From NCBI RefSeq assembly GCF_003751085.1, contig NZ_RJJY01000001.1, positions 2,604,001 to 2,668,000 on the forward strand: a DNA stretch of 64,000 nt, written 5' to 3'. Positions 1 through 64,000 of the stretch are shown piece by piece. A program made the position numbers and the translations under genes. The notes below the pieces were generated by a model, which was not told the origin of the DNA, made no database searches, and saw nothing but the letters and a program-made list of their open reading frames with translations. Each line of letters begins with the position of its first letter. The stretch's first letter is position 1. Source of the stretch: Micromonospora sp. Llam0. Its GTDB lineage: Bacteria > Actinomycetota > Actinomycetes > Mycobacteriales > Micromonosporaceae.

Positions 1-884
1 GGCAGATCCGCGAATGCGGTCGCGAGGTACTCGAGCGCGTCGATGTTGTTGGCGCCTTCGACGGTGTCGCGTAGCGGTAGGACGACGGTGGGCAGCTCGC
101 CGACGCGCCACGCGGTGATCTCGGGTCGGGCCCGCAGGCGGTCGAGCTTGTCCGCTACGTCGAATGGGCCGTAGTCGCTGACGAGCAGCACGTGTGGGCG
201 GGGTCGCGTGGCGAGCTGGTGCCAGGGCATCCAGCCGTAGGTGAAAGGCAGATCGGTTGTCACGGGTTCACCGCCGACTCGACGCAGCAGATCGGTCACC
301 ACGGCGGCGCTACCGGCGGTGAGCACGGCGTCGTGGCGGGGCATGTCGAGTACGAAGACCCGTCGTGGTGGGTTGCGTCGTGTTCGCGAGGCGACGGCGT
401 CGATCCGGGTACGCCAGCCGGCGGCGATCGTCTCGGCCCGGTCGGCGACGCCGAGGGCGTGGCCGAGGGCGATGGTGTCGTTGATCGTCGAGTGGATCGT
501 GGCCGGTGTGATGACGGGTGCGTCCTCGAGTGCGGCCTCGGTGAGCAGGAACGAGCGGATGCCGCGTCGGGCCAGTGCGGCGCGGGCGCCGAGGGCGCCG
601 TCGCCGAACGCCTCGTTGTCGCCGGCGACTACCAGGTCGGGGCCGTGGGCAAGGATGTCGGCGAGTGTTGGGAAGCGACGCGGTAGCAACGAGATCTGTG
701 CTCGGGTAGTGGCGGGCAGCGTCGACCAGCCGCCGTCGGTGTCGTTGGCGGCGACGACGCGGTCGACGGTGCCCAACGCCGCGAGCAGGGACAGTGGGCC
801 GCTGTCGATGGTGACGACCCGCCGCGCCGGTGCCGCTGCTTCGCCGACGAGGCCCGGCCGGTAGGTCAGCTCGTCACCGGGCAT
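1..884 (-). CDS. BtuF/FecB-like periplasmic-type binding protein, 3' end outside window
   Basis: Translation of the minus strand from ATG 882-884 gives an uninterrupted frame that runs off the left edge. It has the TroA/BtuF-fold layout: an early strand near RVVTIDSGPLSLLAALG, then GPDLVVAGDN (the usual 'PDLVI' element of FecB/BtuF proteins), a long linking helix and a second lobe with LPTVVLPLRDTVEG. The start overlaps the 3' end of the upstream ATPase gene, so it is the third gene of a permease-ATPase-receptor operon behind a cobalamin riboswitch; a corrinoid (BtuF) or related chelate role is inferred. Oddly, no signal peptide or lipobox is visible: the first residues are MPGDELTYRPGLVG. 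Either the receptor is not exported by a usual route, or the annotated start is wrong, although no better upstream start exists. Confidence 0.75.
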   Translation of the reverse strand, partial: MPGDELTYRPGLVGEAAAPARRVVTIDSGPLSLLAALGTVDRVVAANDTDGGWSTLPATTRAQISLLPRRFPTLADILAHGPDLVVAGDNEAFGDGALGARAALARRGIRSFLLTEAALEDAPVITPATIHSTINDTIALGHALGVADRAETIAAGWRTRIDAVASRTRRNPPRRVFVLDMPRHDAVLTAGSAAVVTDLLRRVGGEPVTTDLPFTYGWMPWHQLATRPRPHVLLVSDYGPFDVADKLDRLRARPEITAWRVGELPTVVLPLRDTVEGANNIDALEYLATAFADL

Positions 885-1701
885 TGTCGGCTCCGGTCGG
901 TGTGTCCGGGACCGGATGCGACGGCGGGGGTCCGAGTGGGGCGTACACGAGTTGGGTTCCTCCGGTGAGTGGGTTGACGACGGTGGCGGCTCGGATGCCG
1001 AAGACCCGCTCGACCAGAGCGGGTTCGATGATCTGCGCCGGGGGGCCGCTGGCGACCAGCGCGCCGGCGTACAACACGTGCACGGCGTCGCAGTACGCCA
1101 ACGCGAGGTTGAGGTCGTGCACGGCGGCCAGCACGGTGAGCTCCAGCCCGCGCAGCAGACGCAGGACCTCGTGCTGCGCGGCGACGTCGAGGTGGTTGGT
1201 GGGTTCGTCGAGCACGAGCAGATCGGCGCGTTGGGCCAGCGCGCGGGCAATGAGTACGCGTTGACGTTCGCCACCGGACAGCGTGGCGAAGGCCCGGTGC
1301 CGCAGATGGGAGGCGTCCACCCGGGTCAGGCAGCGGTCGAGCCAGGCGAGGTCGGCTGCGGTGTCGGGCTCGAATGCCCGCTTGTACGGGGTCAGGCCCA
1401 TGGCGACCACGTCGGCGACGGTCAGTTCGAGCGCGTGGTCGCGTTCCTGCAGGACGACGGCGAGCCGACGGGCCAAGGCACGCGGGCGTAGCTGGGGAAG
1501 GCTCGTACCGTCGAGCCGGACGTCGCCGGAGTCGGGGCGCACGACGCGGTAGCCGGCGCGCAGCAGCGTCGTCTTACCGGCGCCGTTCGGCCCGAGGATG
1601 CCGGTTATCGTGCCGCGTCGTACGGTGATCGAGACGTCCCGCACGAGGTCCCGGCCGCCGACGTGCACGGTGACCGTGTCGAAGTCGAGCGCGCCGGTCA
1701 C
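874..1701 (-). CDS. ABC transporter ATPase, BtuD/FecE type
   Basis: A 275-residue ATPase energising a FecCD/BtuC-type importer. Walker A GPNGAGKT lies at about residues 37-44, followed by the signature LSGGERQRV, Walker B LVLDEPTNHLDV and the switch histidine in AAVHDLNLALAYCD, the set expected for a siderophore/B12 importer subunit. I chose the GTG whose TGA-overlapping context (GTGA) couples it to the permease stop; a longer open frame upstream is only the antisense-like reading of the permease gene. It lies between permease and receptor genes in one operon under the cobalamin riboswitch near 2.9 kb. Cobalamin or a cobalt-containing chelate is the likely substrate from that regulation; the protein itself does not prove it. 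Confidence 0.88.
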   Translation of the reverse strand: MTGALDFDTVTVHVGGRDLVRDVSITVRRGTITGILGPNGAGKTTLLRAGYRVVRPDSGDVRLDGTSLPQLRPRALARRLAVVLQERDHALELTVADVVAMGLTPYKRAFEPDTAADLAWLDRCLTRVDASHLRHRAFATLSGGERQRVLIARALAQRADLLVLDEPTNHLDVAAQHEVLRLLRGLELTVLAAVHDLNLALAYCDAVHVLYAGALVASGPPAQIIEPALVERVFGIRAATVVNPLTGGTQLVYAPLGPPPSHPVPDTPTGADNAR

Positions 1702-2768
1702 GCGGTGACCCCGAGCCCGCTGCGGCCGCTGCGGCGCAGCAGCAGCCAGAGGAAGAACGGGCCGCCGCACAACGCGGTGAGCACTCCCAGGGGCAGCTCC
1801 GCCGGAGCGGCCACGGTGCGGGCCGCGAGGTCGGCCAGGACGAGGAACGACGCGCCGGTGAGCATCGCCACCGGCAGCACGGCCCGGTGGTCGGCTCCCA
1901 TGACGAGCCGCACGGCGTGCGGGGCCATCAACCCGACGAAGCCCACAGCGCCCACCCCGGCGACCGCCACGGCCGTCATCAGCGCGCAGACGCCCAGCAG
2001 TACGTATCGTTCCCGGGCGACATCGACGCCGAGGGTCGCGGCGGACTCCTCGCCGCCGCTGATGGCGTTGAGTGCCCGGGCGCGGGCCAGTAGTGCCGCG
2101 CCGCCGGCGACGGCCACCACGGCGGTCAGTGCCACCACGTCCCAGCGTGCCCCTGCCACCGTGCCGAGCAACCAGAACAGTATCCCGCGTACCGCCTGGT
2201 GGTCGGGTGAGCTGATCACCAGGTAGCTGGTGACCGCTGACAGGACGTACGAGACGACGACGCCAGCCAGTACCATCTGCACCGGTCCGGCCCGGCCGCT
2301 TCGGCGGCCGAGCGCGGTGACCAGCAGCACCGCCAGTAACGCGCCGAGGAAGGCTCCGGACGGCAGGGCGTAGATGCCCCAGGACGACAACGCGCCGAGC
2401 AGCGCCACCACGGCGGCGCCCACCGACGCTCCCGAGGAGACTCCCAACAGGTACGGGTCGGCGAGCGGGTTGCGCAGCAGCGTCTGCATGACCGCACCGA
2501 CGGCGGCGAGCGCGGCGCCGACGACGGCGGCCAGCGCCGCGCGCGGCATCCGTACCAGCCAGACAATCTGTTCGTCGCCGTGCGGCCAGGTCACCGGGAC
2601 CGGGGCCAGCAGTCGGCCACCGGTGTTGTTCCAGGCCACTGACCACACGGTCGTCGCCTTTACCTGCACCGGTCCGAGGCTCACCGCGGCGGTGAGGCAG
2701 GCGACGGTGACGACGGCGGCGACGGGCCAGTTACGGGCGCGCACGTCGGCGGCGTACGCGCGGGTCAC
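1698..2768 (-). CDS. FecCD/BtuC-type ABC importer permease
   Basis: A 356-residue multi-spanning membrane protein of the FecCD/BtuC family. Typical family segments are visible: LPRAALAAVVGAALAAVGAV-like (here MPRAALAAVVGAAL), NPLADPYLLGVSSGASVG, and the C-terminal GFVGLMAPHAVRLVMGADHR, the region that contacts the ATPase. I chose GTG at 2768, which gives a short N-terminus before the first membrane helix (PVAAVVTVACLTAAVSLG). A longer frame to 2837 would run towards the riboswitch expression platform. It is the first gene of the operon and sits directly downstream of a cobalamin riboswitch on the same strand, so uptake of a corrinoid is the simplest reading. Confidence 0.88.
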   Translation of the reverse strand: MTRAYAADVRARNWPVAAVVTVACLTAAVSLGPVQVKATTVWSVAWNNTGGRLLAPVPVTWPHGDEQIVWLVRMPRAALAAVVGAALAAVGAVMQTLLRNPLADPYLLGVSSGASVGAAVVALLGALSSWGIYALPSGAFLGALLAVLLVTALGRRSGRAGPVQMVLAGVVVSYVLSAVTSYLVISSPDHQAVRGILFWLLGTVAGARWDVVALTAVVAVAGGAALLARARALNAISGGEESAATLGVDVARERYVLLGVCALMTAVAVAGVGAVGFVGLMAPHAVRLVMGADHRAVLPVAMLTGASFLVLADLAARTVAAPAELPLGVLTALCGGPFFLWLLLRRSGRSGLGVTA

Positions 2769-2854
2769 CCCCTGCCGCTGATGGTGGGGGTTTCCGGAGC
2801 TGCCCGGGCAGCACGACAGTGACCACGGTGCCTCCACGCCTCGTAGAGCCGTTC

Positions 2855-3040
2855 GTTGTGGGGCGCGGTCGGTCTTCTGGCTTCCGGATCACTGCCGGCA
2901 CCCGGCCTTCCCGGGCCGGGGTGGCCCAGTGGCGTCGCGAGGGGTGCCCGCTCCCCGGTCACAGCTGCGAGGGCAGCGCCGGATTCACACCGGCTTCCCA
3001 CTACCGCGACCCGTTTCGGACCAGCGGAAACTAGCACACA
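2855..3040 (-). promoter_or_regulatory. Cobalamin riboswitch upstream of btuCDF-like operon
   Basis: On the minus strand the segment carries the recognisable cobalamin aptamer core: GGGAAGCCGGTGTGAATCC, then GCGCTGCCCTCGCAGCTGTG, and at the 3' side a GGCAGTGATCCGGAAGCC-type closing segment followed by AGAAGACC. It lies between the second YcaO gene and the permease. Known family behaviour is repression of the downstream gene when adenosylcobalamin binds. It makes cobalamin control of the importer operon very likely and leaves open whether transcripts from the YcaO operon run into it. Confidence 0.92.
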
Positions 3041-3103
3041 CGCCGGTGTGTGCCCTACAGCTGAGGTCTGCTGCCCGGTGCGTTCGCGCATGCTTGTCAC
3101 GCC

Positions 3104-4492
3104 TCAGTGCGGCAGCGGGGTCAGCCGCAGCTGGCCGGGACCCTGCAGCAGTCGTGGCAGGCGAGCGCCGCCGAGCAGCGGAAACGCCGCTGCCGCGTTG
3201 CTGTACAGACCGGGCACGACTGCGCGTACGACGTGGAGCCCGGCCCAGCGTACGTCTGGTGTGGTCACGTCGACGGCGACGGCGTCGAATCCGTTGGCCC
3301 GGACCTGGTCGACCAGGAGGCGGACGCGCTGCGTCGCGCTCGGGTCGGCCCGGGCGGGCTCGGTGGGCGCGGCGGGTGGCGACGGCGGGGCAGGCTCGGC
3401 GGACCGGGCGGGCAGGGTCGGTGTGTCGGTCGGGGGCCAGCTGTTGACGGCGTCGACCAGCCCGTGTGCCAGCTCCGGGTCCAGGTATGCCTGCAGGTGG
3501 CATCCGGGGTCGGTGGCGTCGTGCCAGTCGGCGCGGTAGTCGCGCAGGTAGGCGCGGTCGGCGCGCCAGGGCTTGAGCGGGCTGCCGGGTGCGGCGGCCA
3601 CCGCGGCGAAGGCGCCGTGGGGGTCGTCGAGGTCCCGCATGACCATCTGTACATGCAGGGCTTCGGCGAGTGCCTTGGCTGCGGCCGCATCGGTGTCGGG
3701 GTGGCAGGCGGTGCCCAGGGTGACGTAGTCGTCGACGGTGTCGTGCACGAGCGCGCCGAGCACCGGGAGCCCGAGTTCGCTGGGGAACCGGCAGAGCCGG
3801 GTCCGTAGGGCACCGGTCGCTCCCGCCGCTGGTGCCTGCAACCACGCCGGCGTCGGCAGGCGTGTCCCCGCCAGCCTCGCCGTCCAGGTCAGTGTCATCG
3901 CGTCACGTTCGACGAGTTCGGCCAGGGCGCTGGCGAGCGCTGCGTCCGTCGTCGTGCCGGCGCCGATCCCGGCGTACGCGGTGGCGGTGATCGGGGGCAG
4001 GTGGCGGTACCGGTAGCTGGTCCAGACCAGGGCTGCTGGCACCCAGACCGGTTCGCCGGTAGGGAGTCGGTGCCCACGGACCCACTCGGCCGGGGTGTCC
4101 CGGGTGAACGGGACGAAGGGGAAGCCGTCGGCGGCGTACTGGTCGGTGCTGTACAGCGGTAGGGTCTTCGGGTCCACCGCCTCATCACCGACGGTGGTCA
4201 GCTGCGTCCAGGTCGCGACGGGCAGGTCGGGCGGGACGAGGTTGCCGCAGTAGCGTTCCACCGCCTCGCCGATGGCGGCGCCCTCGGCCGCTGTCGGGTC
4301 CCACAACGCGGCGCCCATTCCGGACGGGTCGCTGCGCCATTCGCAGAAGGCGGTCGTGTCGCTGATGACGGAACGGACCAGGTGCAGCGCGGCGGGCAGG
4401 TGTGGGTGGCGTGGGTAGGGCTCGACGCGGCGGATGACGCCGGTGCGCGGGTCGACGAGCCCGCCGGGGACCGCTGTGCGCTGGCCGGTCAC
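3104..4492 (-). CDS. YcaO-domain protein, second of a tandem pair
   Basis: A 462-residue YcaO-family enzyme, the family that phosphorylates peptide amides to form azolines, thioamides or amidines. ATP-site motifs are visible: AIGEAVERYCG (about residues 75-85) and LAELVERDAMTLTW, equivalent to the S/GxxxExxER and ExxER elements. The C-terminus is LRLTPLPH, a Pro-x-Pro tail reminiscent of the PxPxP tail known to organise the active site of azoline-forming YcaO proteins. GTG at 4492 overlaps the stop of the preceding YcaO gene (GTGA), so the two are translationally coupled. A proline-rich insert ([17 protein letters not shown]) interrupts the C-terminal third and is absent from its neighbour. 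It is the last gene of the candidate RiPP operon. Confidence 0.85.
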   Translation of the reverse strand: MTGQRTAVPGGLVDPRTGVIRRVEPYPRHPHLPAALHLVRSVISDTTAFCEWRSDPSGMGAALWDPTAAEGAAIGEAVERYCGNLVPPDLPVATWTQLTTVGDEAVDPKTLPLYSTDQYAADGFPFVPFTRDTPAEWVRGHRLPTGEPVWVPAALVWTSYRYRHLPPITATAYAGIGAGTTTDAALASALAELVERDAMTLTWTARLAGTRLPTPAWLQAPAAGATGALRTRLCRFPSELGLPVLGALVHDTVDDYVTLGTACHPDTDAAAAKALAEALHVQMVMRDLDDPHGAFAAVAAAPGSPLKPWRADRAYLRDYRADWHDATDPGCHLQAYLDPELAHGLVDAVNSWPPTDTPTLPARSAEPAPPSPPAAPTEPARADPSATQRVRLLVDQVRANGFDAVAVDVTTPDVRWAGLHVVRAVVPGLYSNAAAAFPLLGGARLPRLLQGPGQLRLTPLPH

Positions 4493-5889
4493 GAGTACGG
4501 AAGGGGGTCGAGCACCAGGTCCTCCTCGCGTGGTGGTGTGGACGTCCAACCCAGGCTGACCGGCTCGGTGTAGAGCCGTGGCACGCCGAGCAGGGGGAAG
4601 GCTGCGGGTGCGTACGCGGCGAGGCCGGGTACGACGACGCGGGCAACGTGCAGTCCGGCGAGCCGTACGTCCGGGGTGGAGAGGTCTGCCCACAGGGGTT
4701 GCAGCCCGGCGGCCAGCAGCGCTTGCAGCGGGCCGCCGGTGGTGTGGGCGGCGGCGTCGAGGTCGGCGGCGCTCACCCGGCCCTGTGGCCGGCGTAGGCG
4801 TGGCAGCAGGCGTTGTCGCACGGACGGGTCGAGGTAGAGCTGGGTGTGGCAGGCGAGGTCGTGGACATCGCGCAGGTCGGTGCGGTAGTCGGCTCCGTAG
4901 CCGCGGTCGGCGCGAAACGGCCGGTACGGGTGGGCATAGGCTGCCCCGCCGGCCACGGCCCGCCACAGCGCTGACGTCGGGTCGAGGAGCTCGGCGGCGA
5001 CGGCGAGGCCGTCGAGTGCCTCCAGCAGCGCCTTGCGCAGCGCGGCCGTGGTGTCGGTGCGGCAGGCGGCGCCCAACGCGCTGGTGCCGTCGCGTGGGTT
5101 GTCCACCAGGGCGGCGACGACCGGCAGCCCGAGCCGGTTCGGGACGGCCAGCACCGTCGCCGTCAGCGACTCCGGCAGTCCATGCCGTGCGGGCCGGGCT
5201 GCTAGTAGCGCCTCGACCTGCGCGTCCACGCCGTCGAGGGCGACGGTGGGCCCGCCGCCGAGCCACCAGACCGTCAGCGCGTCGCGCTCCACCACTTCCA
5301 GCATGGCCCGGTGGCGGGCGTCAGCCGGTGTGGTCGCGGCGGCGATGCCGGCGTACATCTGCAGGTTGGTCGCGGGCAGGCCGTCGTGGCCGGGGTTCAG
5401 CACGACCAGTGACGCCGGGACGAACAGGGTGTCGCCGCTGGTGTCGGTGGTGGCTGAGCGGCTGGGCCGGTCGAGCGGACGGGCCGGCACCCAGCGCATC
5501 GGCAGGTCCCGGGTCATGGGGACGAACGGGAAGCCCGGTGCGGCGTACTGCGCGATGGAGTAGAGCGGCACCGCCTGCGGGTCGAGTACGGCGACGCCGC
5601 CGGCCTCCAGTTGGTCGAAGGTGGCAACGCGGACCCCGGAGGGCGGCGCGTTGCCACAGTAGCGTTCGACGGCTTCGCCGAGCGCGGCTGCCCGGGCCCC
5701 CTCCGGATCGTCGAACGCCGAGCCGTGCCCGGTCGGGTCCGCCCGCCAGTTGGCGAACTGCCCGGTGCCGGCGACCTGCGCGGTCGCGGCCGTGTACGAG
5801 CGGGGAAAGCCGTCGCGGCGGGCGTCAGGCACCACCCGCCGGACGAGGCCGGTGCGTTCGTCGACGAGCAGAGCAGCCGGCCCGTTCAT
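4489..5889 (-). CDS. YcaO-domain protein, first of a tandem pair
   Basis: A 466-residue YcaO-family protein with ATP-site motifs ALGEAVERYCG and AMLEVVERDALTVWW, a conserved SIAQYAAPGFPFVPMTRD segment also seen in its neighbour (STDQYAADGFPFVPFTRD), and the C-terminus LDPLPYS. Its ATG overlaps the hydrolase stop (ATGA). The pair are clear paralogues, similar along their length. Two YcaO proteins in one operon suggest either two separate backbone modifications or a heteromeric synthetase in which one copy is catalytic. An E1-like partner gene in the same operon favours ATP-dependent cyclodehydration (azoline formation) for at least one of them. Which of the two is active cannot be told here, because both keep the ATP-site glutamates. 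Confidence 0.86.
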   Translation of the reverse strand: MNGPAALLVDERTGLVRRVVPDARRDGFPRSYTAATAQVAGTGQFANWRADPTGHGSAFDDPEGARAAALGEAVERYCGNAPPSGVRVATFDQLEAGGVAVLDPQAVPLYSIAQYAAPGFPFVPMTRDLPMRWVPARPLDRPSRSATTDTSGDTLFVPASLVVLNPGHDGLPATNLQMYAGIAAATTPADARHRAMLEVVERDALTVWWLGGGPTVALDGVDAQVEALLAARPARHGLPESLTATVLAVPNRLGLPVVAALVDNPRDGTSALGAACRTDTTAALRKALLEALDGLAVAAELLDPTSALWRAVAGGAAYAHPYRPFRADRGYGADYRTDLRDVHDLACHTQLYLDPSVRQRLLPRLRRPQGRVSAADLDAAAHTTGGPLQALLAAGLQPLWADLSTPDVRLAGLHVARVVVPGLAAYAPAAFPLLGVPRLYTEPVSLGWTSTPPREEDLVLDPLPYS

Positions 5890-7544
5890 CGCGCACCTGC
5901 CTCGTCGAGCACCGGCAGGACGACCCGGGTCGGCTGGTCACCGCCGTGGTGGACGCGCTGCCGGCCGACGGTCCACGTCGTGGCGCGAGTGCGGTCCTCC
6001 GCACGGTTGAGGCTCCGGGCGAGGTCGGGAAAGTCGCTGCTACTGATCTGCAGCAGCAGGGCTGAGCCGGCGCGGACCCGCGCCGCCACTGGGGTGAGCT
6101 GGACCTCGATGCCACCGTCTGCGGCGGTGGGCCGGTGCCGGGCGCTGCCGTGGGCCAGCGACAGCACTGCTCCGTCGACCCGTCGTTCCAGCAGGCGTAC
6201 CACCCAGTCGGTGTCGTCTGCGTCGGTGTCGACGTGCAGCACCGCCACTGGGTCGCCGGTCAGGGTCAGCGGTGCCGGCAGCGGGCCGCTGTCGTAGTGC
6301 ACGGTGTCGGTCCGGTCCAGCAGATCCCGGCGGTCAGTCCCGGGGGCGCGTGACGGAAACGGATCGGCCGGGTCGTCGAGGTAGCCGGTCTTCCCCGCGC
6401 GGCCGCCGGGGCGGCGCGTCAACCCGCCGTCGCCAGCGGCGTACCAGGTCGTGGCCGTGGTCGGGCCGGGCGGCCAGGTCGGCGCCGCACGCCACCGGTC
6501 GACGCCGGGCAGGAAGTAGGTCACCTGATCCTGACGACGGTCCGGGGCGTGCAGGCCGGTGGCGGCCAGCCAGTCGGCCAGCAGCGGGCCCAGCAGTCGC
6601 CGCGCGTGCGGGCCGTGCTCGCGCGCTCCGACGCGGGTGGCACCGGACAGACCGAAACCGTGATCCCACGGGCCGAGCACCATGGTGCGATGGGGACGAG
6701 GCGCGACGGCGGCGCCGACCAGCTGCCACAGCCGTACCGTCTCTGGGAGGAACAGGTCGTACCATCCGCCGACGTGCAACGTCGGCAGGTCCAGCCCGGC
6801 CAGATCGACGTCGGACAGTTCGCCCGCGCGGACGGCGGCGGAGTCGGGGCACAGCACCTCGCGCCAGCGCCGGGTCCGGGGCCAGGCGTGGTCGCCGATC
6901 TCGGCGACCGGCAGTCGGCGCAGCAGGTCCGGCTCGGCGGCGAGCATCCGTTCGGTGAGCTGCACCCGGCTAGTGCGGCCCTCGCCGTGCAGGAACCACC
7001 AGCCGGCGTGTTCGGCGAGCCGCAGGATGCCGCTGGGCTCGAACTTGGCCGACCGCAGCCCCAGGCTAGGGGCCACGCTCAGCACCGCGCGCACCACGCC
7101 CGGCCGGCTGACGGCCGCCGCCCAGGCGCAGAACGCCGAGTACGAGGCCCCGTAGGTGACCACCGGTCGACCGGCGGCCCACGGCTGATCCGCCAGCCAG
7201 TCGACGGTCGCCGCGCCGTCGGCGGCCTCATGGCGGTAGGGCTGCCAGTCGCCGTCGCTGTCGTAGCGGCCACGCACATCCTGCACGACGGTCGTGACGC
7301 CCCGGCTGCTCCACGCCAACGCCTCGTCGGTCATCCGGGAGCGGCCGTAGGCCGTGCGGACCAGCAGCACGGGGTGACCTGCGGGGTCGTTCCCCGCAGC
7401 GACGGCGGGAAAGCCGGCAGGGCTACTCGGGCTGTCGGTGCTGTCGGCGCTGTCGGGGGGGAGGTAGACGTCGGCGGTCAGTCGCTGTGCTGCCGGTCGG
7501 CCGGGCACCGGGACGCGTACCCCGCCGAGCACGCGGCGGGTCAC
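5886..7544 (-). CDS. S15/CocE-NonD family serine hydrolase
   Basis: A 552-residue alpha/beta hydrolase of the X-Pro dipeptidyl-peptidase/cocaine-esterase (CocE/NonD) family. The nucleophile motif is TYGASYSAF with the preceding DVRGRYDSDGDW segment typical of the family, a later acidic loop, the catalytic-histidine region LGPWDHGFG, and a C-terminal jelly-roll-like domain. The GTG start overlaps the stop of the E1-like gene (GTGA). No signal peptide is visible, so it should act in the cytosol. In this operon it may remove the leader or trim the modified peptide; the precursor has several X-Pro bonds (IP, TP, EP) that an S15-type peptidase could recognise. An esterase role remains possible. 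Confidence 0.82.
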   Translation of the reverse strand: MTRRVLGGVRVPVPGRPAAQRLTADVYLPPDSADSTDSPSSPAGFPAVAAGNDPAGHPVLLVRTAYGRSRMTDEALAWSSRGVTTVVQDVRGRYDSDGDWQPYRHEAADGAATVDWLADQPWAAGRPVVTYGASYSAFCAWAAAVSRPGVVRAVLSVAPSLGLRSAKFEPSGILRLAEHAGWWFLHGEGRTSRVQLTERMLAAEPDLLRRLPVAEIGDHAWPRTRRWREVLCPDSAAVRAGELSDVDLAGLDLPTLHVGGWYDLFLPETVRLWQLVGAAVAPRPHRTMVLGPWDHGFGLSGATRVGAREHGPHARRLLGPLLADWLAATGLHAPDRRQDQVTYFLPGVDRWRAAPTWPPGPTTATTWYAAGDGGLTRRPGGRAGKTGYLDDPADPFPSRAPGTDRRDLLDRTDTVHYDSGPLPAPLTLTGDPVAVLHVDTDADDTDWVVRLLERRVDGAVLSLAHGSARHRPTAADGGIEVQLTPVAARVRAGSALLLQISSSDFPDLARSLNRAEDRTRATTWTVGRQRVHHGGDQPTRVVLPVLDEAGAR

Positions 7545-8479
7545 GGGGCCGCCGCGGTCGGCGGCAGCGGTAGGACCGGATGGGCCAACGGCACCGGCTC
7601 GCCGGGCACGCACTCGATCTGGTGGTGACGGCCGGGCGCGGGTTCGCCCCGCAGATGCGCCAGTACGTCGCGGGCAGCGTGACCGGCCGCGACCGCAACC
7701 TCAGGCCCCGACGGCCACCAGTCGTCACGGCCATCGTCGCTGGCCTCCAGGTGCGCCCACAGCGCCCGCAGCTCGTCCGCCGCGCCGGCGGCCAGGCGCC
7801 GTCCCCGTAGGTCGCGGTAGCCTGCGGAGACTCCGGGGACGCCGAACGGGCCGATCACGAATCGGTCCCCTTCGACCAGGACCAGGTGGCGGGCGGTGCC
7901 GTGCGCAGCGCACCAGTCGTCCACCAGCAGCCAGCGTCGGTCGGGCAGGCGCGCGGCGATGGACACGACCACGTCGGCCGACGCGACGGCGGCCTCGTCC
8001 ACCGGCCCGTGTCGCAGGTGGACGCCCGGGTGCTCGCCGAGAATGCCGGCGAGGGCGTCGGCTGGGTAGCCACCGCCGTCGAGGTGTACGACCCCGCGGA
8101 CCGCGGCGACGGATGTCGCGTCCGACGGGGACACGGTCACCACGCCGGCCCGGCGCAGGGCGTCGAGCACCGGGCCCGCCTGCGGCAGCCTACGCAGCAG
8201 ATCATTGCGGGTGTGCCCGCCGGCGCGCAGCAGCGGCCCCAGCCCGTCGAAGTCGTCGTACCCGCGCAGCCGGGTGAACTGGTCGCCGGGGCCGGCGCAG
8301 CGCCACACACCGTCCGGGCCAGGGTAGAGTTCCCGTCCCGGCGCGAGTCGCCACACCCCGGTCAGGTCACCGCTGCCGTCACCATCGTTGTCGCTGTTGG
8401 GTTGCGCGGCATCCTGGGTAGAGGAAACCGCAGGTGGGAACCCGGAGTGGGTCCCCACCTGCGAGGAGTGTCCTGCCAT
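7541..8479 (-). CDS. E1-like (ThiF-type) cyclodehydratase partner / leader-binding protein
   Basis: A protein of up to 312 residues resembling the actinobacterial 'bacteriocin biosynthesis cyclodehydratase' proteins, which bind RiPP leader peptides and partner YcaO enzymes. Seen: LYPGPDGVWRC followed by a winged-helix-like N-terminal part (FDGLGPLLRAGGHTRNDLLRRLPQ), then a Rossmann-like core with ADVVVSIAARLPDRRWLLVDDWCAAHG and the GPFGVPGVSAGYRDL loop. The first 40 residues are low-complexity and include a strong DNA hairpin, so the true start may be a downstream GTG at 8356 (271 residues). It sits 7 bp after the precursor stop if the long start is used. Together with the YcaO pair it defines this as an azoline/amide-modifying RiPP locus. 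Confidence 0.78.
   Translation of the reverse strand: MAGHSSQVGTHSGFPPAVSSTQDAAQPNSDNDGDGSGDLTGVWRLAPGRELYPGPDGVWRCAGPGDQFTRLRGYDDFDGLGPLLRAGGHTRNDLLRRLPQAGPVLDALRRAGVVTVSPSDATSVAAVRGVVHLDGGGYPADALAGILGEHPGVHLRHGPVDEAAVASADVVVSIAARLPDRRWLLVDDWCAAHGTARHLVLVEGDRFVIGPFGVPGVSAGYRDLRGRRLAAGAADELRALWAHLEASDDGRDDWWPSGPEVAVAAGHAARDVLAHLRGEPAPGRHHQIECVPGEPVPLAHPVLPLPPTAAAP
8429..8463 (-). terminator. Hairpin between precursor and modification genes (attenuator-like)
   Basis: A perfect 10-bp inverted repeat (CGCAGGTGGG / CCCACCTGCG) with a 15-nt loop, followed on the minus strand by GTTTCCTCTAC. It lies 24 nt after the precursor stop codon. A leaky terminator directly after a precursor gene is a common RiPP arrangement that gives more precursor than enzyme mRNA. 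The U-tract is short, so it could also act as an RNA-stabilising stem. Confidence 0.55.
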
Positions 8480-8486
8480 GTCGCCG

Positions 8487-8633
8487 TCAGGCGTCCGTGG
8501 GCTCCGCCCACTCGAACGGCGTGTGCAGCAGCGAGTTGTGCTTGTGCAGGGCCGGGATGACCTCCTGGTCCTCGACCGCCTCGAACGTGATCGCCTCGTC
8601 CTCTACTGCTTCGAACGTGACCGCGTCGCCCAT
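8487..8633 (-). CDS. Candidate RiPP precursor peptide, 48 residues
   Basis: A short reading frame immediately ahead of the E1-like gene, with ATG at 8633 and a good GGAGG ribosome site 5 nt upstream. The N-terminal half is acidic and holds an imperfect tandem repeat, VTFEAVEDEA then ITFEAVEDQE, which looks like a duplicated leader recognition segment. The C-terminal part is HKHNSLLHTPFEWAEPTDA: no cysteine, one serine, two threonines, three histidines and one tryptophan. With so few hydroxyl residues and no thiols, heterocyclisation would give at most a few oxazol(in)es; histidines could bind metal, or the YcaO pair could make another backbone change. No known precursor family is recognised. 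The small size, position and repeat are seen; the function is inferred. Confidence 0.7.
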   Translation of the reverse strand: MGDAVTFEAVEDEAITFEAVEDQEVIPALHKHNSLLHTPFEWAEPTDA

Positions 8634-8763
8634 GCGAACCTCCGCTGCTCGGCCGGAGAGCCATCACCCTCCGGATCGGGTGACTTGTTGCGACGATGTC
8701 GCCACAACGGATTCAACGCTATGGTCGTAGCGTCCATTCGTCAATGCTGATGGGAGCGCTCGG

Positions 8764-10044
8764 GTGGAGCCGGACACTGTGGCTGCGACGTCCGAGGCCG
8801 CACCGCCGCCCGGGCCGGGGTCCGAACGAGCTGTGCCGGCGGTGCGGCGGTGGCGGGTCGCGGTGCAGGTCCTGCCGGTCATGGCCCCGGCGTTCGTGGC
8901 GCGCCTGCCGGTCGGCATGTACTCCATCGCGCTCCTGCTGCTGCTGAGCGAGGGCACCGGCTCGTACGCGATCGCGGGCACCGCGACGGCCGGATATTGG
9001 GCGGCGACCGGGGTAGGTGCCCCGATCGCCGGCCGGCTCGCCGACCGACGGGGAGCGGTCGCCGTGCTCGCCGTGCTGGCCGGGGTGCACGCGGTGGCCC
9101 TGGTGGCGCTGGTGCTTCTCGTCCGTGGGATGTCACCGGCAGCGACGTCGGGTGCGACGATATCCGCAGCCGTTGCGTTGGCTGCCCTGGCAGGGTTGAC
9201 CCAGCCGCCGGTCGCCGCCGTCGTCCGTGCCCACTGGTCGCGCCGGTTCGGCGGCGACGAGGCGGCGCTACGCACGGCGCTGGCCGTGGAGGCCGTCGTC
9301 GGGGAAGCCGTGTTCATCGCCGGGCCGTTGCTCGTCGCGGTCGTTGGTGTCGTGGGCGGCCCGCCGGTGGCGATGCTGGCCGGCGCGGCGATGACCGCCG
9401 CCGGCACCTGGTGGCTGGTCACCGCGACCGCCGTCCGCCACGCCCCTGCCGCCGCACCGCCTCCGGGCACCCGGTGGGCCGCGCTGGCGGTGCCCGGGCT
9501 GCGGGTCCTCACCACGGCGCAGATCCTGCTGTTCGCGGGATTCGCGTGCGTTGAGGTCGGGGTCCTGGCGACCGCCGGCGAACGCGGTGCCGGCTGGGCG
9601 GCCGGCGTGCTGCTGGCGGTGTGGGCGGCGGCGAGTGTCCTCGGCGCGCTGGCCTGGGCGGCACGCGACTGGCCGGGACCGGCACCTCGGCAACTGGTGG
9701 CCCTGCTCGCGGTCGGCGCGGTCGGCACGGCCACGATCACGCTGCCGACGTCGTGGCCGGCGATCGGCGCCGCACTCGTGTTGTCCGGGCTGTGCATCGC
9801 ACCGGCCGGGATCGTCATCCAGACCGTGCTGACGCAGGTGACCGACCCGGCGCGACGCACCGAGTCGTTCGCGTGGCTGACCACCGCCGCGGTGCTCGGT
9901 TCGTCGATCGCCACGATGGGTGCCGGCTGGCTGGTGCAGGCGTACGGAGCGACGACCGTGCTACACGCGGCCGCGCTGTGCGGGGCGAGCGCCGCGGCGG
10001 TGGCGCTACTCGGCCGGCGGGCGCTGCAGCCCGCAGGTCGCTGA
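8764..10044 (+). CDS. MFS transporter, probable peptide or drug efflux
   Basis: A 426-residue major facilitator protein starting at GTG 8764 with GGGAG upstream, divergent from the precursor peptide gene. About 12 hydrophobic spans are visible, with short loops such as GRLADRRGAVAVL between early helices (the G-x-x-x-D-R-x-G-type MFS loop). The two halves are joined by TAVRHAPAAAPPPGTRWAALAVPG. Divergent placement with the RiPP genes and the neighbouring half-ABC exporters suggests it exports the mature product or gives immunity. It is similar in size and layout to actinobacterial single-component efflux proteins of unknown substrate. Confidence 0.83.
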   Translation: MEPDTVAATSEAAPPPGPGSERAVPAVRRWRVAVQVLPVMAPAFVARLPVGMYSIALLLLLSEGTGSYAIAGTATAGYWAATGVGAPIAGRLADRRGAVAVLAVLAGVHAVALVALVLLVRGMSPAATSGATISAAVALAALAGLTQPPVAAVVRAHWSRRFGGDEAALRTALAVEAVVGEAVFIAGPLLVAVVGVVGGPPVAMLAGAAMTAAGTWWLVTATAVRHAPAAAPPPGTRWAALAVPGLRVLTTAQILLFAGFACVEVGVLATAGERGAGWAAGVLLAVWAAASVLGALAWAARDWPGPAPRQLVALLAVGAVGTATITLPTSWPAIGAALVLSGLCIAPAGIVIQTVLTQVTDPARRTESFAWLTTAAVLGSSIATMGAGWLVQAYGATTVLHAAALCGASAAAVALLGRRALQPAGR

Positions 10045-10050
10045 GCGCCA

Positions 10051-10081
<31 letters not shown>

Positions 10082-10133
10082 TCCACGTCGACGGGGTCGG
10101 ACGGGTGCACCGCCCGAACGACCAGGTGGCGGG

Positions 10134-11924
10134 TCAGCCCCGCTTCGACAGACGCCAGCGTCCGGCGCGGTCGTGTGCGGTCCACAACGCACGGTACGTC
10201 GCGCTGGTACCCAGCACCTGATCGTGTGTGCCGGTGCCGGTGACCCGGCCATCCGTCACGACCACGACATGGTCGGCACGCGACGCGATCGCCAGGCGGT
10301 GGGTAACGACGACCACGGTCGTCCCGGCGTCACGCAGCCGGGTCAGCGTGTCGATGACCTGCTGCTCGTGGCCGGTGTCCAACGCCGCGACGGGCTCGTC
10401 GAGCAGCAGTAACGCGGCGTCGCTCAGCAACGCCCGGGCCAGGGCCACCCGCTGCCGTTCGCCTCCGGACAGCCGGTTGCCCAGCTCACCCACTTCGGCG
10501 TCGTAGCCGCCGGGCAGGTCGGCGACGATGTGCTGGCAGGCCGCAGCCCGGACAGCGGCCTCCACCTGTACGAACGTGGCGTCCGGGCGCCCGGCGAGGA
10601 TGTTGTCCAGCACCGAACCGGAGAACAGCGACGGACGCTGCGGCACGAACGCGACCGTCGCTGGCGTGCGCACCTGCCCCAGGGTGGGGCGCCACAGCCG
10701 GGCGGCCAGGTGCAGCAGCGACGTCTTGCCCGCGCCGGACGGGCCGACCACCACGGTCAGCGTCCCGGTCGGGCACGTCAACGACACATCGTGGAGTGCC
10801 GGCGGCCGACCGTCGCCGTAGGAGAAGCTGACGCCGTCGACAGTCAGCCCTCCGTCCGCTGCCACCGCCGCCGCCTCCTCCGGGGTCGGCTCTGTTGCCT
10901 CGGTGGACTGATCAGGCAGCGGCGGACCCGGTACGGCGATGTGCTCGTCGTGGAAGCGCCGGACCCACGCCACCGAGGCGGCTGTACGCGGCAGACTGTC
11001 GAGCCGACCCGCCAGCTCCCCGATCGGCTGGGCGACCCGCAGGGCGAGCACCAGCGCCGCAGCCACCCGGGCGCCGTCGGCACCCGGGGCGCCCGCGACG
11101 GCCACCACGGCCGCCCCGGTCATGGCCGCGACGACCAGGAGGTCCACCAGCAGGACGAAGGCGGCGTACGCGGGGACGACTCGGCGCAGGATGCGGGTGT
11201 TGACGGCGCGGTAGGCGACCACCGCCCGGCTCAGGGCGTTGCCGCGCTGCTCGACCAGCCCGAAGGCGCGGATGACCTCGATGCCGTCGACGTGTTCGAC
11301 CACCGCCTTGTCCAGGTCCGCGCGGCTGTCCCGGTGCTCGGTGGCGAAGCGGGCGTAGCGGGCCTGCGCCCACCGGTAGACGGGCACCCCGGCGGCCAGG
11401 ACCACCACCAGCGAAGCGGCCACCACCGTTTCCACGACGAACAGCGCGACGAGGGCGGTGACCGGCGTCGCGGTCAGGCGCACCAGTTCCGGCAGTGTCC
11501 AACCCAGATAGTTCTCCACCACCCGGGTGTCACTGCCGAGCACGGTGCCGGCGTCGTCGCCGGCGAGCAGTCCACGTTGGCCAGGCCACGGCCCGACGAG
11601 CCCACGCACCCCGGCGGCACGCAGCCAGGCACCCGTGTCGTAGCACGCGGCCCACGTCACCTTGGCAGCCGCGAACGCGGTCGCCGACTGCAGGGCCACC
11701 AGCAGCAGACAGCCGGCGGCGTAGCCGACGATCCGGGCACCGTCAAGAACACCTGAGGACAGATCGACCACGGCCAGAACCGCCAGGACCGCCGGCCCGC
11801 ACGCGAGCGCACCCTCCAGCGCGCGCAACGCCAGGCCGGCGATCAGACGTGGTCGGGCCGGCCCGGCCAGGAACAGGGCGTCGCGGGCGACCGCGTGCAG
11901 CCGGGGCGCCGTCACGACTGCCAC
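10134..11924 (-). CDS. Half-size ABC exporter (TM-NBD), partner 2
   Basis: A 596-residue fusion of an N-terminal six-helix membrane domain and a C-terminal ATPase. ATPase motifs are VVGPSGAGKTSLL (Walker A), VAFVPQRPSLFSGSVLDNI (Q-loop), LSGGERQRVALARALL (signature), ALLLLDEPVAALD (Walker B) and VVVTHRLAIA (H-loop). The gene overlaps the adjacent half-exporter by 13 bp, the arrangement of a heterodimeric exporter such as CydDC- or IrtAB-type pairs. In the second position of Walker B the usual DEPTS/A is DEPVAA, still with the catalytic glutamate. Likely export of the RiPP product or of a chelator; substrate is inferred from neighbours only. Confidence 0.85.
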   Translation of the reverse strand: MAVVTAPRLHAVARDALFLAGPARPRLIAGLALRALEGALACGPAVLAVLAVVDLSSGVLDGARIVGYAAGCLLLVALQSATAFAAAKVTWAACYDTGAWLRAAGVRGLVGPWPGQRGLLAGDDAGTVLGSDTRVVENYLGWTLPELVRLTATPVTALVALFVVETVVAASLVVVLAAGVPVYRWAQARYARFATEHRDSRADLDKAVVEHVDGIEVIRAFGLVEQRGNALSRAVVAYRAVNTRILRRVVPAYAAFVLLVDLLVVAAMTGAAVVAVAGAPGADGARVAAALVLALRVAQPIGELAGRLDSLPRTAASVAWVRRFHDEHIAVPGPPLPDQSTEATEPTPEEAAAVAADGGLTVDGVSFSYGDGRPPALHDVSLTCPTGTLTVVVGPSGAGKTSLLHLAARLWRPTLGQVRTPATVAFVPQRPSLFSGSVLDNILAGRPDATFVQVEAAVRAAACQHIVADLPGGYDAEVGELGNRLSGGERQRVALARALLSDAALLLLDEPVAALDTGHEQQVIDTLTRLRDAGTTVVVVTHRLAIASRADHVVVVTDGRVTGTGTHDQVLGTSATYRALWTAHDRAGRWRLSKRG

Positions 11925-13753
11925 AACCTGGCGTACCGGCCACCGGCTGCCACCAGGTCGGCGTGCCGGCCCTGCTCGACCAGCCGGCCGCCGTCGAGCA
12001 CGGCGATCGTGTCGGCTCCGGCCACCGTCTTCAGCCGGTGCGCGACCACCAGAAGGGTGCGTCCGACGGCGAGGTTGGTCAGCGCGTCCTGCACCAGGGT
12101 CGCATTGTCCGGGTCCACGTGCGCGGTCGCCTCATCCAGGATGACCACCGGCGCGTCGTGTAGCACCGCCCGGGCGATCGCCATCCGCTGCCGCTCCCCT
12201 GCGGACAGTCGGGATCCGCGCTGGCCCAGCGGCGTGTCCAGGCCGTCCGGAAGCCGGGCGACGACCTCATCGAGTCTGGCGGCCCGCAGCGCGTCCCACA
12301 TCTGGTCCACCGTCGCGTCCGGACGTCCGACCCGCAGGTTCGCGGCGACGGTGTCGTCGAAGAGAAAGACGTCCTGGAAGACGAATGTCACCAGCTGCCG
12401 CAGTCGGTGGGCTGGAAGGTCGCGTACATCGACGCCGTCGACGAGCACCGCGCCCGCCTGCGGGTCGAAGAACCGTCCCACCAGCCGCACCAGCGTCGTC
12501 TTGCCCGCACCCGACGCGCCCACCAACGCGGTCAGGGAACCCGGCGCACAGGTCAGCGTAACGTCGTCGACGGCCGGCCGGCTCGTGCCGGGGTAGCTGA
12601 ACGTCACGTCACGCAACTCCAGGAGGCCACGCCCGACACCCCCACTGGTGTCGGCTGCCGTGCCCTCGCCGGCTCCGACGATTGTCGTTGGGCGGGGCGG
12701 CGGCAGGCTCGGGACATCGAGCAGTTCCTGCAGCCCGTTCGCGGCGCTGGTGAGCAGTGCGAGGCGCATCGAATGGTGGTAGAACCGCAGCAACGGCGCG
12801 CTGTACCCACCGCCGACGACCAGGACGACGATCAGCTGCGCGGGTGTTACCGCGCCGGCGTCCAGCCGCCACAGTCCCAGCGGCAGCAGGACCGCCAGCG
12901 GGGCGGCGAGCAGCACCGCGAACGCCGTTCCCGCCGGCAGGAACGCCGCAGCCCAGTCACGCTCACCGGCCGCGTACGCCTCGGCGCAGTCACACGACCG
13001 ACCCACCGGCCCACGGCTGGCCGCACCGGGCAGCAGATGCAGCACCGGCAGACCACGCAGCACCTCCAGCACGGCACCGCTCCACGCCGACCAGGCGGCG
13101 TGGGTGCGTGCCTGCATCACGTCGGCGCCACGCAGCGCACGCGTCAGCGCGACGAACGCCAGCATCACCACCGCGACCGCGGCCAGCGCCAGCAGCGGAT
13201 CCACGGTGACCAGCCACACGGTCACCGCTACCCACACCACCGCCGCCGAGACCGTTTCGGGCACTCCATGCGCGACGAAGACCTCCAGCTCCTCCACGTC
13301 GTCGGTGAGCAGAGCCCGCATCTGTCCGGCGCGCGGCCCGGTGACCCGGCCGAGCGGCACCTGGTGCAGCCGGTCGACCAGGCGGCCGCGCAGCCGCACC
13401 GACAGCACGTCGAACGCGACGTCGTGGCTGACCGCCAAACCCCACGCCCACAGCGCCGACCGCGCTACCGAGATCACCAACGCCAACGCCGTCCAGCGCA
13501 CGATGTCGGCGCCGGTCGCGGCGCCGCCGAGCAGCAGTCCGCCGACGTGCGCGAGCACGAGGTAGACAGCGACCTCCCCGGCCGTGGCCACCACCGTGAG
13601 CGCCACCGCACCGGCCAGTCGCCGTCTGCCGGGCCGGGCGAAGCCGAGCATCAGGCCGACACCACGCCACAACGACACCGCACCTGCGCCGCCGGCGTCA
13701 GCGCCCGGACCGACGTTGGCCGAGGCACCCACGCTGCCCGCCTGCGCGCTCAT
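11912..13753 (-). CDS. Half-size ABC exporter (TM-NBD), partner 1
   Basis: A 613-residue TM-ATPase fusion. Motifs seen: LVGASGAGKTTLVRL (Walker A), FVFQDVFLFDDTVAANL (Q-loop), LSAGERQRMAIARAVL (signature with LSAGE instead of LSGGE, as is common in IrtA/YbtP-like siderophore-type half transporters), VVILDEATAHVDPDN and VVAHRLKTV. The first 30 residues are a Gly/Ala-rich tail. It overlaps the FecE-type ATPase gene upstream (ATGA) and the other half-exporter downstream, so receptor-permease-ATPase-exporter genes form one operon. The LSAGE signature and linkage to a FecBCD importer resemble mycobacterial and Yersinia siderophore transporters, which import ferric chelates despite an exporter fold; import is therefore also possible. 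Confidence 0.86.
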   Translation of the reverse strand: MSAQAGSVGASANVGPGADAGGAGAVSLWRGVGLMLGFARPGRRRLAGAVALTVVATAGEVAVYLVLAHVGGLLLGGAATGADIVRWTALALVISVARSALWAWGLAVSHDVAFDVLSVRLRGRLVDRLHQVPLGRVTGPRAGQMRALLTDDVEELEVFVAHGVPETVSAAVVWVAVTVWLVTVDPLLALAAVAVVMLAFVALTRALRGADVMQARTHAAWSAWSGAVLEVLRGLPVLHLLPGAASRGPVGRSCDCAEAYAAGERDWAAAFLPAGTAFAVLLAAPLAVLLPLGLWRLDAGAVTPAQLIVVLVVGGGYSAPLLRFYHHSMRLALLTSAANGLQELLDVPSLPPPRPTTIVGAGEGTAADTSGGVGRGLLELRDVTFSYPGTSRPAVDDVTLTCAPGSLTALVGASGAGKTTLVRLVGRFFDPQAGAVLVDGVDVRDLPAHRLRQLVTFVFQDVFLFDDTVAANLRVGRPDATVDQMWDALRAARLDEVVARLPDGLDTPLGQRGSRLSAGERQRMAIARAVLHDAPVVILDEATAHVDPDNATLVQDALTNLAVGRTLLVVAHRLKTVAGADTIAVLDGGRLVEQGRHADLVAAGGRYARLWQS

Positions 13754-14538
13754 GCCGACGCGTCCCCTTCTGAGTCCCACAGGAACAGGTGTGCCCGGCC
13801 GGTCACCGGATGGGTGGTCAACCGCGATCGCACCCCGAACACCCGGGCCACCAGCTCCGGCCGTAGCACCTCCTCCGCAGGTCCGACGGCGACGACGCTG
13901 CCACGGTCCAGCAGGACGATGCGGTCGGCGTAGGCCGCGGCCAGGTTGAGGTCGTGCAGTGCGGCCAGGGTGGTCACTCCCCGCGAGCGCACCAGCCGCA
14001 GGGTCTGCAACTGGTGCGCGACGTCCAGATGGTTGGTCGGCTCGTCCAGCACCAGCACTCCCGTCCGCTGCGCTAGCACCCGCGCCAGCAGCACCCGCTG
14101 CCGCTCGCCGCCGGACAGGTGCGAGAACCGGCGGCCCGCCAGATGCTCCACCCGGGCCGACGCCATCGCCTCGCGCACCGCAGCATCGCCCTCCGCTGGC
14201 CGGCTCTGGTGCGGCAGCCGACCCAACCGCACCACCTCCACCACCGTAAGGTCCACATCGGTGGGCCGCTCCTGCGGCAACGCGGTCAGCAGCCGAGCCA
14301 CCGCAGTCGCACCCGTCCGCCAGACGTCGGCCTCCCCGACGTGCACCGCCCCGGCCACCGGCCGCAGCGCCCGGTACACCGCACGCAGCAGCGAACTCTT
14401 GCCACTGCCGTTCGGCCCGACCACCGCGACCACCTCGCCGGGCTGGCACAGCACCGTCGCGCCGCTGACGACCGTACGCCCGTCCAGGTGCACCCGCAGA
14501 TCCGTCACGCGCAGCGGCAGCGCACTCGTCCCACTCAC
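13750..14538 (-). CDS. ABC importer ATPase, FecE type (second system)
   Basis: A 262-residue ATPase with VVGPNGSGKSSLL, LSGGERQRVLLARVL, VLVLDEPTNHLDV and AALHDLNLAAAYAD. Its C-terminal region (ELVARVFGVRSRLTTHPVTGRAHLFLWD) parallels that of the ATPase at 0.9-1.7 kb (VFGIRAATVVNPLTGGTQLVYA), so the two importers are related. It is translationally coupled to the permease upstream and to the half-exporter downstream. Substrate is probably a metal chelate (siderophore- or corrinoid-like). Confidence 0.88.
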   Translation of the reverse strand: MSGTSALPLRVTDLRVHLDGRTVVSGATVLCQPGEVVAVVGPNGSGKSSLLRAVYRALRPVAGAVHVGEADVWRTGATAVARLLTALPQERPTDVDLTVVEVVRLGRLPHQSRPAEGDAAVREAMASARVEHLAGRRFSHLSGGERQRVLLARVLAQRTGVLVLDEPTNHLDVAHQLQTLRLVRSRGVTTLAALHDLNLAAAYADRIVLLDRGSVVAVGPAEEVLRPELVARVFGVRSRLTTHPVTGRAHLFLWDSEGDASA

Positions 14539-15644
14539 CCGGCCCGCCCACGTCGACGCACGAGCAACGCCGCGAGCACCGGGGCGCCCACGACCCCGGT
14601 AACCACCCCGATCGGCAGCTCACGAGGGGCCAGGACCGTGCGGGCCAACAGGTCAGCGACGACGAGGAACAACGCACCCGCCAACGCCGCCGCCGGCAAC
14701 AGGCGCCGGTGGGCGGCGCCGAGCGCCAGCCGCACGGCGTGCGGCACCACCAGCCCCACGAACCCGATCGCCCCCGACACCGCCACCACCGTTCCAGTCA
14801 GGACCGCCGCCAGCGTGGCGAACACCCCCCGCGCCACCTGCGGACGCACCCCAAGGCTGGTCGCGGTCTCATCACCGAGCAGCAGCGCGTCGAGCCGCTG
14901 CCCCGCCAGCACCGCGACGACAGCGATGACCAGGGTCACCGCGGCGGGCAGCGCCAGCATCGGCCACCGCGCCGCCCCCACCGACCCGGCCAGCCAGAAC
15001 AGCGCCGAACTCGTCTTCGCCGGATTGTCGGCCAGCAGCAGCAGAAAGTTCACCACCGCCTGCAGGGCGTACCCGACCGCTACCCCCGCCAGCAGCAGAC
15101 GGGTCACGCTGTCCGGGCCGGCCGCCCGGCCCAGCGCCGCCACCACCGCGAACGCCACGGCGGCGCCCAGCACCGCAGCCAGGGAGGTCGAGGTCACCCC
15201 GAAGGCCGCGCTGCCCAGCACGATCACGGCGACCGCACCCACCGACGCGCCCTGCGAGACCCCCAGCAGGTACGGGTCGGCCAACGGGTTGCGGGCGATG
15301 GCCTGGACCAGGGTGCCCGCGACCGCGAGCGCCGCCCCCACGATCATCGCCAGCAGTACGCGCGGCAACCGGAGGTTGAACACGATGTCCTCCGCCGTCG
15401 CGTCCCAGTTCACCTCGCCCCACCCGGTGAGGCGGTACACCAGCACGGATGCCACGGTGTCCAGCGGCACCGGCACCTGCCCCGACCCGACCGATGCCAG
15501 ACCCGCGACGGCCAACGCCACAGCCAGCACCGCACACGCCGCCACACCCCGGCCGACGCCGGGCCCGGGGCCCGCCTGGTCGGCAGCGACGCCCGTACCG
15601 ACCGGACCGGTGTCCATCGGTGACGGCGACGCGGCCGACGTCAC
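14535..15644 (-). CDS. FecCD/BtuC-type importer permease (second system)
   Basis: A 369-residue permease with LPRVLLAMIVGAALAVAG, NPLADPYLLGVSQGASVG and GFVGLVVPHAVRLALGAAHR, the same signature blocks as the permease at 1.7-2.8 kb. Around ten hydrophobic segments follow a 30-residue N-terminal tail. The GTG start lies 21 bp after the receptor stop codon, and the stop overlaps the ATPase start. Being single, it should act as a homodimer with two copies of the ATPase, as BtuC and FecCD-type systems do. Confidence 0.87.
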   Translation of the reverse strand: MTSAASPSPMDTGPVGTGVAADQAGPGPGVGRGVAACAVLAVALAVAGLASVGSGQVPVPLDTVASVLVYRLTGWGEVNWDATAEDIVFNLRLPRVLLAMIVGAALAVAGTLVQAIARNPLADPYLLGVSQGASVGAVAVIVLGSAAFGVTSTSLAAVLGAAVAFAVVAALGRAAGPDSVTRLLLAGVAVGYALQAVVNFLLLLADNPAKTSSALFWLAGSVGAARWPMLALPAAVTLVIAVVAVLAGQRLDALLLGDETATSLGVRPQVARGVFATLAAVLTGTVVAVSGAIGFVGLVVPHAVRLALGAAHRRLLPAAALAGALFLVVADLLARTVLAPRELPIGVVTGVVGAPVLAALLVRRRGRAG

Positions 15645-15665
15645 CGGGACCGCCGGTCCTCGCCG

Positions 15666-16727
15666 CTACCGGAACGCATCCGGGTGCAGTTGACGCGCCA
15701 GCTCGGCCACCCCGTCGGCGTTGCGTACGCTGCCCGCTCCCACCAGCCAGTAGTCCAAAGTGGCAAATCGCTCCTCACGTACGGCCCGCATCGAACGTGT
15801 CGCCGGATTCGTCGCCAGCGCCTGACGACCGGCGGCGAGGGCTTCCTGACGCTCCTTCTCGCCGCCGTAGCCGTAGCTCAGCAGCAGGATCACGTCAGGA
15901 TCGCGCCGGGGAATCTCCTCCCAGGTGGTCACCGCGAAGCTTTCGTCGAGGTCGCCGAAGACGTTGCGCCCACCGGCCAGCTCGATCACCGCGTTGACCG
16001 TGTGCCGGTTGCCCAACGCTGATCCTGGGCTGGTCTCCTGTGCCTCCTCGACCGTGAACGCCCACACCGTCGGCCGGTCCGCGTCAGCCACCGTCGACTG
16101 CACGTCAGCCACCGTGGCTCGCATGTCGGTGACCAACTCCTGCGCCCGTTGCGGCGCACCCATCAGCCGGCCAACGTTCTCCAGGTCGCGGTAGACCAGG
16201 TCGAATGTGGTCTGCGCGGCGGCCTCGGGGGCGCAGTCGGTCGAGAACGCCAGGTACGACGGCACACCCCGCTCCGCCAGATCCGCCTGGGACGCCGCAC
16301 CGGCAGCCTCGAAGGTCGAGGTGAAGTCGCTGATCACCAGATCTGGCCGCTCCGCCAACAGCACCTCCCGGCTCACCGGGTCGTAGCTGCCCGGCACGTA
16401 CGGGCCGGTCAGGCTGCGCACCTGCTCCCCGGCTGCCTGGAACTGCGGCGGAAACGTCCCTGGCCGCACCGACTCCCCGGACCCGACGACGGAGTCCTGC
16501 ACTCCCAGCCAGAACAGGTGCTCCAGCATCGTCGCGCTCAACGGCACCACACGCTCCGGCCGCTGCGCCACCGTAACGTCCTTGCCGCCACACTCCTGCA
16601 CCGTCACCGGGTAGCCCTCACCTACCGCACCGGACGGCGAAGCCGGCGACCGCGTCGCCTCGCCACACGCCGTCACCGTCAGGGCGACCGCCACGGCCAC
16701 CAACGGAACCCGCCACCTAGTGTCCAT
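15666..16727 (-). CDS. Siderophore/chelate-binding lipoprotein, FecB type
   Basis: A 353-residue receptor with a clear lipoprotein signal: MDTRWRVPLVAVAVALTVTAC, lipid-anchored at the cysteine near residue 21. The mature part has the FecB/TroA arrangement with RPERVVPLSATMLEHLFWLG, ERPDLVISDFTSTFE and WEEIPRRDPDVILLLSYG. It is the first gene of a long minus-strand operon: receptor, permease, ATPase, two half-exporters. Ferric- or other metal-chelate uptake is inferred from family; the ligand is unknown. Unlike this receptor, the one at the left edge of the window lacks any export signal. Confidence 0.87.
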   Translation of the reverse strand: MDTRWRVPLVAVAVALTVTACGEATRSPASPSGAVGEGYPVTVQECGGKDVTVAQRPERVVPLSATMLEHLFWLGVQDSVVGSGESVRPGTFPPQFQAAGEQVRSLTGPYVPGSYDPVSREVLLAERPDLVISDFTSTFEAAGAASQADLAERGVPSYLAFSTDCAPEAAAQTTFDLVYRDLENVGRLMGAPQRAQELVTDMRATVADVQSTVADADRPTVWAFTVEEAQETSPGSALGNRHTVNAVIELAGGRNVFGDLDESFAVTTWEEIPRRDPDVILLLSYGYGGEKERQEALAAGRQALATNPATRSMRAVREERFATLDYWLVGAGSVRNADGVAELARQLHPDAFR

Positions 16728-16753
16728 CCCGACCGTCGATCCCTCCGGACGCC

Positions 16754-16770
16754 TTACTGCGATGCAGTCA
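16754..16770. promoter_or_regulatory. Palindromic operator candidate in divergent promoter region
   Basis: TTACTGCGATGCAGTCA contains a perfect 5-bp inverted repeat ACTGC-GAT-GCAGT. It sits between the receptor lipoprotein gene and the Fur-family gene, a few bases from a CAATAT/CATATT element that could serve as a -10 box for the minus-strand operon. Position and symmetry suggest the binding site of the adjacent Fur-family repressor, but it does not match the zinc or nickel boxes I know from actinomycetes. Confidence 0.4.
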
Positions 16771-16881
16771 CAATATGCCCAACCCACCTGCCCGCGACGA
16801 TCGAGGTCTGACCGCCCGGGTCCGCCGTCCCAAGGCAGCAGGCCAGCGACGCCGGGAGCGGCGTTCGGCGATGATGGGCAG

Positions 16882-17370
16882 ATGACCAGGACTCCCAGCG
16901 TGACGACGACCGACCGCGGTGATGTCGTCGCGGAGATAACCGCCGCACTGCACTCTCGGGGCGAGCGGATGACCACACCACGCCGCACGGTCGTCGAGGC
17001 ACTGGCCCGGGAGCCGGGTCACCTCACGGCGGAGCAGGTCGTCGCCGCCGTCTCGAACTCACCCGTACACCGGGCTAGCGTCTACCGCACCCTCGACGCG
17101 CTCTGCGACCTCGGCGTGGTTCAGCACGTCCACGTCGGGCACGGTGCGACCACCTACCACCTCGTCGACCGTTCCGGGCCACACCCGCACGGCCAGTGCG
17201 GCCGTTGCGGCGTCATCTACGATCTTCCCCAGCGGATATTCAACACGGTCACGAGCCGGCTACACCGCGAGATCGGCTTCCGGCTCGACGCTTACCACGT
17301 CGCGCTGTCCGGAGTCTGTGCCAACTGCGTGGCGACCGGTGCCGACGAGTCCAAGTCCAGCCCAGCCTGA
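16882..17370 (+). CDS. Fur-family metalloregulator
   Basis: A 162-residue regulator: winged-helix DNA-binding part (MTTPRRTVVEAL ... NSPVHRASVYRTLDALCDLGVVQHV) followed by a metal-binding/dimer part with HVHVGHGATTYHLV, HPHGQCGRCG and GVCANC, i.e. two CxxC pairs for a structural zinc and a histidine-rich sensory region. The usual Fur recognition helix pattern (ASVYRTLxxL) is intact. It is divergent from the FecBCD/half-exporter operon with a palindrome between them, so metal-dependent repression of that operon is likely. Which metal (Fe, Zn, Ni or other) cannot be read from the residues with certainty; the CxxC pairs and His cluster fit Zur- or Nur-like members. Confidence 0.85.
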   Translation: MTRTPSVTTTDRGDVVAEITAALHSRGERMTTPRRTVVEALAREPGHLTAEQVVAAVSNSPVHRASVYRTLDALCDLGVVQHVHVGHGATTYHLVDRSGPHPHGQCGRCGVIYDLPQRIFNTVTSRLHREIGFRLDAYHVALSGVCANCVATGADESKSSPA

Positions 17371-17460
17371 ACGAACAGGCGGCGCGACGTGGTGGTCCCG
17401 CCGATCGGTACCCGGCTGCGGTAGCGTCACCCGGCCGCTGACTGCGACGGAGGTACGACG

Positions 17461-18261
17461 ATGAGCGGGGTCCGGCGGTCGAGGTCGATGCGGCGGTCGT
17501 CGCTACGACTCGCGGTGGTTGTGCTGTTCAGCGTCTCGACTGCGGTGCTGCTGCCCACCGGCCACGCTGCGGCGCATGTCACGGTCGTTCCGTCGCAGGC
17601 GGTCCGTGGCGCGACGGTTCCGCTGACCTTCCGGGTGCCCAACGAGCGCTCGGACGCCACTACCGTGGAGATCTCGGTCCGGATACCGACTGATCCACCG
17701 ATCAGCACCGCTGCGGTACGCGAGACACCAGGATGGCAGGCGGAGGTGACCCGGGCGTCCGCGGCGTCGGCAGGTGGGTCCGGACAACCAGCCGTCACGA
17801 CGGTGACCTGGCGGGCGCTGTCGGCGGAAGCCGCGATCGACGGCGACCAGTTCCAGGACTTCGTGGTGCTGCTCGGGCCGGTGCCCGAGACCGAGCAGGT
17901 CGTGTTCCCGACCCGGCAGACGTACTCCGACCAGCAGGTCGTCTCCTGGGACGAGCCGCCCACGTCGGACGGAGCAGAGCAAGCTCGGCCGGCGCCGGCG
18001 CTGTGGCCGGTCGACGCGGGCGACGAGACCGTGGTGGACGGCCATGGCCACGGCGGCCCGGTGGGCTCAGGCCGTTCGACGGACGGCGCGATGTCAGGTG
18101 CCGCGCTCGGTGTCGCAGTCGCCGCGTTGGTGGTCGCGGTCGCGGCGCTGCTGCTCGCGTTGGCGCAACGGGCGCGACCGGCGCGACCGTTACCCACCGC
18201 GCTACCGCCGCTGCCGGGCCGGCACATCCCGCCACGACCGCCGGCCGAGGACGCAACCTGA
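17461..18261 (+). CDS. YcnI-like copper-binding surface protein (DUF1775)
   Basis: A 266-residue protein with a signal peptide (hydrophobic LRLAVVVLFSVSTAVLL) ending HAAA before HVTVVPSQA, so the mature protein would begin with the histidine that binds copper in YcnI proteins. Tryptophans and an acidic strand (ETPGWQAEV, VTWRALS) match the DUF1775 domain. A histidine-rich linker (DGHGHGG) precedes one membrane helix (GVAVAALVVAVAALLLAL) and a proline-rich tail, anchoring it at the cell surface. Copper genes follow further downstream beyond an insertion sequence, which may have split an original ycnI-cop unit. Confidence 0.87.
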   Translation: MSGVRRSRSMRRSSLRLAVVVLFSVSTAVLLPTGHAAAHVTVVPSQAVRGATVPLTFRVPNERSDATTVEISVRIPTDPPISTAAVRETPGWQAEVTRASAASAGGSGQPAVTTVTWRALSAEAAIDGDQFQDFVVLLGPVPETEQVVFPTRQTYSDQQVVSWDEPPTSDGAEQARPAPALWPVDAGDETVVDGHGHGGPVGSGRSTDGAMSGAALGVAVAALVVAVAALLLALAQRARPARPLPTALPPLPGRHIPPRPPAEDAT

Positions 18262-18274
18262 TTAAGACCGTGTG

Positions 18275-18780
18275 TCAGTAGGGGTTGTTGCTGGTCAACA
18301 GGTTGAGTCGGTCGGCGCGGCGGTAGCAGATCAGAGCGCATGCCAGGTGGAGGAATCCGAGGTAGTGGGAAGCCTTGCGGTCGTAGCGGCGGACCAGCCG
18401 CCGGAACCGGGTCATCCACTCGAGGCAGCGTTCGATGACGTAGCGGTGCCGGCCCAGGCGCTTCGACGACTCGATGCCCTTGCGTGCGATCCGCGGAACG
18501 ATGCCGCGTTCGCGCAACAGGTCGCGGCATTCGGGGTAGTCGTAGCCCTTGTCGGCATGGAGTTTGGCCGGTCGTCTACGCGGCCGGCCGACCGGTTGAC
18601 GCACCGGTGTGATGCCGTCGACCATGCCCTCGAGCATCCGATGGTCGTTGAGGTTCGCGGCGGAGACGCCCACGTGCAGCGGCAACCCGCCACGGTCACC
18701 GACGGCGTGGATCTTGGAGCCGGGCTTGCCCCGGTCCACCGGGCTCGGCCCGGTCAGGTCCCCCTTTTCACCGCGCGCAC
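18275..18780 (-). CDS. IS5-family transposase, second frame
   Basis: C-terminal catalytic part of the element: GPSPVDRGKPGSKIHAVGD, the second catalytic aspartate in LHADKGYDYPECR, and the YRERCxxKxE-like VIERCLEWMTRFRRLVRRYD with the final glutamate. It lacks its own convincing start and should be made by frameshifting from the first frame near 18.76 kb. The DDE residues are all present, so the element may still be active. Confidence 0.78.
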
Positions 18781-19098
18781 GTGCATGCTGTCGACACTCA
18801 CCCTCGACCAGTCGATCCGCCCGGCCGCGCCCAGGACATCGAGCGTCGCCCGGTGCAGGGCGGACATCACCCCGGCCTCGACCCATTCGGCGAACCGGCG
18901 GTGCGCGGTACGCCAGTGCACCGGGAACGAGGCGGGCAGCTTGCGCCACGAGCACCCGGACTCCAGCACGTACAGGATCGCCGCGAGCATCGCCCGGTCA
19001 TCGGTCCGCCGCCGGCCGCCGCCCTGGTGCCTTTCCGGATGCGGCGGCAGCAACGGCCGCGCGAGGTGCCACAACGCGTCGGGGCAGTACTTCTCCAC
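18754..19098 (-). CDS. IS5-family transposase, first frame
   Basis: Encodes the N-terminal helix-turn-helix part of an IS5/IS4-type transposase: LLPPHPERHQGGGRRRTDDR, YVLESGCSWRKLPASF and FAEWVEAGVMSALHRATLDVLG, ending with the first catalytic strand IDWSRVSVDSMHVRAVKRG. The aspartate in VSVDSMHVRA is the first D of the DDE triad. GTG 19098 is the best start; the frame above it is element leader sequence. It is expected to be fused by frameshifting to the second frame. Confidence 0.8.
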   Translation of the reverse strand: MEKYCPDALWHLARPLLPPHPERHQGGGRRRTDDRAMLAAILYVLESGCSWRKLPASFPVHWRTAHRRFAEWVEAGVMSALHRATLDVLGAAGRIDWSRVSVDSMHVRAVKRGT

Positions 19099-19300
19099 GT
19101 CATCCACACCACGCCAACGAATGACCTTGAACTTCAACAACCCCAAACGACACACGGTCTAAGTCGGACGGGACGGCCGTTTAGTTCCCACGATCAACGA
19201 TTGTCGCGGATGATGGATGAACGTCCGGTGCGCGGTCTGTACAAGCGAAGGACACGGCTAACGTCAACAGTTCGGCACGGCTCTCGATCTGGAGGCGGCA

Positions 19301-19513
19301 ATGGCAGCCGAGGAACTTGTTCACGTCCTGACCCTGTGTGGAAATTGCAGTTGCGGTTGTCCGGAGCTCTACATCGACCCGTCAGCTCCCATTGATCAGC
19401 GAATCGTGATCTCCGACGACTTCGGAAGCACCATCCGGCTCAGTCCGGCCCAGCTCGGTGACATTGTCGAGCTCGCCCGCGCAGGCTCTCTCGACGAGGC
19501 GACCAAGGCCTAG
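19301..19513 (+). CDS. Small cysteine-rich protein, 70 residues, unknown
   Basis: A well-formed small gene: ATG 19301 with GGAGGCGGCA just upstream. The N-terminal third carries CGNCSCGCPELYID, four cysteines in eleven residues arranged CxxCxCxC, which could hold a metal. The rest is an acidic strand-helix segment, RIVISDDFGSTIRLSPAQL. I do not recognise the family. It sits between the IS5 element and the copper chaperone gene, so a metal-related role is conceivable; its position alone does not establish one. Confidence 0.65.
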   Translation: MAAEELVHVLTLCGNCSCGCPELYIDPSAPIDQRIVISDDFGSTIRLSPAQLGDIVELARAGSLDEATKA

Positions 19514-19846
19514 CCGGCGGACATCCGGGCGCCTTCACCGGGCGTATCCCGCCCAGCTTCCCGCGCCGTGACCAGCACTTGTGGTCACGGCGCGACTGCG
19601 TGTCCGGAATAGAACGTGCCGGGTCGGGCCAGCCGGCAGTCGGCGGAGATCCGGCCCGGAAACGCGGCCGTGCCCTGAACCGATCCCGCAGCGGTGCCGT
19701 ACCATCATCCGTGGGCAGCCGAGCAACCGGCCGGACGAGTGGCCGACGAATTCCGGGTAGTTTCAGAACGGACCGCGATCCCGTACGTCGTCCGTTCAAC
19801 ACCCCTGTTCCACCTGCCCTTCTCTCACAATCGAGGTAGAGGATCA
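19514..19846. other. Intergenic stretch ahead of copper genes
   Basis: About 330 bp without a convincing gene. It includes an imperfect inverted repeat around CGCCGTGACCAGCACTTGTGGTCACGG-like sequence (near 19.56-19.59 kb: CCGTGACCA ... TGGTCACGG) that could terminate the small cysteine-rich gene. It must also hold the copZ promoter. I could not identify a clear CsoR-type operator. Confidence 0.5.
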
Positions 19847-20059
19847 ATGGAACTGTCGTACCAGGTCCGCGGTATGAACTGCGACCACTGCGTTCAGGCC
19901 GTGACGAAGACGGTCAGCGCGTTGCCGACAGTCGGCTCCGTCCGCGTGGACCTGCCAACTGGCACGATCAGCGTCACCAGCGCGGCCGCCGTGCCGCTCG
20001 ATGACCTTCGGGCCGCGGTGGACGACGCCGGCTTCGAACTGATCGGTGCCGCGACGTGA
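19847..20059 (+). CDS. copZ: CopZ-like copper chaperone (HMA domain)
   Basis: A 70-residue heavy-metal-associated domain with the motif GMNCDHC (residues 8-14), the two-cysteine Cu(I) site, followed by the usual babbab fold order: VTKTVSALPTVGSVRVDL then TISVTSAAAVPLDDLRAAVDDAGFEL. The ATG has GAGGATCA upstream. It overlaps the start of the CopA gene by four bases, so the two are cotranscribed and coupled. Its role is to hand Cu(I) to CopA, but CopA here is broken, so it may serve another partner. Confidence 0.9.
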   Translation: MELSYQVRGMNCDHCVQAVTKTVSALPTVGSVRVDLPTGTISVTSAAAVPLDDLRAAVDDAGFELIGAAT

Positions 20060-22214
20060 CGGCGACCGTGGACACCCCCAGCGTCACCCTGCGGATCGCC
20101 GGGATGACCTGCGCGGCCTGCGCCGGTCGGATCGAACGCCGACTCAACCGGTTGACCGGGGTCCGCGCCAGCGTCAACTTCGCCACTGAGACGGCGTACA
20201 TCGAACACTCGGCTGCAGTCACGGTGACCGAACTGACGGAGACCGTACGGGCGCTTGGCTATTCCGCGCTGGCACCGAGTCAGCCCGAACCGATCGACGG
20301 GACCGCAGCGTCGGCTACCGCCGGTTGGCGGCTCGTCGGCGCGACAGCCGGGACAGTTCCGGTGGTGGTGCTGTCGATGGCACCGGGATGACAGTTCGAC
20401 TACTGGCAGTGGGTGGTCGCCGCGCTCACCACTCCCGTGGTCGCCTGGGCCGGTTGGCCCTTCCACCGAGCCGCCATCGCCAGCCTGCGCCACCGCGCCG
20501 CGACCATGGACACACTCGTGTCACTCGGCGCGGTCGTGTCCTACCTGTGGAGTGTCTGGGCACTGCTCGGCGGCGGCGCTGGCGATCCGGCGATGCGTAT
20601 GGCGATGTCATGGCGGCCCGGCCACGGCCACGACGTCTACTTCGAGGTCGGCGCCGCGCTGGTGACGTTCCTGCTCGCCGGTCGGTGGCTGGAGGCACGG
20701 GCACGGCACCGGGCCGGCACCGCGATCCGGGCACTGGCCACGCTCAGCGCCCGGGATGTCACCGTGATCGGCCTCGACGGTCGTACCGAGCGTCGGATAC
20801 CGGTGGCTCAACTGCGGGTCGGGGACCGCTTCGTCGTCCGCCCGGGGGAAAAGGTAGCCACCGACGGCGTGGTCGAGGCGGGCGCGAGTGCGATCGACGT
20901 CAGCATGTTGACCGGGGAGAGCTCGCCGGTTGAGGTCGCACCGGGTGCGATGGTGATCGGCGCGACGGTGAACGTCGGTGGACGCCTACTGGTCCGGGCG
21001 ACCCGGGTCGGCGAGGACACCCGGTTGGCGCAGATCACCCGGCTCGTCACCGAGGCCCAGAACGGCAAGGCCCAGGCCCAGCGGCTTGCCGACGCCGTCG
21101 CCGGGGTCTTCGTCCCGCTCGTCGTCGTGCTCGCTGTGGCCACGCTGGCCGGCTGGTGGGCCGCCGGTGCCCCGGGCACCGCCGTCGGCGCCGCGGTCAC
21201 CGTGCTGATCGTCGCCTGCCCGTGTGCGCTCGGTCTGGCGACCCCGACCGCGTTGCTGGTCGGCACCGGCCGGGGCGCGCAGATCGGGTACTGATCCGGG
21301 GCGCCGCCGCGCTCGAATCGGCCCGTCGGATCGACACCGTCGTGCTCGACAAGACGGAACGCTGACCACCGGTCGGATGCGGGTCGTAGACGTGCTGCCG
21401 GTGCCTGGTGTAGACCGCCGGGACCTGCTGCGCCGGGCGGCCGCCGTCGAACAGTACGCCGAGCATCCGATCGCCCACGCGATCGTGCAGGCCGCCGCCG
21501 AGGACGAGCCGGACCTGCCGGACGCCGACGAGTTCGCCACGCTGCCGGGCCTCGGCGCACGCGCTGTGGTGGACGGTACACAGGTGCTGGTCGGCCGGGC
21601 CGCCACGCTGGCCGAGGCCGGCGTGCCGGACGTCGCCACCGTCCCGACCGGCGGGCACACCGTGGTGCATGTGGCGTGGGACCGTCACCACCGGGGGATG
21701 ATCACCGTCGCGGACGGGCTTCGCCCGACCGCCGTAGCCGCTCTGGACCGGCTGCGGGCGCTGGGGCTGCGCCCGGTGCTGCTGACCGGAGACACCGCTG
21801 AGGCGGCCAAGCCGGTCGCCGACCGCCTCGGGGGGCCCGAGGTGATCGCCGAGGTCCTGCCGGAAGAGAAACAACAGGTCATTCAGGCACTGCGGGCCAG
21901 TGGCCGGACCGTCGCCATGGTCGGTGACGGTGTCAACGACGCGGCGGCGCTGGCCGAGGCCGACCTCGGGGTGGCGGTAGCGTCCGGCACGGATGTGGCG
22001 ATCGAGGCCAGCGACATCACGCTGCTGCGGATTCGTCGTGGCGATGTCGACCTGCTTGGCGTGGTCGACGCGATCGGCCTGTCCCGGGCGACGCTGCGGG
22101 TGATCAAGCCCGATGGCCGCCGCTGCGGCGATGGCCTGCTCGAGTCTGCTCGTCGTCGGCAACAGCCTGCGGCTGTTCCGGTGGCAGCCGATCGGCGGTG
22201 CCGTGCGCTCATAG
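20056..22214 (+). pseudogene. copA: Decayed CopA-type Cu(I) P1B-ATPase
   Basis: All landmarks of a copper P-type ATPase can be found but not in one frame. N-terminal HMA site GMTCAACAGRI, A-domain LTGESSPVE, metal site IVACPCALGLATPTALL and hinge GDGVNDAAALAEADLGVAV are recognisable. Defects, in order: an in-frame TGA after SMAPG (about 20390) with the frame continuing as QFDYWQWVVAAL; a 1-nt loss after GRGAQIG (about 21290); a 1-nt loss inside the phosphorylation motif DKTGT (about 21352, reads as DKTER then stop); and an internal deletion after LRVIK (about 22110) that removes the next membrane segment and shifts frame to MACSSLLVVGNSLRLF. Four independent lesions argue for real decay, although single-base ones could be sequencing errors. 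Confidence 0.85.
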
Positions 22215-22905
22215 CGCCGCGAGCAACGCGGCACTCATGGCGGCCGACATCAGCGCATGGAACGCCGCCTCCCCCGCATCGCCGAGAAGCCAGGTGGTGA
22301 CCGGGGCAACGCTCGGGGATCGGGTCGACTGTCGCCCGCCACCAAGCGGGGCCGGACGACGGCTGACCCAGATCCACCACAGGGTCGACACCCCGAGACA
22401 ACTGGCGAAGAGGATCGTGACTACCGTCGAGGTTCCACTCGTGGTGTGGTGCGCATGCGCCGCCGTCCCGTGGGTGCCGTGGCCAGGTGAGACATGTACG
22501 CCGAGGAACATCCAGGCCATCGCCGCCATGGCGACCCCCTGGTTGACCTGCCCGAAACGCACCCGGGCCGGCTCCTCATGACTGTGTAACGCCATGAGTA
22601 TGAACCACAGTGTGGCGAGGACGAACCCGGCTGCCTGCAGACCCCACAGGTCACCGGCGTCTAGACCCCACAGCATGACGATCATGCTCACGCTCATCGC
22701 CAGATGGGCGGCGTCGCCGACCCACATCCGCCACCGGCCGCCGTGTCCCGACCCACCGACGTGGGCCAGGCACCGCCACAGACAGTACGTCCCAACGACG
22801 ATGAGCGGCTGTGAGCAGCCACCGAACGGCGGTCGAGGGGACCACCAGCACCTCCCACAAGCCCGCCGGTCGAGCGTGGCCCGCTGCGGCCGTGAAGTCG
22901 ACCAC
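22209..22905 (-). pseudogene. DUF5134-type membrane protein, frameshifted near N-terminus
   Basis: A multi-span membrane protein convergent with the CopA remnant. The main frame shows LIVVGTYCLWRCLAHVGG, HLAMSVSMIVMLWGLDAGDLWGL, FILMALHSHEEPARV, and a His-rich loop PGHGTHGTAAHAHHTTSG before TVVTILFASCLG, matching actinobacterial DUF5134 proteins often found near copper genes. The likely start is GTG 22905 (VDFTAAAGHARPAGLWEVLVV), but that first part (to LLTAAH) is in another frame; a one-base change near 22.82 kb separates them. A start within the second frame would delete the first helix. Function unknown; histidines suggest metal contact. Confidence 0.65.
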
Positions 22906-23009
22906 GGTGCCAGGCGCCGACAGCGCGACGCCGGGCGCACGTCATCCGATCGGCGCGGCGATCAACGACAGCTTCAGGGGCCGATTCATGTCGTCGCCGC
23001 GCCGAGCGA

Positions 23010-23489
23010 TCAGGGTGGGGTGATCGAGGGCGCCTGGCCGGAGCCGAACCGCCAGCCCTCGACCGTGCCGATCGCCGGGTTGTAGCTGCTGGCGCCGAGG
23101 GTGCTGTAGGTCCAGGTGCCGCCCGGGGTGGCATGCCAGTATGACCAGTAGGCGCTGGTTGGTGGTGTGTTGACGCAGGGTTCGGCCGCAGGCGTAGGCA
23201 GGCCGTCGATGCGGCAGATGAAGGCGAGTCCCCAACGCAGGGTGCCGGTGGGGGTGAAGCCGGTGCCCTGCAGGGCGGCGAGGCCGGTGGGCGGGTCGCC
23301 GAGGTAGCAGTTGGTCTGCACGCCGAGGCCGAAGGCGGTGAAGTCGACGACGACGGTGACGCCGGTGCCGGGTGTGCAGGCGGCAGCATGCGCCGGGCGG
23401 GTCAGTGGGTCGACCGCGACCAGTCCTGCTGCCAGCACGACGATCGCGGCGAGTGCCGCCACACGACGGCGGATCAGTGTTGTCATCAT
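23010..23489 (-). CDS. Secreted DUF4430 protein (transcobalamin C-domain-like)
   Basis: A 159-residue exported protein: signal peptide with core LAAIVVLAAGLVAV ending near AHAAA, then a single DUF4430 domain. Diagnostic blocks are [32 protein letters not shown] and GTVEGWRFGSG. Four cysteines (in ACTPG, NCYLG, ICRID, PCVNT) are conserved in the paralogue at 26.6-27.6 kb and probably form two disulfides outside the cell. DUF4430 is the family to which the C-terminal domain of human intrinsic factor and transcobalamin belongs. It has no anchor, so it should be released. It is second in a two-gene operon with the alpha6-alpha6 protein under a cobalamin riboswitch, which supports cobalamin binding. 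Confidence 0.82.
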   Translation of the reverse strand: MMTTLIRRRVAALAAIVVLAAGLVAVDPLTRPAHAAACTPGTGVTVVVDFTAFGLGVQTNCYLGDPPTGLAALQGTGFTPTGTLRWGLAFICRIDGLPTPAAEPCVNTPPTSAYWSYWHATPGGTWTYSTLGASSYNPAIGTVEGWRFGSGQAPSITPP

Positions 23490-23504
23490 TCCTCCGTGGG
23501 CTAG

Positions 23505-24563
23505 CTACGCGGGACTGAACGGCTGGGCGCAGGCCAGCGTCGGCGCGTCCGGTCGGGAGCCGTTGGCAGACAGGGTGACCAGGCTGGCCGCGGCCAGGCC
23601 GGGTACGGCCTGCGCGGTGGCGCGGGGTGCGGTGGCGGGGTCGAATCCGGTGGTGGTGTAGGCAATCGCGCCCCGGTCAGCAATGGCACCGGTGCAGCCG
23701 ACCTGCAGGCTCAGCAGGAACTGACGGGCCTGCCACCAGGCCAGCACCCGGCCGGTCGCCACCAGCGCCTGGGCGGCCAGGCCGGTGCTGTTGGCGTTGG
23801 CGACCCCGCCGGCGGTGAACGAGCCGTCGGTGGACTGCACGGAGATCAGCCACTGCGCGGCCGTCTGGGCCTTGTGCCATTCGCCGGCCGCGATCAGTGC
23901 CTGGATCGCCATCGCGGTGGCGTCGACGTCGCTGGTGCAGGTGGCCTGGGCCAACTGGAGCGGGAACCCGGCGTCCGGACACTGGCTGGCGGCCAGGAAC
24001 GATATGGCCTGCGCTGGTGCGCCGCCGGCCCGGTCCAGGGCAATGACGGCGAACGACTGGCTGAACATGTTGCTGTAGTCGCCGAACACGGACTGGTCGG
24101 AAAACCGGCCGGAGGGTGCCATCAGCCCGGTGAGCCGGGTCAGCAGATCGACACCACCGAACGAGGTGGGGTCGAGGCCACGGACCTGCACGCCGAGCGC
24201 GAGCTTGGCGGTGGCGCCGGCGTACGCCTCGGTGCCGTCGCCGATGTAGCCGGTGATCACCGCTGGTTCGGCGAGCCAGGTGATCGCGTTGGTCGCGTAG
24301 CTGTCGGCTTCCTTGGCTGCGGCGAAAGTGAAGATCGCGTCGATGGTGAGGCCCTGATCGGGGTAGGCGACGCCACCGAAGACGACTTCGAAGCGTTCTC
24401 CGTCGACCATCTGCCGGGCGAGCCAGCCAGCGGCGGCGTCGACGCGGTTGTGGGTCTGCGGTGGAGTGGCTGCGGCCGGCGCGGCCGCGGTCACGGTCAA
24501 CGCGAGAGCGGCGAGTACACCGGTGGTGACGAGTCGGAGACGGTGACGGCGGTGGGTGGCCAT
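23505..24563 (-). CDS. Secreted alpha6-alpha6 barrel protein (intrinsic-factor N-domain-like)
   Basis: A 352-residue exported protein with a classic signal peptide (RHRLRLVTTGVLAALALTVTAAAPAAA, cut near residue 31-33). The mature part has repeated helix-turn-helix units like prenyltransferase/squalene-cyclase folds: AAGWLARQM, GLTIDAIFTFAAAKEA, SQSFAVIALDRAGGAPAQAISFL, VDATAMAIQALIAAGEW, AAQWLISVQSTDGSF and NSTGLAAQALVATGR. No catalytic DxDD or similar cyclase motif is seen, so it is a binding barrel, not an enzyme. The same fold forms the N-terminal cobalamin-binding half of intrinsic factor. Gene order with a DUF4430 protein and an upstream cobalamin riboswitch (24.6-24.8 kb) supports a two-part cobalamin-binding protein. 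Confidence 0.83.
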   Translation of the reverse strand: MATHRRHRLRLVTTGVLAALALTVTAAAPAAATPPQTHNRVDAAAGWLARQMVDGERFEVVFGGVAYPDQGLTIDAIFTFAAAKEADSYATNAITWLAEPAVITGYIGDGTEAYAGATAKLALGVQVRGLDPTSFGGVDLLTRLTGLMAPSGRFSDQSVFGDYSNMFSQSFAVIALDRAGGAPAQAISFLAASQCPDAGFPLQLAQATCTSDVDATAMAIQALIAAGEWHKAQTAAQWLISVQSTDGSFTAGGVANANSTGLAAQALVATGRVLAWWQARQFLLSLQVGCTGAIADRGAIAYTTTGFDPATAPRATAQAVPGLAAASLVTLSANGSRPDAPTLACAQPFSPA

Positions 24564-24624
24564 CGGGCGGCGCCTTTCCGGCCCATACGTCGAGGCGACC
24601 CAGGCGACCCGGGTGGCTCCGACC

Positions 24625-24775
24625 CGTGGGCCACGACGGGTGGAAATCCTCAGCAGCAGTACGTCGACGGGTATTCGGGCTCGCGGCGTCGTGTTCGCCG
24701 CCTACCGTTGCGGGCCAGCGCCGGCTTCCGACCGGACTTCCCCCATCGACGCACAGGTACAGAACTGCTGCGGAT
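24625..24775 (-). promoter_or_regulatory. Cobalamin riboswitch for secreted two-part binder
   Basis: On the minus strand: a GGGGAAGTCCGGTCGGAAGCC segment, then GGCGCTGGCCCGCAACGGTAGG, then GCGAGCCCGAATACC. This is the B12-aptamer core order and lies 60-200 bp upstream of the alpha6-alpha6 gene. It is shorter than the metE and importer riboswitches. It is divergent from, and only about 175 bp away from, a second such element on the plus strand. Confidence 0.82.
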
Positions 24776-24949
24776 AGTGTGGGCACGACTCCTCTCGGCC
24801 GTCAACGCTTCGGCCTTGATCAGGCCGGTGGCTGCGGCGGCCATACTCGGCACAGTGGTTGTCAACCGCTGAGCAGATCCGCTATTCGACCCGATCGGCC
24901 GCCATCCGTGACGTCCGGTGAGGACGCCCGCGGTTGCTGATCTGACATA

Positions 24950-25110
24950 CTCGGTAGCAGCTCGTCACAACTGAATGTGCTCCCAGGCGGGGGAAGCCGG
25001 TGCGAGGCCGGCGCTGACCCGCAGCCGTATGCGCGCTGGTGTGCCCGTCAGCACCGGTACGCGAGCCGGATTGCCCGACTGTGGAGTGAGCGGCTCAACA
25101 CGTCGTGGTC
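24950..25110 (+). promoter_or_regulatory. Cobalamin riboswitch for anchored binder/ECF operon
   Basis: Plus strand: GGGGGAAGCCGGTGCGAGGCC, then GGCGCTGACCCGCAGCCGTATG, then CGAGCCGGATTGCCCGACTG, the cobalamin aptamer core and 3' segment. It is followed about 80 bp later by ATG 25191. The near-identical organisation of the divergent minus-strand element suggests the two arose by duplication. Confidence 0.85.
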
Positions 25111-25190
25111 TACGGATCGAGCCCGGATCGGCCATGGTCGCGTGCGACCGGCGGATGCGGTTTCGGTCACCGCTCCGAAAGGTCTCCACC

Positions 25191-26639
25191 ATGGTTCGTG
25201 GCTTCATCAGCCGGATTCTGCCGGCGCTTGCCGCCCTCACGGTGGTCGCCGCCAGTGCCGGGGTCGTTCTCAACCGTCCCGCCGGGTCTCCTGCGCTGCG
25301 GTTGGCCGCCACCCCCGCGGCGGCGCAGGCCGGCTCGCACTGGATTTCCGGTCAGCTGGTCGACGGCGGCCTGCCGGGCTTCGTCGGCAGTGACTGGGGA
25401 CTGACGATCGACGCGCTCTTCGCGCTGCGGGCCACCGGTGCCGAACAGGCCGCCGTTGCCGCCATCGTCGAGGCGCTCACGGCCAACGCCGACGGCTACG
25501 CCGTCATCCGTACCGATATGGGCGATTTTGTCACCGGCGGATCGACGGCGAAGGTGCTCCTGGCCGCCGTCGCAGCCGGTGTCGACCCGACCGATTTCGG
25601 CGGCCACGACTGGCGTCAGCGCACACTGGACCTGATCTACGGTGCCGACCAGGGCACCAAGGCGGGCTGGCTCTACGACCGTAACCTCGACACCACCGCC
25701 GGGTCGAACCTGTTCGGTCAGTCGCTGGCCGTCATCGGGCTGGCCCGCTCCGGCGGCGTACCGCAGACCGCGGTCGACTTTCTCGTCAAGCAGCAGTGCC
25801 CAGGTGGCGGCTTCCGCCTCTATCCCAACGCGGCCGGCACCTCATGCTCGGCGGATCCGGTCACGGAGCAGAGCATGGAGGTGGACGCCACGGCGATGGC
25901 GGTGCAGGCTCTGCTGGCAGCCGCCGACGCCGGAGCGAGCGGCACCGCCGAGCCGGCGGCGGCCGCCACGTCGTGGCTGCTGTCAGCGCAGGCGGCTGAC
26001 GGCTCCTTCAACGGCTCCGGTTTCACCGACTACCCCAACACCAACAGCACCGGTCTGGCTGGGCAGGCACTGGCCGCCGCTGGCGAGCACACCGCCGCCG
26101 GACAGGCCGCCGGGTTCGTCGCCGCGCAACAGATCACCACCGCCAACGCCGGCGCGGCCTCGGCACACGTCGGCGCGATCGCATACACCCCGGACGCGCT
26201 CGCCACAGCCGTCACCGACGGAATCGGCGAGTTCGAACTGGACCAGTGGCGCCGGGCCACCGCCCAGGCGGTCCTCGGCTTGGCACAGGTGCCGCTGGGT
26301 CGGATCGGGATCGGCGACCCGGCACCCACCCCGACCTTGACGCCGACACCGAGCCCCGCCGCGACGCCCACCCCGAGCGCCACGCCGAGTCCCACCCCGA
26401 CACCCACCAGCAGCCCGGGCACACCGTCGCCGACGCCCACCTCGACGGCCACCTCCAGCCCGACCCCGATCCCGAGCCCGATCCCGTCCGTCACACCGGC
26501 CACGACGCCACCACCGAGTGGACGCCTGCCCACCACCGGTGCCCCGGTCGCCGCCTACGGTCTACTCGGCGGCGCGACGATCATCGCCGGGGTGGGCCTG
26601 CTCCTGGTGGCCCGCCGACGACGGGAAACACCGCAATGA
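25191..26639 (+). CDS. Cell-wall-anchored alpha6-alpha6 barrel protein (intrinsic-factor-like)
   Basis: A 482-residue paralogue of the protein at 23.5-24.6 kb. Signal peptide ([22 protein letters not shown]), barrel repeats [70 protein letters not shown] and [11 protein letters not shown], then a 75-residue Pro/Thr/Ser-rich stalk, LPTTG sortase motif, membrane helix and Arg-rich tail. So it should be displayed on the cell wall. The ATG at 25191 was chosen because the upstream open frame is riboswitch. It overlaps the following DUF4430 gene (ATGA). Together with the ECF genes it reads as a surface receptor handing cobalamin to an ECF importer; this handover is inferred. Confidence 0.85.
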
Positions 26640-27601
26640 CGACCGGCACAGGAGCCGGAGTGGACAGCGCGGCGAGCCACCCAGCCTGGTCGATCCGTGC
26701 GGCGCAACTGCTCACCGCCGTGGTTGTCGCCGCCGGTGCCGCCTTGGCGCCGGTCGACCCGGCCATAGCAGCCGGCCGGGCCGGCTACTGCCCGGACGGC
26801 AACGGAGTCACCGTCATCGTCGACTTTCAGGAACTGGGTGGGCCGACGATCATCCGGTGCGCCGTCGGCGACCAGGCCACCGGCCACGCGGCGCTGAAGA
26901 ACGCCGGCATTTCGATCACCGGCACCACCCGCTGGGGCGAATCATTCATCTGCCGGATCGAAGGCAGACCGACCGCCGCCGAGGAACCATGCATCGACAC
27001 GCCCCCGGCGAGCGCGTACTGGTCCTACTGGCACGCCTCCGACGGCGGGCCCTGGACATATAGCCAGCGTGGCGTGCTGGCGCGCAAGCCTCCGCTGGGC
27101 AGTTTCGAGGGCTGGTCGTTCGCCAAGAACCGGACCGCGTCGACCAGCCCGCCGCCCCGCATCGCCCCGGTACGTCCCGCGCCACCGCCGCCGCCACCGC
27201 CCACCCCACCGCCGGCGACGCCGCAGCTGCCCAGGGCAACACCCCCGACCGACCCGCAACCGCCTACAGGTCCAGCACCGCCAGGCGGGGCACCCACCCG
27301 TCAACCACCGGCCACCTCGCCCGCAGACGCACCGACGTCAGTTCCGTCGTCTCCGGACCCGACCACCGCAGGCACCCCTGACGTTTCGACCGCACCGTCG
27401 ACCAGCCCTGCGGGTGAGGTTTCCGCGCCGGTGGACAGTGGAGACTCTGCTGCCCGGGCCGAGGCGTGGACCGGGGACGTCAACCGGACGTCCGCCCAGC
27501 GCACCGGGGTGCCGGTCATGACAGTGCTCGGTGCCGGCCTGCTGCTCGTGGTCACCGTCGCCGCGGTGGTCACCGCGCGCCGCCGTCGCCGGAACGGATA
27601 G
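26636..27601 (+). CDS. Membrane-anchored DUF4430 protein (transcobalamin C-domain-like)
   Basis: A 321-residue protein: signal or N-terminal hydrophobic segment ([19 protein letters not shown]), DUF4430 domain with [35 protein letters not shown] and [11 protein letters not shown], the same four cysteines as its secreted paralogue, then a 140-residue Pro/Thr/Ser stalk and a C-terminal membrane helix ([20 protein letters not shown]) with a basic tail. No LPxTG is seen, so it is a membrane-tethered partner of the wall-anchored barrel protein. Start overlaps the upstream stop. It precedes the ECF genes with no gap. Confidence 0.83.
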
Positions 27602-28759
27602 ATGCCGACGTCACGCGCCCGGGTGCCCCGGGCGGTGCACCCGGGCGCCTGGTGGCTCTGGGCGCTCGGGCTGGCCACCGCCGCCACCCGTACCACAAAT
27701 CCGCTGCTGCTCGCGCTGATCATCGGAGTGGCCGGTTACGTGGTCGCCGCCCGCCGCACGGACGCGCCGTGGGCCCTCGGTTTCCGGCTCTACCTGTGGC
27801 TCGGCGCGATCATCGTGTGCTCCCGGATCCTGTTCCGGGTCGTCTTCGGCGGCGGTCAGGGCGACCATGTCCTGTTCACCCTGCCGCAGATCCCGTTGCC
27901 GGAGTGGGCTGCCGGGATCCGGCTACTCGGGCCAGTCGCCCTGGAACAGGTCCTCGGTGGCGGGTACGACGGGCTGCGGCTGGCCGCGATGGTGATCTGC
28001 CTCGGCGCGGCCAACGCGCTGGCCAACCCGAAACGGCTGCTGCGGGCTGTGCCCAGCGCGCTCTACGAGGTCGGGACCGCCGTCGTGGTGGCGCTGTCCG
28101 TCGCGCCGCAACTGGTGGAGAGCGTGCTGCGGGTACGCCGGGCCCGACGGTTACGCGGCGCACGCCGCAGTGGGATGCGCGCACTGCGTGGCATCGTCAT
28201 CCCGGTGCTCGCCGACGCCCTCGACCGGTCGCTGGCCCTCGCCGCCGCGATGGACTCCCGCGGTTACGGCCGCCGCGGACCCCAGCCCGGCTCGGTGCAC
28301 GCGCTGACCGGTGCGCTGGTGATCGGCGGTCTGTGCGGGGTCTGCGTCGGGATGTACGGGCTGATGGACGCCTCCACCCCCCGTTATCTGGGACTGCCGA
28401 TGCTGGCCGCCGGGGTCGGCGTCGCCGCCGCAGGGCTGGTGGTCAGTGGTCGTCGGGTGCTGCGCAGCACCTACCGCCCGGACCGGTTCGGCGGCGCCGA
28501 ACTGCTGGTCGCGGCCTGCGGACTGGTCACGGCTGCCGGGCTCTACCTGACCACCCGGGTCGACCCGGCCGACCTCTACCCGTCGCTGAACCCGCTGGAA
28601 TGGCCGCAGATCGCGCCGCTACCGGCCGCCGCGATCCTGATCGCCGCACTGCCCGCCTGGCTGGCACCGCCGCCACCGGCTGACACCGACGCAGTCGCCG
28701 CGCCGGCTGACACCGACGTGCCGGGCGGGCGTGAGCAGAAGGAGGCAGTGCACGGATGA
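27602..28759 (+). CDS. ECF transporter T component (CbiQ/EcfT family)
   Basis: A 385-residue membrane protein starting one base after the DUF4430 stop. Hydrophobic spans occupy the first 110 and last 150 residues; the cytoplasmic coupling part contains SVAPQLVESVLRVRRARRLRG and the EcfT signature AAAMDSRGYGRRG, the Arg-Gly motif that docks into the ATPases. It couples ATP hydrolysis to the S component for vitamin import. The C-terminal tail is Pro/Ala/Asp-rich. The operon context (cobalamin riboswitch, intrinsic-factor-like proteins) points to cobalamin. Confidence 0.88.
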   Translation: MPTSRARVPRAVHPGAWWLWALGLATAATRTTNPLLLALIIGVAGYVVAARRTDAPWALGFRLYLWLGAIIVCSRILFRVVFGGGQGDHVLFTLPQIPLPEWAAGIRLLGPVALEQVLGGGYDGLRLAAMVICLGAANALANPKRLLRAVPSALYEVGTAVVVALSVAPQLVESVLRVRRARRLRGARRSGMRALRGIVIPVLADALDRSLALAAAMDSRGYGRRGPQPGSVHALTGALVIGGLCGVCVGMYGLMDASTPRYLGLPMLAAGVGVAAAGLVVSGRRVLRSTYRPDRFGGAELLVAACGLVTAAGLYLTTRVDPADLYPSLNPLEWPQIAPLPAAAILIAALPAWLAPPPPADTDAVAAPADTDVPGGREQKEAVHG

Positions 28760-30369
28760 TCGAGTTCGACGCAGTCACCGTCACCTACTCGAGGGCGGCG
28801 GCACCCGCGCTGGTCGACGCGACGCTGACCATCGCCGAGGGCGAGCTGTGTCTGGTAGCCGGCCGTACCGGATCCGGAAAGTCCACTCTGCTCCGTGCGA
28901 TCAACGGACTCGTCCCGCACTTCACCGGGGGTCGGCTCAGTGGCCGGGTCACCGTCGCCGGGCGCAGCACCCAGGACCATCCGCCCCGTGAGTTCGCCGA
29001 TCTGGTCGGCGTCGTCGGACAGGACCCACTGGCCGGGTTCACCACCGACACCGTCGAGGAGGAGCTCGCCTACGGGATGGAACAGCTGGCCGTCCCTGCC
29101 ACCGTGATGCGCAAACGGGTGGAGGAAACCCTCGACCTGCTGGGCATCGCCGAACTGCGCCGCCGCCCGCTACGTGCGCTCTCCGGCGGGCAGCAGCAAC
29201 GGGTCGCGATCGGTGCCGCGCTCACCGCGCACCCCAAGGTTCTCGTCCTCGACGAGCCCACCTCCTCCCTCGACCCCACGGCCGCCGAGGAGGTGCTCGC
29301 GGCGATCACCCGCCTCGTCCACGACCTTGGTGTCACCGTCGTCGTGGCCGAGCACCGGCTGGAGCGCGTCGTCCAGTACGCCGACCACCTCGTCTACCTG
29401 CCCGGTGACGGCACTGTGCAGTCCGGGACACCGGGCGAGATCCTGGCCACCGCGCAGGTTGCCCCACCCGTCGTCGAGCTGGGCCGCCTCGCCGGCTGGC
29501 AGCCGCTACCGCTGTCGGTACGCGATGCCCGCCGGCACGCCGCCGACCTGCGTACCCGGCTGGCCGCTGCCGACCCGCCGCCGACCCGCGCCCTCGCCGC
29601 CGGGCCGGTCCTGCTACAGGCCCGACAGATCGTCGTCCGCTACGGTCCGGTCATCGCGGTACGCGGCGTTGACGTCGACCTGACGGCAGGTACCGTGACC
29701 GCGCTGATGGGACGCAACGGTTCCGGCAAGTCCTCGCTGTTGTGGGCACTGCAGGGATCCGGGCCGCGGCAGGGCGGGCGCGTCGACGTCGGCGGGTTCG
29801 ATCCCCGCAGTCGGCCAGCGAACCAGGCCCGCGCGCTCGTCGGCCTCGTCCCGCAGACCGCCAGCGACCTGCTCTACCTCGACAGCGTCGCGGCAGAGTG
29901 CGATCAGGCCGACAGAGAGGCCGGCTCGCCCGCCGGTACCTGCAGGACACTGCTCGACGGGCTCGTACCCGGCATCGGGGACCAGCAGCATCCCCGGGAT
30001 CTGTCCGAGGGGCAGAAACTGGCCCTCGTCCTGGCCGTACAGCTGACCGCCGCACCCACCACCGTCCTGCTGGACGAACCCACCCGCGGCCTCGACTACC
30101 CCGGCAAGAGGCACTTCGCGACGATGATCCGCCGCCTCGCCGACGACGGACGGACCGTCGTCGTCGCCACCCACGACGTCGAGTTCGTAGCCGCCGTCGC
30201 CGACCGCGTCCTGGTGATGGCCGACGGCGACATCGTCGCCGACGGATCCGCCACCGACGTGCTCGCCGCCTCGCCCGCCTTCGCACCGCAGGTAGCCAAG
30301 ATCCTCGCACCGCAGCCCTGGCTGACCGTCGACCAGGTTGCCGCCACGCTCGCTGAGGGACCGAGATGA
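28756..30369 (+). CDS. ECF transporter double ATPase (EcfA1-EcfA2 fusion)
   Basis: A 537-residue protein with two ABC domains. Domain 1: AGRTGSGKST (residues 35-44), LSGGQQQRVAIGAAL, LVLDEPTSSLDP and VVAEHRLERV. Domain 2: MGRNGSGKSSLL, LSEGQKLALVLAVQL (the second glycine of the signature is glutamate), VLLDEPTRGLDYPG and VVATHDVEFV. Fused ATPases are common in actinobacterial ECF systems. Start overlaps the T-component stop and its stop overlaps the S-component start, so all three are coupled. Powers uptake through the T and S subunits. Confidence 0.9.
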   Translation: MIEFDAVTVTYSRAAAPALVDATLTIAEGELCLVAGRTGSGKSTLLRAINGLVPHFTGGRLSGRVTVAGRSTQDHPPREFADLVGVVGQDPLAGFTTDTVEEELAYGMEQLAVPATVMRKRVEETLDLLGIAELRRRPLRALSGGQQQRVAIGAALTAHPKVLVLDEPTSSLDPTAAEEVLAAITRLVHDLGVTVVVAEHRLERVVQYADHLVYLPGDGTVQSGTPGEILATAQVAPPVVELGRLAGWQPLPLSVRDARRHAADLRTRLAAADPPPTRALAAGPVLLQARQIVVRYGPVIAVRGVDVDLTAGTVTALMGRNGSGKSSLLWALQGSGPRQGGRVDVGGFDPRSRPANQARALVGLVPQTASDLLYLDSVAAECDQADREAGSPAGTCRTLLDGLVPGIGDQQHPRDLSEGQKLALVLAVQLTAAPTTVLLDEPTRGLDYPGKRHFATMIRRLADDGRTVVVATHDVEFVAAVADRVLVMADGDIVADGSATDVLAASPAFAPQVAKILAPQPWLTVDQVAATLAEGPR

Positions 30370-31214
30370 GCCCGGGAACAGCCGGCGAACCGGTGCCGCC
30401 GCTACCGCGCCGGGCACTGCTGCGGATTCCGGCACGCGGTGCCGTGGTCCTCGGCCTCGTGTCGGCTGCGGGTCTGGCCATGTTCTTCTGGCCGCTGTTC
30501 GCCGCCCCTGACCCGACGGCGATCGCGCACACCAACGACGCCCCGCTGATGTTCGTGCTGATCCTGCCGCTGCTCATCGCCATCGTCCTCAGCGAGCTCA
30601 CCTCTGGCAGCATCGACTCGAAGACGTTGGCGATGCTCGGCGTACTGTCAGCGGTCAACGCCGCGCTCCGGCCGCTCGGTGCCGGCACCGCCGGCATCGA
30701 AACAGTCTTCTTTCTTCTCGTCCTCGCCGGACGGGTGTTCGGCCCCGGTTTCGGATTCGTGCTCGGCTGCACCAGCCTGTTCGCCTCGGCGCTGCTGACC
30801 GCCGGCGTCGGTCCGTGGCTGCCGTTCCAGATGGTCGCCGCTGCCTGGGTCGGCCTCGGCGCCGGGTTGCTCCCCCGCCGGTCTCGCGGCAAGGCCGAGA
30901 TCGCCGTCCTCACCCTGTACGGGATCCTGGCCGCCTACGGCTACGGCTTCCTGATGAACATGTGGTTCTGGCCCTACCTGGCACAGGGCACCCAGCTCAG
31001 CTTCGTCCCCGGCGACCCCGTCGGGGACAACCTGCACCGGTTCGCTCTGTTCACCGTCACCACCTCCACCCTCGGCTGGGACACCGGCCGTGCCCTGACC
31101 AACGGCATCGCGATCCTGCTCGCCGGACCGGCGGTACTCGCCGTGCTCCGCCGCGCCGCCCGCCGCGCCGCCTTCGACGCACCGGTGGAGTTCGGGCCGG
31201 CTACTGTGCGATGA
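30366..31214 (+). CDS. ECF transporter S component, probable cobalamin type
   Basis: A 282-residue membrane protein with six or more hydrophobic spans and the motif TAGVGPWLPFQMVAAAWVGLGAGLLP, typical of the S components linked with cobalamin in ECF systems. Other segments: LPLLIAIVLSELTSGSID, LGVLSAVNAALRPLGAGTAGIETVFFLLVLAGRVFG. It completes an A-T-S set and is the last gene of the riboswitch-led operon. Cobalamin specificity comes from family resemblance and context, not from a proven motif. Confidence 0.83.
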   Translation: MSPGTAGEPVPPLPRRALLRIPARGAVVLGLVSAAGLAMFFWPLFAAPDPTAIAHTNDAPLMFVLILPLLIAIVLSELTSGSIDSKTLAMLGVLSAVNAALRPLGAGTAGIETVFFLLVLAGRVFGPGFGFVLGCTSLFASALLTAGVGPWLPFQMVAAAWVGLGAGLLPRRSRGKAEIAVLTLYGILAAYGYGFLMNMWFWPYLAQGTQLSFVPGDPVGDNLHRFALFTVTTSTLGWDTGRALTNGIAILLAGPAVLAVLRRAARRAAFDAPVEFGPATVR

Positions 31215-31262
31215 CGTGTGTGGCCGACATGACGACGCGGTGAGGAGGTCTGCCGGGTGGGG

Positions 31263-33908
31263 TCATGCCGCTGCGGTGAGGTCGCGCAGTCGTGCCAGCA
31301 GCTCAGCTGGATCTCCGGTGGCCTTGCCCTGGGCGAACGCGGCATTGCCGCCACCGCGGCCGGCGAGCAGCTGCTTGATCAGGTCAGCAGCGGAGAGCCC
31401 ACGTTCGACGCCGGTACCGGTGACAGCCACGACGACACCTGGTCCGGTGACGACGCCGACGACGCCCGGACGGCGGCCCAGCCGGTCGCGGACCTTCTCC
31501 GCGAGGCGTCGGCCGTCGCAGGTGGCGGTGACCCCGACGTAGGCCACGCCGCCGAGGTCAACAGCACCGGCAGCACAGCTCTCGGCATCGAGTTCCGGCA
31601 GCCGACCGCGCAGGTCGTTGGCCTCACGTTCGGTCTGCTTCATCCGGGACAGCAGGGCAGCCACCCGGTCGGGCAGTTCCTCAGGCCGGGCTTTGAGCTG
31701 GGCGGCGAGCTGGTGCACGAGGTCGCGTTCGCGGGCCAGGTACCGGAACGCCTCGATTCCGGTGACCGCTTCGATCCGGCGTTGGCCGGCACCGACCGAG
31801 ATTTCGCCGGTCACGGCCAGGGGGCCGATCTGCGCGGAGCGGTCGACGTGCGTCCCGCCGCACAATTCCCGGGACCATTCGCCGCCGATGTCGACGACCC
31901 GGACGGTCTCGTCGTAGGTTTCGCCGAACAGCGCCAGGGCGCCCTCGGCGCGGGCGCGTTCCAGCGGCAGGTACCGCACCTCGACGGGCAGGTCACGGCG
32001 GATCGCGAGGTTCGCGACCTCCTCGACCTCGCTGCGGGCGGCGTCGGACAGGCCACCACGCCAGGCGAAATCCAGACGCAGGTATCCGGGCCGGTTGTAC
32101 GAGCCGGACTGCAACGCGGTCGGCCCGAGCACCTGGCGCAACGCGGCGTGCACGACGTGGGTGCCCGAGTGCGCCTGACGGGCGCTGAAGCGCCATTCCG
32201 GGTCGACCGCGGCGTGCACGACGTCGCCGACGGCGAGGCCTCCATCGGAGATCCGGACAGTGTGCGCGATCAGGCCTTTGACCGGCCGCTGCACGTCAAT
32301 GATCTCGGCCCGCAGGTTAGGTCCGGTGAGCGTGCCGGTGTCGGAGTCCTGGCCGCCGCTCTCGGCGTAGAACGGTGAGCGGTCCAGCGCGACGGTGACG
32401 ATGTCGCCTGCCTGGGCCGCGGCAGCGGGCGTAGCGACGGACCAGATCGCGACGACCGTCGACTCGGTGTCGAGGGTGTCGTACGCGACCCAGTCTGTCG
32501 GGCCCTGGGCGTCGAGCACTGTCCGGTACGCGGACAGGTCGGCGTGGCCGGTTTTGCGGGCTGTCGCACCGGCCTTCGCCCGGGCGCGCTGCTCGGCCAT
32601 CAGCGCCCGGAATCCGTCGGCGTCCACGGTCAGCCCTTGCTCGGCGGCGATCTCCAGAGTGAGGTCGATCGGGAAGCCGTACGTGTCGTGCAGCTGGAAC
32701 GCCTTGTCCCCGGAGAGCACCGGATGTACGGCCTTCTTCGTCTCGGCGATCGCCGAGACGAGGATGGTGGTGCCGGCGCGCAACGTGCCGAGAAAAGTGT
32801 CCTCCTCGGCGTACGCGGCGGCGGCGATCCGGTCGAAGCCGGCGGCGAGTTCCGGATACGACGGGGACATGCAGTCACGGGCGACCGGCAGCAGTTCCGG
32901 CAGGGCCCGGCCCTGCCAACCGAGCAACCGCATGGCGCGGATCGCGCGCCGCATGATCCGCCGCAGCACGTACCCGCGGCCCTCGTTGGACGGGGTCACC
33001 CCGTCGCCGATGAGCATCAGCGAGGTCCGCACGTGATCGGCGATGACCCGCAGGCGTACGTCGTCGGGATGGGACTGGGTGGCCGCATGCCCGGACCGGA
33101 GGCCGTAGCGCTTGCCGGTCAGATCGGCTGCCCGGGACAAGATCGGGCGGACCTCGTCGATCTCGTAGAGGTTGTCGACGCCCTGCAGGATCGACGCGAT
33201 CCGCTCCAAACCCATCCCGGTGTCGATGTTCTTGGCAGGCAGCTCACCGACGATCCGGAAGTCCTCCTTCGACACGACGTCGGCAATCTCGTACTGCATG
33301 AAGACGAGGTTCCAGAACTCCAGGTACCGGTCCTCGTCTGCCTCCGGGCCGCCCTCGGCCCCGTAGGCGGGGCCCCGGTCGTAGTACAGCTCGGAGCAAG
33401 GGCCGGCCGGGCCGGGAATGCCCATCGACCAGAAATTGTCGGCCTTGCCTCGGCGCACGATCCGCTCGACCGGGACTCCGGTGGTGAGCCACAGGTCGTA
33501 CGCCTCGTCGTCGTCCAGGTAGACGGTCACCCAGATTCGCTCCGGGTCCAGGCCGAGGCCGCCCTCCTCGACCGGCTTAGTCGACAGCTCCCAGGCGAGG
33601 CGGACCGCACCGGCCTTGAAGTAGTCGCCGAACGAGAAGTTGCCGTTCATCTGGAAGAACGTGCCGTGCCGGCTGGTCTTGCCGACCTCGTCGATGTCCG
33701 GCGTCCGAACGCACTTCTGCACTGAGGCTGCGGTCGGGTAGGGCGCAGGCCGCTGACCGAGGAAGAACGGGACGAACTGCACCATCCCGGCGTTGATGAA
33801 CAGGAGGTTGGGATCCGAGATCGCCGGCAGCGGAGCCGACGGGACCACCGTGTGCCCGTTCGCCGCGAAGTGGGCCAGGAACCGCTGCTTGATCTCCGCC
33901 GTGCGCAC
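31263..33908 (-). CDS. alaS: Alanyl-tRNA synthetase, out of usual context
   Basis: A full-length 881-residue AlaRS: class II core ([59 protein letters not shown]), editing domain with the zinc site [11 protein letters not shown] ... CGGTHV, and C-Ala domain ending [11 protein letters not shown]. All catalytic and metal-binding residues seen are intact. GTG 33908 was chosen: AAGGGGG lies 6 nt upstream. An upstream ATG would place the start inside the operator. Usual actinobacterial alaS lies with ruvX/mltG/aroE; here it is next to def and tsaD copies, so it is probably a second copy. It shares a TTGC-type operator with def. Confidence 0.88.
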
Positions 33909-33921
33909 CAACACCCCCTTG

Positions 33922-33938
33922 TTGCATATACTTTGCAA
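33922..33938. promoter_or_regulatory. Nur-box-like operator over alaS promoter
   Basis: TTGCATATACTTTGCAA: inverted arms TTGCA and TGCAA separated by 7 bp, or in Nur-box notation TTGCAT-N5-TTGCAA. It overlaps a -10-like element (GTATAT on the minus strand) just before the alaS ribosome site. From memory, the nickel-sensing Fur homologue Nur of Streptomyces binds tTGCaa-N5-ttGCAA, which this matches well. Confidence 0.6.
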
Positions 33939-34143
33939 CTGCATCATATGCGTGACAGGGGAGGCGGATACGGGGTGCCCAGTACCCGCTACTGCGGCTC
34001 GCGCCCAGACCGCCGGGGTGGCGGCAGATCCGGGTGCAACGCACAACGGCGTCGTCACCTACGGTGATGCACCGGCCGCCGATCCACCGCCGACCGAGGC
34101 CATGACCACAGACCCACGGGAGCTTCCTGCCAATACTTTGCGG

Positions 34144-34160
34144 TTGCCTATAATTTGCAG
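34144..34160 (+). promoter_or_regulatory. Nur-box-like operator and -10 box of def
   Basis: TTGCCTATAATTTGCAG matches the alaS box at 13 of 17 positions in the same spacing (TTGCCT-N5-TTGCAG). A perfect TATAAT (34149-34154) lies inside it, 9 bp before the def GTG, so transcription should start at or within about 2 nt of the start codon: a leaderless mRNA. Confidence 0.6.
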
Positions 34161-34162
34161 TT

Positions 34163-34717
34163 GTGCAGACATCGACCGGCACCCCACACCCCATCACCAG
34201 ATACGGATCCCCCGTCCTGCACCGCCGTTGTGCCGAGGTGACGGTTTTCGACGACGCCCTCACCGGGCTCGTGGCCGACATGTTCGCCAGCATGTACGCC
34301 GCACACGGCGTGGGGCTGGCCGCCAACCAGATCGGCGTCGACGCCCGGATCTTCGTCGTCGACTGCCCTGACGCCACCGGCGACCACACTGTCGCCGCGA
34401 TCGTCAACCCGGTCCTGCACCTACCGGAACAGCGGGAGTTGATCACCGACGTCGAAGGATGCCTGTCCGTACCCGGCCAGCACGCCGACCTGGTCCGCTG
34501 TGCCACCGCCACCGTCACCGGGTTCGACGTACGCGGAACGGAGATCCGGCTCGACGGCACCGGCACCCTGGCCCGGTGCTTCCAGCACGAGGTCGACCAT
34601 CTCGATGGCCTCGTCTACGTCGACCGGCTCCCGGCCAAACTTCGCAGGAGGATCATCACCGCCAGCGCCGAGCATCCCGGCGTAGGCGCAGGCGTCAACG
34701 CGACCCCGGACCGCTGA
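34163..34717 (+). CDS. def: Peptide deformylase, second-copy type
   Basis: A 184-residue deformylase with all three motifs: GVGLAANQIG (motif 1), EGCLSVPG (motif 2, metal Cys) and QHEVDHLDGLVYVDRL (motif 3, metal His x2 and catalytic Glu). It removes the formyl group from nascent peptides. The GTG at 34163 is chosen because a TATAAT box 9 bp upstream leaves almost no leader. Its promoter carries the same operator as the divergent alaS gene. Deformylases use Fe(II), Ni(II) or Co(II) well and Zn(II) poorly, so metal-regulated expression would make sense. Confidence 0.9.
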   Translation: MQTSTGTPHPITRYGSPVLHRRCAEVTVFDDALTGLVADMFASMYAAHGVGLAANQIGVDARIFVVDCPDATGDHTVAAIVNPVLHLPEQRELITDVEGCLSVPGQHADLVRCATATVTGFDVRGTEIRLDGTGTLARCFQHEVDHLDGLVYVDRLPAKLRRRIITASAEHPGVGAGVNATPDR

Positions 34718-34720
34718 CCG

Positions 34721-35773
34721 ATGCCCATCGTCCTCGGCATCGAGACCTCCTGCGACGAGACCGGCGTCGGCATAGTCGCCGACGGGGTCCTCCTCGGCGA
34801 CGCCCTCGCCACCAGTATGGACGAACACGCCCGCTTCGGGGGGATCGTCCCCGAGGTCGCCGCCCGCGCCCACCTGCACGCCATCACCCCGATGGTCCGC
34901 CACGCCCTCGACCACGCCGGCATCAACATCGGCGAAATCGACGCCGTCGCCGCCACCGCTGGCCCCGGCCTCGCCACCGCAGTGCAGGTCGGCCTCGCCG
35001 CTGGCAAGGCCTACGCGCTCAGTCTCGGCGTACCGCTCTACGGCGTCCACCACCTCGCCGGCCACGCCGCCGTCGACGTCCTCGAACACGGTCCCCTGCC
35101 CGCCCGCAGCGTCGCGTTGATCGTCTCCGGCGGGCACACCTCCCTCCTACTGGTCGGCGACCTCGCGACCGAGCCGGTCATCCACCTCGGCGACACCGTC
35201 GACGACGCCGCGGGAGAGGCGTTCGACAAGGTCGCCCGCCTCCTCGGACTGCCCTACCCCGGGGGTCCCGCCATCGACCGGGTCGCCCGCGACGGCAACC
35301 CCGACACGGTCGCCTTCCCCCGTCCCATGACCGGACCGGCCGACCCGCCCTACCAGTTCTCCTTCTCCGGCCTCAAGACCGCAGTAGCCCGCTGGGTCGA
35401 GAAACACCGCGAACACCCCCTGCCGGTAGCTGACATCGCCGCGTCCTTCCAGGAGGCCGTAGCTGACACCCTCACCCGCAAGGCCCTGACTGCCTGCCGG
35501 GACCACCAGGTCGACACGCTTCTGCTCGTCGGTGGCGTCGCCGCGAACAGCCGCGTCCGCGCCCTCGCCGAACACCGTTGCGCAGCCGCCGGCGTCCGGC
35601 TCCGCGTGCCCTCGGTACGGCTCTGCACCGACAACGGCGCCATGATCGCAGCACTCGGTGACCTGCTCGTGCGTGCCGGCGTCACCCCCGACCGGCTCAA
35701 TCTTGGCGCCAACCCGTCCGCCGTCCTGGACGGCGCGCTCCTGTACGGACACCGCCAGAAGCGAGCACCGTGA
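34721..35773 (+). CDS. tsaD: tRNA N6-adenosine threonylcarbamoyltransferase
   Basis: A 350-residue TsaD/Kae1/Qri7 protein. ASKHA-type nucleotide site [12 protein letters not shown] at the N-terminus, metal-binding [10 protein letters not shown] (HxxxH), [27 protein letters not shown], and the C-terminal [15 protein letters not shown] with the third metal ligand. It transfers threonylcarbamoyl to A37 of ANN-decoding tRNAs, working with TsaB/TsaE partners not present here. It starts 3 bp after def. tsaD normally sits with tsaB/rimI; this position suggests a second copy in a metal-regulated unit with def. Confidence 0.9.
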
Positions 35774-35915
35774 GCAGTCCGGCGTAGCGTGATTCCATGT
35801 CTTGTAGATCAGCGCCCGCCGAATCCGTAGGCCAGGCGACACGCACCGTTCATGGCCTACCCCGGGTCCGGCCCGGGCGGACACCTACGTGGTGTCCGCC
35901 CAGGCGCCAGCCTCG

Positions 35916-38153
35916 TCAGTTCCCGCGCAGCTGCGCAGCGGCGACGACCAGATGCCGCAGCGACGCCTCGACCTCAGCGTAACCACGGGTCTTCAGACCA
36001 CAGTCCGGGTTGACCCACAACCGCCCGGCCGGTACGGCCGCAACTGCCCTACGGAGGGCCTCGACCACCTCGTCGCGGGAGGGCACCCGGGGCGAATGTA
36101 TGTCCCACACCCCGGGGCCGACACCGCGCCGGTAGCCGATCGCAGCCAGATCGTCGAGGATCTCCATCTTCGAGCGTGACGCCTCGATGCTGGTCACATC
36201 GGCGTCCAGCGCATCGATCGCGGCGATGACCTCACCGAACTCCGAGTAGCACAGGTGGGTGTGGATCTGAGTATCATCGGCGACGCCGCTCGTCGCCAGC
36301 CGGAACGCGCCGACCGCCCAGTCCAGGTACGCCTGCTGGCCGGCCCTACGCAGCGGCAGGGTCTCCCGCAGGGCTGGTTCGTCGACCTGGATCACCCGGA
36401 TTCCGGCCGCCTCCAGATCCCGGCATTCGTCGCGCAGGGCGAGCGCAACCTGGTCGGCGGTGTCGGCCAGCGGCTGGTCGGTACGGACGAACGACCAGGC
36501 CAGGATGGTCACCGGGCCGGTCAGCATGCCCTTGACCGGCCGCTTGGTGAGGGACTGGGCGTAGGTGGACCAGTCGACCGTCATCGGGGCCTTGCGGGCC
36601 ACGTCGCCATGGATGATCGGCGGGCGGACACAACGGGAGCCGTAGGACTGGACCCAACCATGCTCCGTGGCCGCAAAACCGTCCAGCTGTTCACCGAAGT
36701 ACTGCACCATGTCGTTACGTTCCGGTTCGCCGTGCACCAGCACATCCAGGCCCAGCTTCTCCTGCAGTCGGATGACGTGTTCGACCTCAGCGCGCATCCG
36801 CTCGACATAGCCGTCGTGGTCGAGCCGACCAGCCCGGTACGCGGCGCGGGCCCGACGCAACTCGTCGGTCTGCGGGAACGACCCGATCGTGGTCGTCGGC
36901 AACTCCGGAAGCCCCAGCCGCTGCTGCTGCGCGGCCGCCCGATCCGGATAGTCGCCACGCAGGCGGTCGGCGGGGCCGAGGGCTGCCAGCCGGGCACGCA
37001 CGTCGCCGCGCCGCCACCCGACCGAAGCGACCGGCAGAGGTGGGGGCAGTTGCGCGATGCCGTCGCGCAGCGCCCTGCCGAGCAGGACCACCTCATCGAC
37101 CTTCTGCCGGGCGAACGCCAGCCGGGCGGACAGCTCCGGGTCGAGCCCGCCTTCGACCGCGAGGTCGACCGGGACGTGCAGCAGCGAACAGGAGGTGGCG
37201 ACGGCGACATGGTCGGCCAGCCCGGCAACGTTCGCTCCGACAGCGACGGCGGCCTGCAGGTCCGTACGCCAAATGTTGCGGCCGTCCACCAGCCCGGCGA
37301 CGATCGTCCGGCCGCGTAGCGGCCCGGCTGCGGCGAGCCGATTCATACTTGCCGGCCCGGCCACCAGGTCCAGGCCAATCGCCTCCACCGCCGTGTCCAG
37401 CAACGCGGGCAGGGCGTCACCGAGTTCACCGAAGTAGGTGGCTACGAAGATCCTCGGCCGCTGAGTGACCTCCGCGAGGCGGGCGTAGGCGCCGCGCAGG
37501 GCGTCAATCTCGGCCGGGGTGCGGTCGGCGACGTAGGCCGGCTCGTCCAACTGCACCCAGGCCACCCCTGCAGCCGCCAGCGCGGCGAGGATATCGACGT
37601 ACACCTCGACCAGCTCGTCCAGCCGGGAGAACGGGTCGTCGCCCTTGGCCAGCAGCAGGAACGTGGCCGGCCCGACGAACACCGGTCGAGTGGTGATACC
37701 CAGCTCACGGGCTTCGGCGTACTCACCCAACGCCTTCGCCGGGCTCGGACGGAAGACGAGGCCCGGGTCGATCTCCGGCACCAGGTAGTGGTAGTTCGTG
37801 TCGAACCACTTCGTCAGCTCCAACGCCGGCTCGACGTCGGCCCCGCGCGCCATCGCGAAGTAGGTGTCCAACTCGCCGAGCCCAAGCCGGGCGAACCGGC
37901 CAGGGATCGCACCAACGGCGACAGCGGTGTCGAGCACGTGATCGTAGTAGGAGAACGTGTTCGACGGAATCGCGTCGAGCCGGGCGTCGGCCAACGTCCG
38001 CCAGACCTCGGACCGCAGCTCAGCGGCGGTCCTCTCCAATTCCTCGGCGCCGATGCCGCCCGCCCAGTAGGCCTCGAGGACCTTCTTCAGCTCACGGTCG
38101 GCGCCGATGCGCGGATAGCCGAGCACAGTGCTCTGCCCGAATGCGGTAGTCAC
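35916..38153 (-). CDS. metE: Cobalamin-independent methionine synthase
   Basis: A 745-residue MetE with N-terminal [20 protein letters not shown], the linker and the C-terminal catalytic barrel. Zinc ligands are seen in [13 protein letters not shown] (His and Cys), [10 protein letters not shown] (Glu) and [15 protein letters not shown] (Cys). It methylates homocysteine with methyltetrahydrofolate polyglutamate and needs no B12. The GTG at 38153 follows GGAAGGA. A cobalamin riboswitch directly upstream should shut it off when B12 is available and the B12-dependent enzyme MetH can work. This links it to the uptake genes in the window. Confidence 0.96.
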
Positions 38154-38274
38154 CAATGGGTCCTTCCCTCGAAGTGCCCGGCGGACACGGGAGGGGAGGA
38201 AGGCAGGGTACGGCGAGGTACCAGCTTCCGCCCTGGCCCTCCCGAGGAGCCGCCGGCGGCGCACACCGTGCGGC

Positions 38275-38445
38275 GTGCGCAGTGCTGGCAGGTCTTCGGA
38301 CTCGTGGGCGTGACACGTCGGTCGCCTACTGGCCGTCGCTTCCCAGACCTTACGGTCCAGTGCTTCGTTGACGGCGGTCGTTCCCACTCACCGCTGCGGG
38401 GCAGTCCCGGTCTCACACCGGGTTCCCTCTTACGACGCCCCACCC
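38275..38445 (-). promoter_or_regulatory. Cobalamin riboswitch of metE
   Basis: Minus strand: GAGGGAACCCGGTGTGAGACC, then GGGACTGCCCCGCAGCGGTGAG, and at the 3' end CGAGTCCGAAGACCTGCCAGC. A textbook full-length cobalamin aptamer 120 bp ahead of metE. The gap 38446-38653 holds only its promoter region and the start of an IS remnant. Confidence 0.95.
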
Positions 38446-38653
38446 AACCTACGGACGGGACGAACCAACACCGTCCGCCATCGTACGGGCCGTACCGTCG
38501 CGCCAGTGTCCGCCGCACGGGACACCGCAGAATTTCGATGCCCGGTCGACGAATCTGGGATGCCCACCTGGGGCCATACGGTCTTGGGCCTGACCCGGTT
38601 TGACGGACATCCCAGGTCAGAGGGGCTGTGTGCTCCTCGGGAGGATGTTCATC

Positions 38654-38965
38654 ATGGAAGGCATGGGCAAGAAACCACGCCGGCCGCGCAGAGCGTTCAC
38701 GCCGGAGTTCAAGGCGGAGATCGTCGAGGTGTGCCGGCGGGGTGACCGGACGATGGCGCAGGTCGCGAGGGACTTCGACCTGACCGAGACCGCGGTACGC
38801 GAGTGGGTCAGGCAGGCAGACCTCGACAACGGCACCCGGTCGGACGGGTTGACCAGCGAGGAACGCGACGAGTTGGCGCGGCTGCGGCGGGAGAACCGCC
38901 GGCTCCGCGAGGACGTCGACATCCTCAGACGGGCCACGGCTTTCTTCGTGTTAATGCCAGGCTGA
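38654..38965 (+). pseudogene. IS3-family OrfA remnant
   Basis: The first frame of an IS3-type transposase: RRAFTPEFKAEIVEVCRRGD, TMAQVARDFDLTETAVREWV (helix-turn-helix) and the leucine-zipper-like ELARLRRENRRLREDVDILRRATAFF. It should continue into KETR and be followed by OrfB, but the sequence diverges after ATAFF and no OrfB is found. The element was therefore cut off at about 38.94 kb. Confidence 0.8.
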
Positions 38966-39158
38966 TCGATGTCCGGCGGGGTTCGCTCGTTTCTTCGTTG
39001 CCCCGGCCCGCGCGGCTGGTGGCTTGTCCTGATGTGCGGCCCCGTCGGACACCGCGCCGGGCGGGGAGTGGCTTGATAGGAGCCTGCGAACGCTCGATTG
39101 AGGCATGCCCCCTCGTCCGGCTCGTGGACCTGCCCCCTGTCTGCGGTGAGGAGCCGGC

Positions 39159-39413
39159 ATGACCGTGATCGGAACCGACGCCCACAAACGCACCCTACGC
39201 TGGTCGCAGTTGACGACCTTGGCCGCAAGCTAGGTGAACGGACCATCGCCGCCACGGACGAGGGCCATCTCCAGGCACTGGAGTGGTCCGCCCGATGGAC
39301 CCAGGTGACCTTCGCCGTCGAGGACTGCCGGCATATGACCCGCCGGCCGGAACGTGACCTGCTGCGCGCCGGGCAGCGGGTGGTGCGGGTGCATACCCGG
39401 CTGATGGCAGCTG
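39159..39413 (+). pseudogene. IS110-family transposase N-terminal fragment
   Basis: MTVIGTDAHKRT starts the DEDD-type RuvC-like domain of IS110 transposases (D of GTDAHK), then after a small deletion (about 39191) LVAVDDLGRKLGERTI, VTFAVEDCRHMTRRPERDLLRAG and VVRVHTRLMAAAR continue in another frame. The gene stops abruptly at about 39.41 kb where unrelated coding sequence begins. Inactive. Confidence 0.75.
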
Positions 39414-39659
39414 CGCGTAGTCGCCGCAGCACACGGGCATCGCAGCATCGTGCTCGGTGCGTGGGGGTGCGGGGTGTTTCGCAACGATCCCGCGACCGTG
39501 GCCGACGCGTTCGCCCAAGCCTTGGACGCGGTCGCTCACTTCGATCACGTGGTGTTCGCCATCCGCGACAACCTGCCCGGAACACCGGTCCGCGCGGCGT
39601 TCGCCGAACGTTTCAGCCCAACGGCCGGCGAGCGGACCAGCGGCGACCCTTGTGGCTGA
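39414..39659 (+). pseudogene. C-terminal fragment of TIGR02452 (microbial PARG-like) protein
   Basis: The frame reads VVAAAHGHRSIVLGAWGCGVFRNDP, ADAFAQALDAVAHFDHVVFAIRDN and GTPVRAAFAERF, the C-terminal end of TIGR02452-type poly(ADP-ribose) glycohydrolase-like proteins (GAWGCGVFxNDP is diagnostic). The N-terminal catalytic part is missing, replaced by the IS110 fragment. The end overlaps the next gene's start. A macro-domain gene lies 2.6 kb downstream. Confidence 0.75.
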
Positions 39660-40390
39660 CCACCGCCCGGTACGCCAGACACAACCGGCAATCCGCTTCC
39701 AGTTCCAGCTACGCCCGCTGGACCAGGTGCACCCCTGGGGTCGGGACAAACAGACGCTGCACTGGTTCGGACTCACCGAAGGCTGGTACTGGCTCGACCT
39801 CAACGGACATCAGCTGCTGCGCTACTCCGCCGAGACGGTACGCCGACGGCCATGACGATCCGCCGTACGCCGACTACTACGTCGTACGGCTCTGGGAAGA
39901 CCTGCTGCAGCTACTCCCTACGATTCTGGAACCGATGCCCGCCGACCTGCTGCCCTTCATCGAAGCGGACGCCACGACCTGGACCGCCCGAGACGACGAA
40001 TCCGATGCAGACACCACGGCCGAGGAGTGGTGCGGCGATCACTACCTGGACTTCGGCTACCTACGTAACGCCCCGAAGGTGCGCTGCTGGCGCACGATCA
40101 GCACCGACGACGACACAGTGACAATCGACTGGTGGAACCAGCGCCTCGACCCGGACGACGACATCGTCTTCACCGGCCCAGTACGGGGACGGATCGCTTT
40201 CTGCACTCAGCAGTTCACCGACGCGGTGCGCGATCTGGATCGCCAGCTGATGGTTGCCATGGACAAGCAGGTCAGTGAGTTGGAGCGGCGCGGTTCTCTG
40301 CCCGGCGTCGAACTGGATCTGGTCGCGTTGCGCAACGAGCACCGCCAGCGCACCACCTGGCTCGCCCACGCCCTGGACCGGACGCCAGCG
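39652..40390 (+). pseudogene. DUF5984 protein, frameshifted and 3'-truncated
   Basis: From GTG 39652: IRFQFQLRPLDQVHPWGRD, LHWFGLTEGWYWLDLNGHQLLRYS, then after a frameshift near 39845 YADYYVVRLWEDLLQLLPTILEPMPADLL and WCGDHYLDFGYLRNAP. This is the actinobacterial DUF5984 family, function unknown. Its C-terminus runs into a truncated IS3 element (after TTWLAHALD). Confidence 0.7.
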
Positions 40391-40910
40391 ACGAGCCAGC
40401 CGGTGACGTAGCGGGAGTAGATGTCGATGACGACGTAACACCGGTACCAGACGCCTTTGACAGGTCCCTTCAACGCGGTGATGTCCCAGGACCACACCTG
40501 ACCGGGTCCGGTCGCGACCAGCTCGGGCCGTACCCGGGGTGGGTGGGTCGCCAGTCGGCGTCGTTCCCGGCTCTGCCCCGCCGCGCGGGCGATGCGGTAC
40601 ATCGTGGACATGGAGCAGTGGTAGCGGCCCGCGTCGAGTTCCCGCGCCCACACCTGAGGAATCGCCAGATCGGCGTAGGCAGGCGAGTTCAGCACCGCGA
40701 GGACCCGGTCACGTTCGGCCGGGCTCAGCGCCTGCGGCGGCGGGTTCCGGGGCAGCCACGGCCCGTGTCGCGGACCGACCGGGCGCGCCCGCCGGTAGTA
40801 GGTCGCCCGCGAGGTCCCGGTCAACGCGCACGCCCGCTGCACCGAGATGTCCGCATCGCGCAACTCGCCGAACACGGCGGTCAGGACCTCCTCGGCGGGT
40901 TGTCGTTGTC
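40390..40910 (-). pseudogene. IS3-family OrfB, C-terminus lost
   Basis: Begins VLTAVFGELRDADISVQRACALTGTSRATYYRRA and continues with VWARELDAGRYHCSMSTMYRI and the first catalytic aspartate in VWSWDITALKGPVKG. It ends after DIYSRYVTGWLVAG, before the remaining catalytic residues, where the sequence switches to the antisense of the DUF5984 gene. Confidence 0.78.
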
Positions 40911-41330
40911 CGCGCTCTCGGAGAGTTCTTCCAAGAGCGCGTGCGCTTTTCCCATGATGTCCAACGCCATCCGGGTCTTCTTCAGGTCCGCCTGCAGTTT
41001 CTCGTTCTGCCGGCGCAGCTTCTCCAACTCGATCTGTTCCGCGGACTTCTTCACCCGCGACCCGACCGCCGCGGTGCCGGCGCCCATCGCCGCAGGGGCA
41101 TCGGGGCCGAGTTGCCCGGCGTCGCGGGCCCGTGTCCATTCGACGATGTGCGACGAGTACAGGCCTTCCCGGCGCAGGATCGCACCCTTCTCTCCGTTCG
41201 GGGCGTTCTCGTACTCGGCAACCATCGCGAGCTTGTATTCCGCGCTGAAGACCCGCCGCGACGGCTTCGGCGCCGGATCAGCCCCGCCGCTGGCCGCCGA
41301 CTGCTTGCCAGATGAAGTGGACATGTACAC
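40881..41330 (-). CDS. IS3-family OrfA
   Basis: About 149 residues: RRVFSAEYKLAMVAEYENAP and ILRREGLYSSHIVEWTRARD (DNA-binding helices), then a coiled coil EQIELEKLRRQNEKLQADLKKTRMALDIMGKAHALLEELSE. This is a complete OrfA of the IS3 family. Start may be GTG 41330 or the ATG six bases downstream. The usual programmed frameshift into OrfB lies near its end. Confidence 0.8.
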   Translation of the reverse strand: MYMSTSSGKQSAASGGADPAPKPSRRVFSAEYKLAMVAEYENAPNGEKGAILRREGLYSSHIVEWTRARDAGQLGPDAPAAMGAGTAAVGSRVKKSAEQIELEKLRRQNEKLQADLKKTRMALDIMGKAHALLEELSESADNDNPPRRS

Positions 41331-41471
41331 AAGGATCTCCGATCCCCGCCCTCAGGTCAGCACCCCACTCACACGGGGTGTCTCACACCACCTTGACCAA
41401 GAAGGCAAATCCCCTCCGGTCCGCAGGTTCTCTAATCTGCTGCCGATCGGGCGTACCGCCGGCTGGTCAGG

Positions 41472-42083
41472 TCATTGATCTTGCTCATAGTCGCGGATGT
41501 CACCGCTGGCGAGGATGCCGTCGAGGAAGTGTCGAAAGACCGGCCAGGGAAACGTCGGGCTGCGGTGCCCGATAACTGTGACCTGCCCTGCGGGGGCCGG
41601 TACGAACGGTCCGCCACCCGGTTGGAGGTCGGGGATGCGTACGTCGATGTAGCCATCTGAGCTGTCTGTCGGGTTGACCTCGTAGAGCTCGTAGCACCAG
41701 CCGTCGTGCTGGCCGTCATGGTAGGACGTGACCTCGAAAGCCTGGCTCGCGAAGCGCCACGAGTTCACGGATAGAGAGAGGTCACCGCTCGCGGTCGCGG
41801 TCGCGGTCGCCGGGTCGGACACGATGTCGCCGGATGCCTCGACGAAGCGGATAAAGCGCAGCAACACCGGCCAGGGCAATGGCCCTCCAGCGAAGGCCAC
41901 GTAGGCATAAGTCGCGTCCGCCGGCGTGAACGGCACACCGGCAGGCGTCGTATCCGGAATCACCACGGCGACCCCGCCGGAGGTTCGGTACCACCCAGTC
42001 AGCTCATAGGTCCATGCGTCCTCCGGCAGGAGGTACATCGAGTTGATCTGGAAGGTCGTCCCGTTGTACGTCCACTCTTCCAC
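41472..42083 (-). CDS. Hypothetical protein with internal duplication, 203 residues
   Basis: Family not recognised. From GTG 42083 the protein has two similar halves of about 95 residues. Shared blocks: VVIPDTTPAGVPFTPA versus VRIPDLQPGGGPFVPA, LPWPVLLRFIRFVEASGDI versus FPWPVFRHFLDGILASGDI, and WTYELTGWYRTSGG versus WCYELYEVNPTDSSDG. No signal peptide or membrane segment. Codon use is less GC-biased than in neighbours, which suits a recently acquired gene. The frame extends further upstream over the antisense of the macro-domain gene, and that extension is disregarded. Start is uncertain. Confidence 0.6.
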   Translation of the reverse strand: MEEWTYNGTTFQINSMYLLPEDAWTYELTGWYRTSGGVAVVIPDTTPAGVPFTPADATYAYVAFAGGPLPWPVLLRFIRFVEASGDIVSDPATATATASGDLSLSVNSWRFASQAFEVTSYHDGQHDGWCYELYEVNPTDSSDGYIDVRIPDLQPGGGPFVPAPAGQVTVIGHRSPTFPWPVFRHFLDGILASGDIRDYEQDQ

Positions 42084-42213
42084 ACCGGCAGGATGCCAGG
42101 CCCAAAGTGCGAGGTAGTGACCTGCGGGGCACGACGCCCGGATCTGCCGCCGATCGGTCGGGGAGCCTACGTGCGGGCAGGTATCGCTACGTCGCGTGTG
42201 CCAGGATCCTGCT

Positions 42214-42723
42214 GTGACAACGATCGAGATCGTCCAGGGCGACATCACTCGGGAACACGTGGACATCATCGTCACCGCCGCGAACGAGTCGCTGCTCGGC
42301 GGCGGCGGTGTCGATGGTGCCATCCACCGCGCCGCCGGACCTCGCCTGGCACAGGCCGGCGGCGCGATCGGTCCCTGCGAGCCGGGCGATGCGATGGCGA
42401 CCCCGGCGTTCGACCTCGACCCGCCGGTTCGGCACATCATCCACACCGTCGGACCGATCTGGGAAGGCGGTGACCACGGCGAAGCCGACGTCCTGACCTC
42501 CTGCTACCGACGTAGCCTGCAACTCGCCGACGAACTCGGCGCCCGGACCGTCGCCTTCCCCGCGATCGCCACCGGCGTATACGGGTTCCCTCCCGACCAA
42601 GCCGCCCGGATCGCCGTGGCAACGATCAAGACCACACCAACCGCAGTCCAACGGATAAGACTCGTCGCTTTCGACGAAGACACCCGGGAACACCTGCAAG
42701 CGGCAATGGTACGCAGCGACTGA
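42214..42723 (+). CDS. Macro-domain ADP-ribose hydrolase (YmdB-like)
   Basis: A 169-residue macro domain: [39 protein letters not shown] (the ADP-ribose-binding NAANxxLxxGGGVxxAIH pattern with A in place of the first N), [21 protein letters not shown] and the loop [13 protein letters not shown]. It hydrolyses O-acetyl-ADP-ribose or ADP-ribosylated substrates. GTG 42214 precedes TTIEIVQGD directly. The nearby PARG-like fragment also handles ADP-ribose; both may derive from one ADP-ribosylation-related island. Confidence 0.88.
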
Positions 42724-43319
42724 CGAATCCGGATCTGCCGCGAAGCGCTCGTCACTGACGGTAGCGACAGTTTGCGCCTAGCTCCGGGCGCCTGGGCAAT
42801 GGCGACCGTGATCTGGTCCGGGACCAGGTGTTGCGAATTGAACACCGAGTGATCTGGAGGATCGTCGTCAGGTGTGCCCGGAAGCGTTGGCGGGCGGAGT
42901 GGTGGAACGCGGGTTCACGCGACACGCCCCGTCCTGGGTCGGCTCGCGGGTACAGCGTCAGCTGCGGCCTGCTGGTGGGCGCCGTCGTCCGAGAGACGAT
43001 CATCAGCCGCGAGCCCAGGAGGTCTTCTCCAGGCCGACCGCAGCTTCTCCTTGCACAGGCTTGACGCAAGCCGAAACCGCACTTCGCTGCTCCCCCAGAG
43101 CTTCGCCAAATGCGATCTGCGGCACCGGCCAGTGAGGCTGTAGTATCAGCGCATGCGCACTCAAAGTGCGCGTAGCTGCGGACGGTGGGGATTCGAGTCC
43201 CCCCTCGGACACAAGTTTTCCGCAGCTATGCGCAGGTTCACGTGTTCGTGTTCAAGCGTCTTTGAACACCTCATCTACCCTGTCTCGTCCCGATCGCTAA
43301 TCACCTGCTGCGGGCGGGG
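42724..43319 (+). other. Non-coding stretch with tRNA/tmRNA 3'-end-like sequence
   Basis: No convincing gene in about 600 bp. At 43150-43212 lies GCGCACTCAAAGTGCGC (a stem whose loop reads CTCAAAG like an anticodon arm), followed by GGACGGTGGGGATTCGAG and TCCCCCCTCGGACACA, which resembles the T-arm and 3' end of a tRNA or tmRNA. The T-loop base normally G53 is A and no 5' acceptor half is found, so it is not an intact RNA gene. Its place just before an integrase gene makes an attachment-site remnant likely. Confidence 0.4.
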
Positions 43320-43802
43320 GTGGTCGTGGTGACCACCTCGTTCGTGCCGCCGGTGATCCCCAAGGTGGCCCCGGGCGGTGGTGGCGGCACCGGCCCTGCG
43401 GGTCGGGCTCGAGGGCCGCTTCCCATACCGGCTTTGGCAGCCGGATACCCACGGGCGTCGGACACCGCGTACGCGTTGAGCGCGGTGGACAAGAGCGGCC
43501 GGGTCGCCGATCGCAGTATCGTCCGTGTGCTCTGCTGGATGCCGGGCACCCGGCTGGACATCCGCGAGAAGGCCGGCACCATCGTGGCCCGCCCAGCGGC
43601 TGACGCTGTGCACTTCATCGACGATCGCGGCCATCTACACCTGCCGTTGGCGGTGCGTCGGTGGTGCGGCCTGACCCCCGGGGACCGCGTGCTGCTCGCT
43701 GCCATCCGTGCCAGCGGTGTGCTGGTGGCGCATCCCCTCGCGGTGCTCGACCGGCTGCTCGCCGATGTTCACGCCGCCGTCGAGGGAGGTGAGGCGTCGT
43801 GA
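43320..43802 (+). CDS. AbrB/SpoVT-type small DNA-binding protein
   Basis: About 160 residues; the C-terminal half is a swapped-hairpin AbrB-like domain: VHFIDDRGHLHLPLAVRRWCGLTPGDRVLLAAIRASG followed by VLVAHPLAVLDRLLADVHAA. The N-terminal 60 residues are Pro/Gly-rich. It ends with GTGA overlap onto the recombinase gene. Such AbrB-recombinase pairs occur in actinobacterial integrative elements and may regulate excision. GTG 43329 is an alternative start. Confidence 0.7.
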   Translation: MVVVTTSFVPPVIPKVAPGGGGGTGPAGRARGPLPIPALAAGYPRASDTAYALSAVDKSGRVADRSIVRVLCWMPGTRLDIREKAGTIVARPAADAVHFIDDRGHLHLPLAVRRWCGLTPGDRVLLAAIRASGVLVAHPLAVLDRLLADVHAAVEGGEAS

Positions 43803-44832
43803 GTCGCAGCGTTGCCGGGCGGCCGGAATTGGAGGCGGCCCGGCTGTTGCTGGAGCGAATGGGCATCGCCCCGTCCGACCTGCTGGACGTACGGCCGACC
43901 CGTCCACCGGCCCCGACGTTCGCCGAGTACGTGCCGGTCGTGGCCGCCGCAGTGTCGCCAGGTACCCGGCGTGCGTACGGCTCGTACTGGAACCGCGTCG
44001 TGGAGGCATGGGGCGATCGGTGTATCGACGAACCCCGCCCCTCGGAAATCGAACAGCTACGCGTCAGGTGCAGGCCAACGTGGTGGCCCGACGCAACAAC
44101 CGGGGCGGCCGATCCGCCGCCGAGCACTTGGTGGCCGCGCTGCGCTGCCTGTACCGGCGGGCCGTGGCGGACGGATACCTCGATGCGGCCGACAACCCGG
44201 CGCTGAAGGTGGACAAGCCGCGCCGGCTGCCAAGTACCCGACGCGCGATCGGAGACGCACGCCTGGCCCAGATCAACGAGGTGGCGGCCAGCACCGGCGA
44301 TGACCCGGCTCTGGACGCACTGCTAATCCGGCTACACACCGAGACGGCCTGCCGCCGCGGCGGGGCGCTCGGGCTACGCCTGAAGGATCTGGACACCGAC
44401 CAGTGTCTGATCTTCTTGCGGGAGAAGGGCAGCACCTCCCGCTGGCAGCCGGTCTCGCCGACGCTGACGCGACACCTGTTAGCCCACCACGCTGAACGCG
44501 GCGACGGCGACCGGGAGGGGCCGCTGTTGCGCTACCGCGACGGTCGCGCGCTGACCTACCGGCGCTACGACTATCTGTGGGCGCGGATCGGGCAGCATCT
44601 GCGGTGGGTGCACACCCAGCAGATCAGCACCCACTGGCTACGGCACACCACCCTGACCTGGGTGGAACGCACCTACGGTCACGCCGTGGCCAGCGCCTAC
44701 GCCGGCCACACCGACGGCGGCGCCAGCGGATCGACAGCAACCTACGTGCGGGCAACACTTCACGAGGTCGCGGTGGCGTTGGCCGGCCTGACCGGTGAGG
44801 AGCACCCGCTCGCCGCAGAAGCCTGGAGATGA
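43799..44832 (+). pseudogene. Tyrosine recombinase/integrase, frameshifted
   Basis: N-terminal core-binding part (TFAEYVPVVAAAVSPGTRRAYGSYWNRVVEAWGD) is in one frame and the rest in another, with the shift near 44060. The catalytic part has the first Arg in HTETACRRGGALGLRLKDLD, HxxR in STHWLRHTTLTW and the nucleophile Tyr in TATYVRATLHEVA. So only the frameshift disables it. It follows an AbrB-type gene and a tRNA-like sequence, as expected at the edge of an integrated island. Confidence 0.8.
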
Positions 44833-45300
44833 TCACGGGTGGCCTCCCTCGCTCGTGGGCGAGGGAGGCCACCCATTTCTGCCGGGGTACGTGGCAGCAA
44901 CCGAATGGCGCGGGCCGCACCCAGTGATGTCAATCCGGAACGGAATGTCGGCGTACGTAGGGGACCTGTCCGCACCCGCAGCACTGGGTCCGCCGCGCGG
45001 CGTCTACGGCATGGCGGTGACGTCACCACTCACCGCGGTCCGGTCCGCTGGGCAGACCCATCCACCGGGCGGCGACCGCGCGGGCCAGGGCCTGATCGAG
45101 GTCCAGGTGGGGGGTGTCCATGTCCAGGTCGAAACGGCCGTAGAAGTGGACGTTCTCGTGGTGGGTGGGCCAGTGCCACCACTTCGGTGGGCAGCTTGGC
45201 CAGGCCCGTCCGGGTGGCATCCACGGCGGCGTATGCAGCCCCCGCTCGCGGCACCCGGCTACCTTCGGGCCGGTTATCACGACTGAGGAGCGGGAGCCCA
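44833..45300. other. Intergenic stretch with possible gene remnant
   Basis: About 470 bp. A hairpin (GGCCTCCCTCGCTCG / CGAGGGAGGCC around 44.84-44.87 kb) may terminate the recombinase gene. On the minus strand, 45023-45190 reads KWWHWPTHHENVHFYGRFDLD then MDTPHLDLDQALARAVAARW, which looks like the C-terminal end of a protein but has no start, so it is at best a remnant. Confidence 0.4.
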
Positions 45301-45677
45301 TGCCAGACGTCAATTGGAGCACTGTGTGGACCGCCGTCGTTACCGCCGGCTTCGTCACGCTGGCCATCGAGTATGCCGCGAAGCCTCGGCTGGAGGCCCG
45401 CAAGGAGGACATCCTCGCCGGGCTGCGCGCCCGCCGTGAGGTCAAGACGCTGATCGTGCAGATGACGATGGCGGCGCAGAAGTACGGCGCCGTCCTGCCC
45501 ACGGGCGTCGACCGCGAACTTGGGCAGCGCTGGAAGGAAGAGCGGGACCGCCAGTACGACATGGTGGTCGACCGCGTACGTCAGTTGGTCAACGGGCTCG
45601 ACCTCTACGCCGGCACCTACCGAGAGCCGCTACTTAGCCTCGATCCACCGACGCGGTTGCCGCTAAATGTTGGTTGA
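45301..45677 (+). CDS. Small membrane-anchored hypothetical protein, truncated by IS1380
   Basis: About 125 residues from ATG 45301 (AGGAGCGGGAGCCC upstream). One N-terminal hydrophobic span (TVWTAVVTAGFVTLAIEYAA) is followed by a basic, helical cytoplasmic part (EARKEDILAGLRARREVKTL ... RWKEERDRQYDMVVDRVRQLVNGLDLY). The last 15 residues are encoded by the inverted-repeat end of the following IS1380 element, so the native C-terminus is lost. Family not recognised. Confidence 0.6.
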
Positions 45678-47329
45678 ACATTTCTGTATTGGGGTGGTGG
45701 GGCGGGCGTGAGGGAGTCGCCGATCACGTGATCGGCTTGCTCCGAGGGTGAGGGTTCGAGGTGGAACGGGGATTGTGGCCTGTGGTCGGGCCGCCTGGTT
45801 TCGGCTGGTGGGGTGTGGTCAGCCGGGTGCCGGCTGGACGGCGGTGAACAGGTTGTCGAACGCCGCCTGCCAGGGCCAGTACTCGGGCAGGTGTAGGTGG
45901 ATGGTGCGGGCCCGGTGGGCGAGGCGGGCCGCGACGGTGATGATCCGGGTCCGGATGGTGGCGGGTCTGGCGGTCGACCAGGTGCCCGCGGCGAGGTGTC
46001 CGGCGGCGCGGGTGAGGTTGTGCGTGATCGCGGCGCAGGTCAGCCAGGCGTCGTTGGCGCTGAAGTGTCCGGAGGGCAGGTGGGCGAGGGGCCCGGCGAT
46101 CAGGTCGGCGTTGACGTGCTCGATGATCGCGTGTTGCCGGTGCTGGGCTTCGGCCTGGACGAGGGTGTACGGGCTGTCGGTGAACACGGCGTGGTACCGG
46201 TAGGTCGGCAGGAGTTCGTCCTGGCCGGGGATCTGTTGCGGGTCGTCGCGGCGGACGCGGCGCACGATCAGCCGGGCGGTCGCCTCGTGTCGGGTGCCGG
46301 CGAACGCGGTGTACGTGGTTTCGGCGATCTGCGCGTCGGAGATCCACCGGCCGGCGTCTTCGTCCCAGACGGCCTGCGGATAGGTGATGTCGACCCACTG
46401 GTCGGCGGCGATGCCGTCGCACGCGGCGCGGATCTTCGGGTCGATGCGGCAGGTGACCGAGAACCGCACGCCACGACGCCGGCAGCCGCTGATCACCGTC
46501 TTGGCGTAGAACGCCGAGTCCGCTCGCACCATGATCTCCCCCGAAGCGCCGCATGCCCGGGCGGTCGTGATGGCCTCGGCGATCATGGTGGCGGCGCCCC
46601 GGGCCGAGCCGGCGTTACCCGACCGCAGCCTCGTGGCGGCGATCACCGGCGCGGACAGCGGGGTGGACAGCGTCGCGACCAGGGGGTTGTAGCCGCGCAG
46701 GTAGACGTTGTAGCCGCCGACCTTGGCGTGGCCGAACCCGATGCCCTGCTTCTGCTTGCCGTACACCCGCCGCAGCATGGAGTCGATGTCCACGAAGCAC
46801 AGGGTGTCGGCGCCGGTCAGGATCGGTGCCCGGCCGGTCAGACCGATCAGGGTGTCGCGGGCGGCGGCCTGTAACTGCCGTACGTGCCCGTGGGTGAACG
46901 TACGCAGGAACGACCCGAGTGTCGACGGCGCGTACACGCCGCCGAACAGCGACCGCATGCCGCCGTGCCGGGCGATGTCGAGGTCGTCGATGCTGTCCGC
47001 GCCCGCGAGCATCCCGGCCACGATCGTGGCGACCTTGCCGGCCGGGTTCGCGCCCTTGTCCGTCGGTAGCCTGACCCGGTCTGCGACCGCGTCGTGCAGA
47101 CCGGCCTGCTCGGCAAGGCGCATCACCGGAACGAGACCGGCACACGACACCAGATTCGGATCGTCGAACGTCGCGCGCACCACCGGCGCGTCCTGGCGTA
47201 TTCTCACCTGCGAGGTGCCCTCTCGAACCGAGTGATAGAAGCGTCAGAACTCCTATCCTTCCAGTTCAGAGGGCACTTTCTGTAGCCGGGGTCCTGCCGG
47301 TCAAACCTTCATCGGTGGATCGAGGCTTA
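45634..47329 (-). mobile_element. IS1380-family insertion sequence
   Basis: Ends carry inverted repeats: TTAGCCTCGATCCACCGA at 45634-45651 and its complement TCGGTGGATCGAGGCTTA at 47312-47329. Length about 1.7 kb with a single transposase gene. Its right end abuts the left end of a second IS1380-type element. Confidence 0.85.
45819..47207 (-). CDS. IS1380-family transposase
   Basis: A 462-residue DDE transposase: DTLCFVDIDSMLRRVYGKQKQG (first catalytic Asp in the DIDSM motif), EIMVRADSAFYAKTVISGCR (second Asp) and a C-terminal HFSANDAWLTCAAITHNLTRAAG segment with the family's helical region. Appears intact, so the element may be active. Confidence 0.9.
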   Translation of the reverse strand: MRIRQDAPVVRATFDDPNLVSCAGLVPVMRLAEQAGLHDAVADRVRLPTDKGANPAGKVATIVAGMLAGADSIDDLDIARHGGMRSLFGGVYAPSTLGSFLRTFTHGHVRQLQAAARDTLIGLTGRAPILTGADTLCFVDIDSMLRRVYGKQKQGIGFGHAKVGGYNVYLRGYNPLVATLSTPLSAPVIAATRLRSGNAGSARGAATMIAEAITTARACGASGEIMVRADSAFYAKTVISGCRRRGVRFSVTCRIDPKIRAACDGIAADQWVDITYPQAVWDEDAGRWISDAQIAETTYTAFAGTRHEATARLIVRRVRRDDPQQIPGQDELLPTYRYHAVFTDSPYTLVQAEAQHRQHAIIEHVNADLIAGPLAHLPSGHFSANDAWLTCAAITHNLTRAAGHLAAGTWSTARPATIRTRIITVAARLAHRARTIHLHLPEYWPWQAAFDNLFTAVQPAPG

Positions 47330-47448
47330 GCCTCCCCCAGTCAGTGGGAGAATTAGGTCATCGAGGCCGGTAAGGGAAAGATGCACCTGGCCTGCAAGGA
47401 TGTGAGTGTCGAAGTCATATCCATAGCAGAAACGGGTGCACCTTTCCG

Positions 47449-48075
47449 GTGAGTAAGAGTACGGGATGGGCCACACGGTTGCGGGTGGCCGTGGGCGGCA
47501 AGGGTCTGGTCGGGCACGCGGGCGCGGTGTTGCTGCGGCAGTGCGCGGACCGGACCGGTCTGACCTCGGCGTTGAACAAGGTCCTGCCGCGCGGGAGCGG
47601 GCCGGGGTGGTGGGACCGGGGCACGGTGCTGGTCTGTCTGGCGACCGCGATCGTGCTCGGCGCGACGAGCATGTCCGATATCGGGCTGTTGGCGCATCAG
47701 GCCCTGGTGTTCGCGGATCCGCCGTCGGAATCGACCGTCCGCCGCGCTCTGGCCGGGCTGGACGAGACAGCGTTACGCCGGATCGCCACCGCGCGGGCGA
47801 AGGTCCGCGCCCGGGTATGGGACCTCCTCGCCCGCCGGCCGCAGGGATTTCCGTGGCTGACCGTGGCCGGGAAACCGTTGACCGGGTGGGTGGTCATCGA
47901 CATGGACGCCACGTTGATCACCGCGCACAGTGACAAGCAGGGCGCGGCCGCCACCTTCAAGAAGGGCTACGGACACCACCCCCTCGGGGCGTGGTGCGCC
48001 AACACCGCGGAAAGTCTGGCCATGCTGCTGCGCCCCGGCAACGCCGGATCGAACACGGTCAGCGACCACACTGCG
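47449..48075 (+). pseudogene. IS1380 transposase, 5' exon
   Basis: From GTG 47449: STGWATRLRVAVGGKGLVGH, FADPPSESTVRRALAGLDET and the first catalytic aspartate in GWVVIDMDATLITAHSDKQG, then GAWCANTAESLAMLLRPGNAGSN just before the interruption. The rest resumes at about 50.47 kb. A correctly spliced mRNA would restore the gene. Confidence 0.82.
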
Positions 48076-50475
48076 CCACGAGGCGCTCTGTCATATCCCC
48101 AGCACAGTTGGGAAGAATTCGAAGGGAAATTCTTGGGTCCAATGGCTCACCTGGATCTGAAAAGTGAAGGGAACCGTAGCATGCCAGGAAATCACCGCTC
48201 GTGTTCAGACGCATGAAACGAGGCGACGAGGGACCCGCGCGTCATGGTTAAAGCTGGATTGCCTGAACCCCAATTCCCGGTAGGTGAAGCGGCTGACTCC
48301 CGCCGGAAAGGCGTCTGCAACCGGCGTCACGCTCTGCGTCGACATGATGTGGTGGTCGGCGCAACCTTCGGAGCGTGGAACGGCTCCCAGCGAGGGAGAT
48401 CAAGGGAATGAGTGGGGAACCTAAAACGCGCTATTACGTATGACAGGGACGAACGTGGGATCACCTGTCGGGTGCGAACCCTATGGTGACAGAGGCCCCG
48501 TATTAGTCGTCGGAGTCACGCCCGACCAGGGAGGACGGGAAGGCCGTCCACAGGGCGAAGGGGGCCAGGTGGCTGGATACTCAACGACCGTGAGGTATGC
48601 GTAATGCAGAACGCCGAAATGGTGCTGAATGTCCTACGTGAACGCGGAAGGCGTGGCCTGCCGTGCAACGAACTGTACCGACAACTGTTCAACCCGAGCC
48701 TGTACCTACTGGCCTACGGCCGAATCTACTCCAACGACGGAGCGATGACGCCTGGGGCCTGCGGAGAAACCGCCGACGCGATGTCTTTGGCCAAGATCGA
48801 CCGCATCATTGATGCGATGCGCCACGAACGCTACCGATTCCAGCCAGCACGACGCGTCTACATTCCCAAAAAGAATGGAAAACGGAGACCCCTGGGTCTA
48901 CCGTCATGGTCGGATAAACTCGTCGGCGAAGTCGTCCGCCTTCTGTTGGAGGCGTATTACGAGCCGCGATTCTCCGATCGCTCACACGGTTTCCGTCCCA
49001 ACCGTGGCTGCCACACCGCACTAAACGAAGTGGCAACCACCTGGACTGGGACGACCTGGTTCATCGAGGGAGATATCGCCGACTGTTTCGGAAGTCTTGA
49101 CCATGAGGTCATGCTGTCGATCCTGGCGGAAAACATCCACGATAACCGGCTCCTCCGGCTCATCAAACAGATGCTACAAGCCGGGTACTTGGAGGACTGG
49201 GAGTATCACGCAACACTCAGCGGCGCCCCGCAGGGTGGTGTGGCATCACCGATCCTTTCCAACATCTATTTGGATCGGTTGGACAGATTCGTCGAGACAG
49301 TGCTCATCCCGCAGTACACCCGAAGGGCTGGCAGAACACCCAACCCTGCCTACCACAGGATATCGGCCGCTATCAAAACGCGCTTACCGGCGCGGCGATC
49401 GGATAGCGGCACGCCGGCTGCGTGTGGAACGACGTGGCATGTCCGGATGGGACACTCATGATCCCGAATACCGGCGGCTACGATATTCCCGTTACGCAGA
49501 CGACCACCTCCTCGGGTTCATCGGACCCAAGGCCGAAGCCGAGCAGATCAAACAACGCCTGGCCCAGTTCCTGCATGACGACCTCAAACTGGACCTGAGC
49601 CAGGACAAGACCTTGATCACGCATGCCCGCACCCAGGCTGCGCAATACCTCGGCTACGAGGTCACCGTCCAACACAGTCAGTGCCGCCCCAGCGTCAACG
49701 GCAGCATCTGGCTGCGGGTTCCCCGGACGGTGATCACCGCCAAGATCGCCCCCTACCTCGAACGCGGTCAACCCGAGCGCCGCAAGGAGTTGATGAGCTG
49801 GGACGACCACGCCATCATCAGCACCTACGACGCCGAGTACCGGGGCGTGGTTCAGTACTACCTGCTCGCCGGCGACGTGTCGAAGCTGAAACGGCTTCGG
49901 TGGGTCGCCGAAACGTCGATGCTCAAGACCCTGGCTGCGAAGCATCGCTCGACGGTGATGAAGATGGCCCGCAAGTACAAGGCCAAAATCGTCACACCGC
50001 ACGGGCCGCGCACCTGCTTCCAGGCCATCGTGGCACGGCCGGGCAGGAAACCACTGGTCGCCAGGTTCGGTGGTATCCCCCTGAAACGGCAGAAGAAGGC
50101 GGCCATCAACGACCGCCTACCAGCCCCGATCACCACCCGTCGTAAAGAGCTGGTCATCCGGCTCACGGCGGGACAGTGCGAGTGGTGCGAGCGACGCGGC
50201 CCGGTGGAAACCCACCAGGTCCGCAAGCTCGCCGACCTCGACAAGCCGGGGCGACCACAGCCCGCGTGGGCGCAACTCATGGCCCGGAAACGCCGCAAGA
50301 CCCTCGTGGTCTGCGCGGACTGCCACAAGGCCATCCATGCGGGACAGCCAACCGCGACACTCACGGAACAGCCGCTGGAGAGCTACGTGCGCTGAAAGGT
50401 GCCCGCGTGGTTCGGACCGGGGGCCGTTGGAAAAGGCGCCGCACACAGCGGAAACCTCGCCAACGGCCTACCGGT
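48075..50475 (+). ncRNA. Group II intron (self-splicing ribozyme with RT gene)
   Basis: Inserted within the IS1380 transposase reading frame between the codons for NAGSNTVSDH and VLDDAIAQLP. The 5' 500 bp (48.08-48.60 kb) are non-coding and structured, with segments such as GGGAACCTAAAACGCG and GTGCGAACCCTATGGTGACAG typical of domain I; the RT gene follows; the 3' end holds GGACCGGGGGCCGTTGGAAAAGG-like domain V/VI sequence. Exact splice sites were not fixed, so edges are good to within tens of bases. Confidence 0.72.
48604..50395 (+). pseudogene. Group II intron reverse transcriptase-maturase, frameshifted
   Basis: RT domain: RRVYIPKKNGKRRPLGLPSWSDKLV, DRSHGFRPNRGCHTAL, FIEGDIADCFGSLDH, LSGAPQGGVASPILSNIYLD. 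A run of four A's near 49375 (three expected) shifts frame. The second frame continues DPEYRRLRYSRYADDHLLGF with the catalytic YADD, then maturase X domain and an HNH endonuclease (CEWCERRGPVETHQV ... VVCADCHKAIHAG). Splicing and mobility protein is therefore probably inactive unless the ribosome slips on the A-run. Confidence 0.85.
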
Positions 50476-51286
50476 GTTTCGGGTACTCGACGACGCGATC
50501 GCCCAACTACCGGCGTCCTACCGGCGGAAGATCCTGATCCGCGTCGACGGCGCCGGCGCCACCCACGACCTCATGACACACCTGGAGCGGCTGAACCGGA
50601 CACGACGCAACGTGCGCTTCACCGTCGGCTGGACCATCACCGCCGCCGACGAGACCGCCATCGCCCGGCTACCCGAGACCGCGTGGACCGACAGCCTCGG
50701 CCAGGACGGCACCGCCACCACCGGACAGGCACACACCGCCGAGCTGACCGGCCTCAACCAACGCCTCGACAACTGGAACACCGGGCTACGGCTGATCGTG
50801 CGACGCACCAGAGCGTCGGCCCGGCACGCGAAGAACCTCACCGCCCTGGAACGATCCACCGGCTGGCGATACGCGATCGTCGCCACCAACATCGGTCGCC
50901 TCGGACGGGTAGCCGGCTCGCACCAGCCACAATGGCTCGACGCCCTCCACCGCGCCCACGCCGGCGTCGAGGACCGCGTCCGCACCAACAAGGCCATGGG
51001 CCTACGGAACCTGCCCTCCAAGGACTGGACCGTCAACCAGGGCTGGGTCCTCGCCGCGAACATCGCCGCCGACCTCGACACCTGGACCCGGCTCCTCGGC
51101 CTACACGACCAGGCCGACCTCGCCCACGCCGAACCCGACACCCTGCGCTACCGAATCCTGCACCTCCCCGCGAAACTCGCCACCCACGCCCGCCGCACGA
51201 TCCTGTCCATCCCCGACACCTGGCCCTGGGCCGAAGCGTTCACCCTCTGCTGGCAACGCCTCAGCCTGATACCCCCACCCACCTGA
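50470..51286 (+). pseudogene. IS1380 transposase, 3' exon
   Basis: Continues VLDDAIAQLPASYRRKILIRVDGAGATHD (second catalytic Asp), RLIVRRTRASARHAKNLTAL, and GLRNLPSKDWTVNQGWVLAANIAADLDTW to the stop. Together with the 5' exon it forms a full-length IS1380 transposase, proving that the intron interrupted an intact gene. Confidence 0.82.
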
Positions 51287-51511
51287 CCCCCAACACCGGC
51301 CCCTACCAGCAGAAAGACGCCACCGGCACCAGGAGGACCGGCGCACCCGCAGCGACACGCGGCGAACCGACCCCCACCCCGAGTGGACAAAACGGTCAGC
51401 CGAACCGGACTACCAGGGATCAACACCCTCTGACGGATTGAGGCTAAGCCTCGCGTTTAGCGTCTGAGCTTTGCTTCTGTCGCTCTGTTGAGGGACTGGC
51501 ATGGGACGGCC

Positions 51512-52885
51512 GGGTGTGTACAACTAACGGCGGATCTGCTGATCAAGGGAGATGCGCCAGATGACGACCGAGACCACCATCGAGCAGGAGCCCGCAGGCG
51601 GGTCGGTGGGTACGGCCACGGATGAGCAGTTGATCGCGCTGCTGGTGGACCGGGCACGCGGTGACGGGCTGAAGCTCACCGGTGAGGGCGGTCTGCTGCA
51701 GCAGCTGACCAAGCGGGTCCTGGAGTCCGCCCTGGAGGGCGAGATCACCGACCACGTCGGCTACGACAAGCACGACCCGGCCGGCAAGGGCACCGGGAAC
51801 TCCCGTAACGGCACCCGGACGAAGACCGTGCTGACCGACGTCGGCCCGGTCGAGGTACGGGTCCCCCGGGATGTCGCGGGGACGTTCGAGCCGCAGATCG
51901 TGCGTAAGCGCCAGCGCAGGCTGTCCGGGGTGGACGAGCTCGTGCTGTCGTTGTCGGCCCGGGGGCTGACGCACGGGGAGATCGCCGCGCACCTGGCCGA
52001 GGTGTACGGCGCCGAGGTGTCGAAGCAGACGATCTCGACGATCACGGACAAGGTCATCGACGGGATGACCGAGTGGCAGAACAGGCCACTCGACCCGGTC
52101 TACCCGGTCGTGTTCATCGATGCCATCAATGTGAAGATCCGGGACGGGAAGGTCGCGAACCGGCCCATCTACCTGGCGATGGCGGTCACCGTCGACGGCC
52201 ACCGGGACATCCTCGGCCTGTGGGCCGGTGACGGCGGTGAGGGCGCGAAGCACTGGCTGCACGTGCTCACCGAGCTGAAGAACCGGGGCGTGGCCGATGT
52301 GCTGATGCTCGTCTGCGACGGGCTCAAGGGCCTACCGGAGGCGGTCGAGGCGGTGTGGCCGGCCACCATCGTGCAGACGTGCGTGATCCACCTGCTGCGC
52401 AACTCGTTCCGCTACGCGGCGCGGCAGGACTGGGAGAAGATCGCCCGAGCGCTCAAGCCGGTCTACACCGCGCCGACGGAGGACGCGGCGACGGAGCGGT
52501 TCCTGGAGTTCGCCGAGGCCTGGGGGCGGAAGTACCCGGCGATCGTGAAGCTGTGGGAGAACGCCTGGGCCGAGTTCGTGCCGTTCCTCGCGTTCGACGT
52601 GGAGATCCGCAAGGTCATCTGCTCGACGAACGCGATCGAGTCCGTCAACGCCCGGATCCGCAAAGCGGTCCGCGCCCGCGGGCACTTCCCCAACGAGCAG
52701 GCCGCGCTCAAGTGCGTGTACATGGCGTTGATGAGTCTGGACCCGACCGGCAACGGCCGCCGCCGGTGGACCATCCGGTGGAAGGCACCTCTCAACGCGT
52801 TCCAGATCGCCTTCGAGGGCCGGCTCACCCCGGCCAACCTCTGACCACTTCAACAACCAAGATCAGCCGTTAACTTGACACTCCC
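51512..52885 (+). mobile_element. IS256-family insertion sequence
   Basis: Imperfect inverted repeats GGGTGTGTACAACTAACGGC (left) and the complement of GCCGTTAACTTGACACTCCC (right), about 1.37 kb, with one transposase gene. It lies directly beside the IS1380/intron element. Confidence 0.85.
51561..52844 (+). CDS. IS256-family (Mutator-type) transposase
   Basis: A 427-residue transposase with the family's Mutator signature: GNSRNGTRTKTVLTDVG, EVSKQTISTITDKVIDGM, the catalytic Asp in YPVVFIDAINVKIRDG, second Asp in LVCDGLKGLPEAVEAVWP, CVIHLLRNSF and the final Glu in STNAIESVNARIRKAVRARG. ATG 51561 has AAGGGAG 9 nt upstream; an ATG nine bases earlier is too close to that site. Intact. Confidence 0.92.
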   Translation: MTTETTIEQEPAGGSVGTATDEQLIALLVDRARGDGLKLTGEGGLLQQLTKRVLESALEGEITDHVGYDKHDPAGKGTGNSRNGTRTKTVLTDVGPVEVRVPRDVAGTFEPQIVRKRQRRLSGVDELVLSLSARGLTHGEIAAHLAEVYGAEVSKQTISTITDKVIDGMTEWQNRPLDPVYPVVFIDAINVKIRDGKVANRPIYLAMAVTVDGHRDILGLWAGDGGEGAKHWLHVLTELKNRGVADVLMLVCDGLKGLPEAVEAVWPATIVQTCVIHLLRNSFRYAARQDWEKIARALKPVYTAPTEDAATERFLEFAEAWGRKYPAIVKLWENAWAEFVPFLAFDVEIRKVICSTNAIESVNARIRKAVRARGHFPNEQAALKCVYMALMSLDPTGNGRRRWTIRWKAPLNAFQIAFEGRLTPANL

Positions 52886-53006
52886 GGACGGCCACCTGAT
52901 CACTCTGTGAGGAAGAGACGAATCTTCTCGGGGAGGTTCAGGTGGCCGTTGTTCGTAGTGTCGGGCAGGTCGGTGGTGGTGACCAGGGTGAACTTCGCCG
53001 GTTTAG

Positions 53007-54386
53007 TACTGCAACGGCGGGTCGTTGCTTCGGCTGCTGATCGTTCGTTGGTTGGCTGTGGTGGATGCGCAAGTGGTCGGGTCGTGGGATGCCGGGTTGG
53101 AGGAGTTGTTCTTCCGGTTCGCGCATCGGTTTGAGCGGGTGGAGCCCCGGCGGCGGGCGTGGGCGTATGCGCGGGGGTTGTTGGCGCCGTTGGAGCGGCG
53201 GAACGGGTGGACTCTCGCGGAGCAGGCTGGGCATGTGTCGCCGGACGGGTTGCGGGGCATGCTGTGCAGCGCGGCGTGGGACCGGGACGCGGTCCGCGAT
53301 GACGTGCGCGACTACGTCGTGGAGCGGATCGGCGATCCGGCCGGGGTGCTTGTCGCCGATGAGACCGGGTTCATCAAGAAGGGCCGCGCCTCGGCGGGAG
53401 TCCAGAGGCAGTACTCGGGCACGGCGGGCAAGACCGAGAACTGTCAGATCGGCACGTTCCTGTGCTACGCCACGGCGCGGGGTCGGGCGTTGATCGACCG
53501 GGAGTTGTACCTGCCGAAGTCGTGGACCGATGACCGGGACCGGTGCCGGGCGGCGGCGATCCCGGAAGAGGTGGAGTTCGCCACGAAGCCGCGGCAGGCA
53601 CAGGCCATGGTGGAGCGGGCGATCGAGGCGCGGGTGCCGTTCTCGTGGTTCACGGCGGATGAGGCCTACGGGCAGAACCCGGGCCTGCGGGGCTGGCTGG
53701 AGGATCAGGACATCGCCTATGTGATGGCCACCCGCTGTGACGACGAGGTGCCCTCCGGACTGCACACCACCCTGCGTGTCGATGAGTTGGTCGCGAGGGT
53801 GCGTGCGGGCGCGTGGCAGCGCCTGTCGTGCGGCGATGGCGCGCGCGGGCCACGCCGCTACGACTGGGCCCGGGTACCGATCCGGCGCACCTTCGCCCAC
53901 GGCCGCCGCGGCTGGGTCCTCGCCCGACGCTCGATCAGCGACCCTGACGAGATCGCCTACTACGTCTGCTTCGGCCGACGCGGCACCCGACTGCGTGAGT
54001 TGGTGCGGGTCGCCGGCGGTCGTTGGTCGGTGGAGGAGTCGTTCCAGACCGCGAAGAACGAGGTCGGCCTGGACCAGTACCAGGTCCGCCGCTACGACGC
54101 CTGGTACGCCCACATCACCCTCGCGATGGCCGCCGCCGCGTTCCTCGTCGTCACCCGCGCCGCCGAGGCCGCAAAGGGGGCACCACCCCAAGCGAGCGCA
54201 GCCTGATCCCGCTGAGCGGCAACGAGGTCCGCCGCCTGTTCGCCTACCTCGTCCTCATCGGGCGTACCGCAGCTGATCACGTGCTGCACTGGTCAACCTG
54301 GCGCCGCCGTCGGCAAGCTCAAGCGAAAGCCTCCCACTACCGCAAACGATTCGAACCGCCATAAGTCACGACCCGCCGTTGCAGTA
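53007..54386 (+). mobile_element. IS701-family element with TTAG target duplication
   Basis: Inverted ends TACTGCAACGGCGGGTCGT and the complementary ACGACCCGCCGTTGCAGTA bound 1380 bp, flanked by direct TTAG repeats at 53003-53006 and 54387-54390. The insertion is inside an older transposase gene. The duplication and perfect ends show a recent or well-preserved insertion. Confidence 0.9.
53061..54364 (+). pseudogene. IS701-family transposase with C-terminal frameshift
   Basis: First frame (to 54206): GLEELFFRFAHRFERVEPRRRAW, the catalytic Asp in VLVADETGFIKKGRASAGVQRQY, FTADEAYGQNPGLRGW and the final Glu region GRWSVEESFQTAKNEVGLDQYQV. It reads AAKGAPPQAS then stop, whereas the next frame gives the family C-terminus GGTTPSERSLIPLSGNEVRRLFAYL. 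A missing G in the run at about 54176-54180 explains it. All DDE residues precede the shift, so some activity is possible. Confidence 0.8.
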
Positions 54387-55732
54387 TTAGGGGCGAGGTG
54401 TACGACTGTTTCGACCGGCGGGCAGACGCGTTGTTCGATCTGGTCGATGGGATCTGCGCGCCGGTCACGGTGGCTGGGGTGGCCTATGTGAGCTTGGCGC
54501 CGGGTGCCCGGCGGGGGCACGACGCCGGGTACGGGGCGTTGTCCGCAGGTCGGATCGACGAGGATCTGCTGCGTGATGTGCTGCTGGCCCGGTTTCGGGC
54601 AGCGGGGTGGCGGCCGGATTTCGCGGTCGATGCTTCGGTGTGGGCGCGGTGCGATGCGGAGTGCTCGCCCGGGCGCGGGTTCTATCACCACCCGGCTCGG
54701 CATTCGGCGGGCCAGCCGATCGTGGCGGGCTGGTGTTACTCGTGGCTGGTCGGGTTGTCGACCGAGCATGATTCCTGGACAGCGCCGCTGGATGCCCGGC
54801 GCCTAGCGGTGTCGGACAACCCGAATATGGTGGCGGCCGGGCAGGTTCGGGCGGTCCTGTCCCGGCTCGGGCCGCTGGAGCAGCCGCGTTGGTCGCCTTC
54901 GACGGCGGTTACGACCCGGTGCAGTTGACCGTCGAGCTCGCTGGGACCGGCGCGCAGATCGTGGTCCGGGTCCGCGACGACCGGGCGTTCTACGCCCGGC
55001 CGGTTCCCCGGGTCGGTGGGCGTGGTGGCGCGCCGCGCCGGCACGGCGCCAAGGTGTCCTGCGCCGATCCGGGCAGTTGGCCGGGCACAGATGCCCGGCT
55101 CGAGGTCGACGACGAGGTTTACGGCCGAGTGCAGGTGTCCGCGTGGCATCGGTTGCACCCGAAACAGCGCACCTACCGGGGAGCCGGGCGGTGCCTTGCG
55201 GATCGTCGAGGGCACCCTGATCCGGCTGCGGGTGTCGCGGCTGCCTGGCCGCCGGGACCGGGAGCCGAAGACGGTGTGGCTGTGGTGGCACGGCCCGATC
55301 TAGTCCGATCTGGACCTGGACCGGGTCTGGCGCTGCTATCTGCGCCGCTTCGATATCGAGCACACCTTCCGTTTCGCCAAGCAGGTCCTGGGCTGGACCG
55401 TGCCGAAACTGCGCACACCGCAGCAGGCCGACCGGTGGACCTGGCTGATCCTGGCCGCCTGGCCCAGCTACGCCTGGCCCGCTTCCTGGTCGCCGATCAC
55501 CGGTTGCCCTGGCAGCGGCCGCAGCCGGTCGGCGCGTTCACGCCTGGCCGGGTCCGTCGAGGTTTCGGTCATCTACTGCCAGCCATCGGCACTCCGGCCA
55601 GTGCACCGAAACCCACCCAACCCAGCCCCGGACGTCCGAAAGGCTCCCGATCCACGCCCGCCCCACACCATCCCGCGACCAAGAAGTCCCAGGTCAAGAC
55701 CCCAAACGGCGAAACCGACGCTAACCGGAAGG

Positions 55733-56485
55733 CTAAGGCGCGGCGATGGTTCGCAGCAGCCCAGCGATCTCGTCGAAGTGGTCGGCGACGAAGAAATGGC
55801 CGCCCGGCATCGAACGGACTTCGGCGGACCCGTCGGTGTGCCGCTCCCAGACGCTCGCCTCCTCGGCGGTCACCATCGGGTCCTCGGTGCCGGTGAGCAC
55901 CGTGACCGGGGCGTGCACCACCCGGCCGGGCTGGTGGCGATACGTCTCCACGGCTCGGTAGTCACCGCGTACGGCCGGAAGAATCAATCGCAGAGTCTCC
56001 GGGTCGGACAGGACACTCGCGTCGGTGCCGCTGAGCGCCCGCACCTGCGCGACGAGCCCGGCCGGTGGCAACCGATGGAACTGGTCGTCCCGGTAGCGCG
56101 ACGGCGCCCGGCGGCCCGACACCACCAGGCGTACCGGCGGCGCGATGCCGTTGTCCTGCATGAGGAGGGCGATCTCATACGCGAGGAGCGCCCCCATGCT
56201 GTGCCCGAACAGGATCAGCGGCCGGTCGATCGACGGCCGCAGCGCCTCGAAGCACTGCCGCGCGAGCTCGGTGAGGGACGTGACGAGCGGCTCCCGATAG
56301 CGGTCCTGCCGCCCCGGGTACTGGGCGGCCAGAACCTCGATGCCGGGGGCCAGCGCCCGGGCGAGCGGGTGGTAGAAGCTCGCCGAGCCGCCGGCGTGCG
56401 GCAGGCAGGCGAGCCGGACGGGCGCTCCCGGTGCCGGCCGGAAGGTGCGCCACCACGCCGGGACGACCTGCGGTGCTGCGGACAT
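55733..56485 (-). CDS. rifR: Type II thioesterase (RifR-like)
   Basis: A 250-residue alpha/beta-hydrolase: LACLPHAGGSASFYHPLARAL, nucleophile elbow LFGHSMGALLAYEIALL (Ser in GHSMG), LTGTEDPMV with the acid region and the catalytic His in MPGGHFFVADH. Such enzymes clear stalled or misloaded acyl groups from PKS carrier proteins. It is the last gene of the minus-strand AHBA set; the mobile-element remnant begins about 20 bp downstream. Confidence 0.88.
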   Translation of the reverse strand: MSAAPQVVPAWWRTFRPAPGAPVRLACLPHAGGSASFYHPLARALAPGIEVLAAQYPGRQDRYREPLVTSLTELARQCFEALRPSIDRPLILFGHSMGALLAYEIALLMQDNGIAPPVRLVVSGRRAPSRYRDDQFHRLPPAGLVAQVRALSGTDASVLSDPETLRLILPAVRGDYRAVETYRHQPGRVVHAPVTVLTGTEDPMVTAEEASVWERHTDGSAEVRSMPGGHFFVADHFDEIAGLLRTIAAP

Positions 56486-56500
56486 GAACCCTCGTCTCCT

Positions 56501-57400
56501 CTACAGCGTGCGTGCCAGTTCGACCGCGCCGGCCAGCGATGACAGTCCACCGAGGGCGGCGGCGCGTACGGGCAACGGTTCCTGGCCGGGGCGGATCAGC
56601 CCGGCGACATGGCCGTTCAGGGCCGGTATCGCACCGGGGACCCCGGCGAGGAAGCCGCCCCCGACGACCACCAGACGCGGGTGCAGCAGTTCCGCCACGC
56701 TGACGATCGCCGTGGCCAGCGCGCGGTAGGCCGCGCCGAGCGCCGTGATCGCCCAGGGGGCCGTGGCGGCCGCCCGGCACAGTTCCTCGTACGTGACGGG
56801 CAGCCCCCGCGCGCGTGCGGCCCGGTCGAGGATCGCCGGGCCGGAGGCGACCGCCTGCAGGCAGCCGCCGCGGCCGCACCGGCAGCCCTCCCCTGCGCCG
56901 ACGGCGATGTGCCCGATCTCGAAGGATCCCCGGCCGGGCCCCGGGCACAGCTCGCCGCCGAAGACGAAGCCACCCCCGACGCCGGTTCCGACGCCGAGGT
57001 ACAGCAGGTCGGTGACGCCTGCCGCGCGGGCCTCGGCGAGCGCACCGAGGTCCCCGTCGTCGGCCCAGGCGACCGGGACGGGCCCGAAGAGCGCACCGAA
57101 CACCTCCCCGGCCGGCAGCCCGATCCACGATGGACGGCTTGGCCACGCGCTGACCCGGCCGGCGGCGTCCACCGTCGCGGGCAGGGCCACCCCGGCCGCC
57201 CGCAATGGCAGGCCGACCTCGGCCACCCGCTCGGCGAGCAGTGCGAGATCCCGGCCGGCGTCGTGTCCCGGCACCCAGCGGAACGCGGATTCGTGCACGC
57301 GGCGGTGCCGGTCCTCGGCTCGCAGGGCGACCTTCGTACCACCGATGTCGACACCCAGGTCGTACACCGGCCCGGTCAGCGGGCCGGCACCGGCGGGCAC
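56501..57400 (-). CDS. rifN: ROK-family sugar kinase (RifN-like, kanosamine kinase)
   Basis: About 299 residues with ATP site DLGVDIGGTKVALR, catalytic region LYLGVGTGVGGGFV, EIGHIAVGAGEGCRCGRGGCLQ (ROK zinc motif CxCGxxGC plus the glutamate/histidine pair). In rifamycin biosynthesis the RifN homologue phosphorylates kanosamine for the aminoshikimate pathway. GTG 57400 overlaps the phosphatase stop region; GTG 57367 is an alternative just before VYDLGVD. Cytosolic enzyme of the AHBA branch. Confidence 0.85.
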   Translation of the reverse strand: MPAGAGPLTGPVYDLGVDIGGTKVALRAEDRHRRVHESAFRWVPGHDAGRDLALLAERVAEVGLPLRAAGVALPATVDAAGRVSAWPSRPSWIGLPAGEVFGALFGPVPVAWADDGDLGALAEARAAGVTDLLYLGVGTGVGGGFVFGGELCPGPGRGSFEIGHIAVGAGEGCRCGRGGCLQAVASGPAILDRAARARGLPVTYEELCRAAATAPWAITALGAAYRALATAIVSVAELLHPRLVVVGGGFLAGVPGAIPALNGHVAGLIRPGQEPLPVRAAALGGLSSLAGAVELARTL

Positions 57401-58065
57401 AGCGCCAGGAGGTCGGCGGGCTTGTGCAGGACGACGTCGGGGCGGGCGGCAAACAGCTCGTCCTCCTCGGGTTGCGCCCACACCGCCGCGACGGCACTGA
57501 CCCGGGCTCCGTGCGCGCTGAGCAGGTCGGTCGGCGCGTCGCCGACCATGACGGCTTCGCCGGCCGGTACGCCGAGCAGCTCCAGCGCCCGCAGCACGAT
57601 GTCCGGTGCGGGCTTGGGCCGGGCGACCTCGTCGGAGCCGACGACGTGGGCGAAGTACGGCAACAGGCCGAGCGTGTCGAGCAGGGACCGCGCCCGTTCG
57701 CCGCTCTTGCCGGTGGCGATGGCGAGCAGCAACCCGCGCTCACGCAGCACCGACAGCAGGTCCACGACGCCGTCGAACACGGTGACGCGGTGGGCGAGCC
57801 GGTAGCTCTCCCGGACGAAGGGCTCCTCCATGGCCAGCGGCAGGCGCATCTCCCTCATGATGTCCGGGAAGTAGCGGCCGAGGTGCCGCCGGTACTCCGC
57901 GAAGGGTGCCGGGCCGGGCCCGACGACCTCGGCGTACGCGATGGCGAACGCCTCGCTCATCACCGCGAAGCTGTCCACGACGACCCCGTCGAGGTCGAAG
58001 ATCACCGCGCGCCGCAGCGGCACGGCGACGCCGGTCCCGATGGGTTCGGTCAAGGGATTGGTCAT
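57376..58065 (-). CDS. rifM: HAD-family phosphatase (RifM-like)
   Basis: A 229-residue HAD hydrolase: DxD motif VIFDLDGVVVDSF, ATGKSGERARSLL (motif II and Lys), PKPAPDIVLRAL and MVGDAPTDLLSA (motif IV). In rifamycin clusters the RifM homologue accompanies RifK, RifL and RifN and is needed for kanosamine/AHBA supply. ATG 58065 has GGGAGGGCAC upstream and is preferred over the longer frame beginning at 58131. Overlaps the kinase gene. Confidence 0.86.
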   Translation of the reverse strand: MTNPLTEPIGTGVAVPLRRAVIFDLDGVVVDSFAVMSEAFAIAYAEVVGPGPAPFAEYRRHLGRYFPDIMREMRLPLAMEEPFVRESYRLAHRVTVFDGVVDLLSVLRERGLLLAIATGKSGERARSLLDTLGLLPYFAHVVGSDEVARPKPAPDIVLRALELLGVPAGEAVMVGDAPTDLLSAHGARVSAVAAVWAQPEEDELFAARPDVVLHKPADLLALCPPVPAR

Positions 58066-58127
58066 GAGTGCCCTCCCTGGTCCCGGCGGCGCGGTCACCT
58101 GGCGTGCGGCGCCCCGGTCGCCGGAGG

Positions 58128-59186
58128 TCATCCGGCGACCGGGTGCGCGGACTGGTAGAACCTGTCGATAAGCCCGACGGTCAATCGGGCGTCAGCGATG
58201 GCGGTGCCGCGGTTTCCCGGATCGGCCAGGCTCGTGGCCAGACCGTCCAGCTGGGTCCTGTACTCGGCGCCGACGGGATCGGCGGGTACAGGCAACAGGG
58301 TGGTGGCGCCCACCCTGGTCACGGTGAGTTCGGATTCCGGCAGGCGGTTCGGGCTGAAGCCGAAGGTGCAGCGCAGGCAGGCGACGCCCTCACTGCCCTC
58401 GATCCGCAGCATGGACACGTCCCGCTCGTCGTGGGAGGCCCAGCTCGTACGCAGCGACACCGACACGCCGTCCTGGCGTACGAGAAAGCCCCGGGCCGTG
58501 TCCTCGACGTCGCCGCACCCGTCGGCCGGATCGCCGTCCCGGCGCCAGGCCGCGTTCCAGCCGCCGGCCCGGACGAAGTCGTCGGACGTGACGCCGACGA
58601 CCTGCCGGCTCTCGGCCGGGCCGATCAGCGAGTTGAGCGTGTCGAGCAGGTGCCAGCCGAGGTCGACCAGCGCACCGCCGCCGGCCATGCTGAGCCGCGT
58701 GAACCACCCGCCGGGCCGCGGAATCCCCCGGGACCGGGTCCACGCCAGCTCGGCGTGCTGGATCCGGCCCAGGGTGGGCACCACCCGGCGCAGGGCGGTG
58801 ACGTCGGCCCGGTGCCGGGCGGCGCTGCCGGCCAGCAGGGTGGCGCCCGCCGCGCGTTCGGCGCCGGCCAGTTCGGCCGCTTCCTCGAGCGTCAGGCACA
58901 CCGGCTTCTCGAGGAAGACGGAGATGCCCCGGCGCAGCAATCGGGCGGCGGTCTCGGCGTGCAGGTGGTTGGGTACCGCCACCACGGCGAGGTCGATGTC
59001 GTACGGGTCAAGGGCATCAACGTCCGGGACCGTCCGCACGCCGGTCTCCAGCGTCGCCGCCTCGCGTGCCCGGGGATCCGGTTCGGCCGCCGCGACGACC
59101 TCGAAGGCGTCGTGCTCCCCGAGCAGCCGCAGCCAGAGCTCCCGGCCCGCCCAGCCGAGGCCGGCGACCGCCACCCGGATCGTCAT
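58128..59186 (-). CDS. rifL: Gfo/Idh/MocA oxidoreductase (RifL-like)
   Basis: A 352-residue NAD(P)-dependent oxidoreductase: Rossmann motif VAVAGLGWAGRELWL, AVVAVPNHLHAE, catalytic EKPVCLTLEEA and GGGALVDLGWHLLDTLNSLIG with the active-site Asp/His pair. In rifamycin biosynthesis RifL oxidises a UDP-sugar so that RifK can aminate it towards kanosamine. It overlaps the AHBA synthase stop (ATGA), so the two are coupled. Confidence 0.88.
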   Translation of the reverse strand: MTIRVAVAGLGWAGRELWLRLLGEHDAFEVVAAAEPDPRAREAATLETGVRTVPDVDALDPYDIDLAVVAVPNHLHAETAARLLRRGISVFLEKPVCLTLEEAAELAGAERAAGATLLAGSAARHRADVTALRRVVPTLGRIQHAELAWTRSRGIPRPGGWFTRLSMAGGGALVDLGWHLLDTLNSLIGPAESRQVVGVTSDDFVRAGGWNAAWRRDGDPADGCGDVEDTARGFLVRQDGVSVSLRTSWASHDERDVSMLRIEGSEGVACLRCTFGFSPNRLPESELTVTRVGATTLLPVPADPVGAEYRTQLDGLATSLADPGNRGTAIADARLTVGLIDRFYQSAHPVAG

Positions 59187-60346
59187 GCGGCGGTCACCGC
59201 ACCGGCGATGATCTCGACGGTGGCGTGCAGGGCCTCCGGCTCGGCCAGCAGGGTCCGGTGGTGCAGCCAGATGCCGTCGGTGCTGATCGCCTCGGTGTGC
59301 GGGCAGCGCTCGGCGATCTGCTCGACGGTCTCGGCCGGCCGCGCGCCGTCCCAGAACGCGTCGGTGCGGTAGATCGCCCGGAAGGTGGCGAAGGCCGGCA
59401 GCCCGGCCGCGACGAGGCGGTCGACCAGATCGTTGCGCGCCTGCTCGCCGAGGCCCGGTACCCGGAACATCGCCATGTAGTGGGTCTTGCGCTCGGCGCG
59501 CGGGTCACCGCTCTGCGGCACCACACCGGGGATCCCGGCGAGCAGCCCGGACAGCAGCGCCCAGCGCTCGTCGCGGACCGCGTTCTGGGCGTCGAGCCGG
59601 CGCAGCTGTGCGCGCAGCACGGCCGCCGCGAACTCGCCGAGCCGCAGGTTCGACCCGCTGACCTTGTGCATGTAGTGCCGGTCGGTGCGGGGCCGTCCGC
59701 AACTGTGGCGCAGGAACGCGTTCTCGAACATCTCCTCGTCGGGCAGCAGGAGGGCACCGCCCTCGCCGGCCGTCATGAGCTTGCCGTTCTGGAAGCTGAA
59801 GGCCGCGATCGTGCCGAACTCGCCGATGCGCTTGCCCTGCCAGCGGGCGCCCTGCGCGTGCGCGGCGTCCTGCAGCAGCGCCACGCCGTTGTCGGCGGCC
59901 AGCTTGGCGAGCGCGTCCATGTCGGCCACCAGCCCGGCCATGTGGACCGGCATGATGACCCGGGTCCGCGGCGTCACGGCGGCCGCGGTGGCGGCGACGT
60001 CGATGTTGTACGTCTCGAGGTCCACATCGACCGGTACGGCGACCGCGCCCAGCCGCTGCGCCGCCTGCGACGACGAGATGAAGGTGAACGCCGGGACGAT
60101 GACCTCGCTGCCCGGCCCGGCGCCGAGGCACTGCAGGGCCAGTTCGAGGGCGTGGGTGCCGTTGGTGACCGCCAGGGCGTGCGGGGCGCCGTGGAACTCG
60201 GCGAACTCCCGCTCGAACGACTCCACCTCGGTGCCGCCCATCCGCCACCACTGACCCTGTTCCAGGGCCCGGATCAGCGCGGTGCGCTCCTCGTCGTCGT
60301 ACTGCGGCCATTGCGGGAAGACGGGTGCTTTGCCGATGGCGTCCAT
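59183..60346 (-). CDS. rifK: 3-amino-5-hydroxybenzoate (AHBA) synthase
   Basis: A 387-residue PLP enzyme, the length of RifK (388). Diagnostic blocks: PVFPQWPQYDDEERTALI, LEQGQWWRMGGTEVESFEREF, LAVTNGTHALELALQ, and the PLP-binding lysine in FSFQNGKLMTAGEGGAL. It aromatises aminodehydroshikimate to AHBA, and with RifL makes the amino sugar precursor. The ATG at 60346 follows GGAG. This enzyme is the hallmark of ansamycin and mitomycin clusters. An 86-bp gap separates it from the aminoDAHP synthase gene upstream, so it could have its own promoter. Confidence 0.95.
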   Translation of the reverse strand: MDAIGKAPVFPQWPQYDDEERTALIRALEQGQWWRMGGTEVESFEREFAEFHGAPHALAVTNGTHALELALQCLGAGPGSEVIVPAFTFISSSQAAQRLGAVAVPVDVDLETYNIDVAATAAAVTPRTRVIMPVHMAGLVADMDALAKLAADNGVALLQDAAHAQGARWQGKRIGEFGTIAAFSFQNGKLMTAGEGGALLLPDEEMFENAFLRHSCGRPRTDRHYMHKVSGSNLRLGEFAAAVLRAQLRRLDAQNAVRDERWALLSGLLAGIPGVVPQSGDPRAERKTHYMAMFRVPGLGEQARNDLVDRLVAAGLPAFATFRAIYRTDAFWDGARPAETVEQIAERCPHTEAISTDGIWLHHRTLLAEPEALHATVEIIAGAVTAA

Positions 60347-60432
60347 GTCTCTCCGAAGCTCGCCGGGACTGAGGGGGGACTCGCTCAGGTTATGAGCGGC
60401 GGCCGGGGGCGTCGTATACCCCGACCTGCTAG

Positions 60433-61611
60433 TCATGGCCGGAGCAGGCGGGCGGCGTGCCGGGCGACTTCGAGCGCCTGGGACGGGTTGAGGCGGGGGT
60501 CGCAAGCCGTGCGGTAACGCCGCGGGATGTCGTGCTCCGCGAGGCCGTCCGTGCCGCCGACGCACTCGGTGACGTCGTCGCCGGTGAGTTCGAGATGCAG
60601 GCCGCCGGGGTGGGTGCCGAGATCCCGGTGCACCTCGAAGAAGCCGTCCAGTTCGTCGGCGATCCGGCCCAGGCTGCGGGTCTTGAAGCCGCTCGGGAGC
60701 AGATGGGTGTTGCCGTGCATGGGGTCGCACTGCCACACCACGGTATGGCCGGCGGCGGTGACCTTCTCCACGATGGGCGGCAGCACGTCGCGGACGCGGT
60801 CGTGGCCCATCCGGCTGATCAGGGTGAGGCGGCCGGGCTCGCGTTGCGGGTCGAGCCGCTGGGCGTACTCGACGGCTTCCTCGGGGATGGTGGTGGGGCC
60901 GATCTTGAGGCCGATCGGGTTGGCGAGCAGCGCGGCGAGGGCGATGTGCGCGCCGTCGAGCGCCCGGGTCCGCTCGCCGATCCACAGGAAGTGGGCGATG
61001 CCGCTGAGCACGCTGGATCCGTACGCCGTGAGCCCGGCCGCCTCGTAGTCCAGCAGCAGCGCCTCGTGGCTGACGTACGTCCCGGCGTGCGCGGCCCGGA
61101 TGACGTCCATGGTCCGCGCCGCGTGGATCCGGGCGCGCCGCATCCGCCCCGGATCCGGGGTGCGCGCCGCCGCGGCGGCGGTCCGGCCGTTGATGATGTC
61201 GCCCCGGTACACGGGCAGGCCGTCCGCGTCAACGTACGCGGAACGCGGCTTGGCGTACTGGCCGGCGGCCCGGGCAAGGCGTACGACCGGCCGGTCGCCG
61301 GCGGTGGCGAGAAGGGCGGCCATGCGGTGCAGGAGGGCCACGTTTCCCCGTACGTGCGTGGCGGTGTTGTCGGTGAAGGTCTCCGCGCAGTCGCCGCCCT
61401 GCAGCAGGAAGCTCTGGCCCCGGGCGACGGCCGCGAGTCGCTGCCGCAGCCGGGCCATCTCCCCAGGCCGCACGATGGCCGGCAGGGTACGCAGGGAGGC
61501 GGTCACGGCGGCGGCGCGTTTGCGGTCGGGCCACTCCGGCTGCTGGGCCGCGGGCAGGGTCAGCGCGGCGCGTACAGGGGCACTGTGATCCCGGCCGATC
61601 CGGCGGCTCAC
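60433..61611 (-). CDS. rifH: AminoDAHP synthase (class II DAHP synthase type)
   Basis: A 392-residue plant-type (class II) DAHP synthase: LQGGDCAETFTDN, AGQYAKPRSAYVDADGLPVYRGD, GERTRALDGAHI, NPIGLKIGPTTIPEEAVE, LISRMGHDRVRDVLPP and VVWQCDPMHGNTHLLPSGFKTR. The metal ligands (Cys of GGDCAE, His of MHGNT) are present. In the aminoshikimate pathway the RifH homologue makes the C7-amino equivalent of DAHP. GTG 61611 overlaps the aminoDHQ synthase stop. Confidence 0.9.
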   Translation of the reverse strand: MSRRIGRDHSAPVRAALTLPAAQQPEWPDRKRAAAVTASLRTLPAIVRPGEMARLRQRLAAVARGQSFLLQGGDCAETFTDNTATHVRGNVALLHRMAALLATAGDRPVVRLARAAGQYAKPRSAYVDADGLPVYRGDIINGRTAAAAARTPDPGRMRRARIHAARTMDVIRAAHAGTYVSHEALLLDYEAAGLTAYGSSVLSGIAHFLWIGERTRALDGAHIALAALLANPIGLKIGPTTIPEEAVEYAQRLDPQREPGRLTLISRMGHDRVRDVLPPIVEKVTAAGHTVVWQCDPMHGNTHLLPSGFKTRSLGRIADELDGFFEVHRDLGTHPGGLHLELTGDDVTECVGGTDGLAEHDIPRRYRTACDPRLNPSQALEVARHAARLLRP

Positions 61612-62669
61612 CGGGTCCCCGCGGGTTCGGCGGTGTCCGCGACCAGGGCGTCCAGCGGTTGCCGCGGCATCTCGCCGAGCACCTGCCGGACGGCTTCGGC
61701 ATCGACCCCGGCGACCAGGGCGGGACCGCCGTCGCCGTCGAGGACGAAGCTCAGCCCGCCGGCCGACTTCTTGTCGTGGCGCATGATGCTGATCAGCTCC
61801 TCGGCGGCGACGCCCTCCGGCAGGGCCGCGGGCAGGTCGTAGCGGCGTACCACCGCCTCGTGCTCGGCGGCCCGCTCCGCCCCGATCCGGCCCAGCGCGT
61901 GGGCGAGCCGGCCGGCGAAGACGGTACCCACCGCGACCGCTTCGCCGTGGTACAGCCGGAAATCGGTCGCGATCTCCAGCGCGTGCCCGAGCGTGTGCCC
62001 GTAGTTGAGGATGTGCCGCAGCCCGGTGTCCCGCTCGTCCCGGGAGACGACGTCCGCCTTCAGCGCGACGCTGGCGGCGATCTGCTGCTCGGTGGTCAGG
62101 CCGCTCAGATCGCCGGCCCCGATGAAGTGGCACCGGGCGATCTCGCCGAGCCCGTTGCGCCGTTGCCGGTGCGGCAGCGTGCTCAGGTATTCGGTATCGC
62201 ACAGGACCGCAGCCGGCTGCCAGTACGCCCCGACGAGGTTCTTGCCGGCCGGCAGGTTGACCGCGGTCTTGCCGCCGACGCTGGCGTCGACCTGGGCGAG
62301 CAGCGTGGTCGGGACGTGGATGACCGCGACGCCGCGGTGGTAGAGGGCGGCGGCGAGCCCGGTCACGTCGGTCGTGGTGCCGCCGCCGCACGCGACGACC
62401 ACGTCCGCGCGGCCCAGCCCGAAGGCGGCGAACCGCGCGCAGAAATCCTCCACGGTGGCGAGCGTCTTGGCGTGTTCCCCGTCGTGGGCCGGGACCACCG
62501 TCGAGGGGACCCCGGGATCCGGCACCCACGGCCGGGGGCGGGCCGAGACCACCACGGCCCGGCGGGCGCCGAGCCGTTCGACGATCCCCGGCAGCAGTTG
62601 GCGCACGCCGACGCCGATGACCACTTCGTACGGACGATCGCCGGCGCGCACCTCGACGGTCGTGGGCAT
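61608..62669 (-). CDS. rifG: AminoDHQ synthase (dehydroquinate synthase family)
   Basis: A 353-residue DHQS-family protein: DVVVACGGGTTTDVTGLAAALYHRGV (NAD site), VPTTLLAQVDASVGGKTAVNLPAGKNLVG, and the metal site HILNYGHTLGHALE plus LYHGEAVAVGTVFAG. One unusual point: the family's NGLAE(I/V)K segment reads NGLGEIARCHFIG, with Ala in place of the usual Lys. The same kind of change is known to me as a feature of aminoDHQ-type paralogues, but I cannot check it here. ATG 62669 follows GGAAGG. It cyclises aminoDAHP to aminoDHQ. Confidence 0.9.
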   Translation of the reverse strand: MPTTVEVRAGDRPYEVVIGVGVRQLLPGIVERLGARRAVVVSARPRPWVPDPGVPSTVVPAHDGEHAKTLATVEDFCARFAAFGLGRADVVVACGGGTTTDVTGLAAALYHRGVAVIHVPTTLLAQVDASVGGKTAVNLPAGKNLVGAYWQPAAVLCDTEYLSTLPHRQRRNGLGEIARCHFIGAGDLSGLTTEQQIAASVALKADVVSRDERDTGLRHILNYGHTLGHALEIATDFRLYHGEAVAVGTVFAGRLAHALGRIGAERAAEHEAVVRRYDLPAALPEGVAAEELISIMRHDKKSAGGLSFVLDGDGGPALVAGVDAEAVRQVLGEMPRQPLDALVADTAEPAGTR

Positions 62670-62694
62670 CTCGATCCTTCCGGTCGGCGGAGGT

Positions 62695-64000
62695 TCAGTG
62701 CGAGGTGCCGAGGGCCCGGCGTACCAGGTCGGCGACGTCCATCTCGTCGATGAGGTCGTCCTCGGCCGGCGGGGAGTCCGGTTCGTCGGCCGGGGTGCCC
62801 GAGGCCAGGGCGATGAGCGTGTCGAGCACACCGGCCTGAGCGAACCGGTCGAGCGGCACCACGGCGAGCACGCGCCGCAGGGTGGCCTCGTCCGCCTCGG
62901 GCGGGGCGGGTTCGCTGAGCAGTTCGTCGCGCAGGTGCCCGACCAGCGCGGCCGGGGTCGGGTAGTCGAAGATCAATGTCGACGGCAGCCGCAGCCCGGT
63001 CGCAGTGTTGAGGCTGTTGCGCAGGTTGACGGCGGCCAGCGAGTCGAATCCGGCGTCCTGGAAAGGCTGCTCGGCGGCCACCGCGTCGCCGCTGCTGTGC
63101 CCGAGCACCGCGGCGGCATGCCCACGCACCAGCCGCAGCAGAATCCGGTCCCGCTCGCCCTCGGGTGCGGCGTGCAGCGAATCCACCAGCGTGCCGTCGG
63201 GTCCCCCGGCCGGCGCGGCGGACTCCTGGGCGGTCAGTGCGACCCGGGCCTCGGGCAGGGAGTCGAACAGCCGGGTCGGCCGCACCGAGGTGAACGCCGG
63301 GATGAACGCCGACCAGTCGACACCGGCCACCGTTACCGTGGTCTCGTCGGCGCCGGTGGCCCGGGCCAGTGATTCCATGGCGAGCGTGATGGTCAGCGGC
63401 AGCACACCCCGGCGGCGCAGCTGGGCGACCGCCGTCTCGTCGGCACCGATGCCGATCTGCTCCAGCACGCCCCACGCGACCGAGGTGGCGCGCAGGCCCC
63501 GCGCACGGCGGGCTTCCACGAGCGCGTCGAGGGTGGCGTTGGCGGCCGCGGACAGGCCCTGGCCGCCGCCACCCCAGACCCCGGCGATCGAGGTGAACGC
63601 GACGAACGCGTCGAGCGGGACGCCGGCCAGCGCTTCGTCCAGCCACACGGCCGGATCCACCTTGGCCGCGAACATCCGGGCCACCTCGGCCTCGCTCGTA
63701 TCGGCGACGGCGCCGTTCCACCACTGGTCGGCCGCGTGCACCACGGCGGTGAGCGGCAGATCCGCCGAGACCGACACCAGCCGCAGGATCTCGTCCCGGT
63801 CGCCACCGTCGCAGACCTCGACCGGGACGCCGGTCCCGGCCAGGTCGGCGCGCAACTGCTCGGCGGCGTCGAGCGGGTCGCCGCCGCCGGTGGTGGTGGT
63901 GACGACTAGCCGCTGCGCACCGGCGTCGGCGAGCCAGCGGCAGGCGTACCGGCCCAGGCCGTCGTCGCCGCCGGTGACCAGCACGGTTCCGCGCGGCTGC
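62695..64000 (-). CDS. Modular type I PKS, C-terminal end (KR, ACP, docking), 5' part outside window
   Basis: The frame enters from the right edge. KR: nucleotide site VLVTGGDDGLGRY (the usual GGTGxLG reads GGDDGLG), LTAVVHAADQWW, FVAFTSIAGVWGGGGQGLSAAANATLDAL. The catalytic Tyr expected in GQGxYAAAN is replaced (GQGLSAAAN), so ketoreduction is probably lost. ACP: LVRGHAAAVLGHSS, phosphopantetheine serine in FQDAGFDSLAAVNLRNSLN. The tail DEATLRRVLAVVPLDRFAQAGVLDTLI ... DLIDEMDVADLVRRAL is a C-terminal docking domain, so another PKS protein follows elsewhere. It ends 25 bp before the aminoDHQ synthase gene. Confidence 0.92.
   Translation of the reverse strand, partial: QPRGTVLVTGGDDGLGRYACRWLADAGAQRLVVTTTTGGGDPLDAAEQLRADLAGTGVPVEVCDGGDRDEILRLVSVSADLPLTAVVHAADQWWNGAVADTSEAEVARMFAAKVDPAVWLDEALAGVPLDAFVAFTSIAGVWGGGGQGLSAAANATLDALVEARRARGLRATSVAWGVLEQIGIGADETAVAQLRRRGVLPLTITLAMESLARATGADETTVTVAGVDWSAFIPAFTSVRPTRLFDSLPEARVALTAQESAAPAGGPDGTLVDSLHAAPEGERDRILLRLVRGHAAAVLGHSSGDAVAAEQPFQDAGFDSLAAVNLRNSLNTATGLRLPSTLIFDYPTPAALVGHLRDELLSEPAPPEADEATLRRVLAVVPLDRFAQAGVLDTLIALASGTPADEPDSPPAEDDLIDEMDVADLVRRALGTSH

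Follow-up and report, generated by a model that had tools for sequence, protein, structure and literature searches.

The locus examined here lies in a 64,000-nucleotide stretch of the Micromonospora sp. Llam0 genome (the window) and raises two questions: to which RiPP family does an operon with two YcaO proteins belong, and what might its peptide do for the cell?

The operon and its core enzymes

The operon occupies the minus strand from 8633 down to 3104 in the order amiA-amiB-amiC-ycaO1-ycaO2, with start and stop codons rechecked.

8487..8633, minus strand: amiA-like precursor of 48 aa, with an ATG start, GGAGG upstream and no Cys
7541..8479, minus strand: AmiB-like protein, E1-like fold by AlphaFold2 and structure search; an RRE is suggested solely by the TruD/LynD match
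5886..7544, minus strand: AmiC-like CocE/NonD (S15) hydrolase (TIGR00976, E 2.6e-75; Peptidase_S15, E 3.9e-35, the scan using a longer start than the GTG at 7544)
4489..5889, minus strand: YcaO1, AmiD-like (TIGR03604, 228 bits; cut-off 219)
3104..4492, minus strand: YcaO2 (TIGR03604, 268 bits; cut-off 219)

Neighbouring genes from amiB through ycaO2 overlap by 4 bp, the GTG start of amiC at 7544 overlapping the amiB stop, and the GEAVERYC and ERDA motifs of YcaO1 are intact. A preliminary description had named these five genes in this order; their coordinates and strand are confirmed, both YcaO proteins exceed the family cut-off, and the S15 hydrolase is recognized by both of its models. AmiB had no match in Pfam and NCBIfam scans. 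Its AlphaFold2 model (pLDDT 83.4) matches the LynD/TruD heterocyclases in the PDB (4v1t, E 1e-11), and also MccB and McbB, with a superposition on LynD/TruD that is loose overall (TM about 0.45). The E1-like partner claimed previously thus holds as a predicted fold assignment.

The precursor peptide

The predicted leader contains a degenerate FEAVEDE repeat and is followed by VIPAL-HKH-NSLLHTPFEW, the segment from HKH to the end having one Ser, two Thr and, as had been noted for the whole 48-aa peptide, no Cys. On comparative grounds this precursor is a real gene and not a chance ORF, because an identical sequence is present in a second contig (7,633,203 bases), the Solwaraspora sp. WMMD1047 precursor has 77% identity over 92% of its length, and relatives carry precursors with a matching end motif at the equivalent place. 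Absence of the small peptide from all related loci had been proposed as a test; the precursors found in relatives favour the peptide.

A search of 12,797 small ORFs with the window precursor found relatives (phmmer, best E 1.3e-5, in L013), and its NSLLHTPFEW aligns with the NALVHNPF(A/S)W of relatives (family end motif NALVxNPF). It scores 18 bits against NF040715, under the cut-off of 45, and does not match NF040714. The precursors of relatives L011, L013, L024 and L064 pass the NCBIfam cut-offs with 115.7-121.5 bits, and that of L045 does so with 66 bits against a cut-off of 40. The window precursor is divergent and, since it lies beneath both NCBIfam cut-offs, the locus is, as judged from sequence, a new subfamily.

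Placement in the streptamidine family

By its sequence the operon belongs to the streptamidine family of RiPPs, as a divergent member with two YcaO proteins. This family has been reported in over 230 species, metal-binding and antibacterial tests having revealed no function, and two-YcaO clusters were already described by Russell et al. 2021 (PMC8442711). The family gene set is present at the window: AmiB with its E1-like fold, the AmiC hydrolase, Fec-like genes and two ABC transporters. AmiE dehydrogenase had no match among the scanned cluster proteins (Pfam, NCBIfam); many streptamidine-family clusters are without it, and it marks a major subset only (PMC8442711).

The loci compared fall into group A, with streptamidine precursors (14 loci), group B, with doubled precursors (14), and group C, of SHTPAVD type (7). 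Clade D comprises the window, L105 and L106, three genomes with roughly the weight of a single independent case; M. tulbaghiae is a fourth member, represented by proteins only (P0004, P0123). In the YcaO tree, YcaO2 of the window is sister to the group B YcaO2 clade (support 97/97), whilst YcaO1 falls inside a clade of A, B and C (99/97). The same five-gene order, which the preliminary description had suggested looking for elsewhere, recurs in two-YcaO motif B clusters.

That description had concluded that the operon matches no family. What is supported is its reading of the locus as a RiPP operon that combines a Cys-free precursor and an S15/CocE hydrolase with an E1-like partner and two YcaO proteins; the unknown class is not supported, the gene set being that of the streptamidine family (PMC8442711). 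Were this a RiPP class of its own, a precursor beneath both cut-offs would be accommodated, but the streptamidine family is matched in gene set, in gene order, by the YcaO trees and by the end motif of the precursor, and we consider a new class most improbable.

Transporters and control elements of the unit

Features that the preliminary description did not include flank the operon: a cobalamin riboswitch, a BtuCDF-like importer, exporters, Fec genes and a Fur-family gene.

1..875, minus strand: BtuF-like binding protein, running off the window edge
874..1701, minus strand: BtuD-like ATPase (homology)
1698..2837, minus strand: BtuC-like permease of the FecCD family (family scans and tree)
2850..3040, minus strand: cobalamin riboswitch RF00174 (88.4 bits, gathering 31.5; full aptamer 1-189)
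8688..8704, between amiA and the MFS gene: Nur-like palindrome TTGCGACGATGTCGCCA, 1 mismatch
8764..10044, plus strand: MFS protein, probable exporter (Pfam)
10134..11924, minus strand: ABC exporter half, AmiT-like (Pfam, NCBIfam)
11912..13753, minus strand: ABC exporter half, AmiT-like (Pfam, NCBIfam)
13750..14538, minus strand: FecE/BtuD-type ATPase, AmiF-like (Pfam, NCBIfam)
14535..15644, minus strand: FecCD permease, AmiF-like (homology)
15666..16727, minus strand: FecB-type binding lipoprotein (homology)
16757..16773, between fecB and the Fur-family gene: second Nur-like palindrome CTGCGATGCAGTCACAA, 2 mismatches
16882..17370, plus strand: Fur-family regulator, its nearest solved sequence being S. 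coelicolor Nur (3eyy)

Compared with another genus, the unit is collinear, with small gaps, over a span that begins 1.9 kb outside the left edge of the window and ends at 17328. Past the left edge (in L208) lie a second binding protein and then a protein whose end, CC...CxxC, is FhuF-like; the latter has no Pfam match, and its profile match is restricted to the Cys end (probability 48%). Each importer of the window has one FecCD permease, with no separate C and D. The transporter tree places the window BtuC, group C and riboswitch-linked BtuC proteins in one clade, with support of only 87/92; the idea that the BtuC-like importer is the family's amiF was set aside, since this modestly supported tree joins it to these and not to group B. 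Comparison with solved binding-protein structures pointed to no particular cargo.

Zinc-type boxes in groups A and B

In 22/28 group A and B loci the precursor is closely preceded by a Zur-like box at ≤3 mismatches, and in 28/28 at ≤4. Counted at ≤3 mismatches over the 260 nt that precede the core, it occurs in 13/14 loci of group A and 9/14 of group B. Shuffles, which preserve base composition and not dinucleotides, give rates of 0.07-0.11% (≤3 mismatches) and about 1% (≤4). Elsewhere in the group A and B loci there are 10 such sites in 567 kb, and 17 other YcaO loci (319 kb) have none. The strict palindrome TGARAAYSRTTYTCA occurs seven times in eight group A and B genomes, and six of these occurrences are the ami box itself. 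Thirteen other Zur-like sites were read: ZnuA lies downstream of two, CobW of one and a Peripla_BP_2 gene of one, the remaining nine having no evident zinc gene downstream. These counts refer to loci other than that of the streptamidine producer S. albidoflavus. Generic Zur, Nur, IdeR, CsoR and B12-box consensus sequences were used, those for Zur and Nur being checked only via the genes beside other sites. No published account of the regulation of streptamidine-family clusters was found.

Nickel- and cobalamin-type elements and their possible role in control in group C and the window clade

In group C a Nur box is found within 260 nt upstream in 4/7 loci (shuffles 0.14%). Six group C genomes have 17 perfect Nur sites elsewhere; of the 11 that were read, six precede genes for Fe-SOD (3), CbiM (2) or SBP_bac_5 (1), and five have no evident nickel gene downstream. 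Cobalamin riboswitches above 90 bits (model R1) accompany 3/3 clade D loci, 3/7 group C loci and 0/76 other sources, an enrichment with a one-sided Fisher value of 4e-7, or 4e-5 if clade D is counted once; the idea of a B12 riboswitch at every ami locus was rejected on the last of these counts. In L026 the RiPP genes are downstream of both a Nur box and a riboswitch on one strand, and in L021 the divergent neighbours are CobO and a chelatase-type AAA/VWA protein. Within the DNA examined, L015 and L017 have neither a perfect Nur box nor a riboswitch, and L030 and L039 have no riboswitch.

These arrangements bear on whether the peptide might instead have a signalling, antagonistic or other role, with transporters that simply export or recycle it and metal or B12 elements that serve neighbouring genes. 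Neither CAS nor LC-MS showed streptamidine itself to bind a metal, the tests having included Co, Ni and Zn, and metal starvation produced no phenotype in its YcaO mutant (PMC8442711); at the window, moreover, it is the importer genes, placed downstream of ycaO2, that follow the riboswitch, and not the biosynthetic genes. On the other hand, in relatives the precursor gene is immediately preceded by Zur-like or Nur boxes far more often than in shuffles, the L026 RiPP genes themselves follow a Nur box and a riboswitch, and streptamidine showed neither antibacterial nor antifungal activity (PMC8442711). Such a role seems to us unlikely.

Iron was considered for the whole set. An IdeR-type consensus, applied to 116 sources (115 loci and the window), gave boxes at ≤4 mismatches in three (L046, L084, L110) and at no precursor, and iron control was rejected; hits to a CsoR-type consensus were scattered, with no consistent position. 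An iron siderophore-like RiPP, its ferric iron handled by Fec and FhuF-type proteins, would fit the Fec-type transporters and the FhuF_C matches in L021, L026 and L031, but the distribution of IdeR-type boxes and the negative CAS assay for streptamidine (PMC8442711) make it a very improbable reading.

The window clade is likened to group C because a riboswitch heads the BtuCDF-like importer beside ycaO2 in 3/3 genomes (at the equivalent place in L105 and L106), the Fur-family protein is nearest, among solved sequences, to Nur, and each of the two divergent promoters contains an imperfect Nur-like palindrome. The two window palindromes were equalled by 2 and 11 of 2000 shuffles, and the equivalent sites have 1 and 3 mismatches in L105 and 2 and 2 in L106. 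The regulator's best solved match is 3eyy (81 bits; next 64), which is Nur of S. coelicolor (PMC7055735); nothing in NCBIfam scored above cut-off, the best-scoring model being Bacillus Fur. The window's genome has no perfect TTGCRA-N5-TYGCAA site, and with a relaxed Nur pattern the three clade D genomes yielded 3, 1 and 2 sites, none of them at the ami unit, the control giving 2, 1 and 0. The CbiM gene of the window's own genome carries TTGCATCCCCTATGCAA; an own-genome regulon of the long palindrome TTGCGACNNNGTCGCNACAA was rejected, its sites being no more numerous than in the control. The window unit stands among other riboswitch-controlled genes.

If nickel were the only metal served, the riboswitch-headed importer would be an ordinary B12 importer, adjacent by chance. 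The nearness of the cluster-situated regulator to Nur and the perfect Nur boxes beside Fe-SOD and CbiM genes in group C genomes would suit a nickel-only metallophore. Chance adjacency, however, sits poorly with riboswitches accompanying ami genes in 6/10 group C and D loci against 0/76 other sources, with the CobO and chelatase-type neighbours in L021 and with the other riboswitch-controlled genes around the window unit, and we give this explanation a low probability.

Proposed role

The operators suggest that the streptamidine family helps cells through metal shortage, of zinc for the majority of the relatives compared and of nickel, cobalt or vitamin B12 here. The window probably encodes a divergent two-YcaO streptamidine-family RiPP within a metal-acquisition unit, the cargo in clade D being nickel, cobalt or a corrinoid. 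On shortage of its metal, the Nur-like repressor (16882-17370) would leave both divergent promoters free. By homology, AmiB may hold the leader and present the precursor to the YcaO pair, which would use ATP to activate backbone amides and form an amidine or an azoline close to the HKH core, and AmiC would remove the leader. Export of the short peptide could then fall to the MFS protein or the ABC pair, and the peptide-bound metal or corrinoid would re-enter through FecBCE and the BtuCDF-like importer, the latter being shut off by the riboswitch when B12 is plentiful. More speculatively, the protein with the FhuF-like iron-sulphur end might release the metal reductively.

A bolder and rather doubtful extension is that the whole family consists of RiPP metallophores whose metal can be read from their operators: zinc (Zur) for A and B; for group C and clade D, cobalt or corrinoid, with Nur and a cobalamin riboswitch as the gates. 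On this view the window's HKH peptide might be a ribosomally made carrier of cobalt or B12 that the BtuCDF-like proteins bring back into the cell; the literature matches listed contain no report of such a carrier. The operators indicate the conditions under which to test these ideas, namely zinc starvation for A and B, and for group C and clade D a limited supply of nickel, cobalt or B12. If true, RiPPs would join the scavengers of zinc, nickel or cobalt, and a natural product would be tied to a B12 riboswitch.

Comparison with known systems

Bottromycin loci have an amidohydrolase, a P450 and a radical SAM methyltransferase beside two YcaO proteins, and linear azol(in)e peptides have a Cys/Ser/Thr-rich core and a flavin dehydrogenase. 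The window shares two YcaO proteins with bottromycin and, at the level of the streptamidine family, amidine chemistry (PMC8442711), a six-membered N-terminal amidine in the product being a trait of that family. Unlike bottromycin, it has an E1-like partner, and none of those three enzymes was seen among the scanned cluster proteins. The preliminary description was thus right to set the operon apart from bottromycin, and equally from the classical linear azol(in)e peptides, its core being Cys-free and no dehydrogenase being matched.

Streptamidine itself (ami, motif A, single YcaO; NF040714; PMC8442711) shares with the window the precursor, AmiB, AmiC and an AmiD-type YcaO, together with Fec-like importer genes and two ABC exporter halves. 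The window differs in its second YcaO, MFS gene, Nur-like regulator and second importer under a riboswitch, in having no amiE dehydrogenase seen in the cluster, and in a precursor without an NF040714 match. Group C (L021, L026, L031 and others) resembles the window in its Nur-type boxes, which the window has in imperfect form, in some cobalamin riboswitches, in AmiB-type and YcaO domains, and in a FecCD clade near the window BtuC. It differs in its single YcaO and in the FhuF_C, LLM oxidoreductase and MATE genes of annotated loci; the one group C precursor tested, that of L026, had no NCBIfam match. The two-YcaO motif B clusters (NF040715, AmiA_rel_RiPP2x) have the gene order of the window, and in most of them Fec/Btu-type genes come next. 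Each of their precursors contains two QGPGTNALVHNPF-type repeats, and their boxes are Zur-like, whereas the window precursor has one HKH-NSLLHTPFEW unit.

The RiPP operon and its family

The window (bases 2604001-2668000 of contig C1, NZ_RJJY01000001.1) lies in a genome of 8.9 Mb, and its closest protein relatives are from Micromonospora and Solwaraspora. Its RiPP operon, which the preliminary description could place in no known family, is almost certainly a member of the streptamidine (ami) family.

Genes of the operon
8487-8633, minus strand: amiA, 48-aa precursor
7541-8479, minus strand: amiB
5886-7544, minus strand: amiC
4489-5889, minus strand: ycaO1
3104-4492, minus strand: ycaO2

Successive genes from amiB through ycaO2 overlap by four bases. 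Both YcaO proteins pass TIGR03604 (the SagD-family model) with the GEAVERYC and ERDA motifs intact, and AmiC matches the CocE/NonD hydrolase family model. AmiB matched no family in scans with domain and family models. Its AlphaFold2 model (25-sequence alignment, pLDDT 83.4) gave structural matches to LynD/TruD, MccB and McbB, with E as low as 1e-11 and TM about 0.45; Russell et al. describe the same kind of Phyre2 matches for their AmiB (PMC8442711).

The loci compared were drawn from the best 80 of 548 in a genome scan, with more added from genome searches, and were grouped by precursor type, those with other or unrecognised precursors being excluded.

Precursor groups of ami loci
A: precursor with a NALVENPF end, one YcaO; 14 loci
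B: doubled QGPGTNALVHNPF-type repeats, two YcaO; 14 loci (L115 also belongs here by its precursor, outside the group B counts)
C: SHTPAVD or AHTPAV precursors; 7 loci
D: the window, L105 and L106
E: short MKVxKL...NHAT...AW peptides; L019, L023, L076 and L110

The order amiB-amiC-ycaO1-ycaO2 is found again in group B. In the YcaO tree, the window YcaO2 groups with group B YcaO2 (support 97/97), and YcaO1 falls within A+B+C (99/97), adjoining group A with 95/69 only. NCBIfam names the one group A precursor tested as streptamidine and all four group B precursors tested as AmiA_rel_RiPP2x; the window precursor is under the NCBIfam cut-offs, and those of L106 and L026 have no NCBIfam match.

The group E peptides (MKVxKL...NHAT...AWR), encoded upstream of an AmiB-like gene at loci with two YcaO domains, look like a further precursor subfamily. 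Streptamidine-type precursors also occur outside Actinobacteria, in a Thermoanaerobaculia MAG (L018, 5714, plus strand, HTNSHNHALVENPFAW) and in Paenibacillus oralis (L022, 12096, minus strand, DPHHHALVHNPFVW).

Zur-like and Nur-like boxes

The 115 loci and the window were scanned with TGAAAATSATTTTCA, the consensus for the zinc-responsive repressor Zur, counting sites up to 260 nt upstream of the core. With at most three mismatches, a site precedes the core in 13/14 group A, 9/14 group B and 0/7 group C loci; with at most four, in 14/14, 14/14 and 0/7. Mononucleotide shuffles of the same A and B upstream stretches gave 0.07-0.11% and about 1%, respectively. The remainder of the A and B loci, 567 kb in all, holds 10 such sites; none lies in the 319 kb of 17 other YcaO loci. 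The strict palindrome TGARAAYSRTTYTCA occurs seven times across eight A/B genomes, being absent from two of them, and its reversed-pattern control gave 0; six of the seven coincide by coordinates with the ami box itself. With a looser pattern, six genomes yielded 22 sites. At four of 13 sites outside the ami loci whose neighbours were inspected, Pfam confirms ZnuA (L189, L194), CobW (L192) or Peripla_BP_2 (L198). The other nine adjoin no evident zinc gene; one of them (L182) adjoins a FecCD-like permease. The Zur-like boxes are therefore probably Zur sites.

Group C carries boxes of the nickel-responsive repressor Nur (TTGCRA-N5-TYGCAA, at most one mismatch, up to 260 nt upstream of the core) at 4/7 loci, against 0/14 in each of A and B and 0.14% of shuffles. 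L026 has a perfect box 1.6 kb upstream, directly preceding a riboswitch; L021 carries a box in front of its riboswitch and another in front of amiA, and no box occurs in L015 or L017. Six group C genomes contain 2-7 perfect sites each (control 0-1), and the window's genome contains none. Seven of the 24 perfect sites in group C genomes fall within ami loci. Neighbours were inspected at 11 of the 17 outside: six sites precede Pfam-identified Fe-SOD (three), CbiM (two) or SBP_bac_5 (one) proteins, and five have no recognisable nickel gene. S. coelicolor Nur is described as repressing sodF and nikABCDE (PMC7055735).

The window has its own Fur-family gene, with homologues at the equivalent position in L105 and L106:

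16882-17370, plus strand: Fur-family gene

The closest solved sequence to its product is S. coelicolor Nur (3eyy; 81 bits, the next 64), and no NCBIfam model is reached at cut-off. Four Nur-like sites with at most two mismatches lie in the 64 kb (373, 8688, 16757 and 33922). Those at 8688 and 16757 lie one in each of the two divergent promoters; of 2000 shuffles, 2 did as well as the first and 11 as well as the second. Their counterparts depart from the pattern at 1 and 3 positions in L105 and at 2 and 2 in L106. Since the CbiM promoter of the window's genome carries TTGCATCCCCTATGCAA, the local Nur consensus may differ from the pattern used. A relaxed pattern gave hardly more matches genome-wide than its control.

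Cobalamin riboswitches and the conserved unit

Model R1, trained on 16 riboswitches, none from ami operons, was run over 87 sources. It exceeded 90 bits in the window (2871-2999), L105, L106, L021, L026 and L031, as well as in two sequences on which it had been trained (that at window 38291 and the one in L165), and reached at most 18.5 bits in 76 other sources. Fisher values for the association (4e-7, or 4e-5 when clade D is treated as a single case) are a guide only, because some of these other sources are short or mutually overlapping. Rfam calls agree with R1 for all seven group C loci, 3/7 of which have a riboswitch, and for L105 and L106. By gene order alone, L026 reads on one strand as Nur box, riboswitch, FhuF_C protein, amiA, AmiB-YcaO fusion, luciferase-like oxidoreductase and MATE exporter; the divergent genes of L021 encode CobO and a chelatase-type AAA/VWA protein.

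The window riboswitch (2850-3040) heads btuC-btuD-btuF, followed past the window edge by genes for another binding protein and for a protein of 280 aa that ends in CC...CxxC. The latter has no Pfam match and resembles the group C FhuF_C proteins at that end only (hhalign probability 48%).

In comparison with genome G457 (a different genus), collinearity begins 1.9 kb to the left of the window and extends to 17328, close to where the Fur-family gene ends; with G414 (the same genus) it begins 2.3 kb to the left and extends to 18262. All three genomes compared thus keep the importer, the RiPP genes and the regulator together. The ECF, alaS-def-tsaD and metE-riboswitch blocks are also in G457, within 7074-7088 kb, the ECF block being inverted.

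Other features of the window

Four of the nine cobalamin riboswitch matches in the genome are inside the window. Two weaker, divergent ones (24649-24779, minus strand, and 24942-25097, plus strand; 41 and 33 bits) adjoin proteins without Pfam matches; with an ECF-type transporter (27602-31214, plus strand; weak CbiQ, ABC and ECF S component matches) they probably form a second system for the uptake of B12 or cobalt. At 35916-38484 (minus strand), a strong riboswitch (102.8 bits) precedes the gene for MetE, the cobalamin-independent methionine synthase. The Nur-like palindrome at 33922, TTGCATATACTTTGCAA, lies between alaS and the divergent def and tsaD (31263-35773), and G414 (L203) has a similar box at the equivalent position. 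There is also a group II intron match (50378-50477, 46 bits) amid transposase-like translations, and the stretch 55733-63999, with thioesterase-like and ketoreductase-like ORFs, looks from its translations alone as if it belonged to a gene cluster of polyketide type.

A possible role in metal starvation

No earlier report tying Zur, Nur, a riboswitch or a metallophore to the streptamidine family was found in the open-licence literature. On the strength of the predicted operators, a response to metal starvation has good support in groups A and B and in some of group C; in clade D it has moderate support. The ami peptides may be carriers of metal or corrinoid. For streptamidine itself, the metal tests described in PMC8442711 were negative; perhaps the tests lacked the ligand, metal or condition required, or the role is a different one.
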